NCBI RefSeq assembly: GCF_000016125.1
Contig: NC_009135.1
Location: 682,001 to 746,000 of the forward strand
Direction of reading: 5' to 3'
From: Methanococcus maripaludis C5
GTDB lineage: Archaea > AGJL01 > Methanococci > Methanococcales > Methanococcaceae
DNA length: 64,000 bases
Below are positions 1 through 64,000 of this stretch, in pieces. Within the stretch, counting starts at the first letter, position 1, and each line of letters begins with the position of its first letter. The translations under genes and the position numbers were made by a program. The notes beneath the pieces were generated by a model. The model was not told the DNA's origin, made no database searches, and was given only the letters and a program-made list of their open reading frames with translations.

Positions 1-470
1 AAGCTTTAACATATGTTTCAAAAGAGCTTGCAAAAATGATTGTTTCAGATGGTGAAGGTGCTAAAAAATTAATTGAAGCGACCGTTTATGGTGCAGAAAC
101 AAAAGAAGACGCAAAAAAAGCTTCGATGTCGATTGTTAGATCACTCCTTTTAAAAACCGCTTTTTTTGGTGCTGATCCAAACTGGGGAAGAATTGCAGCT
201 GCCGTCGGATACAGTGGTGCCGAAATGGACATGGCCAATTTTGATATTATAATAGGTGATATTTCTTCAGAAAAACAGGCAATTTTAGTTAAAGCAGGGG
301 AGCAGATTGCAGACTGCGGAACTCCTGAGTTAAAACTTGCAGAAGAAATAATGAAAGAAGATAAAATCAAAATAATCGTGGATTTAAAAATGGGAAGCTT
401 TGAAAACACGGCATTTGGATGCGATTTGGGATATGAATATGTTAAAATAAATTCAGAATATACAACCTAA
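1..470 (+). CDS. argJ: Glutamate N-acetyltransferase / ornithine acetyltransferase ArgJ, C-terminal part
   Basis: The gene is cut by the window start: the frame is open from base 3, before the first internal ATG at 36. ArgJ moves the acetyl group from N-acetylornithine to glutamate in arginine synthesis and matures by self-cleavage. The visible part matches the C-terminal half of the beta chain, including MIVSDGEGAKKLIE and the conserved PNWGRI segment, and ends normally. The N-terminal chain and the self-cleavage site lie upstream. T-rich DNA at 471-505 follows and could terminate transcription. Confidence 0.93.
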   Translation, partial: ALTYVSKELAKMIVSDGEGAKKLIEATVYGAETKEDAKKASMSIVRSLLLKTAFFGADPNWGRIAAAVGYSGAEMDMANFDIIIGDISSEKQAILVKAGEQIADCGTPELKLAEEIMKEDKIKIIVDLKMGSFENTAFGCDLGYEYVKINSEYTT

Positions 471-596
471 ATTTTTTAAATTTTTTTAAATAATCTTACT
501 ATTTTTTAAATGAATATTTTCAAAATATTCCTAAATTTAAATCATTATCCATTAAGTTTTTTAATATGTTTTTACTACTGTATTTTTGGTGTAATT

Positions 597-1256
597 ATGA
601 TTATTTTTGGACTTTTTGGAAAAACGGGTTGTGGAAAAACCGAAATTTTAAACGAATTAAAGAAAAAGTACTCAGTCGTAGATATCGAAGGCTGTGCAAA
701 CAATAAAGGAAGTATTTTGGGGGATTTATACGATTTATCATCAAATACTCAGGAAGAATTTGATGCATGCCTTGAAAAACAGAGAAAAATTGCGGAAAAT
801 ACGGGATACTGCATAGTCGAATTTGAAGGAAGGCGAATTGGTGGCAGAACCAAAGTAACTATCCCTGAACCATTTTCTGATTTAAAATGTTACGAACATA
901 ATATCGTTGTAAACTGCCCTTACGAATGCCAGATTAAGAGACTTTTAAACTGGTATCTTCCAAAAAACGAGGTTGAAAAAGAAATTTTAATCGATAAATT
1001 TATTGATTTAAAATCTGCACTTTCAAAACCTGAAAAAATCGAATTAATGGACGAAATAGTTGATTTACTAAAAAAAGATGAATACAACGATGCTGCAATT
1101 TTAATTGAAGAAGGACTTTACAGTGAACACTACTTAAGGCATATTGGTAAGGTAAAACACGATTTAATCATAAATAACGAAGATATTCTAAAATCCACAG
1201 AAGAAATATCAAAATATATTGACGAAATTTTGAAAAAACACGGAATTAAAATTTAA
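597..1256 (+). CDS. selU: Split tRNA 2-selenouridine synthase, P-loop subunit
   Basis: The protein begins with a Walker A motif, GKTGCGKTE (about residues 8-16), followed by VVDIEGCANNKGS, which resembles the P-loop half of bacterial SelU (YbbB). SelU replaces sulfur with selenium in 2-thiouridine at the tRNA wobble position. From literature memory, Methanococcales carry SelU as two separate genes; here the C-terminal half comes first and the rhodanese half follows 9 bases later. I start at 597, not at the ATG at 510, because GGTG at 588-591 sits five bases upstream and the P-loop then lies at the N-terminus as expected. selD, which makes the selenophosphate donor, is nearby. Confidence 0.8.
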   Translation: MIIFGLFGKTGCGKTEILNELKKKYSVVDIEGCANNKGSILGDLYDLSSNTQEEFDACLEKQRKIAENTGYCIVEFEGRRIGGRTKVTIPEPFSDLKCYEHNIVVNCPYECQIKRLLNWYLPKNEVEKEILIDKFIDLKSALSKPEKIELMDEIVDLLKKDEYNDAAILIEEGLYSEHYLRHIGKVKHDLIINNEDILKSTEEISKYIDEILKKHGIKI

Positions 1257-1265
1257 AGTGAAAAC

Positions 1266-1919
1266 ATGGACGAAAACATTCTTTCAAGGCTACTTACATT
1301 TAAAAATGATGTTATATTATCAATCCGGTTGAAAACTGGTGAAAAAGCAATTTTAAGGAATGGAAAAATTGCTGCTGGAAAATTAACTGGACAAATCGCA
1401 TCATTTATTTCCGAAAGTTCTAAAAATATCACAAAACCGAGTGTTTTAGAATTTTCTGGCGAAATGTTTTATTTTGAACCGGTAAATATTAAAAAATACC
1501 TTGGATCAATTGGAAGTGAGCTTTCAGATGAGGTTATTACAATTGAACAGTTTTTCAATCTAAACTCTGAATATATAACAATAATCGATGCAAGGTCCCC
1601 AAGAGAATTTTCTGAAAAAACCATTTCCAATGCAGTAAATATCCCGCTTTTTTTAACGGAAGAATATGAAACTATTGGAAAACTCTATAAACACGAAGGA
1701 AAAGAAGTTGCAATTGCTAAAGCTGGAATTATTATTCAGGATGGAATAAAAAGAATAGTTTCAGAATCATTAAAATTGGATCCAAATAAAAATTTAGTTG
1801 TGTTTTGTGCAAGAGGCGGTATGAGAAGCCAGTCAATTGCAACGATATTAAAACTGTTGGGATTTAAAGTAAAAAGGCTTGTAGGCGGATTTAAAAGCTA
1901 CAATATTTCAAAAACATAA
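1266..1919 (+). CDS. selU: Split tRNA 2-selenouridine synthase, rhodanese subunit
   Basis: The C-terminal half (from about residue 95) is a rhodanese domain with IIDARSPREF and the active-site loop FCARGGMRS, where Cys181 is the probable catalytic cysteine. The spacing and the GYKxxR-like segment FKSYN match the N-terminal half of bacterial SelU. The first 90 or so residues are an extra domain that I do not recognise in bacterial SelU. The gene follows the P-loop gene by 9 bases with a GTGAAAAC ribosome site, so the two halves should be made together and act as one enzyme. Confidence 0.78.
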   Translation: MDENILSRLLTFKNDVILSIRLKTGEKAILRNGKIAAGKLTGQIASFISESSKNITKPSVLEFSGEMFYFEPVNIKKYLGSIGSELSDEVITIEQFFNLNSEYITIIDARSPREFSEKTISNAVNIPLFLTEEYETIGKLYKHEGKEVAIAKAGIIIQDGIKRIVSESLKLDPNKNLVVFCARGGMRSQSIATILKLLGFKVKRLVGGFKSYNISKT

Positions 1920-1939
1920 AAAATAATAAAAAAGAAAGT

Positions 1940-2980
1940 TTATTCTTCTTCTAAAAGGTCCATTAAACCTTGTTCGTTAAGAATATCCAATATTCTTTTT
2001 CTTAAATCAACAATACCTTCTTTTTTAAGGGATGACACTTTCATTACTTCGTATTCTCCAAGGTTTTCTTCGAGTGCATCTAAACCTTCCATTTCATCAA
2101 CATCTATTTTGGTCAGTGCAACTAAAATTGGGGCGTTGAATGTTTTTCTAACTTCTTGAAGTAAATTAAACTGCTCTTCTATCGTAAATCCACAGAATTC
2201 AGTTGGATCAATTACGAATAAAATCATATCTGAAAGATAGTTTATTGCAACTACCGCGTGAAGTTCGATATCGTTTCTTTCGTAAATTGGCCTATCTAAA
2301 ACACCGGGGGTATCGATTATCTGAATTCCTTCTTCAGTATATCCGATATTCAATCCCTTTGTTGTAAATGGGTATGAATTTACTTCTGGCTCTGCATCAG
2401 TAAGTGTTCTAAGAAGTGTTGATTTTCCAACGTTTGGGTATCCTGCAATAACTACTGAAGGTAAGTTTTTCACCGTTGGAATGTTTTTAAGCTTGTTTCT
2501 TGCGACACCTAAAAACGCCATGTTTGGGTAAATCTGTTTTAAAACTGATGAAACCCTTCCGATAAACTCTTTTCTAACAATTGATGTAGCTTGCGGGCTT
2601 TGTGCTTTCTTAACTTTTCTTGAATACTGGGTTCCTAATTTTTTCACAATTTCAGATGCCCACTGGACTGCTGCAAGCGATTTTTTAAATTCGTCGCTTC
2701 CCACCATAATTTCAAGAATTTCCCTATAAAATGGATCTAAATTATCTATTGAAGGAGTTTTTTCTACAATTTTTAAAAGATTGTCTGAAATAACTGATGC
2801 AGTAGTCCTAACTTTATTATCCTCGATTATTCTTGATTTGGGGGTACTTAATCCTCTTGTAGTTGTTCTAAGTTCCCCTGCAATCTTTTCCGATCTGTTG
2901 TATGCCTTGTCTAGCAATTCATCAGGATATAAAATTGTAGGCATTGCTTTAAATGGGTTCGCGTCTCTCGATTTCCTCAT
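1940..2980 (-). CDS. NOG1-type GTPase (OBG/NOG1 family)
   Basis: This 346-residue protein has a helical N-terminal domain and a central G domain: G1 AGYPNVGKSTLL (about residues 179-190), G2 in SYPFTTKGLNIGY, G3 DTPGVLDRP and G4 TKID. The order and the PFTTK signature are those of archaeal and eukaryotic NOG1, a factor for large ribosomal subunit assembly. Archaeal members lack the long C-terminal extension of the eukaryotic proteins, as here. GTGAGATGAGACT stands before the ATG. It is convergent with the selenouridine synthase genes. Confidence 0.85.
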   Translation of the reverse strand: MRKSRDANPFKAMPTILYPDELLDKAYNRSEKIAGELRTTTRGLSTPKSRIIEDNKVRTTASVISDNLLKIVEKTPSIDNLDPFYREILEIMVGSDEFKKSLAAVQWASEIVKKLGTQYSRKVKKAQSPQATSIVRKEFIGRVSSVLKQIYPNMAFLGVARNKLKNIPTVKNLPSVVIAGYPNVGKSTLLRTLTDAEPEVNSYPFTTKGLNIGYTEEGIQIIDTPGVLDRPIYERNDIELHAVVAINYLSDMILFVIDPTEFCGFTIEEQFNLLQEVRKTFNAPILVALTKIDVDEMEGLDALEENLGEYEVMKVSSLKKEGIVDLRKRILDILNEQGLMDLLEEE

Positions 2981-3044
2981 AGTCTCATCTCACATTTTAA
3001 AATATGAATAAAAATTCAAAATAGTAGGAAAGTATGTTTTTAGT

Positions 3045-3437
3045 TTACTGTTCTTTTATTTTAACAGTTCCCGTGTTTCCATCAACTACTACTATATCGC
3101 CATCTTTAATTTCATCTATATTAACTTTATCCACGAGTGGAATTTTTCCAAGAATTGCACCAGTTGCGACAATTGGTTCAGACTCGAAATTTACCATTCC
3201 TTTCAAAAGCCCTCTTTTAGCAAGCCCGTAGATTACGTAAGAACCAACGGTACTTCCTTTTCCAGTTGGAAATACAAATATTTTATTTGCAATACTTTTT
3301 CCAAAAAGTTCATTTTCTTTATCAGTTACAATTCCTTCTTCATTTACACCGCCTAGAAATGAAATGGACGATTTTGAAACAATTGCTTCCCCTTCAACGA
3401 CGCCTTTTGAAATAATTCTTCCATTTAGCTCTTTCAA
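3045..3437 (-). CDS. Phosphomevalonate dehydratase small subunit (DUF126, aconitase X swivel domain)
   Basis: The 130-residue protein fits the DUF126 / aconitase-X small-subunit family: GRIISKGVVEGEAIVS at the start, then FPTGKGSTVGSYVIYGL and KGMVNFESEPIVATGAILG. In archaea this subunit pairs with a DUF521 subunit to dehydrate 5-phosphomevalonate in the archaeal mevalonate route to isoprenoid lipids. The large subunit is not in this window. The start is TTG, with GGTG five bases before it. The gene precedes nog1 on the same strand. Confidence 0.8.
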   Translation of the reverse strand: MKELNGRIISKGVVEGEAIVSKSSISFLGGVNEEGIVTDKENELFGKSIANKIFVFPTGKGSTVGSYVIYGLAKRGLLKGMVNFESEPIVATGAILGKIPLVDKVNIDEIKDGDIVVVDGNTGTVKIKEQ

Positions 3438-3448
3438 AGTTTCACCAT

Positions 3449-3676
3449 TTATTTATTACTTAAATTTCCAACTGATTCAGTTAATTTGTTTACCGCACCG
3501 TTATATATCCCCACAGTACCGTTTGTAGTTTCGTTTATTTGGATTGCGGATTCCAATGTATTTTTTATATAAAGATAACCTGCAAATAGTGCAACTGCAA
3601 CAATTGCAAGAGTAAGAACACCTAATTCAAGAGAAATCTGGCCTTTATTTTTAAATGCTAAAGATTTTAAATCCAT
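3449..3676 (-). CDS. Class III signal-peptide protein (pilin-like, DUF361)
   Basis: A 75-residue protein with a short charged leader ([12 protein letters not shown]), the QISLEL processing motif and a hydrophobic stretch (about residues 18-34). This is the class III signal peptide used by Methanococcus type IV pilins and cleaved by the EppA peptidase, just before the Gln. The mature part is only about 60 residues with several Asn and Thr, so it may be a minor pilin or a small surface protein. It lies 11 bases upstream of the DUF126 gene on the same strand. Confidence 0.75.
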
Positions 3677-3762
3677 TTTTTCCCAAATAAATTTTAAATT
3701 AGCATAAGCTTATATAAATCATTATAATTCTAGATATAAATATTATTGGTAAGAGGAAGACC

Positions 3763-3921
3763 ATGGACTTTAAAAGTGAAATCAGCAAGTACACAATAAT
3801 AGATCTCGATAAATTAAAAACAAATAAAACAAAATGTCCAAAATGCGGAAGAGAATTTAATTATGTGGGGAAGAAAATAATCTGCCCTGAATGCAAATAT
3901 ATATTTAAATTAAATGATTAG
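3763..3921 (+). CDS. Small zinc-ribbon protein
   Basis: A 52-residue frame too short for most gene callers. It encodes two CxxC pairs, CPKC (residues 25-28) and CPEC (41-44), in a typical zinc-ribbon spacing with a lysine-rich surround. GGTAAGAGGAAG precedes the ATG. It ends just before the SECIS hairpin of the convergent selD gene. The function is unknown; such mini-ribbons bind nucleic acids or partner proteins. Confidence 0.6.
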   Translation: MDFKSEISKYTIIDLDKLKTNKTKCPKCGREFNYVGKKIICPECKYIFKLND

Positions 3922-3924
3922 ATA

Positions 3925-3954
3925 ATAATCCTCCTAAATTTAGGTTCGGATTAT
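3925..3954 (-). promoter_or_regulatory. Archaeal SECIS element of selD
   Basis: On the minus strand this folds as a 7-bp stem (3948-3954 with 3925-3931), an asymmetric internal loop of GAA (3945-3947) facing a single A (3932), a 3-bp stem (CCU with AGG) and a 6-nt apical loop AAAUUU. That matches the known archaeal SECIS, which sits in the 3' untranslated region and directs selenocysteine insertion at UGA. It starts two bases after the selD stop codon. Confidence 0.85.
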
Positions 3955-3956
3955 CG

Positions 3957-5024
3957 TCACAATTCTAAAATCTTAACATTTTCGGATAATTTAGATATTC
4001 CAACACCATTATTTACTATTTTTCCAACTTCAAAGGCATAAACATTATTTTTTTTAAATTTCTGAATTAATTTATTTTTATATTCCGGTTTTGTGGAGAT
4101 TAAGAGACCACCGGCAGTTTCAGCACCTTTTCCACAGCATAAACCATGTCCAAACAATGAAGCAAGTTCTGGAGTTCCTTTAATTACTGGAAGGCAGGAT
4201 ATTTCAATTTCAACGTCACTTTGTTCAGCCATTTCCTGACTGTGACCCAAAATACCAAATCCCGTAACATCAGTCATTGCATTTGCAATTTTTTCGCCCA
4301 ATTCATTTTCAAGGTCTCTTAAATGTAAAAGAGCTATTCTATTAGATGTTGTCATCAGTTCAATGGTTTTTTCAAGGATATATTTTTGCTCTTCTTTTGG
4401 GATATCTATTAAGTCTTCAAATTCCTCACTAACTCTTGATAGTGCCATTGCACTCTGGCTTCCAAGAGGTTTTGTAAGAATTAATACATCACCATTTTTA
4501 CATCCTGCTTTTGTAAGAATATCTTCTTCTTTTCCAACGCCAGTAATTGCGCCGCCAATCAAAGGCCAGGGGTTTAAAATGGTGTGTCCACCAATAATCG
4601 TGGTATCGTTTTCCCGGCAGAAATCCTGAAAACCTTGAAGCATTTTTTTCGCAACACTTACTGGAAGTTCTGGCGGAATTCCAAGAAATACAAGTCCACC
4701 AATGATTTCAGAAATTCCCATTGCATATACATCGCTGGTAGAATTGCATGCTGCAATTCGCCCTTGAACGTATGGATCATCTACAATTGGCGTAAAAACG
4801 TCAATAGTTTTTACAATTGCCATTCCATTTTTTATAACGACTGCGGCATCGTCTCCGAGGCCCACTTTTGTATGTTTTAAATCATCTTCAGAAATTATGC
4901 CATTTACTAAATTTTCAAGTTCGGTGTCTGGAAGTTTACAAGCTCATCCGTGTAATGTGACCATTTGAGTTAAGTTTATTTCCTCTTCGATTTTATCACC
5001 TTTGAGGGATATTATTACATTCAT
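3957..5024 (-). CDS. selD: Selenide, water dikinase (selenophosphate synthetase), a selenoprotein
   Basis: SelD makes selenophosphate from selenide and ATP for selenocysteine and tRNA selenation. The frame opens at 5024 and reads through a UGA at 4944-4946 as HG-Sec-ACK (Sec27), the place of the catalytic Cys/Sec followed by the conserved Lys. Conserved GLGDDAAVV, DVYAMG, GGHTI and TDVTGFG follow. A conventional call would start at an internal codon near 4865 and lose the active site. The last codon before the SECIS is also UGA. Full length is about 355 residues, normal for the family. Confidence 0.92.
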
Positions 5025-5041
5025 ATATCATATATCTTCAA

Positions 5042-5620
5042 CTATTCATGCTTTTTCTTATTTTTCGGCATGCATATTACTTCCCTTAATTCGATGTCAA
5101 AAAATGTGTTCATATTTGATGGTACTATCACAACTGCAGAATCAGCACCCCTACTGCTTCCACCAATTGCAATAATTTCTTTTTTCGTTGAAACAAGGCC
5201 TGCATCAGCTGCCATTACTGTTACTTCATAACATACCTTAACACCCTGTCCAAGTGTTTTTAATGTCTGGGCAATGACTTCTACAGGCCCATATCCACCA
5301 AATCTTCCCGAAATTCCTCTTTCAACACCGCTCAATGCATGAGTTCCGCTGAATACTTTTGCGCCTCGTTTTTCAAGGTCATTTTTGACATTTTCAGGCA
5401 TTGCTACAACATCTGGCTCAGAAAATCCTTGATGGTATGTTACAACGACCACGTTTACATTTAAATTTTCTTTTTCTAACGTATCAATGAGCATTTTTGC
5501 AGTTTCACCATATGAAGAAGCAACAACAATGTCAGAAATTCCCAATTTAGCCCGCTCTACTGCATATTTTAATGTACTTTCTGTATTTTTAACTCCTGCA
5601 TAATCAAAATACTCGGTCAC
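5042..5620 (-). CDS. Pyruvate-kinase alpha/beta domain-like protein (PK_C fold)
   Basis: The protein (192 residues) resembles the stand-alone PK_C domain proteins of archaea: [26 protein letters not shown] near the start and [18 protein letters not shown] near the end. These lack the catalytic barrel of pyruvate kinase and the role is unknown. A GTG start at 5620 overlaps the rnz stop by four bases (GTGA) and has GGTG five bases upstream; the ATG at 5632 is an alternative. Translation is probably coupled to rnz. Confidence 0.65.
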
Positions 5621-6561
5621 ATTTTCACCCATTTCCCTTTTAAAGAATATTCCATTAAATCTTCAGCAATTAATACATGTAAATCAGGATGTTCTACCTT
5701 GAATTCAACAACATCCTTTTCAAAAGCAGATAATTCATCGTATCTCGCAGATATATGCGTTAATATTACAGTATTCGCACCAGAACGTTTTGCAATATTT
5801 AATGCGTCATGAACTGTTGAGTGAAGTGTTTCTTTTGCATTTTTATCCATTGTTTTATCAAATGTAGCTTCATGAATTAAAATAGTGCATTTTAATTCTT
5901 TCAAAAAATCTGCAAATTCATTCAATGGAATGGTATCCCCACTGTATCCGACACAAATCCCTTTTTTTGGTGGAAGTGTAACGTCTTCAGGAGTAATTAT
6001 TTTGCCATTGAGTTCAACGTTATATCCATCTTTTAACCTTTTTAAATCGGGCCCTATCTCAATTCCTAATTTATTTACTTTTTCTAAATCCATTCTAGGT
6101 TTTTTAACCTGTCTGAACACATATGCAACTGCAGGAACCGAGTGAACCACGGGAAAACTGAATACATCATAATTATCCGTTGAAATTATCTTTTCAGACG
6201 TTTTTGAAGATATTTCATAGACGTTTATGGGATAATCGATCGAATGGTAACCCACATTTAATATATTTTTAATCATTTTTGCAGTTTCTTCTGGCCCATA
6301 TATATTCAAAGGTTTTGTTCTTCCCTGAAATGCAATTGATTGTAAAAGTCCAGGAATTCCAAGCACATGGTCGCCGTGCAAATGTGAAATAAATATATTA
6401 TTAATTTTCATCGGGGATACATCCGTAAAAATAATCTGTCTTTGTGTATTTTCACCACAATCAAACAAAAATATCTCTCCATCAAATTTTAAAGAAATGG
6501 ATGGATGCGCACGGTATTTTGTAGGTATTGCCGCCCCAGTTCCAAGAAATGTTAGTTTCAT
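5617..6561 (-). CDS. rnz: Ribonuclease Z (tRNA 3' endonuclease)
   Basis: RNase Z cuts the 3' trailer from pre-tRNAs. The 314-residue protein is a metallo-beta-lactamase with the phosphodiesterase signature [10 protein letters not shown] at the N-terminus, zinc motif SHLHGDH (about residues 60-66), [14 protein letters not shown] and a C-terminal LTHISARY. Length and motif order match the short form of the enzyme. GTGAAAAC precedes the ATG. It shares an operon with the downstream PK_C-like gene. Confidence 0.92.
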
Positions 6562-6587
6562 GTTTTCACATATTTTACAAAATTATT

Positions 6588-6980
6588 TTAAATTAGATTT
6601 TTTATCAATTCATCGGCATCTTTTTCATCTATTTCATCAACCCATTTACAAACGTCGCGACTCCAGTCACTCATGGTCTTTTTAATCTTTTCTTTGACAT
6701 CTGCAAAAGGAATAGCTTCATATTTGTAATAATAGCCGCCTTCTTTGATATTTATTTGTTTTCGAATAATAATGCCTGCATTCATTAAACTCTGCGCAGA
6801 TCTTTGAATTGTGCTCCTCTCCCGATTCAGCGATTCTGCAATTTCATTTATTTTTGCAGGTTTACATTTTAAAATTTCGAAATAGACTGCAACATCAAAT
6901 GCTTTCAGTCCAAACACGCAACACATTATTGTTTCAAGAGTAAATGTGTTGCAGGGCATATTAAGTACCAATTTGCTCAT
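6588..6980 (-). CDS. Winged-helix transcriptional regulator (TrmB-like)
   Basis: A 130-residue protein with an N-terminal winged helix: helix pair KINEIAESLNRERSTIQRSAQSLMNAGII (about residues 42-70), then a wing with KQINIKEGGYYYKYE. It resembles the DNA-binding part of TrmB or MarR-type archaeal regulators but has no sugar-binding domain. Cys residues at 10, 20, 21 and 39 are notable. GGTGGTGCA precedes the ATG. It is divergent from the CBS gene; target genes are unknown. Confidence 0.65.
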   Translation of the reverse strand: MSKLVLNMPCNTFTLETIMCCVFGLKAFDVAVYFEILKCKPAKINEIAESLNRERSTIQRSAQSLMNAGIIIRKQINIKEGGYYYKYEAIPFADVKEKIKKTMSDWSRDVCKWVDEIDEKDADELIKNLI

Positions 6981-7161
6981 TGCACCACCAAAGAATATAA
7001 TCTATGAGTTTCATTATATAGTGTGAATTTAAAAATAGATTCATTGAATTTGAAATACTTGACATTTCACGCTAGTTCATAATTAAGGCGGATGTGTCAC
7101 AATTATACATTTCTTTATTTTAATTACTATATTAATCTATCGAAAAAGTGAGGGGATGCTC

Positions 7162-7542
7162 ATGAAAGTAAAAGAACTGATGAATCCGACGATTTTTACT
7201 ATTGATGGGGAAAAAAGCCTGTTTGAAGCATTTAAGGTAATGAACAACAAGGGCGTTAAAAGGGTTTTTGTAAGAATAACTGAAAATATCGATGGAGTAA
7301 TAACTTACCGGGATTTGGCACATTTATTTTTTGAAAAAGGGGTTTTTGAATTAATGGATGTAACCCTAAAAGACGTTTCAACAAAAGAAATATTAACTAT
7401 CGATGAAGATGCAGATGTAAAACATGCTGCACAGATGATGCTTCATGCAGATGTTTCAGGACTTTTGGTAATCGATGAAAAAACAGATGCAATAGGAGTT
7501 ATTTCTCAAACCGACATACTTCGAGCACTAGTTAAAGGATAA
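7162..7542 (+). CDS. CBS-domain pair protein
   Basis: About 126 residues forming two CBS motifs: [27 protein letters not shown], then [25 protein letters not shown] and [12 protein letters not shown]. Such pairs bind adenine nucleotides or S-adenosylmethionine and regulate partner proteins. I place the start at 7162 because GTGAGGGG lies about seven bases upstream; the ATG at 7156 is closer to that site. The DedA gene follows after 14 bases, so the two may be co-transcribed. Confidence 0.8.
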
Positions 7543-7556
7543 AAATAAGGTGTATT

Positions 7557-8039
7557 ATGGATATTTACCAATTTGCAGAATATATTGTAATTAACTATGG
7601 ATATTTCGGAATATTTTTAATTGCATTTACTGAAGCAGTAATTCAGCCAGTTATTCCAGACATTTTTATTATCGGCGCAGCGGCTTTTGGATTAGATTCC
7701 ATAACGTGCGCTTTTGTAGCTTCTTTTGGTTCACTTACTGGAGGATACACAGGTTATTTTCTTGGAAAAAAACTTGGAACAGATACATTTTTGAAAATTT
7801 TTAAAGAAAAGAATTTTACAAGAGGAAAAGATTTTTTCGAAAGATTTGGAGTTTGGGGTGTAGCAATTGCAGGTTTTACTCCTATTCCATACAAGGTTTT
7901 TGCATGGCTTGCAGGAATATTTAAAATGAACCTTCTGTCATTTGGTGCAGGAACGCTTCTTGGAAGAATTCCAAGGTTTTTGCTTGTAGCGTACTTTGGC
8001 TACAGTTTAGGTGTGTTGTTTGGGTTACACGCACCTTAA
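7557..8039 (+). CDS. DedA / SNARE-associated (VTT) family membrane protein
   Basis: A 160-residue integral membrane protein with a re-entrant and helical pattern typical of YqaA/DedA proteins: [37 protein letters not shown], then [14 protein letters not shown] and a C-terminal segment with [18 protein letters not shown]. The family is linked to lipid scrambling and membrane homeostasis. It follows the CBS-domain gene in a probable operon. Confidence 0.8.
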
Positions 8040-8067
8040 ATTAAAATAAAAAATAATTTTTAAATTA

Positions 8068-8496
8068 TTACATTCCTAAAATTTCCCTATCTTCAGTAGT
8101 TTCAAGCATTACTGAAATACTTAAAAAATCTTCGGCCCATTTTGAACTTTGCGTAAATGAATAAATTACATCGTTCTTTATCCAATACATTGTAAATATT
8201 GCTAATTTTCCGATATGCTTTTCAAAAGCTCTTATTTTGTTGTTAAATTCAACAATTCGTTCATCAGAATCTGTTGTCGGGATTATATTCGATTTTATAT
8301 GTGCATCCTTAAAAATCTCTTCTCTAACGAATACTATCGATGCTTTTTCAAAAATTGCAATTTTTAAAAACTCCTTCCAATCATTTCCTTCCCACACGAT
8401 ATTTGGAAAGTCTTCAGGAATATCCTGAGTTGGATAAATTTGAAGTTCATTTTCGATTAAATACTTCTTTATTTCCAGGGTTTCTGCTAAATCCAT
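8068..8496 (-). CDS. Hypothetical protein, 142 residues
   Basis: I do not recognise this protein. It is acidic, soluble in appearance, with no signal peptide, membrane segment or cysteine pair. Secondary structure looks mixed alpha/beta (for example KASIVFVREEIF and KLAIFTMYWIKNDVIYSF). AAGGGGGAT precedes the ATG. It is convergent with the DedA gene and lies downstream of the flavoprotein gene on the same strand. Confidence 0.6.
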   Translation of the reverse strand: MDLAETLEIKKYLIENELQIYPTQDIPEDFPNIVWEGNDWKEFLKIAIFEKASIVFVREEIFKDAHIKSNIIPTTDSDERIVEFNNKIRAFEKHIGKLAIFTMYWIKNDVIYSFTQSSKWAEDFLSISVMLETTEDREILGM

Positions 8497-8538
8497 AAAA
8501 TCCCCCTTAAATTAGTTGAAAAATAAATTATGAATATA

Positions 8539-9120
8539 TTATAATTTCATTTTTTTCAAAACATCAGCTACTCTTTTTCCAGTATTTCTTGAAGTTTCAA
8601 GTCCGAAATTATCTTCTTTTGTATCTTCTGGTGATTTTCCTTGACCTGTTCCACCGTAGTGTGCAGTAGGTTCGCTATCTCCAACCACAATCATTGACTG
8701 TATGAAGTAAAAGTCTTGAATCTGTCTTATTGTAGTTTCTTGACCGCCGTTTCTTGAAGCACCAACTGAAATTGCAGCACCAACTTTATACTTTAATTTA
8801 AAGCCTGCTCTAAGAGGTCTTGATCTATCAATTAACATTTTAGTTTGTGCTGAAACTCCCCCGAAGTAAACTGGAGATCCGATAATTATTCCGTCAGCAT
8901 CTTCAATTTTCTCTAAAATTTCTTCCATATCATCTACAATGATACATCCTTCATCTTTTTTGCACATGTCGCATGCAATACAGGGGTTTAATTCAAGACC
9001 TGAAAGTGAAATAAATTCTGTTTCAAAACCTTCCGCTTCAGCAGCTTTTAACGCTTCTTTTACGAGATTGCTCGTATTTCCGTTTTTTCTTGGTGAACCG
9101 CTTATTCCAAGTATTTTCAA
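8539..9120 (-). CDS. Iron-sulfur flavoprotein (NADPH-dependent FMN reductase family)
   Basis: The 193-residue protein has the flavodoxin-like FMN loop GSPRKNGNTSNLV (about residues 8-20) and a compact cysteine motif C-x2-C-x2-C-x5-C (from about residue 47). That motif binds a [4Fe-4S] cluster in the Isf flavoproteins of methanogens, which take part in electron transfer and oxygen or peroxide defence. GSPVYFGGVSAQTK is the second flavin loop. The start is TTG, preceded by GGCGATTTTT. Confidence 0.85.
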   Translation of the reverse strand: MKILGISGSPRKNGNTSNLVKEALKAAEAEGFETEFISLSGLELNPCIACDMCKKDEGCIIVDDMEEILEKIEDADGIIIGSPVYFGGVSAQTKMLIDRSRPLRAGFKLKYKVGAAISVGASRNGGQETTIRQIQDFYFIQSMIVVGDSEPTAHYGGTGQGKSPEDTKEDNFGLETSRNTGKRVADVLKKMKL

Positions 9121-9196
9121 AAAAATCGCCTCTTCAATAATATCTTGTTAAAAAAATCAAAAAACTTTAATGAAAAATAGAATAAATGCTTATCGG

Positions 9197-9391
9197 TTAT
9201 CTTTTTGATTTAAGTTCTAAAAGGGAAATTCCACCAACACCTACATTTTCATCGGCGTTTTCTTTTATAAATACGATAAATTTTTCTTCAGGAAGTCCAA
9301 TTATTTCGCTTGCAGATTTTGTAAATTCCTTAATTAATTTTTCTTTCTGTTCTTTACTTACAGATCCAGCTTCTATTGTGATTACAGGCAT
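9197..9391 (-). CDS. 4-oxalocrotonate tautomerase family protein
   Basis: A 64-residue member of the small tautomerase family. Starting at 9391 gives MPVITIEAG, so after Met removal the N-terminal Pro is the catalytic base. The GTG nine bases upstream would bury that proline and overlaps the GGTG ribosome site, so I reject it. Family members form hexamers; the substrate in methanogens is unknown. Confidence 0.8.
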   Translation of the reverse strand: MPVITIEAGSVSKEQKEKLIKEFTKSASEIIGLPEEKFIVFIKENADENVGVGGISLLELKSKR

Positions 9392-9428
9392 TTTTTTCAC
9401 CAGATTTCCTTTTTAATCTTACAATTAA

Positions 9429-9806
9429 TTAAAGATCATATACTGATCTTGCTTTCAAAATTACAACTGAAGGATCCATTAATCCAGTTTCAACTACATT
9501 TGAGCATGATGCATAGCCTAAAAGTTCTATTTGAACCTTGCCAACTACCGATTCTGTTTCATCACAGCTTCTTGAATATCCGCTCTGATTATTAATAGAT
9601 ATTTTCTTTATCTGAACAATTAACCCATCAGTTCCAGAAATTACGTCTTCTTTTGAAATATTTGTAATAAATAAAAAATCTCCTACCTTTGAAGATTCCA
9701 ATGCCAATAAATTACAAATATTTTTCAAATTTAATGTTTTTATGTGGTTCTTTACAATTTCAGAAATTGCATAAGGTCCCACTCCCGTCAAAGCTAGTGC
9801 TTTCAT
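9429..9806 (-). CDS. DUF473 family protein
   Basis: The 125-residue protein resembles DUF473, a methanogen family of unknown role: MKALALTGVGPYAISEIVKNHIKTL at the start and LGYASCSNVVETGLMDPSVVILKARSVYDL at the end. It is mixed alpha/beta, with no membrane segment. GTGATATC precedes the ATG. It lies 18 bases downstream of the PAC2 gene on the same strand, with the tautomerase gene next. The family assignment is from memory. Confidence 0.6.
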   Translation of the reverse strand: MKALALTGVGPYAISEIVKNHIKTLNLKNICNLLALESSKVGDFLFITNISKEDVISGTDGLIVQIKKISINNQSGYSRSCDETESVVGKVQIELLGYASCSNVVETGLMDPSVVILKARSVYDL

Positions 9807-9824
9807 GATATCACTTTTTTAATT

Positions 9825-10532
9825 TTACATATACATTGGATTTTCAGTTTTTGGCTTTGACATTAATTTTGCATGTTCTTTTGCGAGGCTTTTCATTTTT
9901 TCTTCGATATTTTCAGCTTCTTTTATCAGTTCTTCGGTGTCAGCATCCAAATTGTATTTTTTGTTCAAGTTTTCAATTATTTTAGATGCTCCTCGTGGGT
10001 CAGGTCTTAATCCAACCGTTTCAGTAATTAAACATGCAGCTGGAATATCTCTATCATTACAGCATTTTATAAGTGCTCCTGGAATTCCCCCAACCATTCC
10101 AAGCTGTAATGCAGGCGTATCTTCATCCAAAATTGAATTTAAAATATCTTCAGACGATGAAACCCAAAATGATTTTTCAGGATTCATTGACGCAAATCCT
10201 TCCAGTGTTACAACCATTTTAGGATTTAATTCTTTTAAACGGTCTGAAATCATATTTGACATAGAATAAATTAATTCAGGAGGAATCATTACGTCTGAAA
10301 AAAATACTACCAAATCATCGCGAGCATATACTCGAACAGGAGGATATGCAATTCCCTCTTCGACAATCATTATTTCTGGAAGCTTCGGGTCTTCAATATA
10401 TCCCACATACTCCAGTTTTAAGTTTTTTAAAAGATGGTACGAAGCAATGCTTCCAACAAGGCCGATGCCTGGAAAACCAGTAATTACGAGAGGTTCTTTA
10501 TACGTTATTTCTTTTTTAGAAACATATTCCAT
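9825..10532 (-). CDS. PAC2-family protein (proteasome assembly chaperone homologue)
   Basis: The protein (235 residues) carries the PAC2 signature FPGIGLVGSIASYHLL near residue 20 and a C-terminal helical tail. Archaeal PAC2 homologues are related to eukaryotic proteasome assembly chaperones. I place the start at 10532 because GGGGGAT lies eight bases upstream and the family begins just before the PAC2 motif. The longer reading from 10625 adds 31 residues and would overlap the divergent cobY start. Confidence 0.8.
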   Translation of the reverse strand: MEYVSKKEITYKEPLVITGFPGIGLVGSIASYHLLKNLKLEYVGYIEDPKLPEIMIVEEGIAYPPVRVYARDDLVVFFSDVMIPPELIYSMSNMISDRLKELNPKMVVTLEGFASMNPEKSFWVSSSEDILNSILDEDTPALQLGMVGGIPGALIKCCNDRDIPAACLITETVGLRPDPRGASKIIENLNKKYNLDADTEELIKEAENIEEKMKSLAKEHAKLMSKPKTENPMYM

Positions 10533-10615
10533 AATTATCCCCCGAATTGATAATGACACATTTAAATATGTTTTTGGAGTTATATAAATCATACTAATCA
10601 TGTTAGCGTGAAAAA

Positions 10616-11224
10616 ATGGATGCACTAATTATGGCGGGCGGAAAAGGAACACGGTTGGAAGAAAATGTTGAAAAACCAATTCTAGACATTTGTGGAAAAC
10701 CAATGATCGATTATGTTATTGAATCACTTTTAAATTCAGAAATCGAAAAAATATATGTTGCAGTATCAAATCATACCCCTAAAACAAAACAATATTTGGA
10801 AAAAAAATATAGTTCAGACCAAAATTATAATCAAAAGATAAATATAATTTGTACATCTGGATCAGATTATGTCGATGACCTAAATGAATGTATAGAATTT
10901 TTTCGAGAACCATTTTTAATTTTATCGAGTGATATCCCGACAATTAAGACGAAAGTTATTAATAGTATAATAAAGGAGTATCTAATTGTTAACAATTCTT
11001 GTAATCGCATAGAGTCCTTTTGTGTAGTCACAAAACAGGATGACTATGTTGGAACACCCTCGATTGATATGGGTGGATACATACCTTTAGGTATCAACAT
11101 ATTAACTCCAAAGTATGGGGAACAGACTGAAATTCTCCATGTAGTTAAAGATATTATTGTAAATGTCAATACCCTTTCCGATAAAAAACTGGTCGAAACT
11201 CTAATCAATAAGGTGGTTGAATGA
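10616..11224 (+). CDS. cobY: Adenosylcobinamide-phosphate guanylyltransferase CobY
   Basis: CobY transfers GMP from GTP to adenosylcobinamide phosphate before the lower ligand is joined by CobS. The 202-residue protein opens with the nucleotidyltransferase loop MAGGKGTRLEENVEKPI and has the metal-site region LSSDIPTI near residue 102. Archaea use this protein in place of bacterial CobU. cobS (31 kb) and cbiB (44.7 kb) of the same pathway are in the window. The stop overlaps the next gene by four bases (ATGA). Confidence 0.85.
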   Translation: MDALIMAGGKGTRLEENVEKPILDICGKPMIDYVIESLLNSEIEKIYVAVSNHTPKTKQYLEKKYSSDQNYNQKINIICTSGSDYVDDLNECIEFFREPFLILSSDIPTIKTKVINSIIKEYLIVNNSCNRIESFCVVTKQDDYVGTPSIDMGGYIPLGINILTPKYGEQTEILHVVKDIIVNVNTLSDKKLVETLINKVVE

Positions 11225-11469
11225 AATTATCCTTCAAATCATTAAATGGCAGATCCATTGTAGGTAGCTTAGGTAGTATCATCGGCACTGTTGATGATAT
11301 TGTAATTGATGAAAAAACGGGCAGAATAATTTCATTAAATGTCGAACCTTCAGAACAAAGCCCAATCTCCCCTTCATCAGAAAACTATACTTTCGTTCCA
11401 TACAGAACAGTAAGTGCAATCAGGGATGTTGTTGTTATTGATGAATCAAAGATAAATGCTAAAGCTTAA
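11221..11469 (+). CDS. PRC-barrel domain protein
   Basis: An 82-residue single-domain protein with the PRC-barrel pattern: GRSIVGSLGSIIGTVDDIVIDEKTGRI, then VPYRTVSAIRDVVVID. PRC-barrel proteins act in RNA processing and, in archaea, in cell division (CdpB-type). This one is a bare barrel. It overlaps cobY by four bases and so is translationally coupled to it, with no obvious metabolic link. Confidence 0.75.
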   Translation: MKLSFKSLNGRSIVGSLGSIIGTVDDIVIDEKTGRIISLNVEPSEQSPISPSSENYTFVPYRTVSAIRDVVVIDESKINAKA

Positions 11470-11518
11470 TTACTTCTTTTACTATTTTTAAATATTACCC
11501 ATTCGTATGGTGGTTTTA

Positions 11519-12352
11519 ATGAAATTTACAAAAATGCATGGTTTAGGCAACGATTATATCTACGTAGATGCAATTTCACAAAAAATTGAAAATCCTAACG
11601 AAATTTCAAAATTCGTAAGCGACAGACACTTTGGAATTGGTTCAGATGGACTTGTATTAATTCTTCCATCGGATGTCGCAGACTTTAAAATGAGAATGTT
11701 TAATTCAGATGGTTCAGAAGCTGAAATGTGTGGTAATGCCATTAGGTGTGTTGGAAAGTTCGTTTATGATAAAAAAATGACTGATAAATCCACAATTAGT
11801 ATTGAAACACTTGCAGGAATAAAAGTTCTTGAAATGACTGTTGAAAACGGAAAAGTAGTTTTGGTAAAAGTTGATATGGGTGAACCCATTCTAAAAGCAG
11901 AAACAATTCCTGTTTTAAGTGAAAAACATCCTGTAATCGATGAAGAAATTACTGCAAAAGATTACTGCTACAATTTTACCTGTGTTTCAATGGGAAACCC
12001 TCATGCAATAACATATATTGAAAATGTGGAAGAATTCCCTCTTGAAAAAATCGGTCCGTTATTTGAGGTTCACGAAAAATTCCCAAAAAAAACAAACGTC
12101 GAATTTGTAGAATTAATCGATGATTCTACTGTTAAAATGAGAGTTTGGGAAAGAGGTGCTGGTGAAACACTTGCGTGCGGAACTGGAGCTTGCGCAGTTT
12201 TAACTGCATCTGTTTTAAAAGGATACGTTGGTAGAAAAGCAACAGTCAAACTTCTCGGTGGAGATTTAATAATTGAATGGAATGAAAAAGATAATCACAT
12301 CTACATGACCGGTCCTGCAACAACAGTCTTTGAAGGAGAAATTGACATTTAA
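11519..12352 (+). CDS. dapF: Diaminopimelate epimerase
   Basis: DapF interconverts LL- and meso-diaminopimelate in lysine synthesis. The 277-residue protein shows [12 protein letters not shown] and the two catalytic cysteines in MCGNAIRC (about residue 73) and [10 protein letters not shown] (about residue 219). I place the start at 11519 because GGTGG lies about six bases upstream and MKFTKMHG is the usual N-terminus. dapB of the same pathway lies at 17.3 kb. Confidence 0.95.
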
Positions 12353-12377
12353 TAACTTAAAAATTAAATAAAAAAGC

Positions 12378-13919
12378 TTAAAATTTTATTTTTTCAATTA
12401 AATATTCTTCAAAAAATTCGTTTATTTTCCTTTTGGAATATCCGTGTTTTTTTGCAACAGCATAGACCATTTTTTCGCTTCCACTACCGTACTGGGCCGC
12501 TTTTTTTGGCCTTTGTGCAATGTAATCTGGAACATATTTTGAAGCAATATCTCTTAATATCTTTTTTCTTGGTTCTTCAATCTTATATTCAACTGGAATT
12601 GATAATCCAACATCAATTACAAATTTATCTAAAAAAGGAACCCTTAATTCAACACCGTTTGCCATTGTACAGTGATCATCTCTTTCAAGATTGATTTTAT
12701 GAATATCGAAGACATCTGATATTATTGATTCTTTAAGGCCATCTTCGCCTTTTTCGTTTAATATTCTCTGGTACCTATTGTATCCAGCAAATAACTCATC
12801 TGCACCCTGGCCTGAAAGTAAAACTTTTATTCCATCTTCTTTTGCCATTTCTGAAGCTGCAAGTATCGGAATTCCAACACTCAACTTCATTACATCTAGT
12901 TCATCTATTGCTTTTGCAACTTTTACCACGTATTCTTCAAATTCATCTTCTGAAATTATTTTTTTTCTAAAGTCGAGTCCCATATCTTTTGCAGCTCGTT
13001 CTGCATAGATCAAATCTTCAGAATTTTCTGAACCTACTGAATAAAGTATAACTTCACAATATTCGGATGCAAGTTTTGAAATAAGGGTGCTATCAACGCC
13101 ACCTGAGTAAATAATTCCGACCTTTTCGAGTCCTTTTACTCGTTTCATAACTGAATCTAAAATTGTAGTTTCAAGTTCATTTCTGCACAATTCATAATCT
13201 TTTTCTTCAAAATAATTTGAATTTACTTTTTCAAGGTCTTCTTCGATGTACCACGAATTTTCATCTAATTCAAAGGTAAGTCTTGTATTTGGATTAAGTC
13301 TTGATATATCATAATTAAAAGCACTTTTGTAGTCCCTGCCATTGATTTCCATTAATAAATAGTGAAGAGCTTTTTTTTCGGATGCGAATGCAAAATATTC
13401 ATCCATATCTATGAAATAGAGTGGTTTTACACCCATTAAATCCCTTCTTAGTTCAATGATATTTTTTTCTTTATCGTAAATTGCGTAAGCGTAATCCCCA
13501 TCTAAAACATCGATAAGTTCGTCCCCATAAGCGTGAATAATTGCTTCAGAATCTGTATCTGTTTTAAATTCATGTTCTACCGACAGTTCATCCCTTAATT
13601 CAATATGGTTATAGATTTCACCATTGCAAATAATCCATATGGATTCATCGTCGTTTGGTATTGGTTGAACTGCGGTACCGACGATAGCAAGCCGATTGTG
13701 GCCCATTGCCATTCGCGAAATTGTTTCAGTGTTTTCAACAACATCTTCAAAATTTTCAAAATAGAGAACTTCATCATCAAACATCATTCCAGAATAATCC
13801 GGACCCCGATGCTTTAATATTTTCATCATGTTTATAACATGTTTTTGGATATTATCCAACAGACTACGACTCCCCGAGCCCTCTTCGTCCTTTGCAACGA
13901 TTCCACTTATTGAACACAT
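12378..13919 (-). CDS. asnB: Asparagine synthetase (glutamine-hydrolysing)
   Basis: The 513-residue protein starts MCSISGIV, so Cys2 becomes the N-terminal nucleophile of a class II glutamine amidotransferase domain (MGHNRLAI, ICNGEIYNH). The C-terminal half is the ATP-pyrophosphatase synthetase domain with IIYSGGVDSTLIS (about residue 270) and GQGADELFAGYNRY. It converts aspartate to asparagine with glutamine nitrogen. Some archaeal paralogues act on other acids, so the substrate is inferred. It is convergent with dapF. Confidence 0.88.
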   Translation of the reverse strand: MCSISGIVAKDEEGSGSRSLLDNIQKHVINMMKILKHRGPDYSGMMFDDEVLYFENFEDVVENTETISRMAMGHNRLAIVGTAVQPIPNDDESIWIICNGEIYNHIELRDELSVEHEFKTDTDSEAIIHAYGDELIDVLDGDYAYAIYDKEKNIIELRRDLMGVKPLYFIDMDEYFAFASEKKALHYLLMEINGRDYKSAFNYDISRLNPNTRLTFELDENSWYIEEDLEKVNSNYFEEKDYELCRNELETTILDSVMKRVKGLEKVGIIYSGGVDSTLISKLASEYCEVILYSVGSENSEDLIYAERAAKDMGLDFRKKIISEDEFEEYVVKVAKAIDELDVMKLSVGIPILAASEMAKEDGIKVLLSGQGADELFAGYNRYQRILNEKGEDGLKESIISDVFDIHKINLERDDHCTMANGVELRVPFLDKFVIDVGLSIPVEYKIEEPRKKILRDIASKYVPDYIAQRPKKAAQYGSGSEKMVYAVAKKHGYSKRKINEFFEEYLIEKIKF

Positions 13920-14011
13920 AACTTACTCACATTTATTCTTCTTTAAAAAAGTAATTTTTTAATTATATCAGTATTTTTTAATATATATAGTTTAAATAAA
14001 TAATTCAGGTG

Positions 14012-14779
14012 TTATAAAATAGCGCCGCTTGCATCTCTTTTGTATTTTCCAAATTCGCTTACAAACTTAAGTTTATCATTCCAAAATACTGGCCCGTCTT
14101 TACAGATACATAGTCCTTCATCATCAACAGCACAATGACCACAAATCCCAATTCCACATTTCATGTATCGCTCAAGTGAAACTTGAATAGGAATGGCATG
14201 CTTTTCTGCAATTTCTACAACTTTTTTCATCATTATTTCTGGGCCACAAGATATTATCATGTCAAATTTTTCTTTTGAAAGTAATTCTAACATTTTTTCA
14301 GTAGTGAATCCGCCAAAACCATAGCTACAGTCATCGGTGCACGCAAAAGTTCGCCCACACTTTTCAAATCTATCTAAAAATAAAAGTTCGTCTTTAGTTC
14401 TTCCGCCAATAATGGAAGTAACTTCAACATCCATTTTAGAAAACTTTTCAACTGCTGAAATAATCGGGGCACTTCCAATTCCACCTGCGACAGCGAGAAT
14501 TTTACTTCCCATGTATTCAAAATTATTTCCATATGGGCCCCTTATTCCTAAAAGGTCTCCTTTTTTTAGGGAGTGAATTTTTTCAGTAAATCTGCCAACC
14601 TTTGCAATGCTTATTGAATTTTTACTTGAAAACCCGAAAGGTTTTTCATCAATTTCTGGAATCCATACCATTGCAAACTGGCCAGGTTTAAAATCAAACT
14701 CTTTATCGAGTAAAAAAGTTTTCACTGTTGGACTTTCATCCAATACATCAATTATTTTACACATAACTGGTTTTTCCAT
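14012..14779 (-). CDS. pyrK: Dihydroorotate dehydrogenase electron-transfer subunit
   Basis: PyrK carries electrons from dihydroorotate dehydrogenase B (PyrD) by FAD and a [2Fe-2S] cluster in pyrimidine synthesis. The 255-residue protein has a ferredoxin-reductase-like FAD/NAD fold (FKPGQFAMVWIP, AVAGGIGSAPII) and a C-terminal cluster motif RYMKCGIGICGHC with CICKDGPVF. The start is at ATG 14779, since GTGATT upstream is the probable ribosome site. pyrD is not in the window. Confidence 0.88.
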   Translation of the reverse strand: MEKPVMCKIIDVLDESPTVKTFLLDKEFDFKPGQFAMVWIPEIDEKPFGFSSKNSISIAKVGRFTEKIHSLKKGDLLGIRGPYGNNFEYMGSKILAVAGGIGSAPIISAVEKFSKMDVEVTSIIGGRTKDELLFLDRFEKCGRTFACTDDCSYGFGGFTTEKMLELLSKEKFDMIISCGPEIMMKKVVEIAEKHAIPIQVSLERYMKCGIGICGHCAVDDEGLCICKDGPVFWNDKLKFVSEFGKYKRDASGAIL

Positions 14780-14810
14780 AATAATCACTAAAAAAGTTAG
14801 ATTAAAAAAC

Positions 14811-16058
14811 TTAAGTTCCTTCTTTCCAGTCGCTTAAGTATTTTCTCTGTTCGGGAGAGAGCTCATCGATATTTGCACCCATTGAATGTAATTTTAAAAG
14901 TGCAATTTTTAAATCCTGTTCATAAGGAATTTCGTATACTTCATTTTCAAGTTTTTTGTTATTGTCTTTAATAAATTTCGCGCTCAATGCCTGGTTTGCA
15001 AAACTCATATCCATTACTTCGCAAGGGTGTCCGTCAGCACATGCTAAGTTTACGAGCCTTCCTTCACCAAGTAAGAATATTTTTTTGTTTCCAAGGTCAT
15101 ATTCTTCAATGTTAAATCTAACTTCTTTTACAGATTTTGAGAGTTCGTTTAGATCGTTTTTATTAATTTCATTGTCGAAATGTCCTGCATTTGATAATAC
15201 AGCACCATCTTTCATCAATAAAAAGTGTTCCATTCTTAAGATGTCCTTACAGCCAGTAGTGGTTACAAAAATGTCCCCAATTTTTGCAGCTTCTTCCATT
15301 TTTAATACTGTAAATCCATCCATTTTAGCTTCTAACGCCCTGATTGGATTTACTTCTGTAATGATTACGTTTGCACCGTGGCCTGCAGCTCTTGAAGCTA
15401 CCCCTCTACCGCACCAGCCGTATCCGCCGATTACAACGTTTTTACCCGCAATAAGTAAATTTGTAGTTCTTATAATTCCATCCATTGCACTTTGGCCTGT
15501 TCCGTACCTGTTGTCAAACATATGTTTTGTGTAAGCGTCGTTTACATTTACAACAGGAAATTTTAATGCCCCTTCTTCAGCCATTGCTTTTAATCTAATG
15601 ATTCCAGTTGTAGTTTCTTCACAACCGCCCATTATTTTTCCGATTAATTCAGTTCTTTCCGTATGAATTAAGAATATTAAATCTGCACCATCATCAATTA
15701 TGATATCGGGATTTGAATCGAGAACTTTATTTAAATTTTCGTAGTATTCCTCGTTGGTTTCTCCTCGCCAAGCGTAAACTTCCATTCCTTTTTCAACGCA
15801 TGCAGCTGCAACGTCATCCTGTGTTGAAAGGGGATTACATCCAGTAATCACAATTTTTGCGCCACCTTCCATGAGTGTTTCTGCTAAAATTGCAGTTTTA
15901 GCTTCTAAGTGGAGTGCCATTCCAATTGTAATTCCGTCAAAAGGCTTATCTTTTTTAAAATCTTCCGCTATACGACAAAGAACGGGCATGTGTTTTTTCG
16001 CCCATTCCATTTTTAGGTGCCCACTTGGAGCAAGACCCATGTCCTTAACTTTACTCAC
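14811..16058 (-). CDS. S-inosyl-L-homocysteine hydrolase (adenosylhomocysteinase family)
   Basis: The 415-residue protein belongs to the SAHH family: MALHLEAKTAILAETL, GCNPLSTQDDVAAA, IDDGADLIFLIH, NAD site GYGWCGRG and ANAGHFDNEI. In methanogens the orthologue prefers S-inosylhomocysteine, formed after deamination, so I use that name (family knowledge). I choose GTG at 16058: GGTG stands five bases upstream and the protein then begins MSKVKDMGLAP, the family N-terminus. The ATG at 16124 lacks a ribosome site. Confidence 0.85.
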   Translation of the reverse strand: MSKVKDMGLAPSGHLKMEWAKKHMPVLCRIAEDFKKDKPFDGITIGMALHLEAKTAILAETLMEGGAKIVITGCNPLSTQDDVAAACVEKGMEVYAWRGETNEEYYENLNKVLDSNPDIIIDDGADLIFLIHTERTELIGKIMGGCEETTTGIIRLKAMAEEGALKFPVVNVNDAYTKHMFDNRYGTGQSAMDGIIRTTNLLIAGKNVVIGGYGWCGRGVASRAAGHGANVIITEVNPIRALEAKMDGFTVLKMEEAAKIGDIFVTTTGCKDILRMEHFLLMKDGAVLSNAGHFDNEINKNDLNELSKSVKEVRFNIEEYDLGNKKIFLLGEGRLVNLACADGHPCEVMDMSFANQALSAKFIKDNNKKLENEVYEIPYEQDLKIALLKLHSMGANIDELSPEQRKYLSDWKEGT

Positions 16059-16162
16059 TGTTTCACCATAGTTATAAATAATCTTTACAAATTCTTTTAG
16101 CAAATCATATTCGGTTTCATACAATATAAATTTTAGTAAGAAATCTCTATTCTTTACATTCC

Positions 16163-16173
16163 TTTTTATATAA
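16163..16173 (+). promoter_or_regulatory. Probable box-A promoter of the RNase P subunit gene
   Basis: TTTTTATATAA lies in the AT-rich gap between the divergent hydrolase and RNase P genes, about 50 bases before the RNase P gene start. It fits the methanococcal TATA box; transcription would begin near 16195. This is inferred from sequence only. Confidence 0.4.
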
Positions 16174-16222
16174 TTTTATCAGATTTCTATTTGATTTAGT
16201 TATAATTATTTCAAGGGAAAAC

Positions 16223-16555
16223 ATGAAACTAAAAAAAAAATTTCTGGAAAAGTCAAAAAAAATTGCTGAAGAACGAATTGATGTACTGATGAATCTGGCA
16301 GAAAAAGAATCAAAAGCAGGAAAAATAGATCGTTCAAAAAATTACGTACTTTTAGGTAAAAAAATAGCAATGCGAATGAGAATGCCTTATCCAAAAGAAT
16401 GGAAAAGAAGAATTTGTAAAAATTGTGGTTCTTTTTTAATTTATGGTAAAAATGCAAGGGTCAGAACCAAGGCAAAAAATTATCCTCATGTTGTAATCAC
16501 ATGTCTTGAATGCAATTCCATTACAAGAATACCTATCAAATCAGAAAAAAAATGA
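16223..16555 (+). CDS. rnp4: Ribonuclease P protein component 4 (Rpp21 homologue)
   Basis: A 110-residue basic protein with an N-terminal helical part and a zinc ribbon formed by CKNC (about residues 65-68) and CLEC (about 92-95). This is the archaeal Rpp21/Rpr2 subunit of RNase P, which with Rpp29 supports the specificity domain of the RNA in removing tRNA 5' leaders. AAGGGAAAAC precedes the ATG. Confidence 0.9.
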   Translation: MKLKKKFLEKSKKIAEERIDVLMNLAEKESKAGKIDRSKNYVLLGKKIAMRMRMPYPKEWKRRICKNCGSFLIYGKNARVRTKAKNYPHVVITCLECNSITRIPIKSEKK

Positions 16556-16616
16556 AAAATTTTTAATGTTTTTATTAGTCGCTTTGATATGCACATAATT
16601 ACCTACACAAAAACAA

Positions 16617-16629
16617 TATAGTATATAAT
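16617..16629 (+). promoter_or_regulatory. Probable box-A promoter of the coiled-coil/dapB/trmY/che operon
   Basis: ATAGTATATAATC stands about 45 bases before the first gene of the rightward operon and matches the methanococcal TATA-box style. Initiation would fall near 16650. The genes that follow are close-packed, so this may drive the chemotaxis genes as well; inferred from sequence only. Confidence 0.4.
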
Positions 16630-16666
16630 CGGCAAAAAAACATTCAAGTTATATGGGGCCGATATC

Positions 16667-17317
16667 ATGGAAGTTTTTGATAGTAGTATTGAGCGATTCG
16701 AAAAAATAAAAGAAAACCAAGACATTCTGAAAAATGATGATGAAAATATCATAGAAGAAAATTTTGAAGACGATAGCGACAATGAATTTGGAGAATTTGA
16801 TGAAAATCAATCAGATTTTAAAGAGCCTGAAAACGTTGATATTGTAAATGACGATTTTGAATCTCTTGCACATAATTTAAAAAATTCTATGAACAATATT
16901 TTTAACAGAATTAAACTTGCAATGGATAAACCTGCAGTTGATATCGAAAAAATTGACAATGGCTCTGAAGGAAACAATAATTTACTCGAATCAATAAATA
17001 ATAAACTGGATATATTAATAGCTTCAAATACTGAACAGACATCTAAATTAGATACTATAACTTCAGAAATCGATAAAGTATTAACAACTATCGACAATAA
17101 TTCTGAAAAAATAATCGATGCATTGGATGCTCAAAATGTCAAAATTTCGGGACTTTTGAACCTTCTCCAGGAAATTTACGAAGGTGTACAGGATATAAAA
17201 TATATATTAAAAGAATTTACTCCTGAAACTATAGACAAGGCTTCTGGTGTTGTAGATAATTTAAAATGTAAAATTGATAATTATATGGGCGACATTGACG
17301 AAAAAGCAGAAGCTTAG
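16667..17317 (+). CDS. Coiled-coil protein of unknown function, first gene of the dapB-che operon
   Basis: I do not recognise this 216-residue protein. The first 60 residues are very acidic and probably disordered; residues about 95-175 have regular heptads (for example LDTITSEIDKVLTTIDNNSEKI), suggesting a long coiled coil. There is no signal peptide or membrane segment. Its position nine bases before dapB and upstream of cheW-cheB-cheA suggests co-transcription. In style it recalls archaellum accessory proteins such as FlaC, but I see no real similarity. Confidence 0.6.
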   Translation: MEVFDSSIERFEKIKENQDILKNDDENIIEENFEDDSDNEFGEFDENQSDFKEPENVDIVNDDFESLAHNLKNSMNNIFNRIKLAMDKPAVDIEKIDNGSEGNNNLLESINNKLDILIASNTEQTSKLDTITSEIDKVLTTIDNNSEKIIDALDAQNVKISGLLNLLQEIYEGVQDIKYILKEFTPETIDKASGVVDNLKCKIDNYMGDIDEKAEA

Positions 17318-17325
17318 GTGGAAAT

Positions 17326-18138
17326 ATGGTTAAGGTAGCAGTTACGGGAGCACTTGGTAGAATGGGAAGTGGAATTATAAAAACAATCACTGAAACAGAC
17401 GGATTAGACGTTGTTGCAGCAATTGATATTCCAAACCACCCTAAAAAAGGACTAGATATTGGAGAATTAACGGGCGTTGGAAAAATTGGTGTAGCATTAA
17501 GCACTTCAGACGAACTTGAAGTTGTATTAAAAGAATCAGGTGCAGAAGTATTGGTTGATTTTACAGCACCTGCCCCATGTGTTAATACTGCAAAAACAGC
17601 AGCTAAACTTGGAGTAAATTTAGTTATTGGAACTACCGGATTTACCTCCGAACAAAGAGCTGAAATGGAAAACGCAATTTCTGAAAACAAAGTTGCTGCA
17701 ACCATCTCACAAAACTACGCTGTTGGTGTAAATATATTCTTTAAAACACTCGAACTCCTCGCACAAAAACTCGGGGATTATGACATAGAACTTATTGAAA
17801 TGCACCACAAATTCAAAAAAGATGCACCAAGTGGAACTGCATTAAGAGCTGCTGAAATTATTCAAAACAACTTAAACAGAGATTCCAACTTAATTTTCGG
17901 AAGAAAAGGCATCACCGGTGAAAGAACAAAAGAAGAAATCTGCATACATGCATTACGGGGTGGCGATGTTGTTGGGGATCACACTGCAATGTTTGCAGCA
18001 GATGGTGAAAGACTTGAATTAACCCACAAAGCAAGCAGCAGACAGTCATTTATTTCAGGCGTAATTCTTGCAGTTAAATTTGTTGCTGAAAAGAAAGAAG
18101 GTATATACAATACTTTCGATGTTTTAGACCTTAATTAG
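17326..18138 (+). CDS. dapB: 4-hydroxy-tetrahydrodipicolinate reductase
   Basis: DapB reduces the cyclic precursor with NAD(P)H in lysine synthesis. The 270-residue protein has the nucleotide loop [12 protein letters not shown] (residues 5-16), VIGTTGFT, and the substrate motif [19 protein letters not shown] containing the catalytic His and Lys. It sits between a coiled-coil gene and trmY, with gaps of eight bases on each side. Confidence 0.95.
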
Positions 18139-18146
18139 GTGAAATT

Positions 18147-18743
18147 TTGAAAGAATTCATAATTAAAGCTAACAAAACCGTGACAAATGGTGAAATTAAC
18201 TTAAAAGATCTTCCCGGAAGTTCTGGAAGATTGGATTTAATATGTCGCTGTGTAAACAGCGCATTTTTTCTTTCTCATGATTTAAGAAGAGATACTATTT
18301 TTTACAGTGTTCTCTATGGCCCGCCAAATCCTCCGATTGCATTGCAATTTGTTGGAAATGAATTAAAAAGAGTAAGTCCTGATGAACGAAGTATTGCCCT
18401 TTTCATAAAGAAAGCACTCGAAAAAGATGCTTCAGAACTTTGGAAAGAAAGCACATCTGGAATATACTCATCAAAATGGGAATTTAGAGACATTATTCTA
18501 AAAAAGAAAAATGAGGGGAAACGAATTTTTTATCTCCATTTAAATGGAAAACCACTTGAAAATTTCGAATTTAAAAATGATGAAGATTTTGTATTTATAC
18601 TCGGCGACCATATTGGAATCGGCGAGGAAGATGAAGAATTTTTAGAAGAAATTGGTGCAGAAAAAATATCCTTATCCCCATTAGAATTACATGCTGATCA
18701 TTGCATAATTCTTGTTCATAATATATTAGATAAGTTAAAATGA
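18147..18743 (+). CDS. trmY: tRNA (pseudouridine-54 N1)-methyltransferase
   Basis: TrmY methylates pseudouridine 54 of archaeal tRNAs to N1-methylpseudouridine. The 198-residue SPOUT protein shows the family features [46 protein letters not shown] and the C-terminal knot with [17 protein letters not shown] and [12 protein letters not shown]. The start is TTG with GGTG five bases before it. The gene lies between dapB and cheW. Confidence 0.88.
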
Positions 18744-18753
18744 GGTTGTTATT

Positions 18754-19194
18754 ATGGATGAAGTCCCAAAAGTAGTAGTTTTTAAATTGTCAAGCAATGA
18801 ATATTGTTTAAGAGTAACTGGCGTAAGAGAAGTTTTAAAATTACAAGACATTACATCAATTCCAAATACTCCTAGTTACATCGTTGGAGTTACGAATATT
18901 CGTGGAGAAATCATGCCAATCATCGATCTTAGAAAGAAATTAAATCTTTTTGAGGATGCAGGTGACGAAGATGACGAAAAGCTTGTAATGGTCGTAGAAA
19001 TCGATGGTGTACCAATTGGAATTTTAGTTGATTCCGTAAGTGATGTAATGCAAATTTCATCCGAACAGATTGAAGACATTGAAGGAATCAAGAAAAATGC
19101 AAGTGGCGAATACATAGAAGGTATTGCAAAAATAGGAAACAGATTAATAATTATTTTAGACATTAAAAACTTAATTGACCCACAAGAATTCTAA
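18754..19194 (+). CDS. cheW: Chemotaxis coupling protein CheW
   Basis: CheW links the receptor to the CheA kinase. The 146-residue protein has the typical CheW pattern: VVFKLSSNEYCLRVTGVREVLK, TPSYIVGVTNIRGEIMPIIDLR, then VEIDGVPIGILVDSVSDVM and a final IIILDIKNLI. It is the first chemotaxis gene in the operon, with GAGG upstream of the ATG and cheB 31 bases downstream. Confidence 0.93.
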   Translation: MDEVPKVVVFKLSSNEYCLRVTGVREVLKLQDITSIPNTPSYIVGVTNIRGEIMPIIDLRKKLNLFEDAGDEDDEKLVMVVEIDGVPIGILVDSVSDVMQISSEQIEDIEGIKKNASGEYIEGIAKIGNRLIIILDIKNLIDPQEF

Positions 19195-19225
19195 ATAAAA
19201 CAAATAACTATCAAAAAGTGAAAGC

Positions 19226-20326
19226 ATGAGTAAGATAAAGGTTCTAATCGTAGATGATTCAGCATTTATGAGAAAAGTTTTGGAAGACATATTGGGAGCA
19301 GATTCGGAAATTGAAGTTGTTGCTACTGCAAAAGATGGAAAAGAAGCAGTTGAACTCGCAAAAAAATTGGAACCAAATGTAATTACCATGGATGTTGAAA
19401 TGCCAATTATGAATGGAATCGATGCTACAAAACAGATTATGGAGTATAAACCTACACCCATACTCATGCTTTCAGCAATAACAAAACAGGGTTCTGAAGC
19501 CACATTAAAAGCACTAGAAAATGGTGCAGTTGATTTTATAGAAAAACCTTCAGGTTCTGTTTCACTCGACATTCGTACAGTTGGAGAAAAAATAATAAGT
19601 CAGGTAAAAGCGGCTTCAAAATCCACTGCAAGAATTAAATCAAATAAAATATTAGATAATGGCAAAAAAGAAGAAAAATCCAACGATAATAATCTAGAAA
19701 AATCCCTTGAAAAATTCTCCGGAATCAATCCCGAAAAATTAAATGGCATGGCAGTAATGATAGGTTCATCAACCGGTGGGCCACCCGTAGTTTCTGAAAT
19801 AATTTCAAATATTCCAAAAAATATGCCCCCGATATTTATAGTACAACACATGCCTCGAGGATTTACACGTGTTTTTGCTGAAAGAATGAATAATATTTCT
19901 TTGATTACAGTTAAAGAAGCAGAACATGGTGAACTTGTAAAACCAGATCATGCCTATGTTGCACCAGGAGATTCACAAATGTTACTCCAAAAACGGGGCG
20001 GAAATACATACATTTTAATTGATGAAAACATGCCCAAAATTCATGGAACCAAACCTACGGTAGATGTGACTGCAGAAAATGTAGCAAAACACTACGGTAA
20101 AAACACAATCGGTATAATTTTAACGGGAATTGGACGAGATGGTGCAAACGGACTTAAAATGCTTAAAAAAGCAGGTGGATATACAATTGCACAAAATCAA
20201 GAAACTTGTGTTATTTTTGGCATGCCCAAAACAGCAATTGAAATGAATGTAGTCGATAAGGTGATGGATCCAGTAAACATGCCCGAAGAAATCATTAAAT
20301 TTGCTAAAAAAATCGGGGGTCGATAA
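19226..20326 (+). CDS. cheB: Chemotaxis glutamate methylesterase/deamidase CheB
   Basis: CheB removes methyl groups from the receptor. Residues 1-120 form a receiver domain (VDDSAFMR, phosphoacceptor in ITMDVEMP, K in EKPSG). After a charged linker (about 130-170) comes the methylesterase domain, with Ser in MIGSSTGGPP, His in VQHMPRGF and Asp in GIGRDGANGL. The 366-residue length is normal. cheA begins one base after its stop, so translation is coupled. Confidence 0.94.
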   Translation: MSKIKVLIVDDSAFMRKVLEDILGADSEIEVVATAKDGKEAVELAKKLEPNVITMDVEMPIMNGIDATKQIMEYKPTPILMLSAITKQGSEATLKALENGAVDFIEKPSGSVSLDIRTVGEKIISQVKAASKSTARIKSNKILDNGKKEEKSNDNNLEKSLEKFSGINPEKLNGMAVMIGSSTGGPPVVSEIISNIPKNMPPIFIVQHMPRGFTRVFAERMNNISLITVKEAEHGELVKPDHAYVAPGDSQMLLQKRGGNTYILIDENMPKIHGTKPTVDVTAENVAKHYGKNTIGIILTGIGRDGANGLKMLKKAGGYTIAQNQETCVIFGMPKTAIEMNVVDKVMDPVNMPEEIIKFAKKIGGR

Positions 20327-20327
20327 T

Positions 20328-23090
20328 ATGGACGACATGGAACAATATAAAGAACTATTTATGACAGAAGCTGAAGAACATTTGCAATCATTAAATCAAA
20401 ACATGGTTGAACTCGAAAACTGTCCGGAAGATTCTGAAAGAATTATTAATATGATATTTAGGTCTGCACATACTTTAAAAGGGTCTGCAAGAACTCTTGG
20501 ATTTGAACATATATCTTCATTAACCCACCATATGGAAGATATTTTAGACTACATTCGTGATGGAAGAATAAAAATAAACCCCGAAATTGTAGATCTATTG
20601 TTTAAATGTCTTGATGCACTCGAAACAATGGTTTCGGAAGTTAGTGATGGGGAAAACACTACAAACGTGGATGTAAATACATTAGTTGAAACCATAAAAT
20701 CAGTTAAGACAAAATATCTATCTGGCGATTATTCCCCAGGTAGTTCTGTTGATGAAATATCCGCTGATGAAAAAAATGAGTTAGAACAGGAACCTGCCCA
20801 AAATTCAGATTTTAATGAGAGTTTAATAAAACTAACAGAAGAATCTACCAATATTGTTATCAAAGGTAACGTAAATGATACTGTTGAACGGCCTGAAAAT
20901 TTAGATGATATTTTAAATCAGATGCAAGAATCTGCTTCAGCACTTCAAACAATTCTTGAAGCGCTCGATTATTTAGAATTAAAAAATACTGTAAACAATA
21001 TTGCAGAACTTTCAAGTGCCATTTTAAACGAAAAAGTCAAGATAACAGATAATTCACTTTCAGTATTAAAATCATCCCTCTTGACCATGGAAAAAATTGC
21101 AAAAGTGGTAGAAAGTGGATCAAATCCGGGAGATGAATATTCCGAGTTAAATGAAAAAATTTTATCAGTTTTAGCAGATAATACTGAAGAAATAACTGCA
21201 GATAAAGAAATTATTTTAGATCATACAATATTTAATTTGGAAGAAGTTTCAGATGACTTGATTTCTGAAATTAATGAAAATAAAAAAATTTACCATGTAA
21301 AAGCAAAAGTGGTAGATGACTGCCTTTTAAAAGCGGTTCGTTTAACAATGGTTATTTCCGCCATTAAGAATATTGGAAGAATAATTTCATCAGTTCCTTC
21401 AGAAAGTGACCTTTTGTCAAGCGGCTCTGACGAAATAGATATTTTAATATCTGCCGATTCCGATGGAATGGATATTTCAGATTCCGTATGTGAAATGGAA
21501 TATGTTGTATCTGCACAGGTTAATTTCGAAGTTCTTGAAAATAACTCCCCTATTCAAGAACATGTTATTAAAAAACCAACTGCTCCAAAAACTGAAGATA
21601 CTTGTGAACAATACAAAATTGATATTAAAATTGATCCCGAATGTCTCTTAAAAGCTGTTAGGGCATACCTGGTTATTAAAGACCTGAAAGAAAAGGGAAT
21701 TATTTTAGAAACTGAACCTTCCGAAGAAAAAATACAAGAAGGAAACCTCGACGGAAATGGAGTTACTATCTACTACGATACTGACGAATCTGAGGAAGAC
21801 ATTAAGGAGATTATTTCTAAAACTCCCGAAATAACAAGCATTTCAATTGAAATGGTACATAAAAGTATTGAAATTCCAGAATTCGACCTGAAAAACAAAA
21901 ATACAACTGATGCAACTTCAAAAAAACAATCTGATAATTCAACATCTAAAAAATCACAGACTGTAAGGGTAAATATTGAAAAGCTCGACAAATTGATGAA
22001 TTTAGTTGGGGAAGTTGTAATAAACAGGGCGAATTTTACCCAGATTGCTACAAAGTACGATTTAAAAGAACTACATAATGCCGTTGGAAGACTTAATATG
22101 CTGGCAACAGAACTTCAAGAAGAAGTAATGGGTATGAGAATGATTCCTGTTGCATTTGTATTCAATCGTTTTCCAAGAACAGTAAGGGATACTGCAAAAG
22201 CATTGGGTAAAGAAATTGACTTTGAAATAGAAGGTTCTGAAATTGAACTTGATAGAACGGTGCTTGATGAACTTGCAGAACCCCTTACACATCTTATTCG
22301 AAACTCTCTTGATCATGGTATAGAACATGCTGATGAAAGAATAAAATTGGGAAAACCTGAAAAAGGAGTTTTAAAACTAATCGCGACGCGAAAAAGAGAT
22401 AGGGTAAATATTATAATCAAAGATGATGGTAAAGGAATAAATCCTGACGCCATGCGTGAAAAAGTAATTAAAAAAGGAATGTATACAAAAGAAGAAGCTG
22501 AAAAATTAACAGATAATGAAGCTGTTAATTTAATATTCCTCCCTGGATTTAGTACTGCTGAAGTGGTATCCGACGTTTCCGGAAGGGGCGTTGGAATGGA
22601 TGTCGTAAGGTCAAAAATAGAATCTCTTGGAGGAAGCGTATCCGTGCATTCTGAAGTTGGAAAAGGAACCGAAATAACATTACACCTTCCACTAACAATG
22701 GCCATCATACAGACCCTTTTAGTTAGATTAAAAGAACAGATCTATGCACTTCCATTAACAAGCGTTTTGGATGTTATATCTGTTGAAAAAGATCAGATTA
22801 AAAACCTAGAAGGTCAGGAAGCAATAATATACCGGGAACATATTCTTCCAGTAATATGGCTAAAAGATGCACTAAATACCTATGAAGTTTCTGAAACAGA
22901 AAACCTTTACGTCGTAGTTGTTGAAAAAAACAAAGGTAAAGTGGGAGTTATCCTTGATGAAGTTATTGGAAGAGACGAAATTGTTGTAAAACCACTTACA
23001 GGAATACTTAAAAACATTAATGGTCTTGCAGGAGCCACCATACTGGGAGACGGTCGTGTAGCATTGATATTAGATTTAAACAACATCTAG
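20328..23090 (+). CDS. cheA: Chemotaxis histidine kinase CheA
   Basis: CheA phosphorylates itself and passes the phosphate to CheY and CheB. Domains in the 920-residue protein: HPt (residues 1-105, His48 in [10 protein letters not shown]), a helical segment around 185-290, two related CheY-binding (P2-like) domains at about 325-405 and 430-511, a dimerisation helix (545-600, [11 protein letters not shown]), the ATPase with [12 protein letters not shown] and [14 protein letters not shown], and a C-terminal CheW-like domain. I start at ATG 20328, just after cheB. The two P2 copies make it longer than usual. Confidence 0.93.
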
Positions 23091-23100
23091 GACGATTATC

Positions 23101-23565
23101 ATGGTTTTGAAGGTAAAAATGGGCGATATTGGGGTGGGTAAAAGCCCCGAATCAATTGAAACCCTTTTGGGATCGTGTGTAGCAATCATACTTTACGATA
23201 AAGGTAAAAAAATTGGTGGTCTTGCCCACGTAATGCTTCCAAAATCAAGAATGCAGAAAGAAAAAAATCCTGGAAAATATGTGGATACTGCGATTCCAGA
23301 ACTCATAACAAAGATTGTAAAAATGGGCGCACGAAAAGATAGATTGACAGTGAAACTTGCAGGTGGTGCTGCAATGTTTGGAAATAATTCAAATAATATT
23401 GATGTAGGTAAAAAAAATATAGAAGCTTCCAAAATTGAAATAAAAAAAATTGGTCTGAGGGTATCTTCAGAAGATCTTGGTGGCGATACAGGACGTACAA
23501 TAACATTATCCCTTAAAGATGGCAGCGTTATGGTTAGAAAAGGCAGTGAACTTAAAACTATATAA
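23101..23565 (+). CDS. cheD: Chemoreceptor glutamine deamidase CheD
   Basis: CheD deamidates receptor glutamines and, in CheC-containing organisms, binds CheC to stimulate CheY-P removal. The 154-residue protein has the catalytic Cys in [12 protein letters not shown], the His in GGLAHVMLP, and [10 protein letters not shown]. Two CheC proteins are encoded in the facing operon, so the CheC-CheD circuit is probably present. The mcp gene follows directly. Confidence 0.93.
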
Positions 23566-23581
23566 TGATACGGTGATGAGC

Positions 23582-24985
23582 ATGAATACACAAAAACCAT
23601 ATTCCCCAATATTAATTACTGCGGCTTTAACCTCCGCAATTATTTTTGTTAGTACATATTTTTTAAAAATGGCTTCAATGTATGATTTAAAGATATTATT
23701 CGTGTTACTTATAATTTCAGCAGCTATTTCGACTGCAGTAGGATATAATATACTTAAAAAAACATGTTTTGATGGACTAGATGCATTTATGGAATCTTCT
23801 TCAAAAATAATGGGAAAAGAATTTGATCATTGTGATGAAGAGATGTTTAAAACTGTGATATCTGATTTTGAAAGACTAAAAAAAGATGATGATGCATTAA
23901 ATATATATAAAAAGGAAGTTTCCAAGACATTTTCAGAACTCCATAAAATATTTAAAAGTCTGGAAAATTGTGATTTTACCGTTAGGGCAGATACAAACAG
24001 AAAACATAACGAACTACAAGTAACAACAAATAATGCAATTGAAAATGTTGCAACAATGATAACTGACCTTAAAAAACAGATTGAATATTTAAACAACGAA
24101 CTTTCAAAAGCGAAAGAAGACCTAATACGGGCAGAAGAAACTTCTGAACAAGTTGCAGATGCAGCAAGTCAGGTTGCAAGTGCTGCTGCAGACCAGTCTG
24201 CAAAATTACAGGAGGCATCAGACCAACTCGAAGCAACCTATGGCGTTGCAAAAGAAGTTTACGGTGCAGCAGAAGAAACTGTCAAATCTGCGGAAGAAAT
24301 CAGCGAAAACTCTGAAAATGGGGTTAAAAAAGTTGAAAATGCAATCACAAGAATGCAGTCAATAACAAATGTAATCGATGAGTTAGGAAAAGCAATCCAA
24401 ATGCTCGGGGATGATGGTAAAAAGATCAACGACGTTACAGGATTAATTAAAGATATTGCAGAACAGACTGGACTCTTAGCATTAAATGCTTCAATTGAAG
24501 CTGCACGTGCGGGAGAAGCTGGAAAAGGGTTTGCAGTTGTTGCAAGTGAAATTAAAGCGCTTGCAGAAGAAATTAAAAAATCCGTTGAAGATATCAATCA
24601 TACAATCGACGGCGTAAATCGAAGAATTGAAGATACAATGGACCTTGGATTAAAAGGAAAAGATGAAGTCGATAAAGGGGTAATTGCAATCGACGAAGTA
24701 AATGATGCACTCTTAAGAATTAAAGAAAGCGTTAATGGTGCAGCAGATAAAATAAACGGAATTAAACAGGGTGCACAAAATGCTGCCGATAATACTGAAG
24801 GTGCTTTAAAGAATGCGCAGGATATTGCATCGATCTCAGAAGAGTTTGCAGCTACTGCGGAAGAAGTTACTGCATCTGCGGAAGAACAGAGTAGAATAAT
24901 GAACGAAATAGATAATTATATAGAAGAAATAACTCTAGCTTCTGAAAAAATATCCAAGGATGTTAGCGCATTTAAAACAAAATAA
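23582..24985 (+). CDS. Methyl-accepting chemotaxis protein with a minimal extracellular loop
   Basis: The 467-residue receptor has two membrane helices near the N-terminus (about residues 10-27 and 37-55) joined by under ten residues, so there is no extracellular sensor domain. A HAMP-like and coiled-coil region follows, then the signalling tip [34 protein letters not shown] and methylation helices rich in Glu and Ala. It probably senses a cytoplasmic or membrane state. ATG 23582 is chosen because GGTG at 23572-23575 is six bases upstream. Confidence 0.88.
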
Positions 24986-25002
24986 TAAAAAAATACTACT
25001 AA

Positions 25003-25815
25003 TTAATCTATTTTTAATTTTTGATATATTCGTTCCCTGTGATTCGAAGGTTTGAATGCATTTCTCGAATCTCCGTGGAGCATTTCTGTTTTTCCCAAAA
25101 TTAAGTACCCATCATCAATCAATGCATTGTGAAATTTCATAAATAATTTTTCCTGAATGTTCTTATCAAAATAAATTATCACATTCCTGCAAAGAACCAT
25201 GTTCATACTTGACATCGGGCCTTCCTTAATTAAATCATGTTTTCTAAATTGAACCATTCTTTTTATTTCATTTTTGATTTGGTATTCATTATTGTTCAAC
25301 TTATCAAAATATTTTTCAATCGTGTTTGCATCCATGTTTTTCAATTGTTTCGATATATAACTTCCTTCTTTTGCTTTTTCCAAAATTTCTTTGTCGAGGT
25401 CTGTTGCGGTGATTGAAACCCTCAAAAATTTTTTGTTATGTTTTTCCATTAATTCTTTTAGTATTACCGCCAGCCCATAAGGTTCTTCACCCGAAGAACA
25501 TCCTGCACTCCATATTCGAATAGTTCTAATCTTTTTATCGAGTACCATTTTTTCAAAAATATTCCTAAGTTCGTTGTATACCGTCTTATCCCTCCAAAAT
25601 TCGGTTACGTTAACCGTAAGTGTATTTTCGAGCTTTTCATATTCTGAAGGGTTTTTTGTAAGATATTCATAGTATTCACCAAAATCCTTGCATTTACACA
25701 ATCGCATCCTCACAGAAACTCGCCTTAAAATGTAAGTATCTTTATACTGGTCCACCTGTATTTTTAATTTAGTCCCAATATCTCGTTTAATTTTCTTAAA
25801 ATAAATGTCTTCCAT
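25003..25815 (-). CDS. cheR: Chemotaxis methyltransferase CheR
   Basis: CheR methylates receptor glutamates using S-adenosylmethionine. The 270-residue protein has the helical N-terminal domain and the SAM domain with IWSAGCSSGEEPYGLA (about residues 108-123), ITATDLD and LCRNVIIYFDK. GGTGATTTTGAA stands before ATG 25815; the longer reading from 25908 adds 31 hydrophobic residues and overlaps the CheC gene, so I reject it. It is convergent with mcp. Confidence 0.93.
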   Translation of the reverse strand: MEDIYFKKIKRDIGTKLKIQVDQYKDTYILRRVSVRMRLCKCKDFGEYYEYLTKNPSEYEKLENTLTVNVTEFWRDKTVYNELRNIFEKMVLDKKIRTIRIWSAGCSSGEEPYGLAVILKELMEKHNKKFLRVSITATDLDKEILEKAKEGSYISKQLKNMDANTIEKYFDKLNNNEYQIKNEIKRMVQFRKHDLIKEGPMSSMNMVLCRNVIIYFDKNIQEKLFMKFHNALIDDGYLILGKTEMLHGDSRNAFKPSNHRERIYQKLKID

Positions 25816-25870
25816 TTCAAAATCACCTTGTAAAAAAATAAAAAACAAAATTAAAAAGTTAAGTAAATAT

Positions 25871-26479
25871 TTATAAATTATCAAGGTTTTGGAGTTTTTC
25901 AGGATCAATTAATACGAAAATATTACTTTTGATTGGAAATCGTCCAACAATGTCGATTTTATTATCAAAAACCAGCGCATTGTCAATCCCTTTGTCAGCC
26001 ATATCTAATACCAAAGATTCAACAATATTAAATCCACTATCTTTGGTAAATTCCGGAGTTGTGATATTTATTTCGCTTTTTAATGCATTTGCAAAAACAT
26101 TTAAAAATGAAGCTAATACAACATTTGCAACTTCATTTAGTACGGATTCCTCAATTTCTGAATATTCTGGAAGTTCAGCCTTATTAACTAATCCATCCCA
26201 AACAAAATCGAGTAGTAATAGCTTTTCTAATTTTACGGAATCTTCCTCGTTGATCATAAGAACGGCAGTTCCTGAAAGAGGTCCGTCAAAATTTATTTTT
26301 ACTACCTTACACGTTTCATCGTCAAATTGTTCAGGAATGTATTCAATAGGGACAAAACGAAGGCCCGTAAAATAAATATCGGTATTTTCTCCAGTAAGTC
26401 CCGTAAATGCATTAGCAGTATTTTCTGCTGCGTCTTTTCCAATATCGACCAATTTATTTATTGTATCTATCACTCCCAA
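25871..26479 (-). CDS. cheC: CheC-type CheY-P phosphatase (distal copy)
   Basis: CheC proteins dephosphorylate CheY-P. This 202-residue copy has one complete active-site motif, S-x3-E-x2-N-x22-P, in SVLNEVANVV through TTP. The first half (LVDIGKDAAENTANAF) is a degenerate copy of the same helix without the Glu and Asn pair. It is the second of two tandem CheC genes, 18 bases after the first, and cheR follows. Confidence 0.85.
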   Translation of the reverse strand: MGVIDTINKLVDIGKDAAENTANAFTGLTGENTDIYFTGLRFVPIEYIPEQFDDETCKVVKINFDGPLSGTAVLMINEEDSVKLEKLLLLDFVWDGLVNKAELPEYSEIEESVLNEVANVVLASFLNVFANALKSEINITTPEFTKDSGFNIVESLVLDMADKGIDNALVFDNKIDIVGRFPIKSNIFVLIDPEKLQNLDNL

Positions 26480-26497
26480 TGTAACACCGCATCCATA

Positions 26498-27187
26498 CTA
26501 ATTTAGTTTTTCGAATAATTTATCAGTAGATTCTGGGTTCATAACTATAAAAACCTCAAAACCGGAACCTATTCCATGAGAAAATAGTTCTGACTTAAAA
26601 GTAAATAATGTATCTGTAGAATCGATCTTATGATTTTTTAATTCTTCATCGATCAGATTTGTTAATTTTCCAGTACCAAAATCAGGAGGGGTCATGTTAA
26701 GTGACGTATTCATGAAGTTTGCAATTGTATCCACAAAAGCAGAAATTAAAAGATTACATGTTTCGTTTATTGCAGAAACCCGCATTTCACCAAATACCTC
26801 ATCGGAATTTTCTTCCATGCCCATTCCTATAAGCATTGAATCCGCCATACTTATTGCAGATTCTTCAGAAAAAAGTAAAACTCCAGTTCCGGAAACATCG
26901 CCATTAAAATTTATTTTGGTAAAAACGCTATTTTCATTATCATTGGCCATATTTTTAAAATCTTGTGCTGAGTTAAGTTCTATTTTAAAAACTTTAACTT
27001 CAACACTGTCCCCACTCATTTCTTGAACAAAATTTGCTGCTTTTTCTGCAGCAGTTTTTCCAATATTTTCAAAAGCCGCAATATTCTTCATGTCATAATT
27101 ATTTTCAACAACCATTGTTTCCACGCCCGCTTCTTCATCTACAATAACTTCAAGAAGTTCTTTCCACTCTTTTTCGGAAAACCCCAT
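26498..27187 (-). CDS. cheC: CheC-type CheY-P phosphatase (proximal copy)
   Basis: The 229-residue protein carries one complete CheC motif, S-x3-E-x2-N-x22-P, in SAINETCNLL through MTPP (about residues 127-157). The N-terminal repeat (AAFENIGKTAAEKAANF) lacks the catalytic pair. An N-terminal extension of about 45 acidic residues (KEWKELLEVIVDEEAGVE) is absent from the distal copy. It lies 14 bases downstream of cheY, so both CheC proteins and their substrate are co-expressed. Confidence 0.85.
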   Translation of the reverse strand: MGFSEKEWKELLEVIVDEEAGVETMVVENNYDMKNIAAFENIGKTAAEKAANFVQEMSGDSVEVKVFKIELNSAQDFKNMANDNENSVFTKINFNGDVSGTGVLLFSEESAISMADSMLIGMGMEENSDEVFGEMRVSAINETCNLLISAFVDTIANFMNTSLNMTPPDFGTGKLTNLIDEELKNHKIDSTDTLFTFKSELFSHGIGSGFEVFIVMNPESTDKLFEKLN

Positions 27188-27201
27188 TATAAAACCCCTA
27201 A

Positions 27202-27573
27202 TTATGGAAACAATTTGTTAAATTGTTCTAAGATTTTTGGTGCTTGGAAAGGTTTTACGATATAACCATCCGCTCCAGCATTTACAGCGTCGATCATTTT
27301 TTGTTCCTGATCTACCGAAGTACACATTACAATTTTAATTTCTGGAAATTTTTCTTTTATTGTTTTTGTTGCAGTTATTCCGTCAACTTCGGGCATTACA
27401 ATATCCATACTGATTAAATCAGGTTGTAATTCTTCTGCCATTTTAATTGCTTCTGCACCGTTAGAAGCTTCACCCACAACAACATATTTGTTTGTTGGTG
27501 AAAGAATTCGCTTTAAGATATTCCTCATAAACGCAGAATCGTCTACGATCATCGTTTTTACAATATTTGCCAT
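27202..27573 (-). CDS. cheY: Chemotaxis response regulator CheY
   Basis: The 123-residue single receiver domain has the acid pair in MIVDDSAFMR, the phosphoacceptor Asp in SMDIVMP, the switch Thr/Ser in MCTSVD and Lys in VKPFQAP. In archaea CheY-P acts through CheF on the archaellum motor; cheF is the gene upstream. The order cheF-cheY-cheC-cheC-cheR on the minus strand forms one operon. Confidence 0.95.
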   Translation of the reverse strand: MANIVKTMIVDDSAFMRNILKRILSPTNKYVVVGEASNGAEAIKMAEELQPDLISMDIVMPEVDGITATKTIKEKFPEIKIVMCTSVDQEQKMIDAVNAGADGYIVKPFQAPKILEQFNKLFP

Positions 27574-27657
27574 TATTACACCTCAATAAGTAAAAATAAG
27601 TTAAATTTATTTTTAGAATACTAGTATTTTAATTTTTTATGTAGGTAGTTTGTAATT

Positions 27658-28704
27658 TTAGAAATTTGTAATTATAAAGTTTGTAACAGCCCGTCCTTTT
27701 TCCGTAAGATCTGTTTCTTTCCTAATTCTTACAAGATCTAAAAATCCTCGATCTATTAAGTTTTCAAGCACTTTTTCCACTTCATCGATACCCATGCCCA
27801 TCATTCCGGGGAGTTCGAGGGATGTAATTCCGGTATACATTGCAGCCAAAATTTCCTGCTCTTCGGGAGCTAGCTTATCAACTTCATTCTTTAACTTATC
27901 TCCACTCCAACTTTCAACTGCAATTTCAGAATCAAGTTCAGCATCAGATTTTGGAAGTAAACTTTTGATTACATTATGATACTTCGTTAGTTTTGAAATG
28001 TACCTTAAAACATAGAGTAATTTGGTTGAAGGAATGTGTATGTAGGAGTTCACAGTTTCTCCACCCCGCAATTGCTTTATTTCCAATACTTCCTTATCTT
28101 CATCATCGATTTTTTTCTTTTCGAGAGATACTGATTCCATATTGGTAAATAAATCGTAAACTTTAGGTTTTTCGCCAGAAGTGACTGCGACTGCAAGAAC
28201 CAATTCTTCAATAACAGAAACTCCCCTTTTAACAGGCTTTTTGGCATAAACAAGATATCCGTCTTCCCATTCAGAAGATACATCAACAGAACCGCCTACG
28301 ATTCTTGCATACTGTAATTTTATTTCTTTTTTATTTAAGAACTGTTGAAATACTTTTTTCAAAAATGCATTTATCGTAGGTTCTCCATAAATGGAAGCTT
28401 CTGGTGCAAATCCTATACTGTATTTATCTTCATCGGGAGGGCTTAGTCTAAAAGAGCCATACGTTGAAATATCATCTAAATTGTTTTTTGCGATTTCTAA
28501 GGCTTTTCTTGGAAGTTCAAGCCCAATATCATCAACATGCTCAAAAGCGACAGTGATAGTTTTGTTATCAAAAATAAACTCCAAATAATCCTCATATAAT
28601 TCTATTTTCAACTTTCTCCATTTTGTAAATGGATCTCTTAATGTATAGGGTGTTACAATAATACCCTTGCCCTCAAATACTGCTACTTTTTTAGATTTCG
28701 CCAT
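27658..28704 (-). CDS. cheF: Archaeal taxis adaptor CheF (DUF439)
   Basis: CheF connects CheY to the archaellum motor and is specific to archaea. The 348-residue protein fits DUF439: VFEGKGIIVTPYTLRDPFTKWRKLKIELYEDYLEF at the start, a central beta-rich part, and a C-terminal winged-helix-like domain (TGITSLELPGMMGMGIDEVEKVLENLIDRGFL). It heads the leftward che operon, 84 bases before cheY. The archaellum genes are not in the window. Confidence 0.85.
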   Translation of the reverse strand: MAKSKKVAVFEGKGIIVTPYTLRDPFTKWRKLKIELYEDYLEFIFDNKTITVAFEHVDDIGLELPRKALEIAKNNLDDISTYGSFRLSPPDEDKYSIGFAPEASIYGEPTINAFLKKVFQQFLNKKEIKLQYARIVGGSVDVSSEWEDGYLVYAKKPVKRGVSVIEELVLAVAVTSGEKPKVYDLFTNMESVSLEKKKIDDEDKEVLEIKQLRGGETVNSYIHIPSTKLLYVLRYISKLTKYHNVIKSLLPKSDAELDSEIAVESWSGDKLKNEVDKLAPEEQEILAAMYTGITSLELPGMMGMGIDEVEKVLENLIDRGFLDLVRIRKETDLTEKGRAVTNFIITNF

Positions 28705-28913
28705 TACTACACCTTTTAAATTAAAGTTATTAGATTATAGTATTTTTATAATTTAAACCTTTAGTTTTATCCATAATTTTTTAATATGGAATATGAAATT
28801 AAATAATATTAAATTAAACATAATAAAATATTCAAAATTATGGGCATAAGGACATAAAAATTCAAAAATAAAATAGTAATCGATAAGAGTAATAATATAA
28901 CGAGATAAAAATA

Positions 28914-29411
28914 ATGATTTCAGTAGCTACTGCAGAATGCTTTACTCATGGAAAAATCGGGATTAAAATCCATAAAATGGCCTGTGGATACAGAGAACTT
29001 GAAAAAGATCCAAATTATGGCATAATTAATGGAAATGTATTTGTAATGGCTTCAATGTTCTTACCTTCAAAAAAAGGAATTGAGTCAATTCTAAATGTTA
29101 AACTTCCAGAACCCGACTACGTTTTTAAATATTCAAAAGCATATACTCAAGAAAACGATATTTTGGTAGCTAAAATGGTTGCAAATGCACTTAAAAATAA
29201 GTTAAAGTGTAATATTGCAATTTCAAGTACTGCTGGAGTCGGAAAGGGTGCTGTGTGCATATTAACTGATAATAATGAATATGTTTTCACGTCTGATGTT
29301 TATGGAGATTTGATAAAAGGGGAAAATATATTAAAACGGCAAACAAATGGTTTAAATAAATCATTTGATACATTTGTTGAAATTTTGAAAAAAGAATATG
29401 GCTTAAAGTGA
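28914..29411 (+). CDS. UPF0254 family protein
   Basis: The 165-residue protein opens MISVATAECFTHGKIG, the signature I recall for UPF0254, a methanogen family without known function. A glycine-rich region SSTAGVGKGAVCILT stands at about residues 102-116. Three conserved-looking cysteines are present. It is probably co-transcribed with aroE, whose start lies within ten bases. The 209 bases before it are AT-rich with no other recognisable element. Confidence 0.7.
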   Translation: MISVATAECFTHGKIGIKIHKMACGYRELEKDPNYGIINGNVFVMASMFLPSKKGIESILNVKLPEPDYVFKYSKAYTQENDILVAKMVANALKNKLKCNIAISSTAGVGKGAVCILTDNNEYVFTSDVYGDLIKGENILKRQTNGLNKSFDTFVEILKKEYGLK

Positions 29412-29416
29412 TTATC

Positions 29417-30259
29417 ATGATGATAGATTCAAAAACAAAACTACTCGGACTTATTGGACATCCTGTAGATCATTCATTTTCACCGATAATGCACAATGCT
29501 GCAATTGAAGACCTTGGAATAAATTATAGATACCTTGCATTTGATGTTTCAGAAGAAAACCTAAAAGATGTGGTTGCAGGTGCAAAAGCATTTCAGATTG
29601 CAGGTTTTAACATTACAATCCCGCATAAAATGAATATTATGAAATATCTGGATGAAATTGATGACGATGCAAAAGCAATTGGTGCAGTAAATACTGTAAA
29701 AATTGAAAATGGAAAAGCAATAGGGTATAACACTGACGGAATTGGTGCAAAGAAGGCACTTGAAGAAAAAACTGGAATTTTAATTAATAAAAACATTTTA
29801 ATCATAGGCTCAGGAGGCGGCTCAAGAGCTGTTTCTTATGAACTTGCAAAGGAAAATAAACTAACAATTATAAACAGAAATATTGAAAAAGCAAAAATTC
29901 TTTCTGAAGAACTTTCTAAAAATTTGAAAAAGCAAAATTCAATAACCTACGGGGATTTAAATGTAGATATAAAAGATTTTGACATTATTATAAATACAAC
30001 ACCTGTTGGAATGTATCCAAACATGAATGTAAAGCCAGTAATTCCTTTGAATGATATAAAATATGGTGCGGTTGTAATGGATTTAATATATAATCCTCTT
30101 GAACCAGTATTTTTAAAAGAAGCCATAAAATATGGTGCGGAAACAATAAATGGTATTGGAATGCTTGTATATCAAGGGGCTGTTTCTTTTGAAATATGGG
30201 CTGGGAAAAAACCAGATGTATACGTGATGAAAAAAAGTATTAATTCAAACATTCGATAG
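29417..30259 (+). CDS. aroE: Shikimate dehydrogenase
   Basis: AroE reduces 3-dehydroshikimate with NADPH in aromatic amino acid synthesis. The 280-residue protein has the substrate motif HPVDHSFSPIMHN, the catalytic Lys in NITIPHK, NTDGIGA and the nucleotide loop IGSGGGSRAV (about residues 131-140). ATG 29417 or 29420 follows a GTGATTATC ribosome site. cofE begins nine bases after the stop. Confidence 0.94.
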   Translation: MMIDSKTKLLGLIGHPVDHSFSPIMHNAAIEDLGINYRYLAFDVSEENLKDVVAGAKAFQIAGFNITIPHKMNIMKYLDEIDDDAKAIGAVNTVKIENGKAIGYNTDGIGAKKALEEKTGILINKNILIIGSGGGSRAVSYELAKENKLTIINRNIEKAKILSEELSKNLKKQNSITYGDLNVDIKDFDIIINTTPVGMYPNMNVKPVIPLNDIKYGAVVMDLIYNPLEPVFLKEAIKYGAETINGIGMLVYQGAVSFEIWAGKKPDVYVMKKSINSNIR

Positions 30260-30267
30260 TGAAAATC

Positions 30268-31014
30268 ATGATAAAAGAAAGAGTAAGAATGGAAGTAATT
30301 GGCCTTGAAATTCCATTAATAAGTGGAAATGAAGATTATACTTTAGCAGAACTCATTTCAAAATATCCTCTCGAAGATAAAGATATAATCGTTATTGCAG
30401 AAACTGTCGTTTCAAAAATTGAAAAAAATGTGATTTTAAAAGATACAATAAAACCCTCAAACGAAGCTATTGAACTTTCTAAAAAACTTGGAAAAGAACC
30501 TGAAGTCGTTCAGGTAATTTTAGACGAATCAAATGAAACAGTTAGACTTGGACCCAATTTTATAGTAACTGAAACTAAACACGGGTTTGTCTGCGCAAAC
30601 AGTGGTGTTGATGAAAGCAATACTTCAAAAGGAATAAAACCACTTCCAAAAAATCCAGACAAAAGTGCAAACGAAATAAGAAACGGAATTGAAGAAATAA
30701 CTGGAAAAAAAGTTAGCGTAATTATTAACGACAGTATGGGTAGACCATTTAGAAAAGGTTCCTGCGGTGTTGCGATAGGAGTTAGTGGAATTTGTGGACT
30801 TTGGGATAGAAAAGGGGAAAAAGATCTCTTTGGAAGAGAATTAAAAACCACCGAAGTTGGAATTGCAGACGAACTTGCAGCAACTGCTTCTGTTGTTATG
30901 GGACAATCCAATGAAGGAATCCCTTTAGCAATTATTAAAAATGCGCCAGTACCATTTAAAGAAGGAACTGGAAAAGAATTAATCAGAAAAAAAGAAGAAG
31001 ATGTATTTAGATAA
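30268..31014 (+). CDS. cofE: Coenzyme F420-0:L-glutamate ligase
   Basis: CofE adds the gamma-glutamyl residues to F420-0 using GTP, making F420-2, the main hydride carrier of methanogenesis. The 248-residue protein contains IAETVVSKIE, VCANSGVDESN, NDSMGRPFRKGSCGVAIG and GIADELAATASVVMGQ, all family hallmarks, and matches the usual length. GTGAAAATC precedes ATG 30268. It is the last gene of the aroE operon. Confidence 0.92.
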   Translation: MIKERVRMEVIGLEIPLISGNEDYTLAELISKYPLEDKDIIVIAETVVSKIEKNVILKDTIKPSNEAIELSKKLGKEPEVVQVILDESNETVRLGPNFIVTETKHGFVCANSGVDESNTSKGIKPLPKNPDKSANEIRNGIEEITGKKVSVIINDSMGRPFRKGSCGVAIGVSGICGLWDRKGEKDLFGRELKTTEVGIADELAATASVVMGQSNEGIPLAIIKNAPVPFKEGTGKELIRKKEEDVFR

Positions 31015-31057
31015 TTTATTTTAATTTTTAAGCTTTTTTTATATCTTTATTTTTAAT

Positions 31058-31831
31058 TTATCCAACTAATGAAAAATATGGAGTAAATGCAATAATTACA
31101 ATCAAAAATACCATTCTTGATATTTCCGCGGTTGCTCCAAAAATATCTCCTGTTACACAGCCCAATTTATTATTAGATTTCCATGCAATAAACATTCCTA
31201 AAAATACTGCCAAAATTGAGCACAGAACACCTATTTTTGGAATTTGAAGAAGTATTGAAACTCCAAGCGCAAATATTAACCCCGTTAAAAGGTGCGATTC
31301 ATTTGCCGTTTTCGCAAAATATCTACCAGTTCCATCATTTGCAGGAATTCCGCAGCAAGCGCAGGATAAAAGCCCGAGTCTTGAACAGGTTTCAATTATT
31401 ATAATATATTTTAAAAATAACGTGAAACTGTTTGTTTCAAATAGATATGCAAAGGAAAATAATGACATAAGTTCAACAAAAAATACAAAGACAAAACCGC
31501 CTATGCCCATGTAAACGTCTTTCATGACCTCTAATTTTTTTCTCGCATTTCCAGTTACCATCCATGAATCCCCATAATCAGCAAGCCCGTCAAGATGGTG
31601 GAAGCCCTGAATATATAATAATGTAAATAATACTGTTGTTCCAAGTATATTTCCGGAAGTAAATCCTAAATAATTTAATAAATATGCACTAAATACCCCA
31701 AAAAGTGAAATTAACGTTCCAACAAGGGGCATGAACATGAAATATTTTGCAATATCTTCAAAATCACTCTTTGAATGTCCGACTGGAATTCTAGTCATAA
31801 AAAGTATTAATCCTTTTAATTCGTCAATCAT
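31058..31831 (-). CDS. cobS: Adenosylcobinamide-GDP ribazoletransferase (cobalamin synthase)
   Basis: CobS joins adenosylcobinamide-GDP (product of CobY) to the lower-ligand riboside phosphate in the membrane. The 257-residue protein has several membrane helices and the family motif QGFHHLDGLADYGDSWM (about residues 72-88), with the acidic metal site. GGGATAAT precedes the ATG. It follows a HAD phosphatase gene by 15 bases. Confidence 0.92.
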   Translation of the reverse strand: MIDELKGLILFMTRIPVGHSKSDFEDIAKYFMFMPLVGTLISLFGVFSAYLLNYLGFTSGNILGTTVLFTLLYIQGFHHLDGLADYGDSWMVTGNARKKLEVMKDVYMGIGGFVFVFFVELMSLFSFAYLFETNSFTLFLKYIIIIETCSRLGLLSCACCGIPANDGTGRYFAKTANESHLLTGLIFALGVSILLQIPKIGVLCSILAVFLGMFIAWKSNNKLGCVTGDIFGATAEISRMVFLIVIIAFTPYFSLVG

Positions 31832-31846
31832 ATTATCCCATAAAAA

Positions 31847-32524
31847 TTAAATAAGTAGTTTAATTATTTTCGAAAGTTCTGAAATATTTTTTATGGTGTA
31901 ATCACTTACATCATCGCTAATTTCTGAATATTTTCCCCGCAATATCCTTACAGTAGTCATTCCAACAGTTTTTGCAGGAACCATGTCCTTGTCAGCCCTA
32001 TCCCCAACATAAATCACTTCTTCGGCTTTTAAATTAATTTTTTTAAGCCCATAATTGAAAAATTCGATATTTGGTTTTCCTAGGCCATATTCTTCTGAAG
32101 TTATGACTTCATCAAAAAATGGATGGATTCCAAGTCTTATTAATTTTTCCCATTGTTTTATGGTAATTCCGTCTGTTAAAATCCCCAAACTTAAACCTAT
32201 ACTCCTTAAATCCATTAATGTTTTTATTGTGTCAGAATATGGCCTAAGTAGCGCAAATTTAACGTTGTGGTATGTGATAATACCTGTTGTAATTATTTTA
32301 GGATCATATGTTCCAGTAACTGCCTTTACAAGGTCGTTAAAGTGGCCCCCATAGTTTGAACCCTTTTGTTCAATAATTTTATTCAATATTTTTAAAGCAT
32401 CTTCTTCAGTAGAATTCAAACCTGCATCAATCATGGACCTCAATGCTTCTTTTCGTGCACGGCTTGCAAAACTCGAAGAATTGTAAAGTGTATCGTCAAG
32501 GTCAAAAAGCACCCCTCTAATCAT
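31847..32524 (-). CDS. HAD-family hydrolase
   Basis: The 225-residue protein has the HAD motif I LFDLDDTLYN (residues 6-15), motif II ILTDG, and motif III/IV region KPNIEFFNYGL with VGDRADKDMVPAKTVGM. It is a phosphatase of unknown substrate. The start is ATG 32524, nicely placed after GGTGAAAAA; the longer reading adds a basic leader. The cobS gene follows, but I see no proof of a pathway link. Confidence 0.83.
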   Translation of the reverse strand: MIRGVLFDLDDTLYNSSSFASRARKEALRSMIDAGLNSTEEDALKILNKIIEQKGSNYGGHFNDLVKAVTGTYDPKIITTGIITYHNVKFALLRPYSDTIKTLMDLRSIGLSLGILTDGITIKQWEKLIRLGIHPFFDEVITSEEYGLGKPNIEFFNYGLKKINLKAEEVIYVGDRADKDMVPAKTVGMTTVRILRGKYSEISDDVSDYTIKNISELSKIIKLLI

Positions 32525-32540
32525 TTTTTCACCGATTAAC

Positions 32541-32846
32541 TTAAATTGCTTTTTTAACCTTTTCTTCAACCATTTTAAATATTCCAACAAAATCTTCGTC
32601 CATTTCGACAGGAACTACGATTAAACCAAGTTCCTGATGTCTTTGTACCCAGTTTTCATCGTATGCAGGAATATCTATTTTTATTGGTTCATTTGTGGGA
32701 TTTCCAACCACAAGGTTTCTGTGGGGGAATTCTTTTACGCCATCTTGTTGATAAACTTCAACAGTTTCTCTTATATATCCGCCAAGAGACATTGTTAATT
32801 TTGGGAGCAGTAGCATCTTTGGCAACATATCACCTTTTGTTTTCAT
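32541..32846 (-). CDS. Hypothetical protein, about 101 residues
   Basis: I do not recognise this protein. It starts with a basic hydrophobic segment (MLPKMLLLPKLTMSLGGYI) and then a beta-rich part (HRNLVVGNPTNEPIKIDIPAYDENWVQRH). The start is uncertain: 32846, 32828 (MLPKM, with GGTG only two bases upstream) and 32867 are all possible. A TATA-like GCATATATTA lies just upstream, so the message may be nearly leaderless. Confidence 0.55.
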   Translation of the reverse strand: MKTKGDMLPKMLLLPKLTMSLGGYIRETVEVYQQDGVKEFPHRNLVVGNPTNEPIKIDIPAYDENWVQRHQELGLIVVPVEMDEDFVGIFKMVEEKVKKAI

Positions 32847-32892
32847 AAGAATATTATAATAACTCATTAATATATGCACACGTTTACAAGAT

Positions 32893-34404
32893 TTATCCGA
32901 GCCAGTTTTCATTTATCGATTCGTCTGCTTTTTGGTTGTTTGATCTTGTTTTGTTAGTCCATCTCCAACCGCCTTTTACCCAAGTTTCATCTTTTCCATG
33001 AATTTTGGCGTGGCTTTTTAAGAAACTCTCCCATTTTTCCCATAATTCCGGATAACTCATTTTTACTAACTCGATTTCCCCAATTTCCATTGCAGGACAC
33101 ATGAAACATCCCACTCTATCAAAACACTGTTCATATAATACATTGTACGGAGCTTTATGTTTTAAAATGTATATCCAAACATGCATTGCAGTCCAATTTA
33201 ATATTGGGGCGGACAACATCTGTTTTTTAATCGTTGGACTATTCCAGATTCTTGGTTTTTTTGAACGATTTATCGATTCGTATTTTCTAAGGCCTACAAA
33301 AGAAAGGCATCCTTTTTCGTATTTTTCATCGATAAGTGTTCCTAAGGGAGATACCTTACAGACTTCACTGCACCATCGATTATCTCTTCCAGGGGGGCCA
33401 TATTCTTCTAATTTTTCCCAGAATTCTCCTGAACTGGTTTTTAAAATTTCAATATCATACTTATTAGTAATTTTTTCAATATTATCTAATGTTTCGTTAA
33501 ATTCAATTCCCGTATCATTAAATAAAACTTCGAATTCAACAGGGTCTTTATGGTTTTTAAACGCCTCAAATGCAAGAAGAAGTACTACAAGGCTATCTTT
33601 TCCACCAGAATATGCAACGGAAACTGGTTTTCCAATTTTTACAACAGTATTTCTCATAAATCCAATTGAATTGCTTTCAACCTTTTTCATGGCGTTTTTG
33701 TTTGCTTCAATCATTTTTTTGACTGATTCATCAAATTCGCCAATTTCATGCAAAACTTCTGAATTTTTTGGAAGTTCAGATTTTCTTACCTTTGCGACCA
33801 TTCCCTTTTCAGAATTTACGATCTTTTCGTAGTCCATTCTGGACCTTCCAACACCCAAAACATCCATTTCAGTAAAATCATGACTCGAATCTTTTCTTTC
33901 TACCAATATAATAACGTCTTCGTCATTTCCGATATCTTCAGAAGCATATGCCACACCAGGTCTTAAAACAGATGCACCTTTGTTTAATATGAATTTTGGA
34001 ACGTCTTCTTTTACTACAAGTAATTTTTTCTTACATCCTGCAATAATAAGCCTTCTAGCACCTTCGATTGTCGGAATTATTTTCCATTCGTGTTTTTTCT
34101 CGTTGAAATTTAAAATTCCAAAAATTATTCCGTCAATTATAATTTCCTGAAAGTATTCAATTCCTGGAGCCTTGTTTACGAGCACCATTTTATTTTTAAA
34201 TAGATTTTCTTCAATTCCAAATTGTGATTTTATCGTTTTATTTATTAAATCCAAATCGCCTTTAAATGCAGGCCTTGCATCTCCAGGGGGCGTTACTTTA
34301 ACTTCAACCGTTTCAGAATCGCAAATTGCACATTTTGTGTCAAGTACTGGAAGGTTACAGTTTATACACCATTTTAAATGAATTTTTCCTAAAATAGTCT
34401 TCAA
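32893..34404 (-). CDS. PAPS-reductase-like protein with zinc ribbon and PUA domain
   Basis: The 503-residue protein starts with a zinc ribbon (CINC, CAIC), then a PUA-like RNA-binding domain (about residues 130-210, with RPGVAYASEDI), and a PAPS-reductase / ATP-pyrophosphatase domain with VAYSGGKDSLVVLLLA (about residue 261). RWCSEVCK and CFMC supply four cysteines that could hold an Fe-S cluster. The RNA-binding domain suggests RNA thiolation or similar rather than sulfate assimilation. The start is TTG, five bases after GGTG. Confidence 0.75.
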   Translation of the reverse strand: MKTILGKIHLKWCINCNLPVLDTKCAICDSETVEVKVTPPGDARPAFKGDLDLINKTIKSQFGIEENLFKNKMVLVNKAPGIEYFQEIIIDGIIFGILNFNEKKHEWKIIPTIEGARRLIIAGCKKKLLVVKEDVPKFILNKGASVLRPGVAYASEDIGNDEDVIILVERKDSSHDFTEMDVLGVGRSRMDYEKIVNSEKGMVAKVRKSELPKNSEVLHEIGEFDESVKKMIEANKNAMKKVESNSIGFMRNTVVKIGKPVSVAYSGGKDSLVVLLLAFEAFKNHKDPVEFEVLFNDTGIEFNETLDNIEKITNKYDIEILKTSSGEFWEKLEEYGPPGRDNRWCSEVCKVSPLGTLIDEKYEKGCLSFVGLRKYESINRSKKPRIWNSPTIKKQMLSAPILNWTAMHVWIYILKHKAPYNVLYEQCFDRVGCFMCPAMEIGEIELVKMSYPELWEKWESFLKSHAKIHGKDETWVKGGWRWTNKTRSNNQKADESINENWLG

Positions 34405-34438
34405 AATATCACCGTTAATTAAATACGCCAGTTTAAAT

Positions 34439-35251
34439 TTAAATTATCATTGTTAATCCAACAAACATAAGTATAATTCCAAAAAATTTCTTTAAAACAC
34501 CTGAATTAATATTATTTGAAATTTTAGCACCATATCTTGAAAATATGAGGCTCATAACACCTATCGACAAAGCAGCAGACACTGAAACATATCCTATGAA
34601 ATTTAGATATTTATAACTACCTACTATCTCGACAGAGCTTAATAGATATCCCAAAAAACCGCTCAATGAAATTATCACCATCATTCCAAGAGATGTTCCT
34701 ATACTCTTTTTTATTGGCGTTTTTAAAAATATAGTCAAAATCGGAATTGCAATAGTTCCACCACCAATCCCAAACATGCTTGACAAAACACCTATTAAAA
34801 ATCCACACAATAGTACTGGCAGATAATTAACGTTTTGATTACTTTCAATTTTTGGATTGGTTTTGTTAAACGCCATATTTAATGAAAGGATTATCAACAT
34901 AATGCCGAAAAGTATTCTGTGTAGATCACCACTTATATAATTTGTAACAATCTTAACTCCTGCAAAAGTTCCCAAAATTCCGGAAAATCCGAGCAATAGG
35001 GAATATTTCCAGATAATATTTCCATATTTTGAATGGGAATAAGCACTGTTTAGTGAAGTTAAAAAAATAACTGAAAGACTCGTTCCAACAGCCATTGCAA
35101 CAACGTAATCGTCAGAAATTCCTAGATTTTGAAATATATAAATTAAGGTTGGAACCATTATAAAACCGCCACCAAGTCCCAAAGCACCGGTCGTAAAACC
35201 TACGATGCAACCAACCACCAATAAAAATAAATAAATCAAATAAATTTCCAT
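34439..35251 (-). CDS. TauE/SafE-family membrane transporter
   Basis: The 270-residue integral membrane protein has about eight helices and the repeated TauE/SafE motif GALGLGGGFIMVPTL and GVLSSMFGIGGGTIAIPIL, one in each half. The family exports sulfite, sulfonates or other small anions; the substrate is unknown here. The neighbouring PAPS-reductase-like gene fits a sulfur theme but does not prove it. The start is ATG 35251. Confidence 0.82.
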   Translation of the reverse strand: MEIYLIYLFLLVVGCIVGFTTGALGLGGGFIMVPTLIYIFQNLGISDDYVVAMAVGTSLSVIFLTSLNSAYSHSKYGNIIWKYSLLLGFSGILGTFAGVKIVTNYISGDLHRILFGIMLIILSLNMAFNKTNPKIESNQNVNYLPVLLCGFLIGVLSSMFGIGGGTIAIPILTIFLKTPIKKSIGTSLGMMVIISLSGFLGYLLSSVEIVGSYKYLNFIGYVSVSAALSIGVMSLIFSRYGAKISNNINSGVLKKFFGIILMFVGLTMII

Positions 35252-35264
35252 GGTTAACACAAAA

Positions 35265-35717
35265 CTACACTTTTAATTCCTTACAACACCATCTTCTAAC
35301 AATTTCTTTTAAAATATCGTAAGAACTGTGGAATGGGCATTTTACATATTCTTCAACTTTTAATATTTCAGGATATAAAAAATGTTTCGCAAGCTGTGAT
35401 TTCAGTTCGTTTATCTGGTAAGTTGTCTGATCAGGACCCAATATTATAACATCTGGCCTGATTTCTAAAATCGGTTCAAGTTTATTAGTTAAGCTACCCA
35501 AAACTGCACGATCAACTGGTTTTAGTGCTTCTATCATTACCTTTCGCTGTTCTTCAGGAATTACCGGACTTCTGCCCTTAATTTTTTTTACAGTTTCGTC
35601 TCTTGCAATAATTACAACGAGTTCATCTGCGTGTTTTTTCGCGAAATTAAGCGTGTTGAAGTGTCCAGGGTGTAAAAGATCAAACGTGCCTGCAGTTACT
35701 GCTATTTTCTTTTCCAT
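35265..35717 (-). CDS. ribL: Archaeal FAD synthetase RibL
   Basis: RibL adenylates FMN to FAD in archaea. The 150-residue nucleotidyltransferase has [11 protein letters not shown] (HxGH motif, about residues 10-20), [14 protein letters not shown] and a C-terminal WCCKEL; conserved C-terminal cysteines are known in the studied orthologue. GTGATATA precedes the ATG. FAD is used by neighbours such as pyrK. Confidence 0.87.
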
Positions 35718-35739
35718 TATATCACTTTGTAGTTATTAG

Positions 35740-36750
35740 CTATTTTAGGTTTATAATACTATCTTTCCCATTTTTAACCCGGAATATTGCATCAAATGTG
35801 CCCATTATCAAAGGACCTAATGCAAAACCAGTTACTCCTAAAGCAAGTGGCCCCATCAAAAATGCCACAAGTGCAATAGCGGGGTGAATATCGCTTTCGT
35901 GATTTACGAGCCTTGGCCTTATTGCAAAATCGGGTGCAAGAGATAAGAAGATTACTCCAAAACCAAAAAGTAAAATTGCTTTTGTATACATTCCGACTGC
36001 AATATAATAAAGAGATAATGGCATATATATGGTCCAGCCACCCACAATTGGAAGTAATGTTAAAATACCACTCAATGCTCCAAGTGTAACTGGATTTGGA
36101 AGTCCTATTGCCCAAAAACCAGCAATTGAGATTAATCCAACAGTAAATGAAGTTAAAGCATTTACAACGAAGAGGTTTTTATATGCTTCATTAAGTTTTC
36201 GAATAAATAGCTCGGTTTGAACATGATAAACTTCAGGAACATGGGGCATTATTGCATCTTTAAACCTATGGCCATCTTTTAAGAAATAATACGTCAAAAA
36301 TACTGTAATCAATCCTTTTATAAACAAAAGCGGTATTCCATATATTTGTTCTGCCATTTTATTTATGGTTGGCTTTAAAAAAGTCCATAATTCCGAAAGT
36401 ATCCGATTTAAATCTTCTTGTGCGATATTTTGTAATCCTAAATAATTTACAAATTGTATTGTAGTATCAACAAGACTTGGAACATTTAACGTGTTTAAAA
36501 ATTCCACAACATCCGATAAAATTAAAACTACTAATGATAGTGCAGGAACTGTCACCATCAAAATACTCAGTATTGCCCCAAGAGTTCTTCCAGCGTATCG
36601 TCGTACTGCATTAAAAAAAGGCTCTGTCATATATGCAAAAGCACATGCAAATGCAATTGTGTCTAAAAATGGTACTGCAATCATTAAAACAGCTGTAAAA
36701 GATACTAAAACAAAAATTCGCATTATGAATCGATATTCATTCTCTTTCAT
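35740..36750 (-). CDS. AI-2E family transporter
   Basis: The 336-residue membrane protein has about seven or eight helices in the order known for the AI-2E (PF01594) family: two near the N-terminus, a central amphipathic part (PTINKMAEQIYGIPLLFIKGLITVFLTYYFLKDG) and a C-terminal bundle with GLPNPVTLGALSGILTLLPIVGGW and GVTGFALGPLIMGT. Members include sodium/proton antiporters and exporters; the substrate here is unknown. ATG 36750 follows a GGGGATTTT site. Confidence 0.8.
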   Translation of the reverse strand: MKENEYRFIMRIFVLVSFTAVLMIAVPFLDTIAFACAFAYMTEPFFNAVRRYAGRTLGAILSILMVTVPALSLVVLILSDVVEFLNTLNVPSLVDTTIQFVNYLGLQNIAQEDLNRILSELWTFLKPTINKMAEQIYGIPLLFIKGLITVFLTYYFLKDGHRFKDAIMPHVPEVYHVQTELFIRKLNEAYKNLFVVNALTSFTVGLISIAGFWAIGLPNPVTLGALSGILTLLPIVGGWTIYMPLSLYYIAVGMYTKAILLFGFGVIFLSLAPDFAIRPRLVNHESDIHPAIALVAFLMGPLALGVTGFALGPLIMGTFDAIFRVKNGKDSIINLK

Positions 36751-36842
36751 AAAATCCCCGTTAAAATTCAAAATAAATAAAAACAAATAGGTTTAAACCC
36801 CAATTAATTGTAAGTGTTTATTAATTTATCAGGGTGTGGTAT

Positions 36843-38684
36843 ATGAACATTTTGATTGATGGATCAAGACAAAATTACGAAGTACTTGATGGAAAAGAGT
36901 TTCCAATTTCTTTTGGAATTGATCTGCACAACAAATACGAAACATGGAAATTTAATGCATATAATGAAAAAAATCTGTTCTGTTTTGGAAAAGGAATTTT
37001 ACCAATAGTTGGGGGACATAGATTAATTTTTTCATTTAGATCACCACTATGGGATGGATTTCACTTTTCTGCGATGGGAGGTGCGGGTTATACTTTCAAA
37101 GATACTGGTGTTCAAAACGTTGCGATTACTGGAAAATGTGAAGTTCCAAGTATTTTGGTAATTAATGGAGAAGAAGACGAATTAAAAATAGAATTTATTC
37201 CATTTACTGAAGAAATAACTGATATTTATAAATTTAATGACAAAATACTGGAATTATTTAATGAAAAAAATTACAGGGCATTTTTAGTTGGACCTGCTTC
37301 AAAAACTACGAATATGGGTGCAATTTACTCGCAAACCATAAGAAATGGAAAAATTGTTGAAGGTTCTGAGGACTGGGCTGCAAGAGGCGGTGGTGGTTCA
37401 GTTCTTTACCGGGCCCATAATATTTTAGGGGTTGTATTTTTTGGTAAAAAAACTCCTGAAAAGGACGTAAAATCTGTTGTCGAAGAACACTACCAAAAGC
37501 AGTATTCAAAGGTAATTTTAGAAAATACTGAAAAATACCGATACAGTAACGAAAGAAAAACAGGCGGAACGTTTGGAAATAATTACCATGTTACAATGGA
37601 TTTAACACCGATATTTAACTGGAGAATGCCATTTATCGATAAAAATAGACGTTTAAGATTACATAAAAAAATACTTGAATATTTTGTTGGTAGATTTGAT
37701 AAAGAAGCAATTGAAACTAAAAATTGGACAAATTGCGGAGAACCATGTCCGGTAGTGTGTAAAAAATACAGAAATGGTCTTCACGTAGATTATGAGCCAT
37801 ATGAAGCAAATGGTCCATGTATTGGAGTATTTGATATATATGCAGCAGACAGGGTAGTTCATACGATAGATAAACTCGGATTTGATGCAATCGAATTTGG
37901 AAACTTATGTTCTTGGGTTTTTGAACTATTGGATAATGGCATGTTAAAACCCGAAGAAGTTGGAATTGAAAAACCACTATTTGATATTTCAAACTTTGAA
38001 AATGATGACGATATCTTAAAAAATTCAAAACATAATGCAGAACAAGCCGTAAAACTTGCAAGAAACATTGCTTTCGAAACTAACGAATTTGGAAAAATCT
38101 GTAAATTTGGAGCTAGAAGAGCTGCAAAAACACTGAATGAAAATTATAAAAATAGAATTATTGATAAAAAATTCGAAGATTTTGCAGTTTACGATTCTTT
38201 CGGGGAACATGGACAGATTTCACCAACAATGTACTGGGCAATTGGAAATTTCATGCCTTATTTGATCCAGGGTAAATATTTAACATACTACCAGTGCGGT
38301 GTTTTTTTAGAACCTGAAGAACTCGCAGAATTAAGCGTTAAAAATTCAATTGAAGAAATTACGCTTGAAAATCTCGGAATATGCAGATTCCACCGAAAAT
38401 GGGTATCGCCAATAATCGAAAACCTCGTAAAAGAAGTAAGCGATGTTGATATCACAGAAGAATCTATGGAATTATTCAAAAAAATTGCAAAGTACGATTC
38501 AAACATCGGCTATCCAAAAATCGAAAGTGAAAGAGTTAAAGAATTGATAATTTCTGGAGCTTACGAATTTGAAAATGAAAAATGGATAGAAGAATTTGAA
38601 AAAGGAAATTTCAATGAATATATAAAAAGAGTTCTTGAAAAATACAGTGAGTTATTAGATATTGAATGGAAATTAAAAGAATAA
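36843..38684 (+). CDS. Aldehyde:ferredoxin oxidoreductase family protein
   Basis: The 613-residue protein belongs to the tungsten AOR family: N-terminal beta-barrel with GKGILPIVGGHRLIFSFRSPLWDGFHFSAMGGAGYTF, the cofactor region EDWAARGGGGSVLYRAHNILG, and a Cys cluster NCGEPCPVVCKK, with a C-terminal Cys in YQCGVF. These enzymes oxidise aldehydes to acids with ferredoxin. The cluster spacing reads C-x3-C-x3-C, not the common C-x2-C-x3-C, so cluster type and substrate remain open. Start ATG 36843. Confidence 0.8.
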   Translation: MNILIDGSRQNYEVLDGKEFPISFGIDLHNKYETWKFNAYNEKNLFCFGKGILPIVGGHRLIFSFRSPLWDGFHFSAMGGAGYTFKDTGVQNVAITGKCEVPSILVINGEEDELKIEFIPFTEEITDIYKFNDKILELFNEKNYRAFLVGPASKTTNMGAIYSQTIRNGKIVEGSEDWAARGGGGSVLYRAHNILGVVFFGKKTPEKDVKSVVEEHYQKQYSKVILENTEKYRYSNERKTGGTFGNNYHVTMDLTPIFNWRMPFIDKNRRLRLHKKILEYFVGRFDKEAIETKNWTNCGEPCPVVCKKYRNGLHVDYEPYEANGPCIGVFDIYAADRVVHTIDKLGFDAIEFGNLCSWVFELLDNGMLKPEEVGIEKPLFDISNFENDDDILKNSKHNAEQAVKLARNIAFETNEFGKICKFGARRAAKTLNENYKNRIIDKKFEDFAVYDSFGEHGQISPTMYWAIGNFMPYLIQGKYLTYYQCGVFLEPEELAELSVKNSIEEITLENLGICRFHRKWVSPIIENLVKEVSDVDITEESMELFKKIAKYDSNIGYPKIESERVKELIISGAYEFENEKWIEEFEKGNFNEYIKRVLEKYSELLDIEWKLKE

Positions 38685-38727
38685 TTTCATATTTTTACTA
38701 TTTTAAAAATTTAAAAAAAGATAAAAT

Positions 38728-40137
38728 TTATCCATCAATTTTTTTCTTAAGTATTTCGACAACGGTTGCAGGTTCTGCCCTTCCACGTGTTAATTTCATT
38801 ACCTGGCCGACTACTGAGTTCAATGCTCTTTGATTTCCAGATTTATAGTCTTCGATTGCTTTTTCACTGTTTTTAATAGCTTCTTCACAAGCTTTTTCAA
38901 GTTCACTTGTGTCTTCGATAACTGTTAAGCCCATTTCATTAATCAATTCTTTTGGAGTTTTTTCTCCTTTGTGTTCAACCATCTGCTCGATAATCGTTTT
39001 ACCGATTTTTTGGCTGATTGTTTTGTCTTTAATTGAATTGATTAATTCAACCATGTGTTCTGGCCTTAAATTTGTTTCAAAGAATTCTAATTTATTGTAA
39101 ACTAAAACTCTCTTCAATTCATTTCTAATCCAGGTAACTGCAAGCGAAATTCCATCCTTATCGTTTCCAAGTTCAGCTACAACTTTTTCGAAAACATCTG
39201 CAAGTTCTAAATCTGAAACTAAAACTTTTGCATCGTCTTCTTTTATTCCATACTGTTCAACAAACCTTTTTTCTTTGTTCATAGGAGTTTCTGGCATTTG
39301 GGCTTCTACTTTTTCAACCCATTCATTGTTTAAAACAATAGGCTGTAAATCAGGGTCTGGAATGTATCTGTAATCATCTGCAGTTTCTTTGCTTCTCATT
39401 CCTTTTGTAATCATTTGACTTTCCATGAAAGCTCTTGTTTCGAGTTTAATTTCTCCGCCCCTTCTGAGAACGTTTTTCTGCCTAATTAATTCATATTTTA
39501 AAACTTTGTAAACTCCCCTTATTGAGTTTACGTTTTTAACTTCAACCCTATTTCCCTGAATTCCGTTGTATTTAATAGATATGTTTGTATCGGCCCTCAT
39601 TGTACCTTCGCCCCTTAAGTTGCCGATATATCTAAATAATCTCAGTAACTGCCTTAAAAATTCTCTCGCTTCTTCAGGGCTTTTCATGTCTGGATCAGTT
39701 ACAATCTCAATTAACGGAGTTCCGCTCCTGTTGTAGTCAACAGTTCCAAGGTCAGGCTTGTACTGTCCGGGATCTTCCTCTAAGTGAACTTCAGTAATTC
39801 CCACACCTAAAAATTTACCGTGTTCTCCGATTGGAACAGATGTTTTTTGGTACCCACTTGGTAAATCTGGGTAGTTATAGTGTTTTCTCTGGAAATAGAT
39901 GTCTTTATCGATTACCATTTCACAGCCCAACATTTTTGCAACCATTATTGCCATATCGATTGCTTTTTTGTTTGGAGGCATTGGTTTTGCACCGGGGTGT
40001 CCTATGCATACTGGACAGATGTTCGTGTTTGGTTCAACGTCTTTGTAATTTGTAGGGCACTGGCAGAATAATTTAGAATTTGTGTCTACCTGTACGTGAA
40101 TTTCAAGACCGCATTTCATGGATAGATCTTCGCTCAT
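38728..40137 (-). CDS. gatB: Aspartyl/glutamyl-tRNA amidotransferase subunit B
   Basis: GatB, with GatA and GatC, converts misacylated Asp-tRNA(Asn) or Glu-tRNA(Gln) to the amide forms. The 469-residue protein shows KCGLEIHVQV, zinc cysteines in CQCP and CPVCIGHPGA, DLPSGYQ, HLEEDPGQ, DYNRSGTPLIEIVTDPD, and the YqeY-like C-terminal domain ending NSVVGQVMKLTRGRAEP. ATG 40137 follows GGTGAATAAA. Confidence 0.95.
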   Translation of the reverse strand: MSEDLSMKCGLEIHVQVDTNSKLFCQCPTNYKDVEPNTNICPVCIGHPGAKPMPPNKKAIDMAIMVAKMLGCEMVIDKDIYFQRKHYNYPDLPSGYQKTSVPIGEHGKFLGVGITEVHLEEDPGQYKPDLGTVDYNRSGTPLIEIVTDPDMKSPEEAREFLRQLLRLFRYIGNLRGEGTMRADTNISIKYNGIQGNRVEVKNVNSIRGVYKVLKYELIRQKNVLRRGGEIKLETRAFMESQMITKGMRSKETADDYRYIPDPDLQPIVLNNEWVEKVEAQMPETPMNKEKRFVEQYGIKEDDAKVLVSDLELADVFEKVVAELGNDKDGISLAVTWIRNELKRVLVYNKLEFFETNLRPEHMVELINSIKDKTISQKIGKTIIEQMVEHKGEKTPKELINEMGLTVIEDTSELEKACEEAIKNSEKAIEDYKSGNQRALNSVVGQVMKLTRGRAEPATVVEILKKKIDG

Positions 40138-40313
40138 TTTATTCACCCAAATAATAAAAATAAATTATTTTAACATGACGAGATTTTAAGAATAAACTTC
40201 ATTTCAAACCTAGATAAATATACTCTACTTTCTTTTTAAATTTAACTATAAAAAGATTTTTTAAGAGATATTATTTTAATCTAAAATCAAATGGCCTGAA
40301 TAAAAAAATATTT

Positions 40314-41180
40314 TTAAAGTATTCTTTCTATTGGAACGACCAAAATATCTCTTGCACCGAGTCTTTCGAGATTAGTGACTGTTTCAAAGACCTTATTTTC
40401 ATCAATTACTGCATTAATTGCAAGCATTTTATCATTTGAAAGAATCTCAGATACAGTTGGACCGCCCATTCCAGGAATTATTGATGTAATTTCTGAAACT
40501 TTGTCTTTTGGAGCGTTCATCATTATCAATCTTTTGCTTTGTGCGTAGAGTACACTTTTAATTCCTGAAAGAACTTGGTTTATTTTTGCACTTTTTTCTG
40601 GGTCATCCATACTTTTTTTGTTTGCGACAAGCCTTGTTGTTGATGAAACTACATTTTCTACTTCTTTTAACCTATTTAATTGAAGTGTTGTTCCAGTTGA
40701 AGTTAAATCACAAATTAAATCAGAAACACCGATAAATGGAGCAATTTCTGTTGCGCCGCTTAATTCAATAATTTCTAAATTCAATCCTTTTTTTTCCAAA
40801 TATCTTTTTGTAAGGCCTGGAAACTCTGTTGCAATTTTCATTCCATCTTTTACGTCTTCAATAGAATTTACGGTTGAATTTTCAGGAGCTGCAATTACAA
40901 GTCTCGCATTTCCAAACTTAAAATCTAAAAGCATTTCAAGTTCTTCTTCAGTATCTCGCTCAAGCATTAAATCGTATCCAGTAACTCCAACGTCAGCAAC
41001 ACCATCCCTCACAAATTCAGGAATGTCTTTTGCTCTTGCAAACATCACTTTTATTTCTGGGTCAACAGTTTGTGCAAAAAGGCTTCTCCCGTGTACGCTT
41101 ATCTTTAAACCTGCTTTTTCCAAAATTTCGTTTACAGGTTTTGAAATTCTTCCTTTGTTTGGCAATGCAAGTAAAATCAA
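40314..41180 (-). CDS. hisG: ATP phosphoribosyltransferase, long form
   Basis: HisG makes the first committed step of histidine synthesis from ATP and PRPP. The 288-residue protein is the long form with its own regulatory ACT-like domain (last 70 residues). Key parts are [50 protein letters not shown]. The start is TTG, five bases after GGTG. Confidence 0.93.
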
Positions 41181-41274
41181 AATATCACCTAGAATTATGA
41201 ACGGTACAAAAGTTAAATCAAATAACTCAATTAATCTTAAAATTTAGTACGTTTTTCTGCATAAATAAGTTTGG

Positions 41275-41334
41275 TATAAGGGGAATTATAAGTATTGCTA
41301 TAAGAAGGATTGTAATATAAAGTATAAGGTATGA
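41275..41334. repeat. Degenerate 12-base tandem repeats with TATAAG
   Basis: TATAAG occurs at 41275, 41287, 41299 and 41323, a strict 12-base register with one worn unit at 41311 (TGTAATATAAAG). The repeats lie between divergent hisG and the UPF0058 gene. Their phase (about 1.1 helical turns) could place protein sites on one face of the DNA. Role unknown. Confidence 0.6.
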
Positions 41335-41402
41335 GTTTACACGTTAGATCTTTTATCGATATTTTTAATATAAGAATAAAGAGCAGAAACGAAACCTCTG
41401 AA

Positions 41403-41412
41403 AACTATATAT
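41403..41412 (+). promoter_or_regulatory. Probable box-A promoter of the UPF0058 gene
   Basis: ACTATATATAAT stands about 50 bases before the UPF0058 gene start, with the expected spacing for a methanococcal promoter; initiation would fall near 41432. Inferred from sequence only. Confidence 0.4.
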
Positions 41413-41458
41413 AATATGATGGTTTAATTTAATCCACAACAATTAAAAGGGGGAACCA

Positions 41459-41815
41459 ATGCATAAAGAACAACTGATGGAACTCCACCAATTTTTCGTA
41501 CACGTCTTCAAAGAAATGGTCCCGGAAGGAAGAGACTGTGTTTATTTGAAAACTTACGAAGAACTAGACGTAAAGCCCCACCATATCCACAAATTAAAAA
41601 CAGAACAAAGGGCCGCTATTTTTTTACTTGCTGCATGCCTTGCAGAAGGATTATCTGAAAGAGACAATTCAATCCCCGAAAACCTATCAAAAAGATTATC
41701 GGAAAACGCTTTTAAATACATAAACATGCAATCTGAGAAATATCAGAATTTAAAGGATGTTAAAAACTCGATTGATGTCCAATGCAAGCGCGAAAACGTA
41801 AAAAACACAGTTTAA
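41459..41815 (+). CDS. UPF0058 family protein
   Basis: The 118-residue, mostly helical protein matches the archaeal UPF0058 family: MHKEQLMELHQFFVHVFKEMVP, then YEELDVKPHHIHKLKTEQRAAIFLLAACLAEGLSE. Small helical proteins of this family are widespread in euryarchaea and have no known role. A strong ribosome site AAAGGGGG precedes the ATG, which suggests high expression. The adjacent cca gene is separated by 55 bases. Confidence 0.75.
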   Translation: MHKEQLMELHQFFVHVFKEMVPEGRDCVYLKTYEELDVKPHHIHKLKTEQRAAIFLLAACLAEGLSERDNSIPENLSKRLSENAFKYINMQSEKYQNLKDVKNSIDVQCKRENVKNTV

Positions 41816-41870
41816 TCTGTTTTAAATATATTTCATAGTTATTTTTAAATTTTATTTTCAGGTGGGTATT

Positions 41871-43205
41871 TTGAAAAAATTAAATATTAACGATTATAAC
41901 GATATTTTAAACGAAGTTTTAAACGATATCCGTCCAACAGAACTGGAAAAAGATAAATTAAAAGTATTTTCGGATAAAATAATCGCTAAAATTAAAGATA
42001 TTTCAAAATATCCTGTTTTAGACATCATTCAAGTCGGATCAACTGCAAGAGATGCAAATTTAAAAGACGATCATGACCTTGACATTTTTTTAAGATTTGA
42101 AAAGGAAACCGATCGAGATACGTTAAAAGAATCTGGCTTAAGAATCGGAAAAGAAGTAATTGATTATTTCAATGGAAAATCTTGGGTAGAATACGCTGAA
42201 CACCCTTATGTTTCTGGAGAAATTGAAAAATTCAATCTAGATATTGTTCCGTGCTACGGCATTGAAAACTGCGAAAAAATAATTTCCGCAGTTGACCGGA
42301 CTCCTCTTCATAACGAATTTTTGATAATGTCTTACAAAAATAAAAATTTATCAGATGATATCCGTCTTTTAAAAAAATTCTTAAAAGGTCTTGGAATTTA
42401 TGGTTCTGACTTAAAAACTGCTGGTTTTTCAGGATATCTGTGTGAACTTTTGATATTAAAATACGGCGGATTTTTAAGCCTTTTGTCTGACGTAAAAAAT
42501 TGGAGACCGAATAAATCAATAGTATTAAACGAAATTTACGAAATGTATGATTTGAAAAAAGAACATGAATTTTTAAATTTTGACGATTCCTTAGTCGTAT
42601 ATGATCCGGTTGATTTAAACAGAAACGTTGCAGCAGCGTTAAATGAAGAAAACCTCTGCAAATTTATATTTTATTCAAAGATGTTTTTAGAAAATCCTTC
42701 AAAAGAATTCTTTTATGGATTTGATAAAAAAATTACAGATTTTTTAAATATACGAGAACGAGGATATTTATTAACTTTAGAAATTTCAAGGCCCGAAAAT
42801 ATCGTTGAAGATGTAATATACCCGCAAATGGAAAAAATACAAAAAAGCATCAATAAATTAATTAAAGAACATGATTTTGAATATATAAGATACCAAAATT
42901 TTGCAGATGAAAATACGTGTTATCTATCTTGGGAATTTTTAATTCATGAACTTCCAGATGTAAAAATAAGAACTGGCCCCCCAGTATACAGCGAACCGGG
43001 AGTAGTGAATTTTATAACGCATAACGAACATTATTTTGTTAAAGGCTGCAATGTTTGCGCATACAAAACCAGAAAATATAAAAACATACAAATACTATTC
43101 GAAGATATTGTTAATGGGAAATTGAGGAAGATTATAACATATCCTAAGTACGTGTGCCCTGAAAATGCGGAAATACGATTAGGTACTTTTGTCGAGAGGA
43201 CATAA
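41871..43205 (+). CDS. cca: CCA-adding tRNA nucleotidyltransferase (archaeal type)
   Basis: Archaeal CCA enzyme adds the 3' CCA to tRNAs without a template. The 444-residue class I enzyme has the polymerase motif QVGSTARDANLKDDHDLDIFL (about residues 54-74) and the catalytic third acid in KFNLDIVPCYGI. I favour the TTG at 41871 as start: AGGTGGG lies about six bases upstream, and the preceding GTG at 41862 is part of that ribosome site. Confidence 0.92.
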   Translation: MKKLNINDYNDILNEVLNDIRPTELEKDKLKVFSDKIIAKIKDISKYPVLDIIQVGSTARDANLKDDHDLDIFLRFEKETDRDTLKESGLRIGKEVIDYFNGKSWVEYAEHPYVSGEIEKFNLDIVPCYGIENCEKIISAVDRTPLHNEFLIMSYKNKNLSDDIRLLKKFLKGLGIYGSDLKTAGFSGYLCELLILKYGGFLSLLSDVKNWRPNKSIVLNEIYEMYDLKKEHEFLNFDDSLVVYDPVDLNRNVAAALNEENLCKFIFYSKMFLENPSKEFFYGFDKKITDFLNIRERGYLLTLEISRPENIVEDVIYPQMEKIQKSINKLIKEHDFEYIRYQNFADENTCYLSWEFLIHELPDVKIRTGPPVYSEPGVVNFITHNEHYFVKGCNVCAYKTRKYKNIQILFEDIVNGKLRKIITYPKYVCPENAEIRLGTFVERT

Positions 43206-43217
43206 TTTCGGGATAAT

Positions 43218-44648
43218 ATGGACAGTAGTGTCTTGATTAAGGAATGCAATGATTTTTTAGATTGTTTATCAAATTTTGGAGATAAATTAAAAGATTTCGA
43301 CTCCGAAAAAGAAGATAGTGTAAACTTTATATGTGAAACTCTCGAAAATAATTTAAAAATTTTAGAAAACTTTAGAGAAAAAATGGAACTTCAAGGATTT
43401 GATACGCCATACATCGGTGTCGGCCGGTTGAAAGGGGGAGAAGACGATGATATTTACGAAATAATCAATTATTCATCGTATCTTAGAAGAATGGTCGATG
43501 AAAAGAAAGGATCGCTTGAAAGAGTAAAATACGCAATAGTTTCTCATAAAATTGCTATTGGAAATATTCAGGAAGACTTGGGAAACAAAAAAATACTTTC
43601 CTACCTATCATTTGATGGATCATATAAGGAAATGCTCTCTAAAATTCCTCCTTTTTTTATAAAATCATACAAAAGAATTTTAACCGCTTTTGAAACCGAA
43701 GGAAAGGGCATTTTAAGTTCGATTACATTATCTCTCGTTATTTTAGAAAATGGAAAAAGAAAATTTAAACGAATAAAAATAGAAGAAGAAGATTACGAAG
43801 GATATATCAAAAAAACATTTGGTGATGCGATAATCACATCACTTAAGAAAAATTATTCGAAAAATAAACTCTTAAATGACCAGTATGTCAAAAAAACACT
43901 TTCTTTGGCATATTTAAGTGCGTACGCTGATGAAATAATTGAAAAAATTGATGAAAAATTAAAAGAGAAACTTTCAGATGAAGAAAGATGCATTGTTAAA
44001 AAATACCGTATGATATGCAGTGATTTTAAAAGTGATGACTATGAAAGCGGCGTAATTGATGTACGTGCGATGGAAGAAACTAAACTTAAAAAAATGAATT
44101 TAAAAATTGATCTAGAAGACAAAGGATTGTATAGAAATGGAAAACCATTAAAAAAGCTTAAAACATCACTTGAAACGGAAGATGAAATTTTTGAGAATAT
44201 TTCTTTAGAAGTGCCCCTTAAAAATCTCTCAAAAGACCTTTTAACGTACTATCTAAAAAAATCAGCTGATGAAAGAACCAGATCAAATCAGTTCCCATCA
44301 ATACTTGTTACTCCATCTTCTGCACATTTGAACTGGTTAGTTGTAGAAAATATCGAGCCTAAAAAAATACTTGATTTGAAATTTTTACTCGAAAAAGAAC
44401 TTCCAAAGTACGAAATACCCCTAAAAAACCTCGGCGGGGTTTCAACCTACCTCCTTTACGATTGGGATATTGTAGAGTCTTTTGGATTTGAAAAAACGGA
44501 AATTGAAGAGATATTAAAGTTAATGGCTGCGATGAATGACGTTAAAGAACTTTTGAAAGATAAAATAGATGTTAAAAAGTTCGAAAAATACAGTAAAATT
44601 AAAAAAGATAAAACTAAAAACTTTTTAAACGCACTTGGAAAACTTTAA
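43218..44648 (+). CDS. DUF530-like conserved protein
   Basis: The 476-residue protein appears to match DUF530, a family I associate with methanococci; the name is from memory and the function is unknown. The first 100 residues are helical (coiled-coil-like), a middle part is lysine-rich, and the C-terminal third has LVTPSSAHLNWLVVENIEPKKILDLKFLLEKELP. It follows cca by 12 bases and precedes cbiB by nine, so the three are probably co-transcribed. Confidence 0.6.
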   Translation: MDSSVLIKECNDFLDCLSNFGDKLKDFDSEKEDSVNFICETLENNLKILENFREKMELQGFDTPYIGVGRLKGGEDDDIYEIINYSSYLRRMVDEKKGSLERVKYAIVSHKIAIGNIQEDLGNKKILSYLSFDGSYKEMLSKIPPFFIKSYKRILTAFETEGKGILSSITLSLVILENGKRKFKRIKIEEEDYEGYIKKTFGDAIITSLKKNYSKNKLLNDQYVKKTLSLAYLSAYADEIIEKIDEKLKEKLSDEERCIVKKYRMICSDFKSDDYESGVIDVRAMEETKLKKMNLKIDLEDKGLYRNGKPLKKLKTSLETEDEIFENISLEVPLKNLSKDLLTYYLKKSADERTRSNQFPSILVTPSSAHLNWLVVENIEPKKILDLKFLLEKELPKYEIPLKNLGGVSTYLLYDWDIVESFGFEKTEIEEILKLMAAMNDVKELLKDKIDVKKFEKYSKIKKDKTKNFLNALGKL

Positions 44649-44657
44649 GGTTAAACA

Positions 44658-45578
44658 ATGATAAATCCAATTTACTTAATTTTAGCAGATTTTTTCGATA
44701 GATACATCGGAGAACCTCCAGAAAAAGTCCACCCTGTCATATTTATCGGAAAATTAATCATCTTTTTTGAAAATGTCTTTAAATCAACCAATTCGATAAA
44801 TAAAAGTAGAGACTTACTTTTTGGTTTTTTCAATGTTATTTTGGTTTTAGCAATAGTATTCTTCATGGCTTACGAAATAGAACAAGTTATAAACTCGATT
44901 TCAAATTCATACATTAGAATTTCTCTTTATTCAATAATTCTTTCGTTTTCAATCGGGCACAAATCATTAATTGAATTTTCAAAAGCACCAATAAGATATA
45001 TTGTAAATAATGATATAGATGGTGCAAAAAAATCCGTTCAGTGCGTTGTAAGCAGAAATACAAGTGAATTGGGCAAAAAACATATTTTGTCTGCCTCAAT
45101 TGAAAGTGCATCAGAAAACATTACTGACAGTATCATTGCACCGTTAATTTATGTTGCGATCTTTGGACTTCCAGGGGCTTTTTTGTACCGCGCAGTTAAC
45201 ACGTTTGATGCAATGATTGGCTATAAATCAGAAAAATATCTATATTATGGAAAAACTGCCGCATACCTTGATGATATTTTAAATTTTATTCCGTCAAGAA
45301 TTGCTGGAATGCTTTTAATAATAACCGCACCATTTTACGGAGGAAAAATAAAATCTGCATTTTATGGATTCTTTAAAGAGGGAAACAAAACCCCTTCACC
45401 AAATTCTGGATACACTATGGCAACAATTGCAAATTCATTGAATATGGGGCTTGAAAAGATTGGATGCTATAAACTTGGAAAAGGGGAAATAACCATTGAA
45501 AAAGCGTTGAATTCATTAAAAGCAGTTGATTATTCAGTTTTACTTTTTTTAATAATATATACTGTACTATTAATGTAA
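44658..45578 (+). CDS. cbiB: Adenosylcobinamide-phosphate synthase CbiB
   Basis: CbiB joins adenosylcobyric acid to aminopropanol phosphate, the step before CobY. The 306-residue membrane protein begins LILADFFDRYIGEPPEKVHPVIFIGKLI, and later has SRNTSELGKKHILSASIESASENITDSIIAPLIY, RAVNTFDAMIGYKSEKYLYYG and PNSGYTMATIANSLNMGLEK, all typical. Together with cobY and cobS in this window it covers much of the late cobamide pathway. Confidence 0.92.
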   Translation: MINPIYLILADFFDRYIGEPPEKVHPVIFIGKLIIFFENVFKSTNSINKSRDLLFGFFNVILVLAIVFFMAYEIEQVINSISNSYIRISLYSIILSFSIGHKSLIEFSKAPIRYIVNNDIDGAKKSVQCVVSRNTSELGKKHILSASIESASENITDSIIAPLIYVAIFGLPGAFLYRAVNTFDAMIGYKSEKYLYYGKTAAYLDDILNFIPSRIAGMLLIITAPFYGGKIKSAFYGFFKEGNKTPSPNSGYTMATIANSLNMGLEKIGCYKLGKGEITIEKALNSLKAVDYSVLLFLIIYTVLLM

Positions 45579-45663
45579 ATTAAAGTTTTAAATAATCTTT
45601 TAATTTTAAGAATAACTGTTTTAAAAAAGCATTGATATTTAAAAAAAGTTTTAATCAGACAAA

Positions 45664-46059
45664 TTATTTGCTGATAACTCTTGTGATTTTGTATCTGTCC
45701 ATTGCTTCGAAGTATTCTACTTCTACACCGCTGTCGATACCTTCAACATCTTCTGGCATTGGTAATTCTAATGTTTCGTAGGTTTCCATGTCCATGATTT
45801 GAACGTTCTCGCCCATAAGTGCTAAAACTTGTCCTTTTCTTTTGTCAATGAGGGGTACATCGATTCTTGAGCTTGCTGGCCCCACGTGTTCTTTTTTAAC
45901 TGATTCAAAGATACCCATTGCAACCAATCTTACCTTTGCACCACCGTGTTTTCCTGGTTTTGAGTGTGTTGTGTCCATAACTCTGCATGCAACACCGTCA
46001 ATAACAACGTACTGTCCTACTTTAAGAGATCCTAAATCAGAAGGTTTTGTTCCTGCCAT
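45664..46059 (-). CDS. Translation factor aIF5A
   Basis: The 131-residue protein has an SH3-like domain and an OB domain. The hypusine loop is STHSKPGKHGGAK, with Lys37 the probable modification site. aIF5A (EF-P homologue) helps the ribosome through slow peptide bonds such as proline runs. GGTGATATC precedes the ATG. It is convergent with cbiB. Confidence 0.95.
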   Translation of the reverse strand: MAGTKPSDLGSLKVGQYVVIDGVACRVMDTTHSKPGKHGGAKVRLVAMGIFESVKKEHVGPASSRIDVPLIDKRKGQVLALMGENVQIMDMETYETLELPMPEDVEGIDSGVEVEYFEAMDRYKITRVISK

Positions 46060-46201
46060 GATATCACCGTTTTAAGCTTGTAGTGTTTGAAATTATATAG
46101 CAATTATCTCAAATGCTATATAAACTATGTAGTCCTGAAAAAAGGCTTTCGAATAATATATTTTTATAATATATATAATTTTTTAGCATTTTGGTTCAAA
46201 T

Positions 46202-46954
46202 TCACTCGTATTTTGACATATACCCTCTTGGAGTAATCATCATGCCGTCGATAATTTTTGTATTGCTGTTTCCAACAACAAGGGTTGTACTCATGTCAAT
46301 ATACTGCATAAATTCGTCCAAATTATTAACAAGATTATTTATTGTAGTTATTTTGTATTCAAAATCGTTTCTTCCTGCATTTTTAACAATTCCAATAATG
46401 TAATCGATATTTCGGTCTTCAGAATAGTTCGAGATTATTTCAACAGTTTTTAAGAAAGGTTCTTTTCTTTTTTTACCCAGAGGATTATAAATTGCAAGAA
46501 CCATGTCGCTTTCTACTGCGCAATTTATTCTTTTTAAAATAGTTTCTAATGGCGTTAAAAGGTCGCTCAAACTAACAACTGCAAAATCGTGGTTTAAAGG
46601 TGCACCAAGTATTGATGAACAGACACCTGCAGAAGTAAGTCCGCTTACGACGTTTATTGTAACGTTGTGTAAATTCTTTTCATTCAATTCATATGCAAGA
46701 GATGCAAGACCATATATCGTAGCATCGCCGTTTGAAACAAGTGCCACATTTTTATTTTCAGCTTCTTTTAGGGCATATTCAACCCTTTCAACTTCTTTGG
46801 TCATGCCGCTTACGTAAATTTCTGTATCAAATCTTTCAATATATTTTTTGTATCCTGTATAGCATACAATTAAATCAACAGAATTTAGTGCATTTTCAGC
46901 TTCTTTAGTAAAATATTCCTCGTTTCCAGGACCGATACCAACAACATACAACAT
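46202..46954 (-). CDS. cobJ: Precorrin-3B / cobalt-precorrin-3 C17-methyltransferase
   Basis: The 250-residue protein is a tetrapyrrole methylase: MLYVVGIGPGNEEYFTKEAENAL at the start, CYTGYKKYIERF, the motif LVSNGDATIYGLASLAYEL, VVSGLTSAGVCSSILGAPLNHDFAVVSLSDLLTP and a C-terminal IIDGMMITPRGY. In the anaerobic route used by methanogens it contracts the corrin ring at C17 (CbiH/CobJ). It adds a ring-synthesis gene to the cobamide set in the window. Confidence 0.9.
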   Translation of the reverse strand: MLYVVGIGPGNEEYFTKEAENALNSVDLIVCYTGYKKYIERFDTEIYVSGMTKEVERVEYALKEAENKNVALVSNGDATIYGLASLAYELNEKNLHNVTINVVSGLTSAGVCSSILGAPLNHDFAVVSLSDLLTPLETILKRINCAVESDMVLAIYNPLGKKRKEPFLKTVEIISNYSEDRNIDYIIGIVKNAGRNDFEYKITTINNLVNNLDEFMQYIDMSTTLVVGNSNTKIIDGMMITPRGYMSKYE

Positions 46955-47333
46955 TTTATCACAGAATCAGTTAAAATACAGTTATAATTTTTAAAAACAG
47001 TTTATTTAGCGTTAGATTAATAAATGGTAGCTGTGTCAGATAGTGCTGATGTCTTCATCCCAAAATCATGAAAATCATGAATTTAGTCAGCGGGGGTAAC
47101 TGTCATCATACAACGTTATTGGTGTCATAAAAAACCCAATATTTGGCTACCATTGTTACCCGTATACTATTAACATGGAATATACTCTAAACATTTATAT
47201 ATTTTGTTAATAGTCGGACAATGGCTTACGGTTTTTTGATACCTCAAAAAAAATTAAAAACTCCTCCATGATACGATAGTTTTTTATAAAAAATAATTTC
47301 CAGAATAATATGGGGGAGGTATGAGGTGAAATT
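46955..47333. other. Intergenic stretch with several inverted repeats
   Basis: This 379-base gap separates the core chromosome from the integrase cassette. It holds AATGGTAGC (47023-47031) with GCTACCATT (47146-47154), GGGTAAC (47094-47100) with GTTACCC (47155-47161), ACTATTAAC (47166-47174) with GTTAATAGT (47206-47214), and a tandem AAAATCATG (47072-47089). A TATA-like TTTATATATT lies near 47193. It may hold recombination or regulatory sites for the nearby integrase. Confidence 0.5.
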
Positions 47334-47867
47334 ATTCATAGACATCACCTGTACTTCAAAAATGATGAAGAATTTGAATTTTTTAAAAAGATGTCAGAAG
47401 ATCTAAAATATACTAGCTTTAACGCATTTGCTAAAGCTGGAATGATCTACATGCACAAAAGTTTAAAAGATGAAACTTTTGACGATAAACAAATTTTAAA
47501 AGAAATTCTTTCGTTATTGAAAGATTTAAAAGAAAATGATTTTGAAAAACCTGTAAAAACAAAAAAAGTATCTGTAATTGACGACTTTAGAGAAAAACTA
47601 GAGAATACGCCAACAGATACGGAATATAATTTCATACTAAATTCAGTTTTAAATATCCTATCAACTGAATTTCCGCGATGGGTTGATATTGAAGACATAA
47701 TCCATAGAATAGGAATTGGAAATAACAACATGGCAATAGGTCTATTCCAAAACATGATTTTTGAGAATCAGGAATTTAAAAATCTAGTCGAAAGAAAGCA
47801 CCGCATGCTAAGAGCAAGAGATTCCGCACTACCTCATGAAAAATATCTTATGAAAATAAGTGATTGA
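47334..47867 (+). CDS. Ribbon-helix-helix-like protein upstream of the integrase
   Basis: The conventional start is ATG 47391 (158 residues), but the frame stays open upstream to a TGA at 47322. The extra codons encode HRHHLYFKNDEEFEFFKKM, which supplies the strand and first helix of a ribbon-helix-helix fold that continues as SEDLKYTSFNAFAKAGMIYM. GGTG at 47325-47328 lies five bases before ATT 47334, so an AUU start is plausible. The rest is helical with no known domain. It may regulate the integrase, which begins nine bases after its stop. Confidence 0.5.
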   Translation: MHRHHLYFKNDEEFEFFKKMSEDLKYTSFNAFAKAGMIYMHKSLKDETFDDKQILKEILSLLKDLKENDFEKPVKTKKVSVIDDFREKLENTPTDTEYNFILNSVLNILSTEFPRWVDIEDIIHRIGIGNNNMAIGLFQNMIFENQEFKNLVERKHRMLRARDSALPHEKYLMKISD

Positions 47868-47876
47868 GGTGTGTTT

Positions 47877-48740
47877 ATGGATTACCTATCAAAAGAACTC
47901 GTTAAAAAGTATCTTGAGTTTCATACGAGCCTCAGTAAAGACAGCTTAAAGTATTACAAAGCAGGGTTAAATGCGTTCATGAAATACTTTCCAGATGAAA
48001 ACAAATCTTGGGAAAACTTGACAGTAGAAGATGCAATATTCTTTTACAGATCATACAACGTATCCAAAAATACAAAGATCCGAAGACTAAACGACGTTAA
48101 CAGATTTTACAACTGGGCAATGAAACAAAAGTACTTGGTTGAAAATCCAATTGAAACATTTGTAACTACATTAAGACCTGAAAAAAAGGAAAGGGCATAT
48201 TTAACAGAAAAACAGTTTAAAATACTGCTTTCAAATGTTAAAGATTTTAATTACTACACATACACTCTTTTCCTTTTAAAAACGGGAGTTAGAATTTCGG
48301 AATTTGTAAATTTGAAAGTAAAACAAGTAGATTTTGAAAACGGGATAATATTCATTCACGCAGGAAAAGGGGCAAAGGACAGGTACGTCTTTATGGATGT
48401 TGAACTTGCATCAAGGCTTGAATACTATCTTGAAATGAGGATATTAACTAATCTATCATGTAACAACTTCTTCGTAAATAAACACGGGCGAAAACTTGCA
48501 GAAGATCAGATTACAAAATATACGGATTATTTAAATGAAGTAATGGATGGAAGTATTTCATTTAGAATAACTCCACATATATTGAGACATACGTTTGCAA
48601 CTGCAATGCTCGAAAAAGGAATGGACTTAAAATCGCTTTCTTTGATTTTGGGGCATGAAGATATCAAAACAACTTCCCAATATCTTCACAAAAATAAAGA
48701 AGCACTGCAAAAAGAGTATTTAAAAGCAATGGCTCGATAA
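47877..48740 (+). CDS. Tyrosine recombinase / integrase (XerC/D-like)
   Basis: The 287-residue enzyme has the SAM-like N-terminal domain and the catalytic residues in order: Arg in KTGVRISEFVNL, Lys in HAGKGAKDRYV, HILRHTFATAML (His-x-x-Arg), His in LGHEDIKTTSQYLH and the Tyr nucleophile therein. It could be a chromosome-dimer resolvase (XerA type) or the integrase of a mobile cassette; the adjoining regulator and plasmid-like genes favour the latter. ATG 47877 follows GAGGTGTG. Its stop abuts the stop of the next gene. Confidence 0.88.
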   Translation: MDYLSKELVKKYLEFHTSLSKDSLKYYKAGLNAFMKYFPDENKSWENLTVEDAIFFYRSYNVSKNTKIRRLNDVNRFYNWAMKQKYLVENPIETFVTTLRPEKKERAYLTEKQFKILLSNVKDFNYYTYTLFLLKTGVRISEFVNLKVKQVDFENGIIFIHAGKGAKDRYVFMDVELASRLEYYLEMRILTNLSCNNFFVNKHGRKLAEDQITKYTDYLNEVMDGSISFRITPHILRHTFATAMLEKGMDLKSLSLILGHEDIKTTSQYLHKNKEALQKEYLKAMAR

Positions 48741-49709
48741 TTATTCCTTACTTTTTTCTTTTTTTTTGGCATAGTTTGAATCAAAATGTATTTCGCCGTC
48801 TTCAAAACATAATGAACCAATAGATTTTCCTTCTTCGTCTTCGTTTTCATCAGTAATAATTTTTCCAAGTAGTTTGGGAATTCTGTCAGAAGATACTGAA
48901 TAAAGTTCGTCTGTTTTTTCGTCTGCATAGTAATGAATTATATGGCCTGGAATTGAATGTGTTCCAAGATATATCATATCTAAAATATACTCTTTCATTA
49001 TATTGAATACGTCCTCTTTGGTTTTAACTTCCCATTTTTTGATTTCTCCTAAGGTGGGAAAAAATGTTTTAACTTCCCATACGGGAATTAAGAAAAAACG
49101 TTCAAAAGTATCTTCAGTTACTCCATAACCTGAAAATATGTAAACAGGATTTCCTTTTGAAAGATCTTTCCTGTTAATTATCTGATTCCTTACATCCTCT
49201 TCAGAATCTGGATTCATCATAATATCTAAAATTCCAATTTCCTGATTATCCCCTTTCCCATCGATATATCTGGCAGGTTCTATTCTTATCACAATTTGAC
49301 CCAAAATATCGTTTTTCATAGTAAATTGTGGTTTTACAAATGCAATTTTTGCTCTTCTATCCAATTCAATTTCTTTAATTTCGCTAAATATACCATCAGT
49401 AAAAAATTTTTCAAATGCTTCTTTTTCCAAAATACAGCTGGACTGTATTCTTATAAATTCTTTGTATGGTTTAATCAATTCCCATGCGTTTTGAGTTCCT
49501 TCATAGTATACCTTTACTCTATTACCCTCTTTTTTTTCATACCGATTTACTAAACGGTATTTTACAAATTCAGATAATATCGCACTTAGATTAGCCTGAT
49601 TTATTCCAATGCCATTTTTTAATTCATTGAAATAGCATCCTCCGTCTGTATAGGATACCTCTTCTAGTATTCTAAAAGCATTTTTCTTAGATAGTAATTT
49701 AAAAATCAT
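48741..49709 (-). CDS. Winged-helix regulator with a large C-terminal domain
   Basis: The first 70 residues form a winged helix (YFNELKNGIGINQANLSAILSEFVKYRLVNRYEKKEG). The remaining 250 residues match no family I know; they are mixed alpha/beta, with no membrane segment, and end in a lysine-rich tail. It is divergent from a three-gene cassette, and three TAACTAGTTA-type sites lie in the shared control region, so it probably controls both promoters. Its stop touches the integrase stop. Confidence 0.65.
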   Translation of the reverse strand: MIFKLLSKKNAFRILEEVSYTDGGCYFNELKNGIGINQANLSAILSEFVKYRLVNRYEKKEGNRVKVYYEGTQNAWELIKPYKEFIRIQSSCILEKEAFEKFFTDGIFSEIKEIELDRRAKIAFVKPQFTMKNDILGQIVIRIEPARYIDGKGDNQEIGILDIMMNPDSEEDVRNQIINRKDLSKGNPVYIFSGYGVTEDTFERFFLIPVWEVKTFFPTLGEIKKWEVKTKEDVFNIMKEYILDMIYLGTHSIPGHIIHYYADEKTDELYSVSSDRIPKLLGKIITDENEDEEGKSIGSLCFEDGEIHFDSNYAKKKEKSKE

Positions 49710-49780
49710 TTTTCCACCAGTTCACTAAATTCTCACCAATACAATAGTATTCTCGATAATATATATAGTTATATTATTGA

Positions 49781-49893
49781 TACTAGTTAAAAACCATAAC
49801 CTTTATATATATGCCTCAGACATAGGAAAATTACAGGTTGATAAACATAACTAGTTAAAATTTTCTTATTAGATTTACAATAATAACTAGTTA
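49781..49893. promoter_or_regulatory. Three TAACTAGTTA-type palindromes at a divergent promoter
   Basis: TACTAGTTAA at 49781-49790 and TAACTAGTTA at 49848-49857 and 49884-49893 share a perfect core ACTAGT, and the last two are full 10-base palindromes. They surround a box A (TTTATATATA, 49802-49811) that would drive the rightward cassette, and an AT-rich promoter for the regulator lies at about 49757-49770. They look like operators, probably for the divergent regulator. Confidence 0.55.
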
Positions 49894-49929
49894 AGATATT
49901 CGTAACCAATCTGTAAAAAATAAACCAAG

Positions 49930-50211
49930 GTGGTTAAAGGCGAAGGAATTTATAAAGACGTCAAAAAGTCTCTGGCGTTTAAAGAATACGAAATCATTGA
50001 TTTTTTAGGATCAGAAACCTATAAATTAAAAGTTTTGAAGCCAAACTCCGAGTTTTTGGGATATGAAGATGTTAAATTGAATAAATTCGTTTTAAAAGAC
50101 GAAAAAGGTTACTATTCAATAGTTACCAAACGAAAAGATCTGGAAATTAACAAAAAAGTTAAAATTCGCTATATTTACGGCGATTTTGAAATTTTGGAGG
50201 TGGGAATGTGA
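49930..50211 (+). CDS. Hypothetical protein, cassette gene 1
   Basis: I do not recognise this 93-residue, beta-rich, lysine-rich protein (for example EYEIIDFLGSETYKLKVLKPNSEFLGYEDVKL). The only usual start is GTG 49930, just after an in-frame TAA and without a clear ribosome site upstream, so the start is doubtful. Its stop overlaps the next gene as GTGA, so the cassette genes are translated as a unit. Confidence 0.5.
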   Translation: MVKGEGIYKDVKKSLAFKEYEIIDFLGSETYKLKVLKPNSEFLGYEDVKLNKFVLKDEKGYYSIVTKRKDLEINKKVKIRYIYGDFEILEVGM

Positions 50212-50624
50212 TTAAACTTGATTTATCCAAATTCAAAGAACCGGAATCCTTTGCAATATCTCAGGGGTACGTACAGTTAATTCCTGGGCAGGATACTGAA
50301 ATTACTGGAACCGATTCTGAGGGAAAGCCAGTATACAACAACAAATTCAACATGGAAAAAAGAGGTCGTGTAAGAATTGTAAGCAGTTACTATGCCAAAG
50401 GAAGAGATCCTAAAACTGCAACAATTACAATGCTCGATTTAAAGATGATCGGGGATTTTTATGAAAAGAATAAAGATGCCATATCGCACTATGCAAGCCT
50501 CGATGCAATATTCAAGCTCGTTGAAATGAAAAAATTCAATGCATCCCCTGAAACAATTAAAATGTATGCAAAAGACCTAGGGATTTCTGAAAAAATTTTG
50601 AATGAAAAGGTTTTTGACAGGTGA
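50208..50624 (+). CDS. Hypothetical protein, cassette gene 2
   Basis: A 138-residue protein of unknown function. The first half looks beta-rich (SQGYVQLIPGQDTEITGTDSEGKPVYNNKF), the second half helical. It might bind DNA but shows no motif I can name. GTG 50208 has GGTGG upstream at five bases. Both ends overlap neighbours by four bases (GTGA), a sign of tight translational coupling. Confidence 0.55.
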   Translation: MIKLDLSKFKEPESFAISQGYVQLIPGQDTEITGTDSEGKPVYNNKFNMEKRGRVRIVSSYYAKGRDPKTATITMLDLKMIGDFYEKNKDAISHYASLDAIFKLVEMKKFNASPETIKMYAKDLGISEKILNEKVFDR

Positions 50625-51853
50625 TCAAATTAATACACGATTTGAGCCATATAAAATCTGAAAAATTCGATAACCACAAATTTATCTCAAAAAGAAGAAT
50701 TTTGATAGATAAAGTCTTCTGTTCAGTTTATTCAACTTCTTTATTTGTAAACCTTGAAAGAAAGTTTCGAGACGATGTAAGGGATAAATACATCTCTTAC
50801 GTTGATAAAATTCAAGATTTCAAAGGACATACGCAAGGGTTAAAGTTTCCGCTTGAAATAAATGGGGACAAAGAAATCGCTTGGATTAACATATCCCTAA
50901 GAGAACCCCACGTTGCAAAAGTGTATTTTAATGTTATAAGACTGTACCAAAAAGAAAAAAATATTCCGATTCCAACTTACGGCTACAACGATACTAACTT
51001 CCTCCCCCTCGAATATAATGATACTAAAGCCCTGCTTATGGAGTTCATTGAACTCTATTTGAAAACAGTTTTGGAAATAAAGGAAATATATGCAGACTAC
51101 TTGTTACAGCTATTTGGTATTGACATTAAAAACTATTGGAAAGGTCTCGAAAAGAAAGAAATCAAAGATCTTGTTGAGGTTTCACCGTTTCAAATTGAAA
51201 TCCCTTGTGAATATTTGGGATGTGAAGACGAACAGTTTGACTGGATGGATGATGAAATAAAATGCAGTACTGTGGAAAAATTTGGAGATCTTTCTGGAAC
51301 TACTTACTATAATAAAAACAGGAAAGATTTAAAAGCAACGTTCAAACGATATCAAAAGGCTCCCGGAATAAACCGGCATGAAATAACCCTTCAAGAAAAC
51401 TGGGCGCGCGACTGCATGAATTCTGATTCTGAAAATATCTATCAAAATATAATAACTTCTGTTCACAAAGCCCATAGACTCTGGGGTCTTGACTTTGAGG
51501 GAGTAAAACCAAGGCCTATAAATGGCAATGTTCTGATTTCGCAGTTTTCAATGGGTTTTGGACTCTCAAATGACGAAATAAAAACCATGATCTATGGAAA
51601 TGTTGGGGAAATTACCTCAAACCGTGAAAATCAAGGAATTATTAGAAAATTACGAAATAAAGGAATGATTCGAAAACTGGAAAAAGATGAAGGTGGGAAA
51701 AAGGGAGTTTACGTCTGGACTGAAATGGTAAAACTTCTTAGAATGTCTTTAAACCAGTATTTCTTATGTCCTGAATGTTTAACAAGAATGCAGTACGATT
51801 ACGAAAATTACTGTCACTACTGTCCCGCATGCAAAAAAGTAATTAGATATTAA
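50621..51853 (+). CDS. Possible replication initiator with winged helix and zinc ribbon, cassette gene 3
   Basis: This 410-residue protein ends with a helix-turn-helix stretch (LSNDEIKTMIYGNVGEITSNRENQGIIRKLRNKGMIRKL, about residues 308-346) and a zinc ribbon (CPEC and CPAC, with an HYC pair). The middle part GTTYYNKNRKDLKATFKRYQKAPGINRHEITL resembles the YxKxxRxE-type core of plasmid or phage replication proteins. I offer replication initiator as a weak hypothesis. No nuclease HUH motif is obvious. Confidence 0.5.
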   Translation: MIKLIHDLSHIKSEKFDNHKFISKRRILIDKVFCSVYSTSLFVNLERKFRDDVRDKYISYVDKIQDFKGHTQGLKFPLEINGDKEIAWINISLREPHVAKVYFNVIRLYQKEKNIPIPTYGYNDTNFLPLEYNDTKALLMEFIELYLKTVLEIKEIYADYLLQLFGIDIKNYWKGLEKKEIKDLVEVSPFQIEIPCEYLGCEDEQFDWMDDEIKCSTVEKFGDLSGTTYYNKNRKDLKATFKRYQKAPGINRHEITLQENWARDCMNSDSENIYQNIITSVHKAHRLWGLDFEGVKPRPINGNVLISQFSMGFGLSNDEIKTMIYGNVGEITSNRENQGIIRKLRNKGMIRKLEKDEGGKKGVYVWTEMVKLLRMSLNQYFLCPECLTRMQYDYENYCHYCPACKKVIRY

Positions 51854-51891
51854 CTTTTTTTATTTTTTTATGGATTTAAAAAGACGTAAAC

Positions 51892-52548
51892 TTAAACTTT
51901 TACTACAGTTCCAAATCCCCTTGAAACATTTCTTCCAATTCCCAAATACTGTGGAATATCAAAATTAATATAAAATTCACCCCTAAAACCAACCATATTC
52001 TGATTTTTGAATTTCACGGGCACTTCTTTGAGATTTATCTTAACTTTTAATTTTTCTTCGATAGTATAACCCAAAGATTTTGACATTGAAAGAATATTTC
52101 CAATTAGTACTCTTTTTAAAAATTCTTCACGATCTATTTCGTCTGAATTTTTGTAAATTTCTGAATTTTTAGCATTTAATGCCATCCACGGGGTTTTGAA
52201 TTGATACTTCAAAATTTTGTCGGTGGTGCCAAAATGATCCATATCCTTATGTACGTTTACTTCAGTTATATCATTGGTATCATTTGAAATAATTAATTCT
52301 TTTTCAAAAAATATTCTTTTGCTTTCCAAAAAATTAATCCCTAAACTACCGATTCCAATAATTAATGGACTTCTGTCGATAATTTTAAACTGAATTTGGG
52401 GATATTTATAAACAAAAGCATTATCACGATGATTATGGACTATTTCTTCATCAATATACTTTTTTGCAAAATAACCACGCAATTTTGAACCATCCCTCAT
52501 ATTCAACAGTATATTGGGATATGAAATATGCATGTATTCTAAATCCAT
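51892..52548 (-). CDS. cas6: CRISPR RNA endonuclease Cas6b
   Basis: Cas6b cuts the precursor CRISPR RNA inside each repeat, leaving the 8-base 5' tag AUUGAAAC. The 218-residue RAMP protein has the C-terminal glycine-rich loop GIGRNVSRGFGTVVKV. His38, His40 and Tyr47 in the segment VHNHRDNAFVY agree with the catalytic residues I recall for the M. maripaludis C5 enzyme. It is the last gene of the interference operon, nine bases after cas3. Confidence 0.92.
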   Translation of the reverse strand: MDLEYMHISYPNILLNMRDGSKLRGYFAKKYIDEEIVHNHRDNAFVYKYPQIQFKIIDRSPLIIGIGSLGINFLESKRIFFEKELIISNDTNDITEVNVHKDMDHFGTTDKILKYQFKTPWMALNAKNSEIYKNSDEIDREEFLKRVLIGNILSMSKSLGYTIEEKLKVKINLKEVPVKFKNQNMVGFRGEFYINFDIPQYLGIGRNVSRGFGTVVKV

Positions 52549-52557
52549 TTTTAACCC

Positions 52558-55020
52558 CTAACTAAACAATGTTTTATGTTTTATTTCACAATTATCTAAT
52601 GCTATGACCCCAATGTTTTCATCATATATTTTGTTGTAATCTTCGCTGAGAATGTAGTTTAAACCATTAAATTCATGAGTGAAGTCAGAATATTTATTTA
52701 ATATATTTTCATAGATTGAAACCCTATTTTCGTTTAATTCTTTCTTTAAAATTTCATATTTTTCACTTAATTTACCAAATTCCATTTTATTTTCCCCATA
52801 TATTTCAGTTATCTGAATCATTGCTTCATGGGTTTTTATAAGTTCTTTTATTTTTAAATCCGAAGTTTCGTCTGGTGATATTATTACATCAAACTTTTTA
52901 TGGTCAGTTATAACCTTGAACATATTTACAGGCAATATTTTATTTTTATTATATTCTTTCATTTCATAAATTAAATTATAAATACTATTTAATAGAAGAT
53001 TGCTTTTTCCAGATAGCATATATTTTCCATAATACTGATTAGACAGCCCCCAATAATCTTTACTCATATATTTATCATTTTCAAGTAATTCCCGGGTTAT
53101 CTGTATTGATTTGGGATCATATATACTAGATCCGATTCTCCCATTTTCACCAACGTAATTAAATAAATACATCTTTCCAATATCGTATTCATTGCTTCTG
53201 TTTACCCGTCCGGATGTTTGAATTATTGAATCCAATGGTGCAACATCCCTAAATCCATATTGAAAACTTAAATCTACGCCTGCTTCAATTAGTTGGGTCG
53301 AAACTAAAATAATTTTTTCATTACCTTTTAACATTTTGTTTATTTTTTTTATGCGATTTTTCCTATCCTTTGGAGTTATATTGGTAGTTAAGGATAATAC
53401 TGAATATTCTGAAAATTTTTCATTTTTTCGTATTAATTCATAAAGTTTAATTGCCACATTTATTTTGTTACATACCACAATTGCAGAATTCCCAAAAAAT
53501 AGTTTTTCAAAAGAGTCTAAAAACTGTTTTTCGTCAATTGGAGTTAATCCGTTTATTTTGTACAGTTCTACACGATCAAATTCATTATTGGTAAAATAAC
53601 GAGTATTTACAAGATTTACTGAATCTTCGCATGCCAAATTTGGTTGTGTTGCAGTTAAAAAAATAATGGTCGTTTTAAATCGTTTTGAAAGTATTTCAAA
53701 TACCATTTTTATTAATTTATAATATTCTGCGGGCATTGTCTGAATTTCATCCAAAATAACTATCGAATTGATAATATTATGAAATTTTTTAAGTCTTGAA
53801 TTTTTATTACTAAATATACTCTCGAAAAATTGAACAAATGTTGTGATAATATTTGCGCTTTCCCATGATTCCAATAATAATTTTTGGTCCATATATGTAA
53901 TGTTTATATCGCTGTCCTGCGTTAAATTGCAATCTTCTTCATTATCTAGTCCTTTAATAAGTAATGGAGTTAAATAATGGTGTTTTAGTAAATATTTAGT
54001 TGGTTTTTTGGAATATTCTTCCCCAATAAAGTACTTAAATATATTTTCCATTTCCCCATGTGTCTGGTCAATTATACTGCTATATGGAAGACAATATATT
54101 ATTCGGTTACTTTTAGGGTTTAACGATTTAATCTTATTTGCTAGGCCCAAAACTGTTAGTGTTTTTCCGATACCTGTTGGCGCATTTACTGAATACATAT
54201 AACATTTATTAGAAATCATTGGATTTTCAACTACATCCTGATAAAACTGATCCCTTAATAAATTCATATTATTCTTTACAAATTTTTCAGCCATTTCCTG
54301 TTTCAAATTATTAATATATTCTTTGATATCATAATATGATTCCACATTGTCTGTAAAATATTCATTGGATAAATTAGCAGCTTCTTTTTTATCAGAATCT
54401 ACCAGAACAGAGTATAATAAATTGCACGTTAAAAAACGTTCTATCGCATCACTTGATTCTAACTCTTCATCCAACATATCTTCCATATCATCAATAAATG
54501 ATTCAAAATCTTCAATGGTTATTTCCATATTCAAAAAAACTTTTTCGAGATCTATTTGATATTCCAAAAGCAATGTTTCATAAATTTTAAACACTTCTTC
54601 TTTTCTGGAAAGAATATCTTTGTACTGCACTTTGAGATCTTTTTCTAACCTTGAAGATATACTTTCCAGTGGACATTTTATGTTCCCGTGATGATTTTTT
54701 ATAGCAATGTATGAAATTATTGAAAAATCTTCATTATGGACATATTCTTTTAACAGGTGGTAACCGAAAATAGATGAAATTAGACCATGATGTGAATATT
54801 CTGAATTTTTATTTTCATTTAATTTACTCTGAAAAAAACTAGTGGATTTTCCAAAATCATGGGCTATACCTATCAAATACCCTAACTTCGGCAATAATTC
54901 CTTATCTATTAATTTAAGATCCAAATCTTTTTTAACTAAAATATTCTCTATATTCTTTCCCACATTAAAAAGATGGTCTTTTAATAACTTTTTTTCGTGA
55001 GACATTATTAAATTTTGCAT
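52558..55020 (-). CDS. cas3: CRISPR-associated nuclease-helicase Cas3
   Basis: Cas3 unwinds and degrades target DNA found by Cascade. The 820-residue protein has an N-terminal HD nuclease domain (LIGIAHDFGKSTSFFQ, YSHHGLISS; residues about 50-90) and a superfamily 2 helicase with Walker A APTGIGKTLTVLGLA (about residue 282), the DEAD-type box VILDEIQTMPAEYY, FLTATQPN and the motif VI region QTSGRVNRSNEYDIG. It lies between cas5 and cas6 in the leftward operon. Confidence 0.94.
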   Translation of the reverse strand: MQNLIMSHEKKLLKDHLFNVGKNIENILVKKDLDLKLIDKELLPKLGYLIGIAHDFGKSTSFFQSKLNENKNSEYSHHGLISSIFGYHLLKEYVHNEDFSIISYIAIKNHHGNIKCPLESISSRLEKDLKVQYKDILSRKEEVFKIYETLLLEYQIDLEKVFLNMEITIEDFESFIDDMEDMLDEELESSDAIERFLTCNLLYSVLVDSDKKEAANLSNEYFTDNVESYYDIKEYINNLKQEMAEKFVKNNMNLLRDQFYQDVVENPMISNKCYMYSVNAPTGIGKTLTVLGLANKIKSLNPKSNRIIYCLPYSSIIDQTHGEMENIFKYFIGEEYSKKPTKYLLKHHYLTPLLIKGLDNEEDCNLTQDSDINITYMDQKLLLESWESANIITTFVQFFESIFSNKNSRLKKFHNIINSIVILDEIQTMPAEYYKLIKMVFEILSKRFKTTIIFLTATQPNLACEDSVNLVNTRYFTNNEFDRVELYKINGLTPIDEKQFLDSFEKLFFGNSAIVVCNKINVAIKLYELIRKNEKFSEYSVLSLTTNITPKDRKNRIKKINKMLKGNEKIILVSTQLIEAGVDLSFQYGFRDVAPLDSIIQTSGRVNRSNEYDIGKMYLFNYVGENGRIGSSIYDPKSIQITRELLENDKYMSKDYWGLSNQYYGKYMLSGKSNLLLNSIYNLIYEMKEYNKNKILPVNMFKVITDHKKFDVIISPDETSDLKIKELIKTHEAMIQITEIYGENKMEFGKLSEKYEILKKELNENRVSIYENILNKYSDFTHEFNGLNYILSEDYNKIYDENIGVIALDNCEIKHKTLFS

Positions 55021-55027
55021 AATTAAC

Positions 55028-55729
55028 CTATTCTAAAAAGCATATATTTTTGTTAGAAATTCCAAAAACTTCCTTAAATTTGCCAGAAATTGGTTTTCCA
55101 GACTTTTCGTATATTATTTCAGATTTATTACTACTTTCTCGAGATCCATTAAAGTCTATTGGCATTCTTTCGCGTAAAAGCTGTTTTTCTTTTTCAAAAT
55201 TGATGTCTATAATATTGTTTTCAGATATACACGTTGATACTAAACCATCAAAGTCATTTTTTCTAACGATTTCTGCCCCTACATATTCTTTATGAAATTT
55301 TGCAAAAGCCCTGAATTGCCTTTGTCCGAAATATAGCCCATAGCCCCAATTTTCATCAATTAAACGCTTTTTAAACAATTCATACTTTTCTTGATCAGTT
55401 GAATAAAAATATACCATATATCTTACATTATGATTTACAGGCATTACTATTTCAACACTTGTTGGAGAAGTTCCATTTTTTCCAATATAATTTGTATTGT
55501 ACATTCCTTTTCGACTTTCTGATAATATCTGAATTCCAAATCCCGCATTATCTTTTGAAAGCCAGTTATAATAAGAATCCCTCTTCTCTTCAAGTACTGA
55601 CGCAACAATTCCCATAAGCACGGTTCTCGGAGGTACTGAATAGGTAAGTGACGAAGCATTTGAATAGAACTTTTTGAAATGTGCAAATTTCCCATAAAGT
55701 TCAAATTCAAGTATTTTATCAACATCCAT
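55028..55729 (-). CDS. cas5: Cascade subunit Cas5 (type I-B)
   Basis: Cas5 caps the 5' tag end of the crRNA in Cascade. The 233-residue RAMP protein has the family N-terminus ILEFELYGKFAHFKKFYSNASSLTYSVPPRTVLMGIVASVL and a glycine pattern close to the Cas5h subtype. A GAGGTTTC ribosome site precedes the ATG. It follows cas7 by ten bases and precedes cas3 by seven. Confidence 0.93.
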   Translation of the reverse strand: MDVDKILEFELYGKFAHFKKFYSNASSLTYSVPPRTVLMGIVASVLEEKRDSYYNWLSKDNAGFGIQILSESRKGMYNTNYIGKNGTSPTSVEIVMPVNHNVRYMVYFYSTDQEKYELFKKRLIDENWGYGLYFGQRQFRAFAKFHKEYVGAEIVRKNDFDGLVSTCISENNIIDINFEKEKQLLRERMPIDFNGSRESSNKSEIIYEKSGKPISGKFKEVFGISNKNICFLE

Positions 55730-55739
55730 TTTTGAAACC

Positions 55740-56618
55740 TCAGATGACTAATTTAGTAATTTTAACATTTTTATTGTACGTATTCTCATCAGTTAAGGTT
55801 TCAAATTCGGGCACACTCAAATTTTCATGTTTCCAACATATAATTTCAGAAATTTTTTCAGTATTCTTTTTTAAATATCCAATAAGATTGGAAATGTTTA
55901 ATTCCACATCTAAAACATTGTTTAGATTTTTCTTATTTTTCAATGAAATATACTCCCTTAAATCGTCAAGGTATGATTTTTCGTCTTTTAAACATACCCT
56001 AATATACAATCGTGGTGTTTGACCAATTTTTGACCGGGTTCTACAAAGCGGTATTGAATTTAAAATTGCTTCGTCAAGCAATACAATATCTTTTTCTGAC
56101 AACGTAGATGTTTTTGCAGCATTTCCATTGATTGCACCGTTAAACGCAATTACAGAATATTTTACTCGATAATCCTTACCAACACCCGTTCCCGAACTAA
56201 AACTTGAGGTTATTGTTGTAGATTCTTGTAATTCCACTTCGTTCAGAGAATAACCCCAATTAAATTGAACTGGGCCAGATATGTGGGAATTAGACCCTTC
56301 TTCTGCAAATACTGCTCCAAAAAGCCTTACATCTATCAAATCAGTGTGTTGTTTCTTATTTGAATCTAGTTGCTTAGCTCGATCTTTCGAATCTTTTGCA
56401 TTTTCAGTTATGAAAATTTCTTCCCCGAGATATTTTTCAAAATAGTCTCTTATGTATCGTTTAAGCCTTACATCACTTACAAGATTTGTATTTGTATCCC
56501 AATCCATTCTGGGCTTGTTCTGATTATCCATGTCCCCATTTGGGTTTGTTTTTTCTGCATCATATATAAATAAAATTTCTGAATTTGTGATTATATTACT
56601 TACATCTTTGTTACTCAT
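55740..56618 (-). CDS. cas7: Cascade backbone subunit Cas7 (Csh2 type)
   Basis: Cas7 forms the filament that covers the spacer part of the crRNA. The 292-residue protein begins with the Csh2 signature EILFIYDAEKTNPNGDMDNQNKPRMD and LVSDVRLKRYIRDYF, and includes VDVRLFGAVFAEE and ITSSFSSGTG. I choose ATG 56618, seven bases after GGTGGG; this overlaps the cas8b stop by eight bases, which couples the two. Confidence 0.94.
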   Translation of the reverse strand: MSNKDVSNIITNSEILFIYDAEKTNPNGDMDNQNKPRMDWDTNTNLVSDVRLKRYIRDYFEKYLGEEIFITENAKDSKDRAKQLDSNKKQHTDLIDVRLFGAVFAEEGSNSHISGPVQFNWGYSLNEVELQESTTITSSFSSGTGVGKDYRVKYSVIAFNGAINGNAAKTSTLSEKDIVLLDEAILNSIPLCRTRSKIGQTPRLYIRVCLKDEKSYLDDLREYISLKNKKNLNNVLDVELNISNLIGYLKKNTEKISEIICWKHENLSVPEFETLTDENTYNKNVKITKLVI

Positions 56619-58563
56619 TATTCCCACCTTTTTTTTCCATATAATATTTATGACCTAAATATCTTCCAAATGAAACTCCTGAAAGGACATAAAATACGAT
56701 TTCATCCCCTTTTAATTCGGAATTATCTATTCCCTGTAGTCTATCTACCATCTGCGAATAAACCCCATTATTTTCAGAGTATATTTTGTAAATTGACAAA
56801 TATTCTGTAACATCTAAAATAAGTCTGTGAACCCTTTTTGAAGGAATTCCATCAAAATTTATTTTATTCATAAAATTGCCGGATTTATCATTTTGTTCCA
56901 GCAATATTTTATTTATCAAATACCCCAATAAAAAAAGACCCTGTCGATAGGTGTTATTGGAGTATATGTCTTCATGTATTCTAAAAAATTCCAAAATATC
57001 TTTATCCTCAATTGGAATTGCTGACGTATCAACCATGTTATCAAAACCCCCTGTAAATCCCGAAATTTTGTTGAACCATGTTAATAAGATATTCATTTGA
57101 ATGTGTCGCTCTCGGAGTCTACGATCGTTGTTATATTCAGTATTGAAATAATATTTTTTAAAAATGTAATTAAAATTTCTAAGAATTTTATCATAGTTTA
57201 TTGCCCTTCCGTTAATCATGCTTGAAAATAATGATAAAAACTCTTTTTGATATAATTTTGAATCTACTTTTGTGTGGGATAGTTTATTTGGAAACAAAAG
57301 TACGTACACGTGGTTAAATACTACTTCAATTAATTTTGAATACAATTCTTCGTTAGTTAATCTTTTTAGTTCATCGAAAATAAATTCCATTCTTGAATAG
57401 GAAACATCAGTAATATTTTCAAGAACCGTGAATTTTGCTTTATCCTGGGTATAAAATAGATAATCCAAAACAAAATCTTCGTTTTTATATTCTACACGTT
57501 TTATATCCCTTATCTCATTAAATTTACCATTTACTGACGACGAAGTACCCTGTAATTTATCATTAATTTTTTTACAGACTTTTTTAAAATTTGGATCCGA
57601 ATAATTATTTTTAGGAATAATATAATAAGAAATACCTTTTGCAACCTGACCCCCAAAATTCTTTTGAATTTCAGAAATTCCGATTCTCAGTTCTTCGAAA
57701 CAGTTTTTGCATATTGAAAATGATTTATGCTTATTTTTTTCAGTTAGATTTTCAAAAAAATATTTATTATCAGTTATATAAAACGAAAGTGGAATATCTA
57801 TTTTACCAGTAATGTCTGATTCAGTTCCGCAAATTCCGCAAATTCCTTTCTTAAGTTCGGCCTTATCAAAATACCGCTCTTTTAAAGTGTAATCAACAAT
57901 ATTTACATAATCCTCTTTAAATCCCGTTTCTAAAATTGATTTGCCATCTATTTTTAAACTGTAAATATTTACATAGGTTTTTAATTCCGATTTTTTACTG
58001 GATTTAAGGTCAGGATAATTTTCAGTTTGTACTTTTTTGCAGTATTCTTCAATGTCCTTAATAGAGACTTGTTCTTTCCCGATTTCCAATTTTATATTGT
58101 TCTGAAGTTTTTCAAAATCCAATCCACAATATTTTTTTTCCTTACCTTTATCTATCCGGATTTTTTCTGTGCAAAATGTATCTTTAATGTTCAAAAGGTA
58201 TTTTTTAAATTCATCATATTCTTTAGACTTTTTAAAGTCTTTTTCTATCTTTTCGATCATTTGGGGTACGGTAATATCGAGGTATCTTAATTGATTGGTT
58301 GTAAAGTATATTTTTTTAGGATTACCCTTTACAGGAATTTCAAAACCCATAAAGTCAAATCTATTTTCTTCGGATAACTCTTTTCCAAGTTTAATCTCAA
58401 TTTCATTTGTAGAGGTATTTAAATTCAAAATTATCTCATAAAAAGTTTTTTCAGGTATTGTTTTTGGAACTATCGTCTGAAATTTTAAAAATTCCAATTT
58501 CCGATCTGCAGGAGAAAGACCGTTTAGCTTTTCCGCCCCTAACTTTCTAAAACTGGTAATCAA
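56611..58563 (-). CDS. cas8b: Cascade large subunit Cas8b (Csh1 type)
   Basis: Cas8b recognises the protospacer-adjacent motif and helps recruit Cas3. The 650-residue protein has a zinc site with CGICG and CKNCFEEL (about residues 245-300) and the C-terminal helical part with GVSFGRYLGHKYY. The start is TTG at 58563, six bases after GGGGTG. It is the first gene of the leftward interference operon and is divergent from cas1. Confidence 0.9.
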   Translation of the reverse strand: MITSFRKLGAEKLNGLSPADRKLEFLKFQTIVPKTIPEKTFYEIILNLNTSTNEIEIKLGKELSEENRFDFMGFEIPVKGNPKKIYFTTNQLRYLDITVPQMIEKIEKDFKKSKEYDEFKKYLLNIKDTFCTEKIRIDKGKEKKYCGLDFEKLQNNIKLEIGKEQVSIKDIEEYCKKVQTENYPDLKSSKKSELKTYVNIYSLKIDGKSILETGFKEDYVNIVDYTLKERYFDKAELKKGICGICGTESDITGKIDIPLSFYITDNKYFFENLTEKNKHKSFSICKNCFEELRIGISEIQKNFGGQVAKGISYYIIPKNNYSDPNFKKVCKKINDKLQGTSSSVNGKFNEIRDIKRVEYKNEDFVLDYLFYTQDKAKFTVLENITDVSYSRMEFIFDELKRLTNEELYSKLIEVVFNHVYVLLFPNKLSHTKVDSKLYQKEFLSLFSSMINGRAINYDKILRNFNYIFKKYYFNTEYNNDRRLRERHIQMNILLTWFNKISGFTGGFDNMVDTSAIPIEDKDILEFFRIHEDIYSNNTYRQGLFLLGYLINKILLEQNDKSGNFMNKINFDGIPSKRVHRLILDVTEYLSIYKIYSENNGVYSQMVDRLQGIDNSELKGDEIVFYVLSGVSFGRYLGHKYYMEKKGGNNE

Positions 58564-58607
58564 ATTTTACACCCCAATTATATCCCCTTTAAAAATAAAC
58601 TATATTA

Positions 58608-59636
58608 TTGAGTGTTAACAGATATAATGTTATCGGTTTTAATCGGGGGGATATCATAAAATTAATTATCAACACTCCTGGAACATACATTTCAAAATCA
58701 GGAACTCGTTTTAAATTAAAAAATGGAGAAAATGTACAGGAAATTCCTGCAAAAAAAGTAGAACAGATTTTAATTACCTGCCCTTCATCAATATCAACTG
58801 AGGCCATATCGCTAGCAGTTGAAGAAAATATTGATTTAGTACTCTTAAAAATGAATGGAAAACCAATTGGAAGATTTTGGCATTCAAAACATGGCAGTAT
58901 CTCAACAATTAGAAAAAAGCAGCTCTTACTTTCGGAAAATGAACTTGGGATAACTTTTGTTAAAGAATGGATTTCTAAAAAGATGGAAAACCAGATTGAT
59001 TTTTTAAAAATGCTTTCCATGAATCGTAGAGACGAAAGAAGGGAGTTACTTAAAGAAAATGTCTTAAAAATTGACGAAGAAATAAAAAAATTAGATAATG
59101 TTACATTTAATCAAAATATTGATGAAATAAGAAATACAGTTCAGGGTTACGAAGGTTATGCAAGTAGGGTTTATTTTGAAATGATTTCAAAAAGTTTACC
59201 TGAAAAATACCAATTTAACGGAAGAAGCAGGAATCCTGCAAAAGATTATTTTAACTGTATGCTAAACTACGGCTACGGAATACTTTATTCTCAAATTGAA
59301 CGCTCCTGCATAATTGCAGGACTTGACCCATATATCGGAATTTTACACGTTGATAACTACAATAGAAAAGCATTTACTTTCGATTTAATTGAAAAATACA
59401 GAATATACGTTGATAAAACCATTTTTAAAATGTTTTCGACTAAAAAAATTAGAGATGATTTTTTTGAAGAAATTGAAGGTGGGTTTTTCCTAGCAAAAGA
59501 TGGAAAACAGGCATTAATTTCTGAATACAACCTATTAATGGAAAGTACCGAAAAATACCGTGGAAAAAATATGGAAGTTCAAAATATAATCCAGTCAGAT
59601 TGTCACAACATCGCAAACAGGATTTTAAACTGGTGA
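58608..59636 (+). CDS. cas1: CRISPR integrase Cas1b
   Basis: Cas1 with Cas2 inserts new spacers at the leader end. The 342-residue reading has the metal-site Glu in GYEGYASRVYFEM, the His in LDPYIGILHVDNYNRKAFTFDLIEKYR and the Asp therein. Family members begin near IKLIINTPGTYIS, which suggests that the first 16 residues from TTG 58608 are not made: GGGGGG at 58645-58650 lies five bases before an in-frame ATA at 58656. It is divergent from cas8b. Confidence 0.9.
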   Translation: MSVNRYNVIGFNRGDIIKLIINTPGTYISKSGTRFKLKNGENVQEIPAKKVEQILITCPSSISTEAISLAVEENIDLVLLKMNGKPIGRFWHSKHGSISTIRKKQLLLSENELGITFVKEWISKKMENQIDFLKMLSMNRRDERRELLKENVLKIDEEIKKLDNVTFNQNIDEIRNTVQGYEGYASRVYFEMISKSLPEKYQFNGRSRNPAKDYFNCMLNYGYGILYSQIERSCIIAGLDPYIGILHVDNYNRKAFTFDLIEKYRIYVDKTIFKMFSTKKIRDDFFEEIEGGFFLAKDGKQALISEYNLLMESTEKYRGKNMEVQNIIQSDCHNIANRILNW

Positions 59637-59640
59637 AATA

Positions 59641-59931
59641 ATGCTGTTATGGGTTATTTATGATATTTCAAACGATAAAATAAGAAGTAAGGTTTCAAAA
59701 ACGTGTTTAAACTATGGATTATACCGGGTTCAGAAAAGCGTCTTTTTAGGTGAAGTTGAAAGTAATTCATTAGATGAATTAAAGATTCTTTTGGAAGATA
59801 CTATTGATATGGACATTGATTCAGTTTACGTATTTCCGATGAGTAAAGACGAACTAAATAAAGCAGGATTAATTGGTCAAGCATTTGATAAAGAGTTGTT
59901 GTCTGATGAAATCGTCTCAAAATTCTTTTAA
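59641..59931 (+). CDS. cas2: CRISPR adaptation protein Cas2
   Basis: Cas2 is the structural centre of the spacer integration complex. The 96-residue protein has a ferredoxin-like fold with LLWVIYDISNDKIRSKVSKTCLNYGLYRVQKSVFLGEV and the C-terminal VYVFPMSKDELNKAGLIGQ. GGTGAAATA stands before the ATG. cas4 overlaps its end by about 26 bases. Confidence 0.94.
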   Translation: MLLWVIYDISNDKIRSKVSKTCLNYGLYRVQKSVFLGEVESNSLDELKILLEDTIDMDIDSVYVFPMSKDELNKAGLIGQAFDKELLSDEIVSKFF

Positions 59932-60526
59932 CGAGTTTAATGAAAATGAATATTACATAACTCCTTCAGAAATGCTTGAATTCCTGTATTGCAAGAGGTT
60001 TATCTACTTCATGAATTATTTGGGGATAGAACAACATCAAGAAAAGAGATATAAGGTAATGAAGGGTAGAACCATTCACGAAAAAAAGGAAATAGAAAAT
60101 GCGAACTATTTGCGTAAAAAAATAAATGTGATTGACAAAAAAATAAACGTTTCGATGGTTTCAAAAGTTTATGGGATTAAAGGAATTGTTGACGAAGTTT
60201 TAACTCTTTCAGACGGCACTATGGCACCACTTGATTACAAATTTGCTGAATACAAGGGTAAAATTTACGAAACCTACAAAATGCAGACTATAATGTATTC
60301 TTTAATGATATCCGAGACTTTTGAAAAGGAAGTTAAACATGGATTTATATTATACTGCCGTGGAAAAAACGTTTTAAAAGAAATAAATATGACTGAAAAA
60401 GATGTCAATAAATTAAGTGAATATTTAGACGAATTCAAGAAAATATTAACGGGATATTATCCAAAACCAACGTCATATAAACAAAGATGTATTGATTGTT
60501 GTTATAGAAATATTTGCGTAAAATAA
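59906..60526 (+). CDS. cas4: CRISPR adaptation nuclease Cas4
   Basis: Cas4 trims prespacers and helps select their PAM. The 206-residue RecB-family protein has Fe-S cysteines in EFLYCKRFIYF and QRCIDCCYRNIC, and the nuclease motifs KGIVDEVLTL, PLDYKF and KMQTIMYSLM. I start at ATG 59906, inside cas2; the earlier ATG at 59873 would overlap cas2 further. The CRISPR leader begins right after its stop. Confidence 0.9.
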   Translation: MKSSQNSFNEFNENEYYITPSEMLEFLYCKRFIYFMNYLGIEQHQEKRYKVMKGRTIHEKKEIENANYLRKKINVIDKKINVSMVSKVYGIKGIVDEVLTLSDGTMAPLDYKFAEYKGKIYETYKMQTIMYSLMISETFEKEVKHGFILYCRGKNVLKEINMTEKDVNKLSEYLDEFKKILTGYYPKPTSYKQRCIDCCYRNICVK

Positions 60527-60878
60527 TTGTTTCTTGAAAATTATCCTGCGTTTTCCAAACGTATTTCATTTATTTAAAAAATCAAAATAAGATTTAAAAC
60601 GATATATTTTAAAAATACCTGCAAATTTTAAATATTTTTAATCATGGGAAATAAAAATAACTGTAATGCATACCATATCATAAAATAATATATGAATTTT
60701 GGTTTAACCAATATTTTCATTTATATAACGTTTAAAATGTAAGCAGGGCATATGAATGATCCATTGAACTAATTTAAACGAGTATTTATTTTTTGTTGAT
60801 AAAATGAATAAGAAAAGTAAATATAATGGCAGAATCATAAAACTACTTCGTTATTCTAGAGTTTCTATCGTATTATGT
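60527..60878 (+). promoter_or_regulatory. CRISPR leader
   Basis: A 352-base AT-rich region with no gene, between cas4 and the first repeat. The leader must lie on this side because the repeats read with ATTGAAAC, the crRNA 5' tag, at their rightward end. A box A (TTTATATAAC, near 60719) could start the precursor RNA about 130 bases before repeat 1; a second candidate is AAATATAA near 60818. Spacer addition would occur at the 60878/60879 border. Confidence 0.8.
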
Positions 60879-62906
60879 CTAAAAGAATAACTTGCAAAAT
60901 AACAAGCATTGAAACTTCTCCTTCCATCTTGAACAGTGTGAGGTAGCAGGCTAAAAGAATAACTTGCAAAATAACAAGCATTGAAACATTAATCCCATAA
61001 TACTTTTCTAGGTCTGGGCGGAATCTAAAAGAATAACTTGCAAAATAACAAGCATTGAAACTAAAAAAAGAAAAAAGTTAAAAAAGCTAGAATAACTAAA
61101 AGAATAACTTGCAAAATAACAAGCATTGAAACAAAAAACAGATTGAAAAATTAACGGCAAAACAATGAACTAAAAGAATAACTTGCAAAATAACAAGCAT
61201 TGAAACAAAACGAAAGAAGACTCAACAAGCTAGAAAAACAATCTAAAAGAATAACTTGCAAAATAACAAGCATTGAAACCAATTGCTAAGAGTGCACTAA
61301 TCGCACTAATAAACTAAAAGAATAACTTGCAAAATAACAAGCATTGAAACATTTTAAGTATGCGATGTACTCGGATTGATAAATTCTAAAAGAATAACTT
61401 GCAAAATAACAAGCATTGAAACACGTAGATACGCTTGTTGCTTCAATGGAAAATTCAGAAGGCTAAAAGAATAACTTGCAAAATAACAAGCATTGAAACT
61501 TTGTGAATCCCATACAAGGGTTACAGCAGTTACAGCTAAAAGAATAACTTGCAAAATAACAAGCATTGAAACATTTATACGACTAGAAGACCGGCAAAAG
61601 TGTATACGGCTAAAAGAATAACTTGCAAAATAACAAGCATTGAAACAAAATAAAGCAACGGTTATAAGTCCGGTTGCGATCTAAAAGAATAACTTGCAAA
61701 ATAACAAGCATTGAAACAGCGTCTATATAAGCGGAACTATACGCACTTTCCGGTCTAAAAGAATAACTTGCAAAATAACAAGCATTGAAACCGAATGAAA
61801 CGAGCGAAACAAGTAATAAAAAATCAAGCTAAAAGAATAACTTGCAAAATAACAAGCATTGAAACCAGTAAAAACATTTTGATTTATTATTTTGATCCAT
61901 TCTAAAAGAATAACTTGCAAAATAACAAGCATTGAAACCAGTAAAAAAAGTTAATGAAGAAATTACACCAAGTACTTCTAAAAGAATAACTTGCAAAATA
62001 ACAAGCATTGAAACTCGATATAAGCGGAACTATACGCACTTTCCGCTCTTAACTAAAAGAATAACTTGCAAAATAACAAGCATTGAAACTTTTTTTATAC
62101 GTTTAGTAACAGGGTTAATTCTGTTTACTAAAAGAATAACTTGCAAAATAACAAGCATTGAAACTTTAATTCCCATTCATGGTTTGGATCTGGAATAAAT
62201 GCTAAAAGAATAACTTGCAAAATAACAAGCATTGAAACTTTTGTTCGTGTCTTTTCTTCTCAATAATTCTTTTAAACTAAAAGAATAACTTGCAAAATAA
62301 CAAGCATTGAAACTTTTTTTATTGTAATCGGTTATACTGTTGTATTCTGTCTAAAAGAATAACTTGCAAAATAACAAGCATTGAAACACAATTTAGATGT
62401 TATAGAGTTTTTAAAACAGAATAAACTAAAAGAATAACTTGCAAAATAACAAGCATTGAAACTACAGAATTTACGTGATTTTAATTATGGTATATATTCT
62501 AAAAGAATAACTTGCAAAATAACAAGCATTGAAACTATTGTCGATTTTATTTCGCTTAACTCTGTCGGATTATCTAAAAGAATAACTTGCAAAATAACAA
62601 GCATTGAAACTGATGGAGTCAAAAGGTAAGACTGTTAAATTTCCGGCTAAAAGAATAACTTGCAAAATAACAAGCATTGAAACACCTTGAAAATATAACA
62701 TATGAGCAAAAAATTGAAATCTAAAAGAATAACTTGCAAAATAACAAGCATTGAAACCCACCGGCGGAGGGCTCTAAAACGAGGGTACTCGAATACTAAA
62801 AGAATAACTTGCAAAATAACAAGCATTGAAACCTGATGAAACGAGCGAAACAAACAATAAAAAATCAAGCTAAAAGAATAACTTGCAAAATAACAAGCAT
62901 TGAAAC
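60879..62906 (+). CRISPR. CRISPR array, type I-B, 28 repeats and 27 spacers
   Basis: The 37-base repeat begins CTAAAAGAATAACTTGCAAA and ends AACAAGCATTGAAAC; the copies appear identical. CTTG and CAAG can pair across an 8-base loop. Spacers are 34-40 bases (27 in all, total 992). The first repeat is 60879-60915 and the last canonical one 62870-62906. Transcription is rightward and Cas6b would cut before ATTGAAAC. Spacer 13 (61792-61828) and spacer 27 (62833-62869) are near-copies, as are parts of spacers 12 and 16. Confidence 0.98.
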
Positions 62907-63127
62907 CGGGGCAAAGAGCAAGTTTAATTTCTAAAACTCTTTTATCTTCTTCGATAGTTCATGTTTTAAAAAAGCAGGGCAGGGATAACGATTATAAAAT
63001 ATACAGACAGATTAACAAAGATGTTGAGCAAAAAATAAGAGAATTTACCAATCAATACTGCATAGCAATTATTAAACAGGGAATTCTACTTGAATTTTTT
63101 AATGATCTGCAAGTTTTATATAATCTG
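62907..63127. other. Stretch between the last canonical repeat and the toxin-antitoxin module
   Basis: About 220 bases with no repeat copy. One frame is open from a TTG inside repeat 28 (62900) to 63151, giving 83 residues such as HVLKKQGRDNDYKIYRQINKDVEQKIREF, but it starts in the repeat without a ribosome site and I do not trust it as a gene. It may be a worn gene piece that came with the toxin-antitoxin module. Confidence 0.4.
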
Positions 63128-63165
63128 ATGATATATTGTATATCATACTGATATAATCTATATCA
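63128..63165. promoter_or_regulatory. Twin palindromic operators of the toxin-antitoxin pair
   Basis: Two near-identical palindromes, GATATATTGTATATC (63130-63144, arms extend to 63128-63146) and GATATAATCTATATC (63150-63164), have centres 20 bases apart, about two helical turns. They sit directly before the antitoxin ribosome site GGTG (63167-63170). This is the classic layout for autoregulation by an antitoxin or toxin-antitoxin complex. Confidence 0.7.
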
Positions 63166-63176
63166 TGGTGATACAT

Positions 63177-63425
63177 ATGGTTCATGTTCAAGTTGATTTA
63201 AGCGATGATTCAAACAGGATTATTGAGATATTCAAGGCTCAACATTCAATCCCTAAAAAATCTATCGCAATAGATATGTTTATTTCACAATTTGCGAGTT
63301 ATGGTAAAGAAGCTTTAGAATATAACCCCGCATTTGTAAAAGAAACAATAGAACATAGTAAAGGTAAGGATTTTATAGATATAACGGATAAAAAATCCAG
63401 AAGAAAACATTTGGGATTAGAATGA
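63177..63425 (+). CDS. Antitoxin, ribbon-helix-helix-like (DUF2683 type)
   Basis: The 82-residue protein has an N-terminal strand and two helices (VHVQVDLSDDSNRIIEIFKAQHSIPKKSIAIDMFI) followed by a charged tail that would wrap the toxin (KDFIDITDKKSRRKHLG). I choose ATG 63177, six bases after GGTG; the GTG at 63165 overlaps the operator. Its stop overlaps the toxin start as ATGA, the usual arrangement for coupled antitoxin-toxin translation. Confidence 0.8.
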   Translation: MVHVQVDLSDDSNRIIEIFKAQHSIPKKSIAIDMFISQFASYGKEALEYNPAFVKETIEHSKGKDFIDITDKKSRRKHLGLE

Positions 63426-63724
63426 GTGATATGAAATTAGCAATTCGTGATAAACGGGTTCAGAAAAAACTCCAAAAAATTTTTAAAAAAGATAAAGTTC
63501 ATGCAGATGCTATTGACTCTGCATTTGATAAAATTCTTGAATATCCTAATCGCGGTATTCCAATGACTGGTGAACTCGCCGGTTTTAGGCATTTGCATGT
63601 TTATGATTCTTTTGTTATACTTTATTTCGTTGATGAAGTTGAAAAAATAATATATATCGACAACTACGGCCACCATGATGAAATGTATTCATGGAACGAC
63701 AAGATGAAAAAATCAAAAAAATAA
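63422..63724 (+). CDS. RelE/ParE-family toxin
   Basis: The 100-residue basic protein fits the RelE fold: helical N-terminus (RDKRVQKKLQKIFKKDK), then ILEYPNRGIPMTGELAGFRHLHVYDSFVILYFVDEVEKIIYIDNYGHHDEMY, with the C-terminal HHDxxY common in this group. Such toxins usually cut mRNA on the ribosome; the target here is unknown. Its stop codon ends one base before a further CRISPR repeat copy. Confidence 0.85.
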   Translation: MSDMKLAIRDKRVQKKLQKIFKKDKVHADAIDSAFDKILEYPNRGIPMTGELAGFRHLHVYDSFVILYFVDEVEKIIYIDNYGHHDEMYSWNDKMKKSKK

Positions 63725-63725
63725 C

Positions 63726-63757
63726 CTAAAAGAATAACTTGCAAAATAACAAGCATT
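63726..63757 (+). repeat. Terminal CRISPR repeat with altered 3' end
   Basis: The first 32 bases are identical to the canonical repeat, but the last five read ACAAT in place of GAAAC. The CTTG/CAAG hairpin and the Cas6 cut position before ATT remain; the crRNA 5' tag is lost. It lies 819 bases beyond repeat 28, with the toxin-antitoxin module between, and probably marks the ancestral distal end of the array. Confidence 0.9.
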
Positions 63758-63857
63758 ACAATATGATAAAATCTAAGCAGTTAAAATTCATTGTCTACGA
63801 TCAATCTGATCCAACCCTTTTATATCCTATCTGACCAACGACCACATGAATCCATAA

Positions 63858-63929
63858 GAATTTCATCGCTTAGGATATTTTCGAGCGAAGCGTCCCGAAA
63901 GGGCGAAAATTCCATATGCGGTGAAATTC
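63858..63929. ncRNA. Candidate structured RNA, GC-rich
   Basis: A 12-bp outer stem (63858-63869 with 63918-63929, one G-U pair in the plus-strand RNA) encloses a 7-bp stem ATTTTCG/CGAAAAT (63877-63883 with 63904-63910) and a CCC-GAAA-GGG hairpin (63894-63903) beside a GCGAAGC mini-loop. It is much more GC-rich than the surrounding DNA. No protein frame is evident. It matches no RNA I know; it may also be a mobile-element end. Either strand could be expressed. Confidence 0.45.
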
Positions 63930-63943
63930 GACCTCTTTTAGTG

Positions 63944-63964
63944 TTTAGGATATAATATCCTAAA
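63944..63964. repeat. Long perfect palindrome built on TTAGGATAT
   Basis: The 19-base core TTAGGATATAATATCCTAA is symmetric around an A at 63954, and one more base pair extends it on each side. The half-site TTAGGATAT also occurs at 63870-63878 and, inverted, TATATCCTA at 63821-63829. Another hairpin, GCACA-AAA-TGTGC (63986-63998), stands at the window edge. They may be operators or element ends. Confidence 0.5.
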
Positions 63965-64000
63965 AAATAATTCATACCGCCCTAGGCACAAAATGTGCGA

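Follow-up and report, generated by a model that had tools for sequence, protein, structure and literature searches.

The window analyzed here is a stretch of 64,000 nucleotides from Methanococcus maripaludis C5 (NC_009135.1, positions 682,001 to 746,000), in which a tyrosine recombinase and several small genes are found next to a CRISPR-Cas locus. This raises the question of whether these genes are part of a mobile element and, if so, whether the CRISPR-Cas locus belongs to it, as was suggested in an original prediction made from the sequence alone. The integrase cassette belongs to a larger integrated element, of which it forms the left portion. The best explanation, which is considered probable, is that a 17.2-kb integrative element, whose excision is untested, contains a type I-B CRISPR-Cas system and a toxin-antitoxin pair and has the cassette as its module for integration and replication. 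Gene content, att repeats, empty sites and the repeated use of two sRNA genes are observed at the level of sequence comparison. In the following, E1 is the window element, E2, E3 and E4 are other elements of the same genome, and names such as G001 refer to the genomes of relatives.

The Integrase Cassette

The RHH-like gene, tyrosine recombinase, regulator and three GTGA-coupled genes of the original prediction are all present where they had been placed:

47334-47867, forward strand: RHH-like small DNA-binding protein beside the integrase, with a homolog in the corresponding position of each of the three other elements in this genome
47871-48740, forward strand: tyrosine recombinase (integrase; Pfam Phage_integrase, 1.9e-37)
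48741-49709, reverse strand: divergent winged-helix regulator with a C-terminal extension (weak MarR match, 0.11; phrog_11195, 3e-4)
49930-50211, forward strand: p1, a small replication-operon protein, aligned with counterparts in three other elements
50208-50624, forward strand: p2, second replication-operon protein, aligned with five counterparts
50621-51853, forward strand: Rep, with a rolling-circle-initiator-like domain, winged helix and zinc ribbon (AlphaFold2, mean pLDDT 83)

The last three genes overlap each other at GTGA. The gene order of the cassette is repeated at three further places in the same genome, and a Rep-like protein is found in 7 of 22 family genomes (11 copies), indicating that the cassette is not a product of chance. 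The integrase keeps R141, K166/K169, H236-x-x-R239, H262 and Y271, which are presumably the catalytic residues of the tyrosine recombinase; the integrase of E3 has F in place of the tyrosine. It had been reasoned that a recombinase grouping with the chromosomal XerA would speak against a mobile element. The window integrase groups with its three paralogs (47-55% identity) and not with the other recombinases of the genome (32% at most, except for short, stop-broken pieces with 38-49% over 45-59 residues), although XerA was not identified by name. The regulator aligns with four regulators of sister elements but is longer (322 aa versus 120-184 aa), and its extension shows relatedness to nuclease-like proteins encoded in sister elements.

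In the frame of the RHH-like gene, no ATG, GTG or TTG is present between the stop at 47322 and position 47391, and a ribosome-site-like GGTGA stretch precedes the ATT codons at 47331 and 47334. The gene may therefore have an AUU start, lack a base or encode a shorter product from 47391. Since a standard start codon is missing, the element is possibly partly decayed.

The Rep Protein

The last protein of the cassette had been proposed to combine a winged helix, a zinc ribbon and a Rep-like core, and this is supported by its predicted structure, in which the 410-residue protein adopts a fold like that of rolling-circle initiators. In a fold search with residues 22-296, the best match was 4cij (Z 10.1, 187 residues, 4.0 A, 10% sequence identity). 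Only initiators and TBP were found above Z 7, with TBP chains next at 8.9. Against a viral structure library, E values reached 1.8e-6 at best with large rmsd, and one of the matches was an inovirus Rep. Residues C383, C386, C401 and C404 are invariant in the 11 members, as are Y229 and Y244, either of which may be the catalytic tyrosine, though without a placement on a known active site. The conserved stretch T-x-Y ... K-x-YQK-x-x-G-x-x-R-x-E-x-T recalls what we take to be the motif region of the Rep_trans and G2P-type families.

The search of this protein against Rep families, as initially proposed, gave a mixed result. No Pfam model, and no replication family, exceeded the gathering score for the window Rep, but PF05144 was matched by one of the 11 members (0.0023), in addition to the fold match. 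A Rep profile was positive in 7 of 36 genomes of the order, all from one family. No relatives were detected in genome contig (two scans), viral contig, plasmid or phage collections, from which near genomes are possibly left out.

Boundaries of the Integrated Element

Flanking direct repeats (att sites), a predicted sign of integration, were found. The att core is a 17-bp sequence, ACTGTCATCATACAACG, with exactly two copies in the genome, in direct orientation and spaced 17,180 bp apart. Allowing one mismatch in 1.79 Mb still resulted in two matches (control, 0). The following features define the site:

47099-47115, forward strand: left att core (attL), overlapping the C box of sRNA-A
64279-64295: right att core (attR), 279 bp past the window end
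47099-64000, forward strand: in-window part of the integrated element (att repeats; empty sites in G001 and G002)
47036-47109, reverse strand: C/D box sRNA gene, named sRNA-A, the integration target (C box 47103-47109, D box 47036-47039)
47116-47206, reverse strand: left copy of the sRNA-A 5' leader with a TATA-like promoter (promoter role inferred from TATATAAA)
46202-46954, reverse strand: cobJ (tetrapyrrole methylase; Pfam TP_methylase, 5e-30), a conserved neighbor outside the element, in 21 of 22 family genomes

The full element extends from 47099 to 64295, and the att copies enclose the integrase cassette, a complete set of type I-B cas genes, the CRISPR array and the toxin-antitoxin pair. 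The suspected plasmid or virus remnant is thus the integrase and replication cassette of an integrated element, but 47334 and 51853 are not its ends. The cassette alone was ruled out as the whole element, as the att core is absent at 51853-51892. A window scan with a 15-mer and up to three mismatches gave, besides attL, only an unrelated reverse-strand match at 19899. No tRNA genes are present in the window, so no att site lies in a tRNA gene here.

The length of an exact repeat alone is weak evidence: among 100 simulated sequences, the longest word in common had an average length of 12.6 and a maximum of 18. Comparison with relatives showed that, in line with the prediction, the genes following cobJ are not at the same place in all of them. 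The order in the window genome is cobJ, sRNA, element, a 157-aa gene and sucD, while in G001 and G002 it is cobJ, sRNA, 157-aa gene and sucD without an insertion. When the flanks of the element are joined at the core, 263 of 272 aligned bases match the uninterrupted site of the sister genome G002. The element sides gave only 74/98 and 67/92 matches with this site, in heavily gapped alignments. The far repeat is located at the exact point where homology to the G002 empty site resumes.

C/D Box sRNA Genes as Integration Targets

The att core coincides with the C-box (5') end of the sRNA-A gene. This conserved gene lies upstream of cobJ in the window and is present in 21 of the 22 genomes of the family, with strict C, D', C' and D boxes in 18 of the 21 orthologous loci. 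A second target, sRNA-B, has strict boxes in 8 of 20 loci, including all seven of the window's genus. The D' guide of sRNA-A has 11 nt complementary to the 23S rRNA of the genome, and 12 of 12 guide bases match the 23S rRNA for the D' guide of sRNA-B; the D guides reach just 7 nt each in the 23S stretch searched. Rfam gave no match at 47036-47109 up to an E value of 1; the Rfam library contains few archaeal guides.

A diverged second copy of the sRNA-A leader and promoter follows attR. The leader of G001 is 90% identical to the left copy over 114 bp, and that of G002 is 92% identical to the right copy over 123 bp. As one empty site has a left-type leader and the other a right-type leader, it cannot be said which copy is native.

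Related Elements

Four related elements with resolved ends have been identified, and all are located at C/D sRNA genes. Two are at sRNA-B, namely E2 (31.9 kb, repeat of 18 of 19 bp) and the G001 element (27.0 kb, repeat of 19 of 19 bp), both with a right flank syntenic with G002. The other two are at sRNA-A in other species: G009 has a 17-bp repeat at the same att position, and in G006 this position is used at a tandem junction. Of 12 family integrases with examined flanks, eight lie at C/D sRNA genes and four do not (E3, E4 and two in G002); this count leaves out the Rep-bearing element of G003, whose integrase is unrelated (24% to E3). The att repeat search gave no repeat for E3 and a maximum of 12-14 bp for E4 and one G002 element. 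In the integrase tree (11 rows, without the second copy of G006), E1 lies outside the supported clade of sRNA-A and sRNA-B integrases, and the sA group therefore needs two changes.

A virion-like cluster, whole or in part, is present in E2, E4, G001, G002 and G009, and in two relatives this module is at the place where the window element has CRISPR-Cas. None of the genes at 47099-64295 matches this cluster. The provirus-like E2 is co-resident with the window element.

CRISPR-Cas Locus and Toxin-Antitoxin Pair

The right part of the window element contains the following:

51892-52548, reverse strand: cas6b (Pfam Cas6b_C, 1.3e-42; PADLOC)
52558-55020, reverse strand: cas3 (PADLOC Cas3b, 1.1e-166)
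55028-55729, reverse strand: cas5b (PADLOC, 6.2e-40)
55740-56627, reverse strand: cas7b (PADLOC, 1.4e-58)
56611-58563, reverse strand: cas8b (PADLOC, 7.9e-142)
58608-59636, forward strand: cas1 (PADLOC, 3.7e-127)
59641-59931, forward strand: cas2 (PADLOC, 3.9e-41)
59873-60526, forward strand: cas4 (PADLOC, 4.9e-77)
60879-62906, forward strand: CRISPR array with 28 repeats and 27 spacers
63165-63724, forward strand: toxin-antitoxin pair, a DUF2683 protein and a ParE-like toxin (Pfam, 1.6e-8 and 8.7e-6)

The Cas6b of M. maripaludis C5 has reportedly been studied biochemically. Targeting of the sister elements or plasmid by the CRISPR was rejected, with the 27 spacers giving just short or low-complexity matches to the loci examined. 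In G005, the stretch from the sRNA and its integrase to the flank shared with G004 measures about 83 kb and contains a CRISPR-Cas locus.

The proposal that the CRISPR system arrived on, or is kept by, a mobile island holds insofar as the att repeats bracket the cassette, CRISPR-Cas and the toxin-antitoxin pair; the order of arrival is not shown. In G003, the cas locus (cas6) is located beside sRNA-A without a cassette, and a second att core was sought to the right of its CRISPR array and not found. CRISPR-Cas is therefore possibly older at the site or a later entrant into the element, and the cas genes may have reached the site before, or without, the window integrase.

Alternative Explanations

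It is also conceivable that CRISPR-Cas is an old resident beside cobJ and that an integrase-Rep element of approximately 4.7 kb was inserted later between the sRNA and cas6, with the far repeat as a leftover of an earlier insertion or rearrangement. The arrangement in G003 fits with this, as does the 84% DNA identity of cas1-cas2-cas4 between the window genome and G003, which indicates a shared locus. However, such an insertion needs an attR between the ends of Rep (51853) and cas6 (51892), where the core is missing, and it leaves the far repeat exactly at the resumption of G002 homology, making this scenario unlikely.

More doubtful still is that the att copies and empty sites result from a simple deletion, in which the imperfect 110-bp leader repeats underwent homologous recombination without integrase activity. 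Although the G001 site resembles a recombinant of left leader and right flank at the TATA region, the same core position is used in G009 and G006 and, within the other sRNA, by E2 and the G001 element, a same-family integrase is always adjacent, and the origin of the repeat would still require an insertion. Finally, the conserved 74-nt sequence could be a cis-regulatory leader of cobJ instead of a C/D sRNA, with selection for integration upstream of cobJ. In several genomes it does lie upstream of cobJ in the same orientation, and no Rfam family matches it, but this explanation is hardly tenable given the four boxes, the 23S rRNA guide match and sRNA-B as a second example at another locus. In addition, G004, G005 and G006 have the sequence away from cobJ with integrase family members still adjacent, which also excludes cobJ as the integration target. 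Insertion of the whole 17.2-kb element at sRNA-A remains the preferred explanation.

Proposed Mechanism

The tyrosine recombinase, whose activity is inferred, would recombine an att core on the element with the 5' end of sRNA-A, probably with the help of the RHH-like protein. Within this C/D box sRNA gene, the target would comprise the C box and the first part of the D' guide. Insertion at the 5' end would separate the sRNA from its own leader and promoter, and because the element brings a diverged copy of both, an intact sRNA transcription unit would be present at attL; this promoter replacement is likewise an inference. The rolling-circle-type initiator would replicate the circles formed on excision, a presumed mode of replication, with the divergent winged-helix regulator in control. 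The toxin-antitoxin pair may penalize loss of the element, and the CRISPR system, as putative cargo, may earn its place by protecting the host from rivals.

A broader hypothesis, for which the support is slight, is that this integrase family is specialized on the C box common to all C/D guide RNA genes, moves among them by few contact changes and replaces the promoter of the target each time. The window element would then be a virus satellite that exchanged its virion module for type I-B CRISPR-Cas and the toxin-antitoxin pair and that is transported in the particles of a relative in the same genome, such as E2; only the co-residence has been shown.

Comparison with Known Systems

The window Rep resembles Rep_trans/RepSTK1 (PDB 4cij) and G2P-type (PF05144) initiators in the predicted fold of residues 22-296, but differs in its 10% identity and in its extra winged helix and zinc ribbon. 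Phage satellites (PICIs and P4-like) have an integrase and replication module, no virion genes and defense genes as cargo. The window element is similar in its lack of virion genes, its defense cargo and the related provirus-like E2 in the genome, whereas helper dependence, packaging and a particle have not been shown for it. The recombinases of staphylococcal SCCmec cassettes differ from the window integrase. These cassettes are bacterial, unlike the window element, but also contain CRISPR-Cas within an integrated cassette, with which, in the parts of the source available, it is described to be excised from the genome (PMC10434264).

Among archaea, the thaumarchaeal cryptic integrated elements NitVie-E4 and NitEve-E4 also have a complete type I-B cas set and a CRISPR array (Krupovic et al. 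2019, PMC6563490). They are from a different phylum, and C/D sRNA genes are not among the att sites reported in the available part of that paper, in whose main text the term 'sRNA' is absent. The pT26-2-related integrated plasmids are tyrosine-recombinase elements of the same archaeal order, Methanococcales, but their targets are tRNA-Ser or tRNA-Leu genes, and the att sites of Methanococcales integrases measure 50-60 bp (PMC8371274, as far as available); the target here is the 5' end of C/D sRNA genes.

A vague suspicion of CRISPR next to an integrase has thus become a defined 17.2-kb unit whose two ends are known to the nucleotide. It is found in a genus of methanogens that is well suited to genetic work, and it offers a route, open to testing, for the gain and loss of whole type I-B systems by archaeal genomes. 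In the literature searched, neither these elements nor the use of C/D sRNA genes as att sites was found to be described. A 2021 review (PMC8371274, section 19) gives tRNA genes, intergenic regions and protein-coding sequences as landing sites of archaeal elements, and C/D box guide RNA genes, with insertion at the 5' end, can be added to these.

Ends of E1 and uninterrupted sites in related genomes

The genome consists of 1,780,761 + 8,285 bp, and the window corresponds to bases 682001-746000 of the larger contig. The following features delimit the 17.2-kb element E1 and its predicted target:
47036-47109, minus strand: sRNA-A, a putative C/D box sRNA gene
47099 and 64279: the core copies (attL and attR)
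47099-64295: E1

The core, ACTGTCATCATACAACG, spans the C box of sRNA-A, and no copies other than these two are found genome-wide at up to 1 mismatch. A mobile island had been proposed in the original prediction, and the corresponding direct repeats (att sites) are present, enclosing the integrase cassette, CRISPR-Cas and the toxin-antitoxin pair. The synteny after cobJ also agrees with this proposal, as the genes are not at this place in all relatives: G001 and G002, two related family genomes, have the same site without the insert. When the chromosomal flanks of E1 are joined and compared with G002, 263 of 272 aligned bases are identical; the element sides align to this empty site at 74/98 and 67/92, with many gaps. 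Repeat length alone is weak evidence, with shared words of up to 18 in simulated sequences, and the ends are assigned because of the position and uniqueness of the core and the empty sites.

Behind each core copy, the sRNA leader and a TATA-like promoter are repeated in diverged form. The leader is of the left type in G001 (90% over 114 bp) and of the right type in G002 (92% over 123 bp); on this comparison, the native copy may be the left or the right. Rightward of attR, a further insert is followed by a 157-aa gene and sucD, which are located directly after sRNA-A in G001 and G002. Just outside attR, a 1.75-kb insertion (64411-66162, past the window; about L080:6412-8163), absent from both genomes, encodes a 354-aa DUF4041/T5orf172 protein and is bounded by an exact 21-bp direct repeat.

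The target gene

The sequence at 47036-47109, upstream of cobJ, is conserved and carries C, D', C' and D boxes. Single copies occur in 21 of the 22 genomes of the family, 18 of which show the strict box pattern, and the D' guide is complementary to an 11-nt stretch of 23S rRNA from the same genome. Boxes, conservation and guide match together classify it as a C/D box sRNA gene, without a match in Rfam and with expression not shown. In G004, G005 and G006, sRNA-A and cobJ are not neighbours, and integrase-family members adjoin sRNA-A in all three. Inspection of the sequence shows AATGGTAGC (47023-47031) and GCTACCATT (47146-47154) on either side of sRNA-A as an inverted repeat that could form a terminal stem in a precursor.

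The cassette and its relatives

All six cassette genes are present as originally predicted: an RHH gene, for which no standard start codon was found upstream of 47391, a tyrosine recombinase (Int; Pfam Phage_integrase, 1.9e-37), a divergent winged-helix regulator, p1, p2 and Rep. The regulator (48741-49709) has 52-residue matches (33-37%) to a nuclease-like protein encoded by a separate gene in sister elements, and on these matches it looks like a fusion of a winged helix with a piece of that protein.

Three further loci in the genome have the plan of E1, with RHH and integrase at one end followed by the divergent regulator, p1, p2 (doubled in two of the three) and Rep:
E2, about 1,212-1,244 kb of the genome
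E3, about 914-924 kb of the genome
E4, about 208-219 kb of the genome

Identity to E1 is 47-54% for the integrase and 35-37% for Rep. A Rep profile detected 11 copies, spread over 7 of the 22 family genomes, and a search of the whole order (7 of 36 genomes) added none. In the E3 integrase (L022:14181-15008), phenylalanine replaces the family's catalytic tyrosine and the C-terminal tail is absent; given these changes, E3 is probably trapped.

For the 410-residue Rep, the predicted winged helix, zinc ribbon and Rep-like core are all supported. Residues 301-380 resemble a MarR-type winged helix by fold comparison, and four invariant cysteines are compatible with a zinc ribbon. The best match of an AlphaFold2 model built from 11 members (mean pLDDT 83) is the rolling-circle initiator RepSTK1 (4cij; Z 10.1, 187 residues, 4.0 A), followed by a TBP chain (Z 8.9). 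Membership of a known Rep family is only partly supported: no confident family was found for the window protein in the databases searched, and one of the 11 members matches PF05144 (G2P replication family, 0.0023).

Recurrence at C/D box sRNA genes

G009 carries an element in the cobJ-sucD interval, and its 17-bp repeat falls at the sRNA-A position used by E1. The arrangement in G006 is a tandem, in which a second core immediately precedes another RHH-integrase pair and a flank common to G004. A different C/D sRNA gene, sRNA-B, found in 19 of 22 genomes (3-mismatch pattern) and with a D' guide matching 23S at 12 of 12 nt, is occupied by E2 and by the element of G001. Their ends share 18/19 bp (31.9 kb apart) and 19/19 bp (27.0 kb apart), respectively, and downstream of sRNA-B both right flanks show synteny with G002. 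Altogether, 8 of the 12 family integrases with flanks examined are at a C/D sRNA gene, the exceptions being E3, E4 and two in G002.

In G005 (contig C2: L163, L139, L131, L132, L082, L058), about 83 kb of foreign DNA separates sRNA-A and its integrase from the flank shared with G004. This stretch includes cas I-B genes and, as judged by eye, additional RAMP-like genes and a tailed-virus-like cluster; on this example, the sRNA-A site may be an accretion hotspot.

CRISPR-Cas content and its history

Besides the cassette, E1 contains cas6b, cas3, cas5b, cas7b, cas8b, cas1, cas2 and cas4, an array of 28 repeats and 27 spacers, and a ParE-like toxin together with its partner. Since the core copies enclose the cas genes and the array, the CRISPR-Cas locus is, on sequence evidence, inside the integrated element. 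Immediately after the toxin gene comes a lone CRISPR repeat with an altered 3' end (63726-63762); it looks as though the toxin-antitoxin pair had entered the array at its far end.

In G003, cas genes adjoin the same sRNA-A, without a cassette or second core over the 40 kb examined rightward. Between the window genome and G003 (51892-60526 vs L067:7469-15611), the cas1-cas2-cas4 DNA is 84% and cas6 72% identical, but the Cas7 and Cas3 proteins give only 30-32% matches, and no match to the E1 cas5 was found in the G003 cas locus. From these unequal similarities and the lack of a cassette or second core in G003, it is inferred that the locus is a mosaic with a history longer than one insertion. 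In the integrase tree, E1 falls outside the supported sA/sB clade.

Proposed mechanism

Int would recombine attP into a C/D sRNA gene at its 5' end. With a leader and promoter provided by the element, the sRNA would survive insertion; the excised circle would be copied by Rep. These steps are inferred, with no activity shown for Int or Rep. In the predicted attP of G009, 24-bp direct repeats flank the core on both sides and resemble arm sites, inferred to serve Int or the RHH protein.

As read from the sequences, the half beyond Rep in the element of G001 and in E2 holds a virion-like group of proteins:
small membrane proteins
a P-loop ATPase
secreted proteins anchored at the C terminus

In E1, by contrast, this half is CRISPR-Cas, hence the reading of E1 as a virus satellite, which as a whole remains improbable. 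Clusters beyond Rep in L060, L086, L064 and L061 encode a P-loop ATPase, tandem small membrane proteins and large secreted, C-terminally anchored proteins. These provirus-like clusters recall pleomorphic or spindle-shaped archaeal viruses, with no clear match to any family.

Comparison with known elements

In one open-access library, with most subscription papers outside its scope, no report was found of C/D sRNA genes as integration targets or of the E1-type element family. In the section consulted of a 2021 review, tRNA genes, intergenic regions and protein-coding sequences are given as archaeal att sites (PMC8371274, section 19). Integrated archaeal elements bearing type I-B systems are already known from Thaumarchaeota (PMC6563490).
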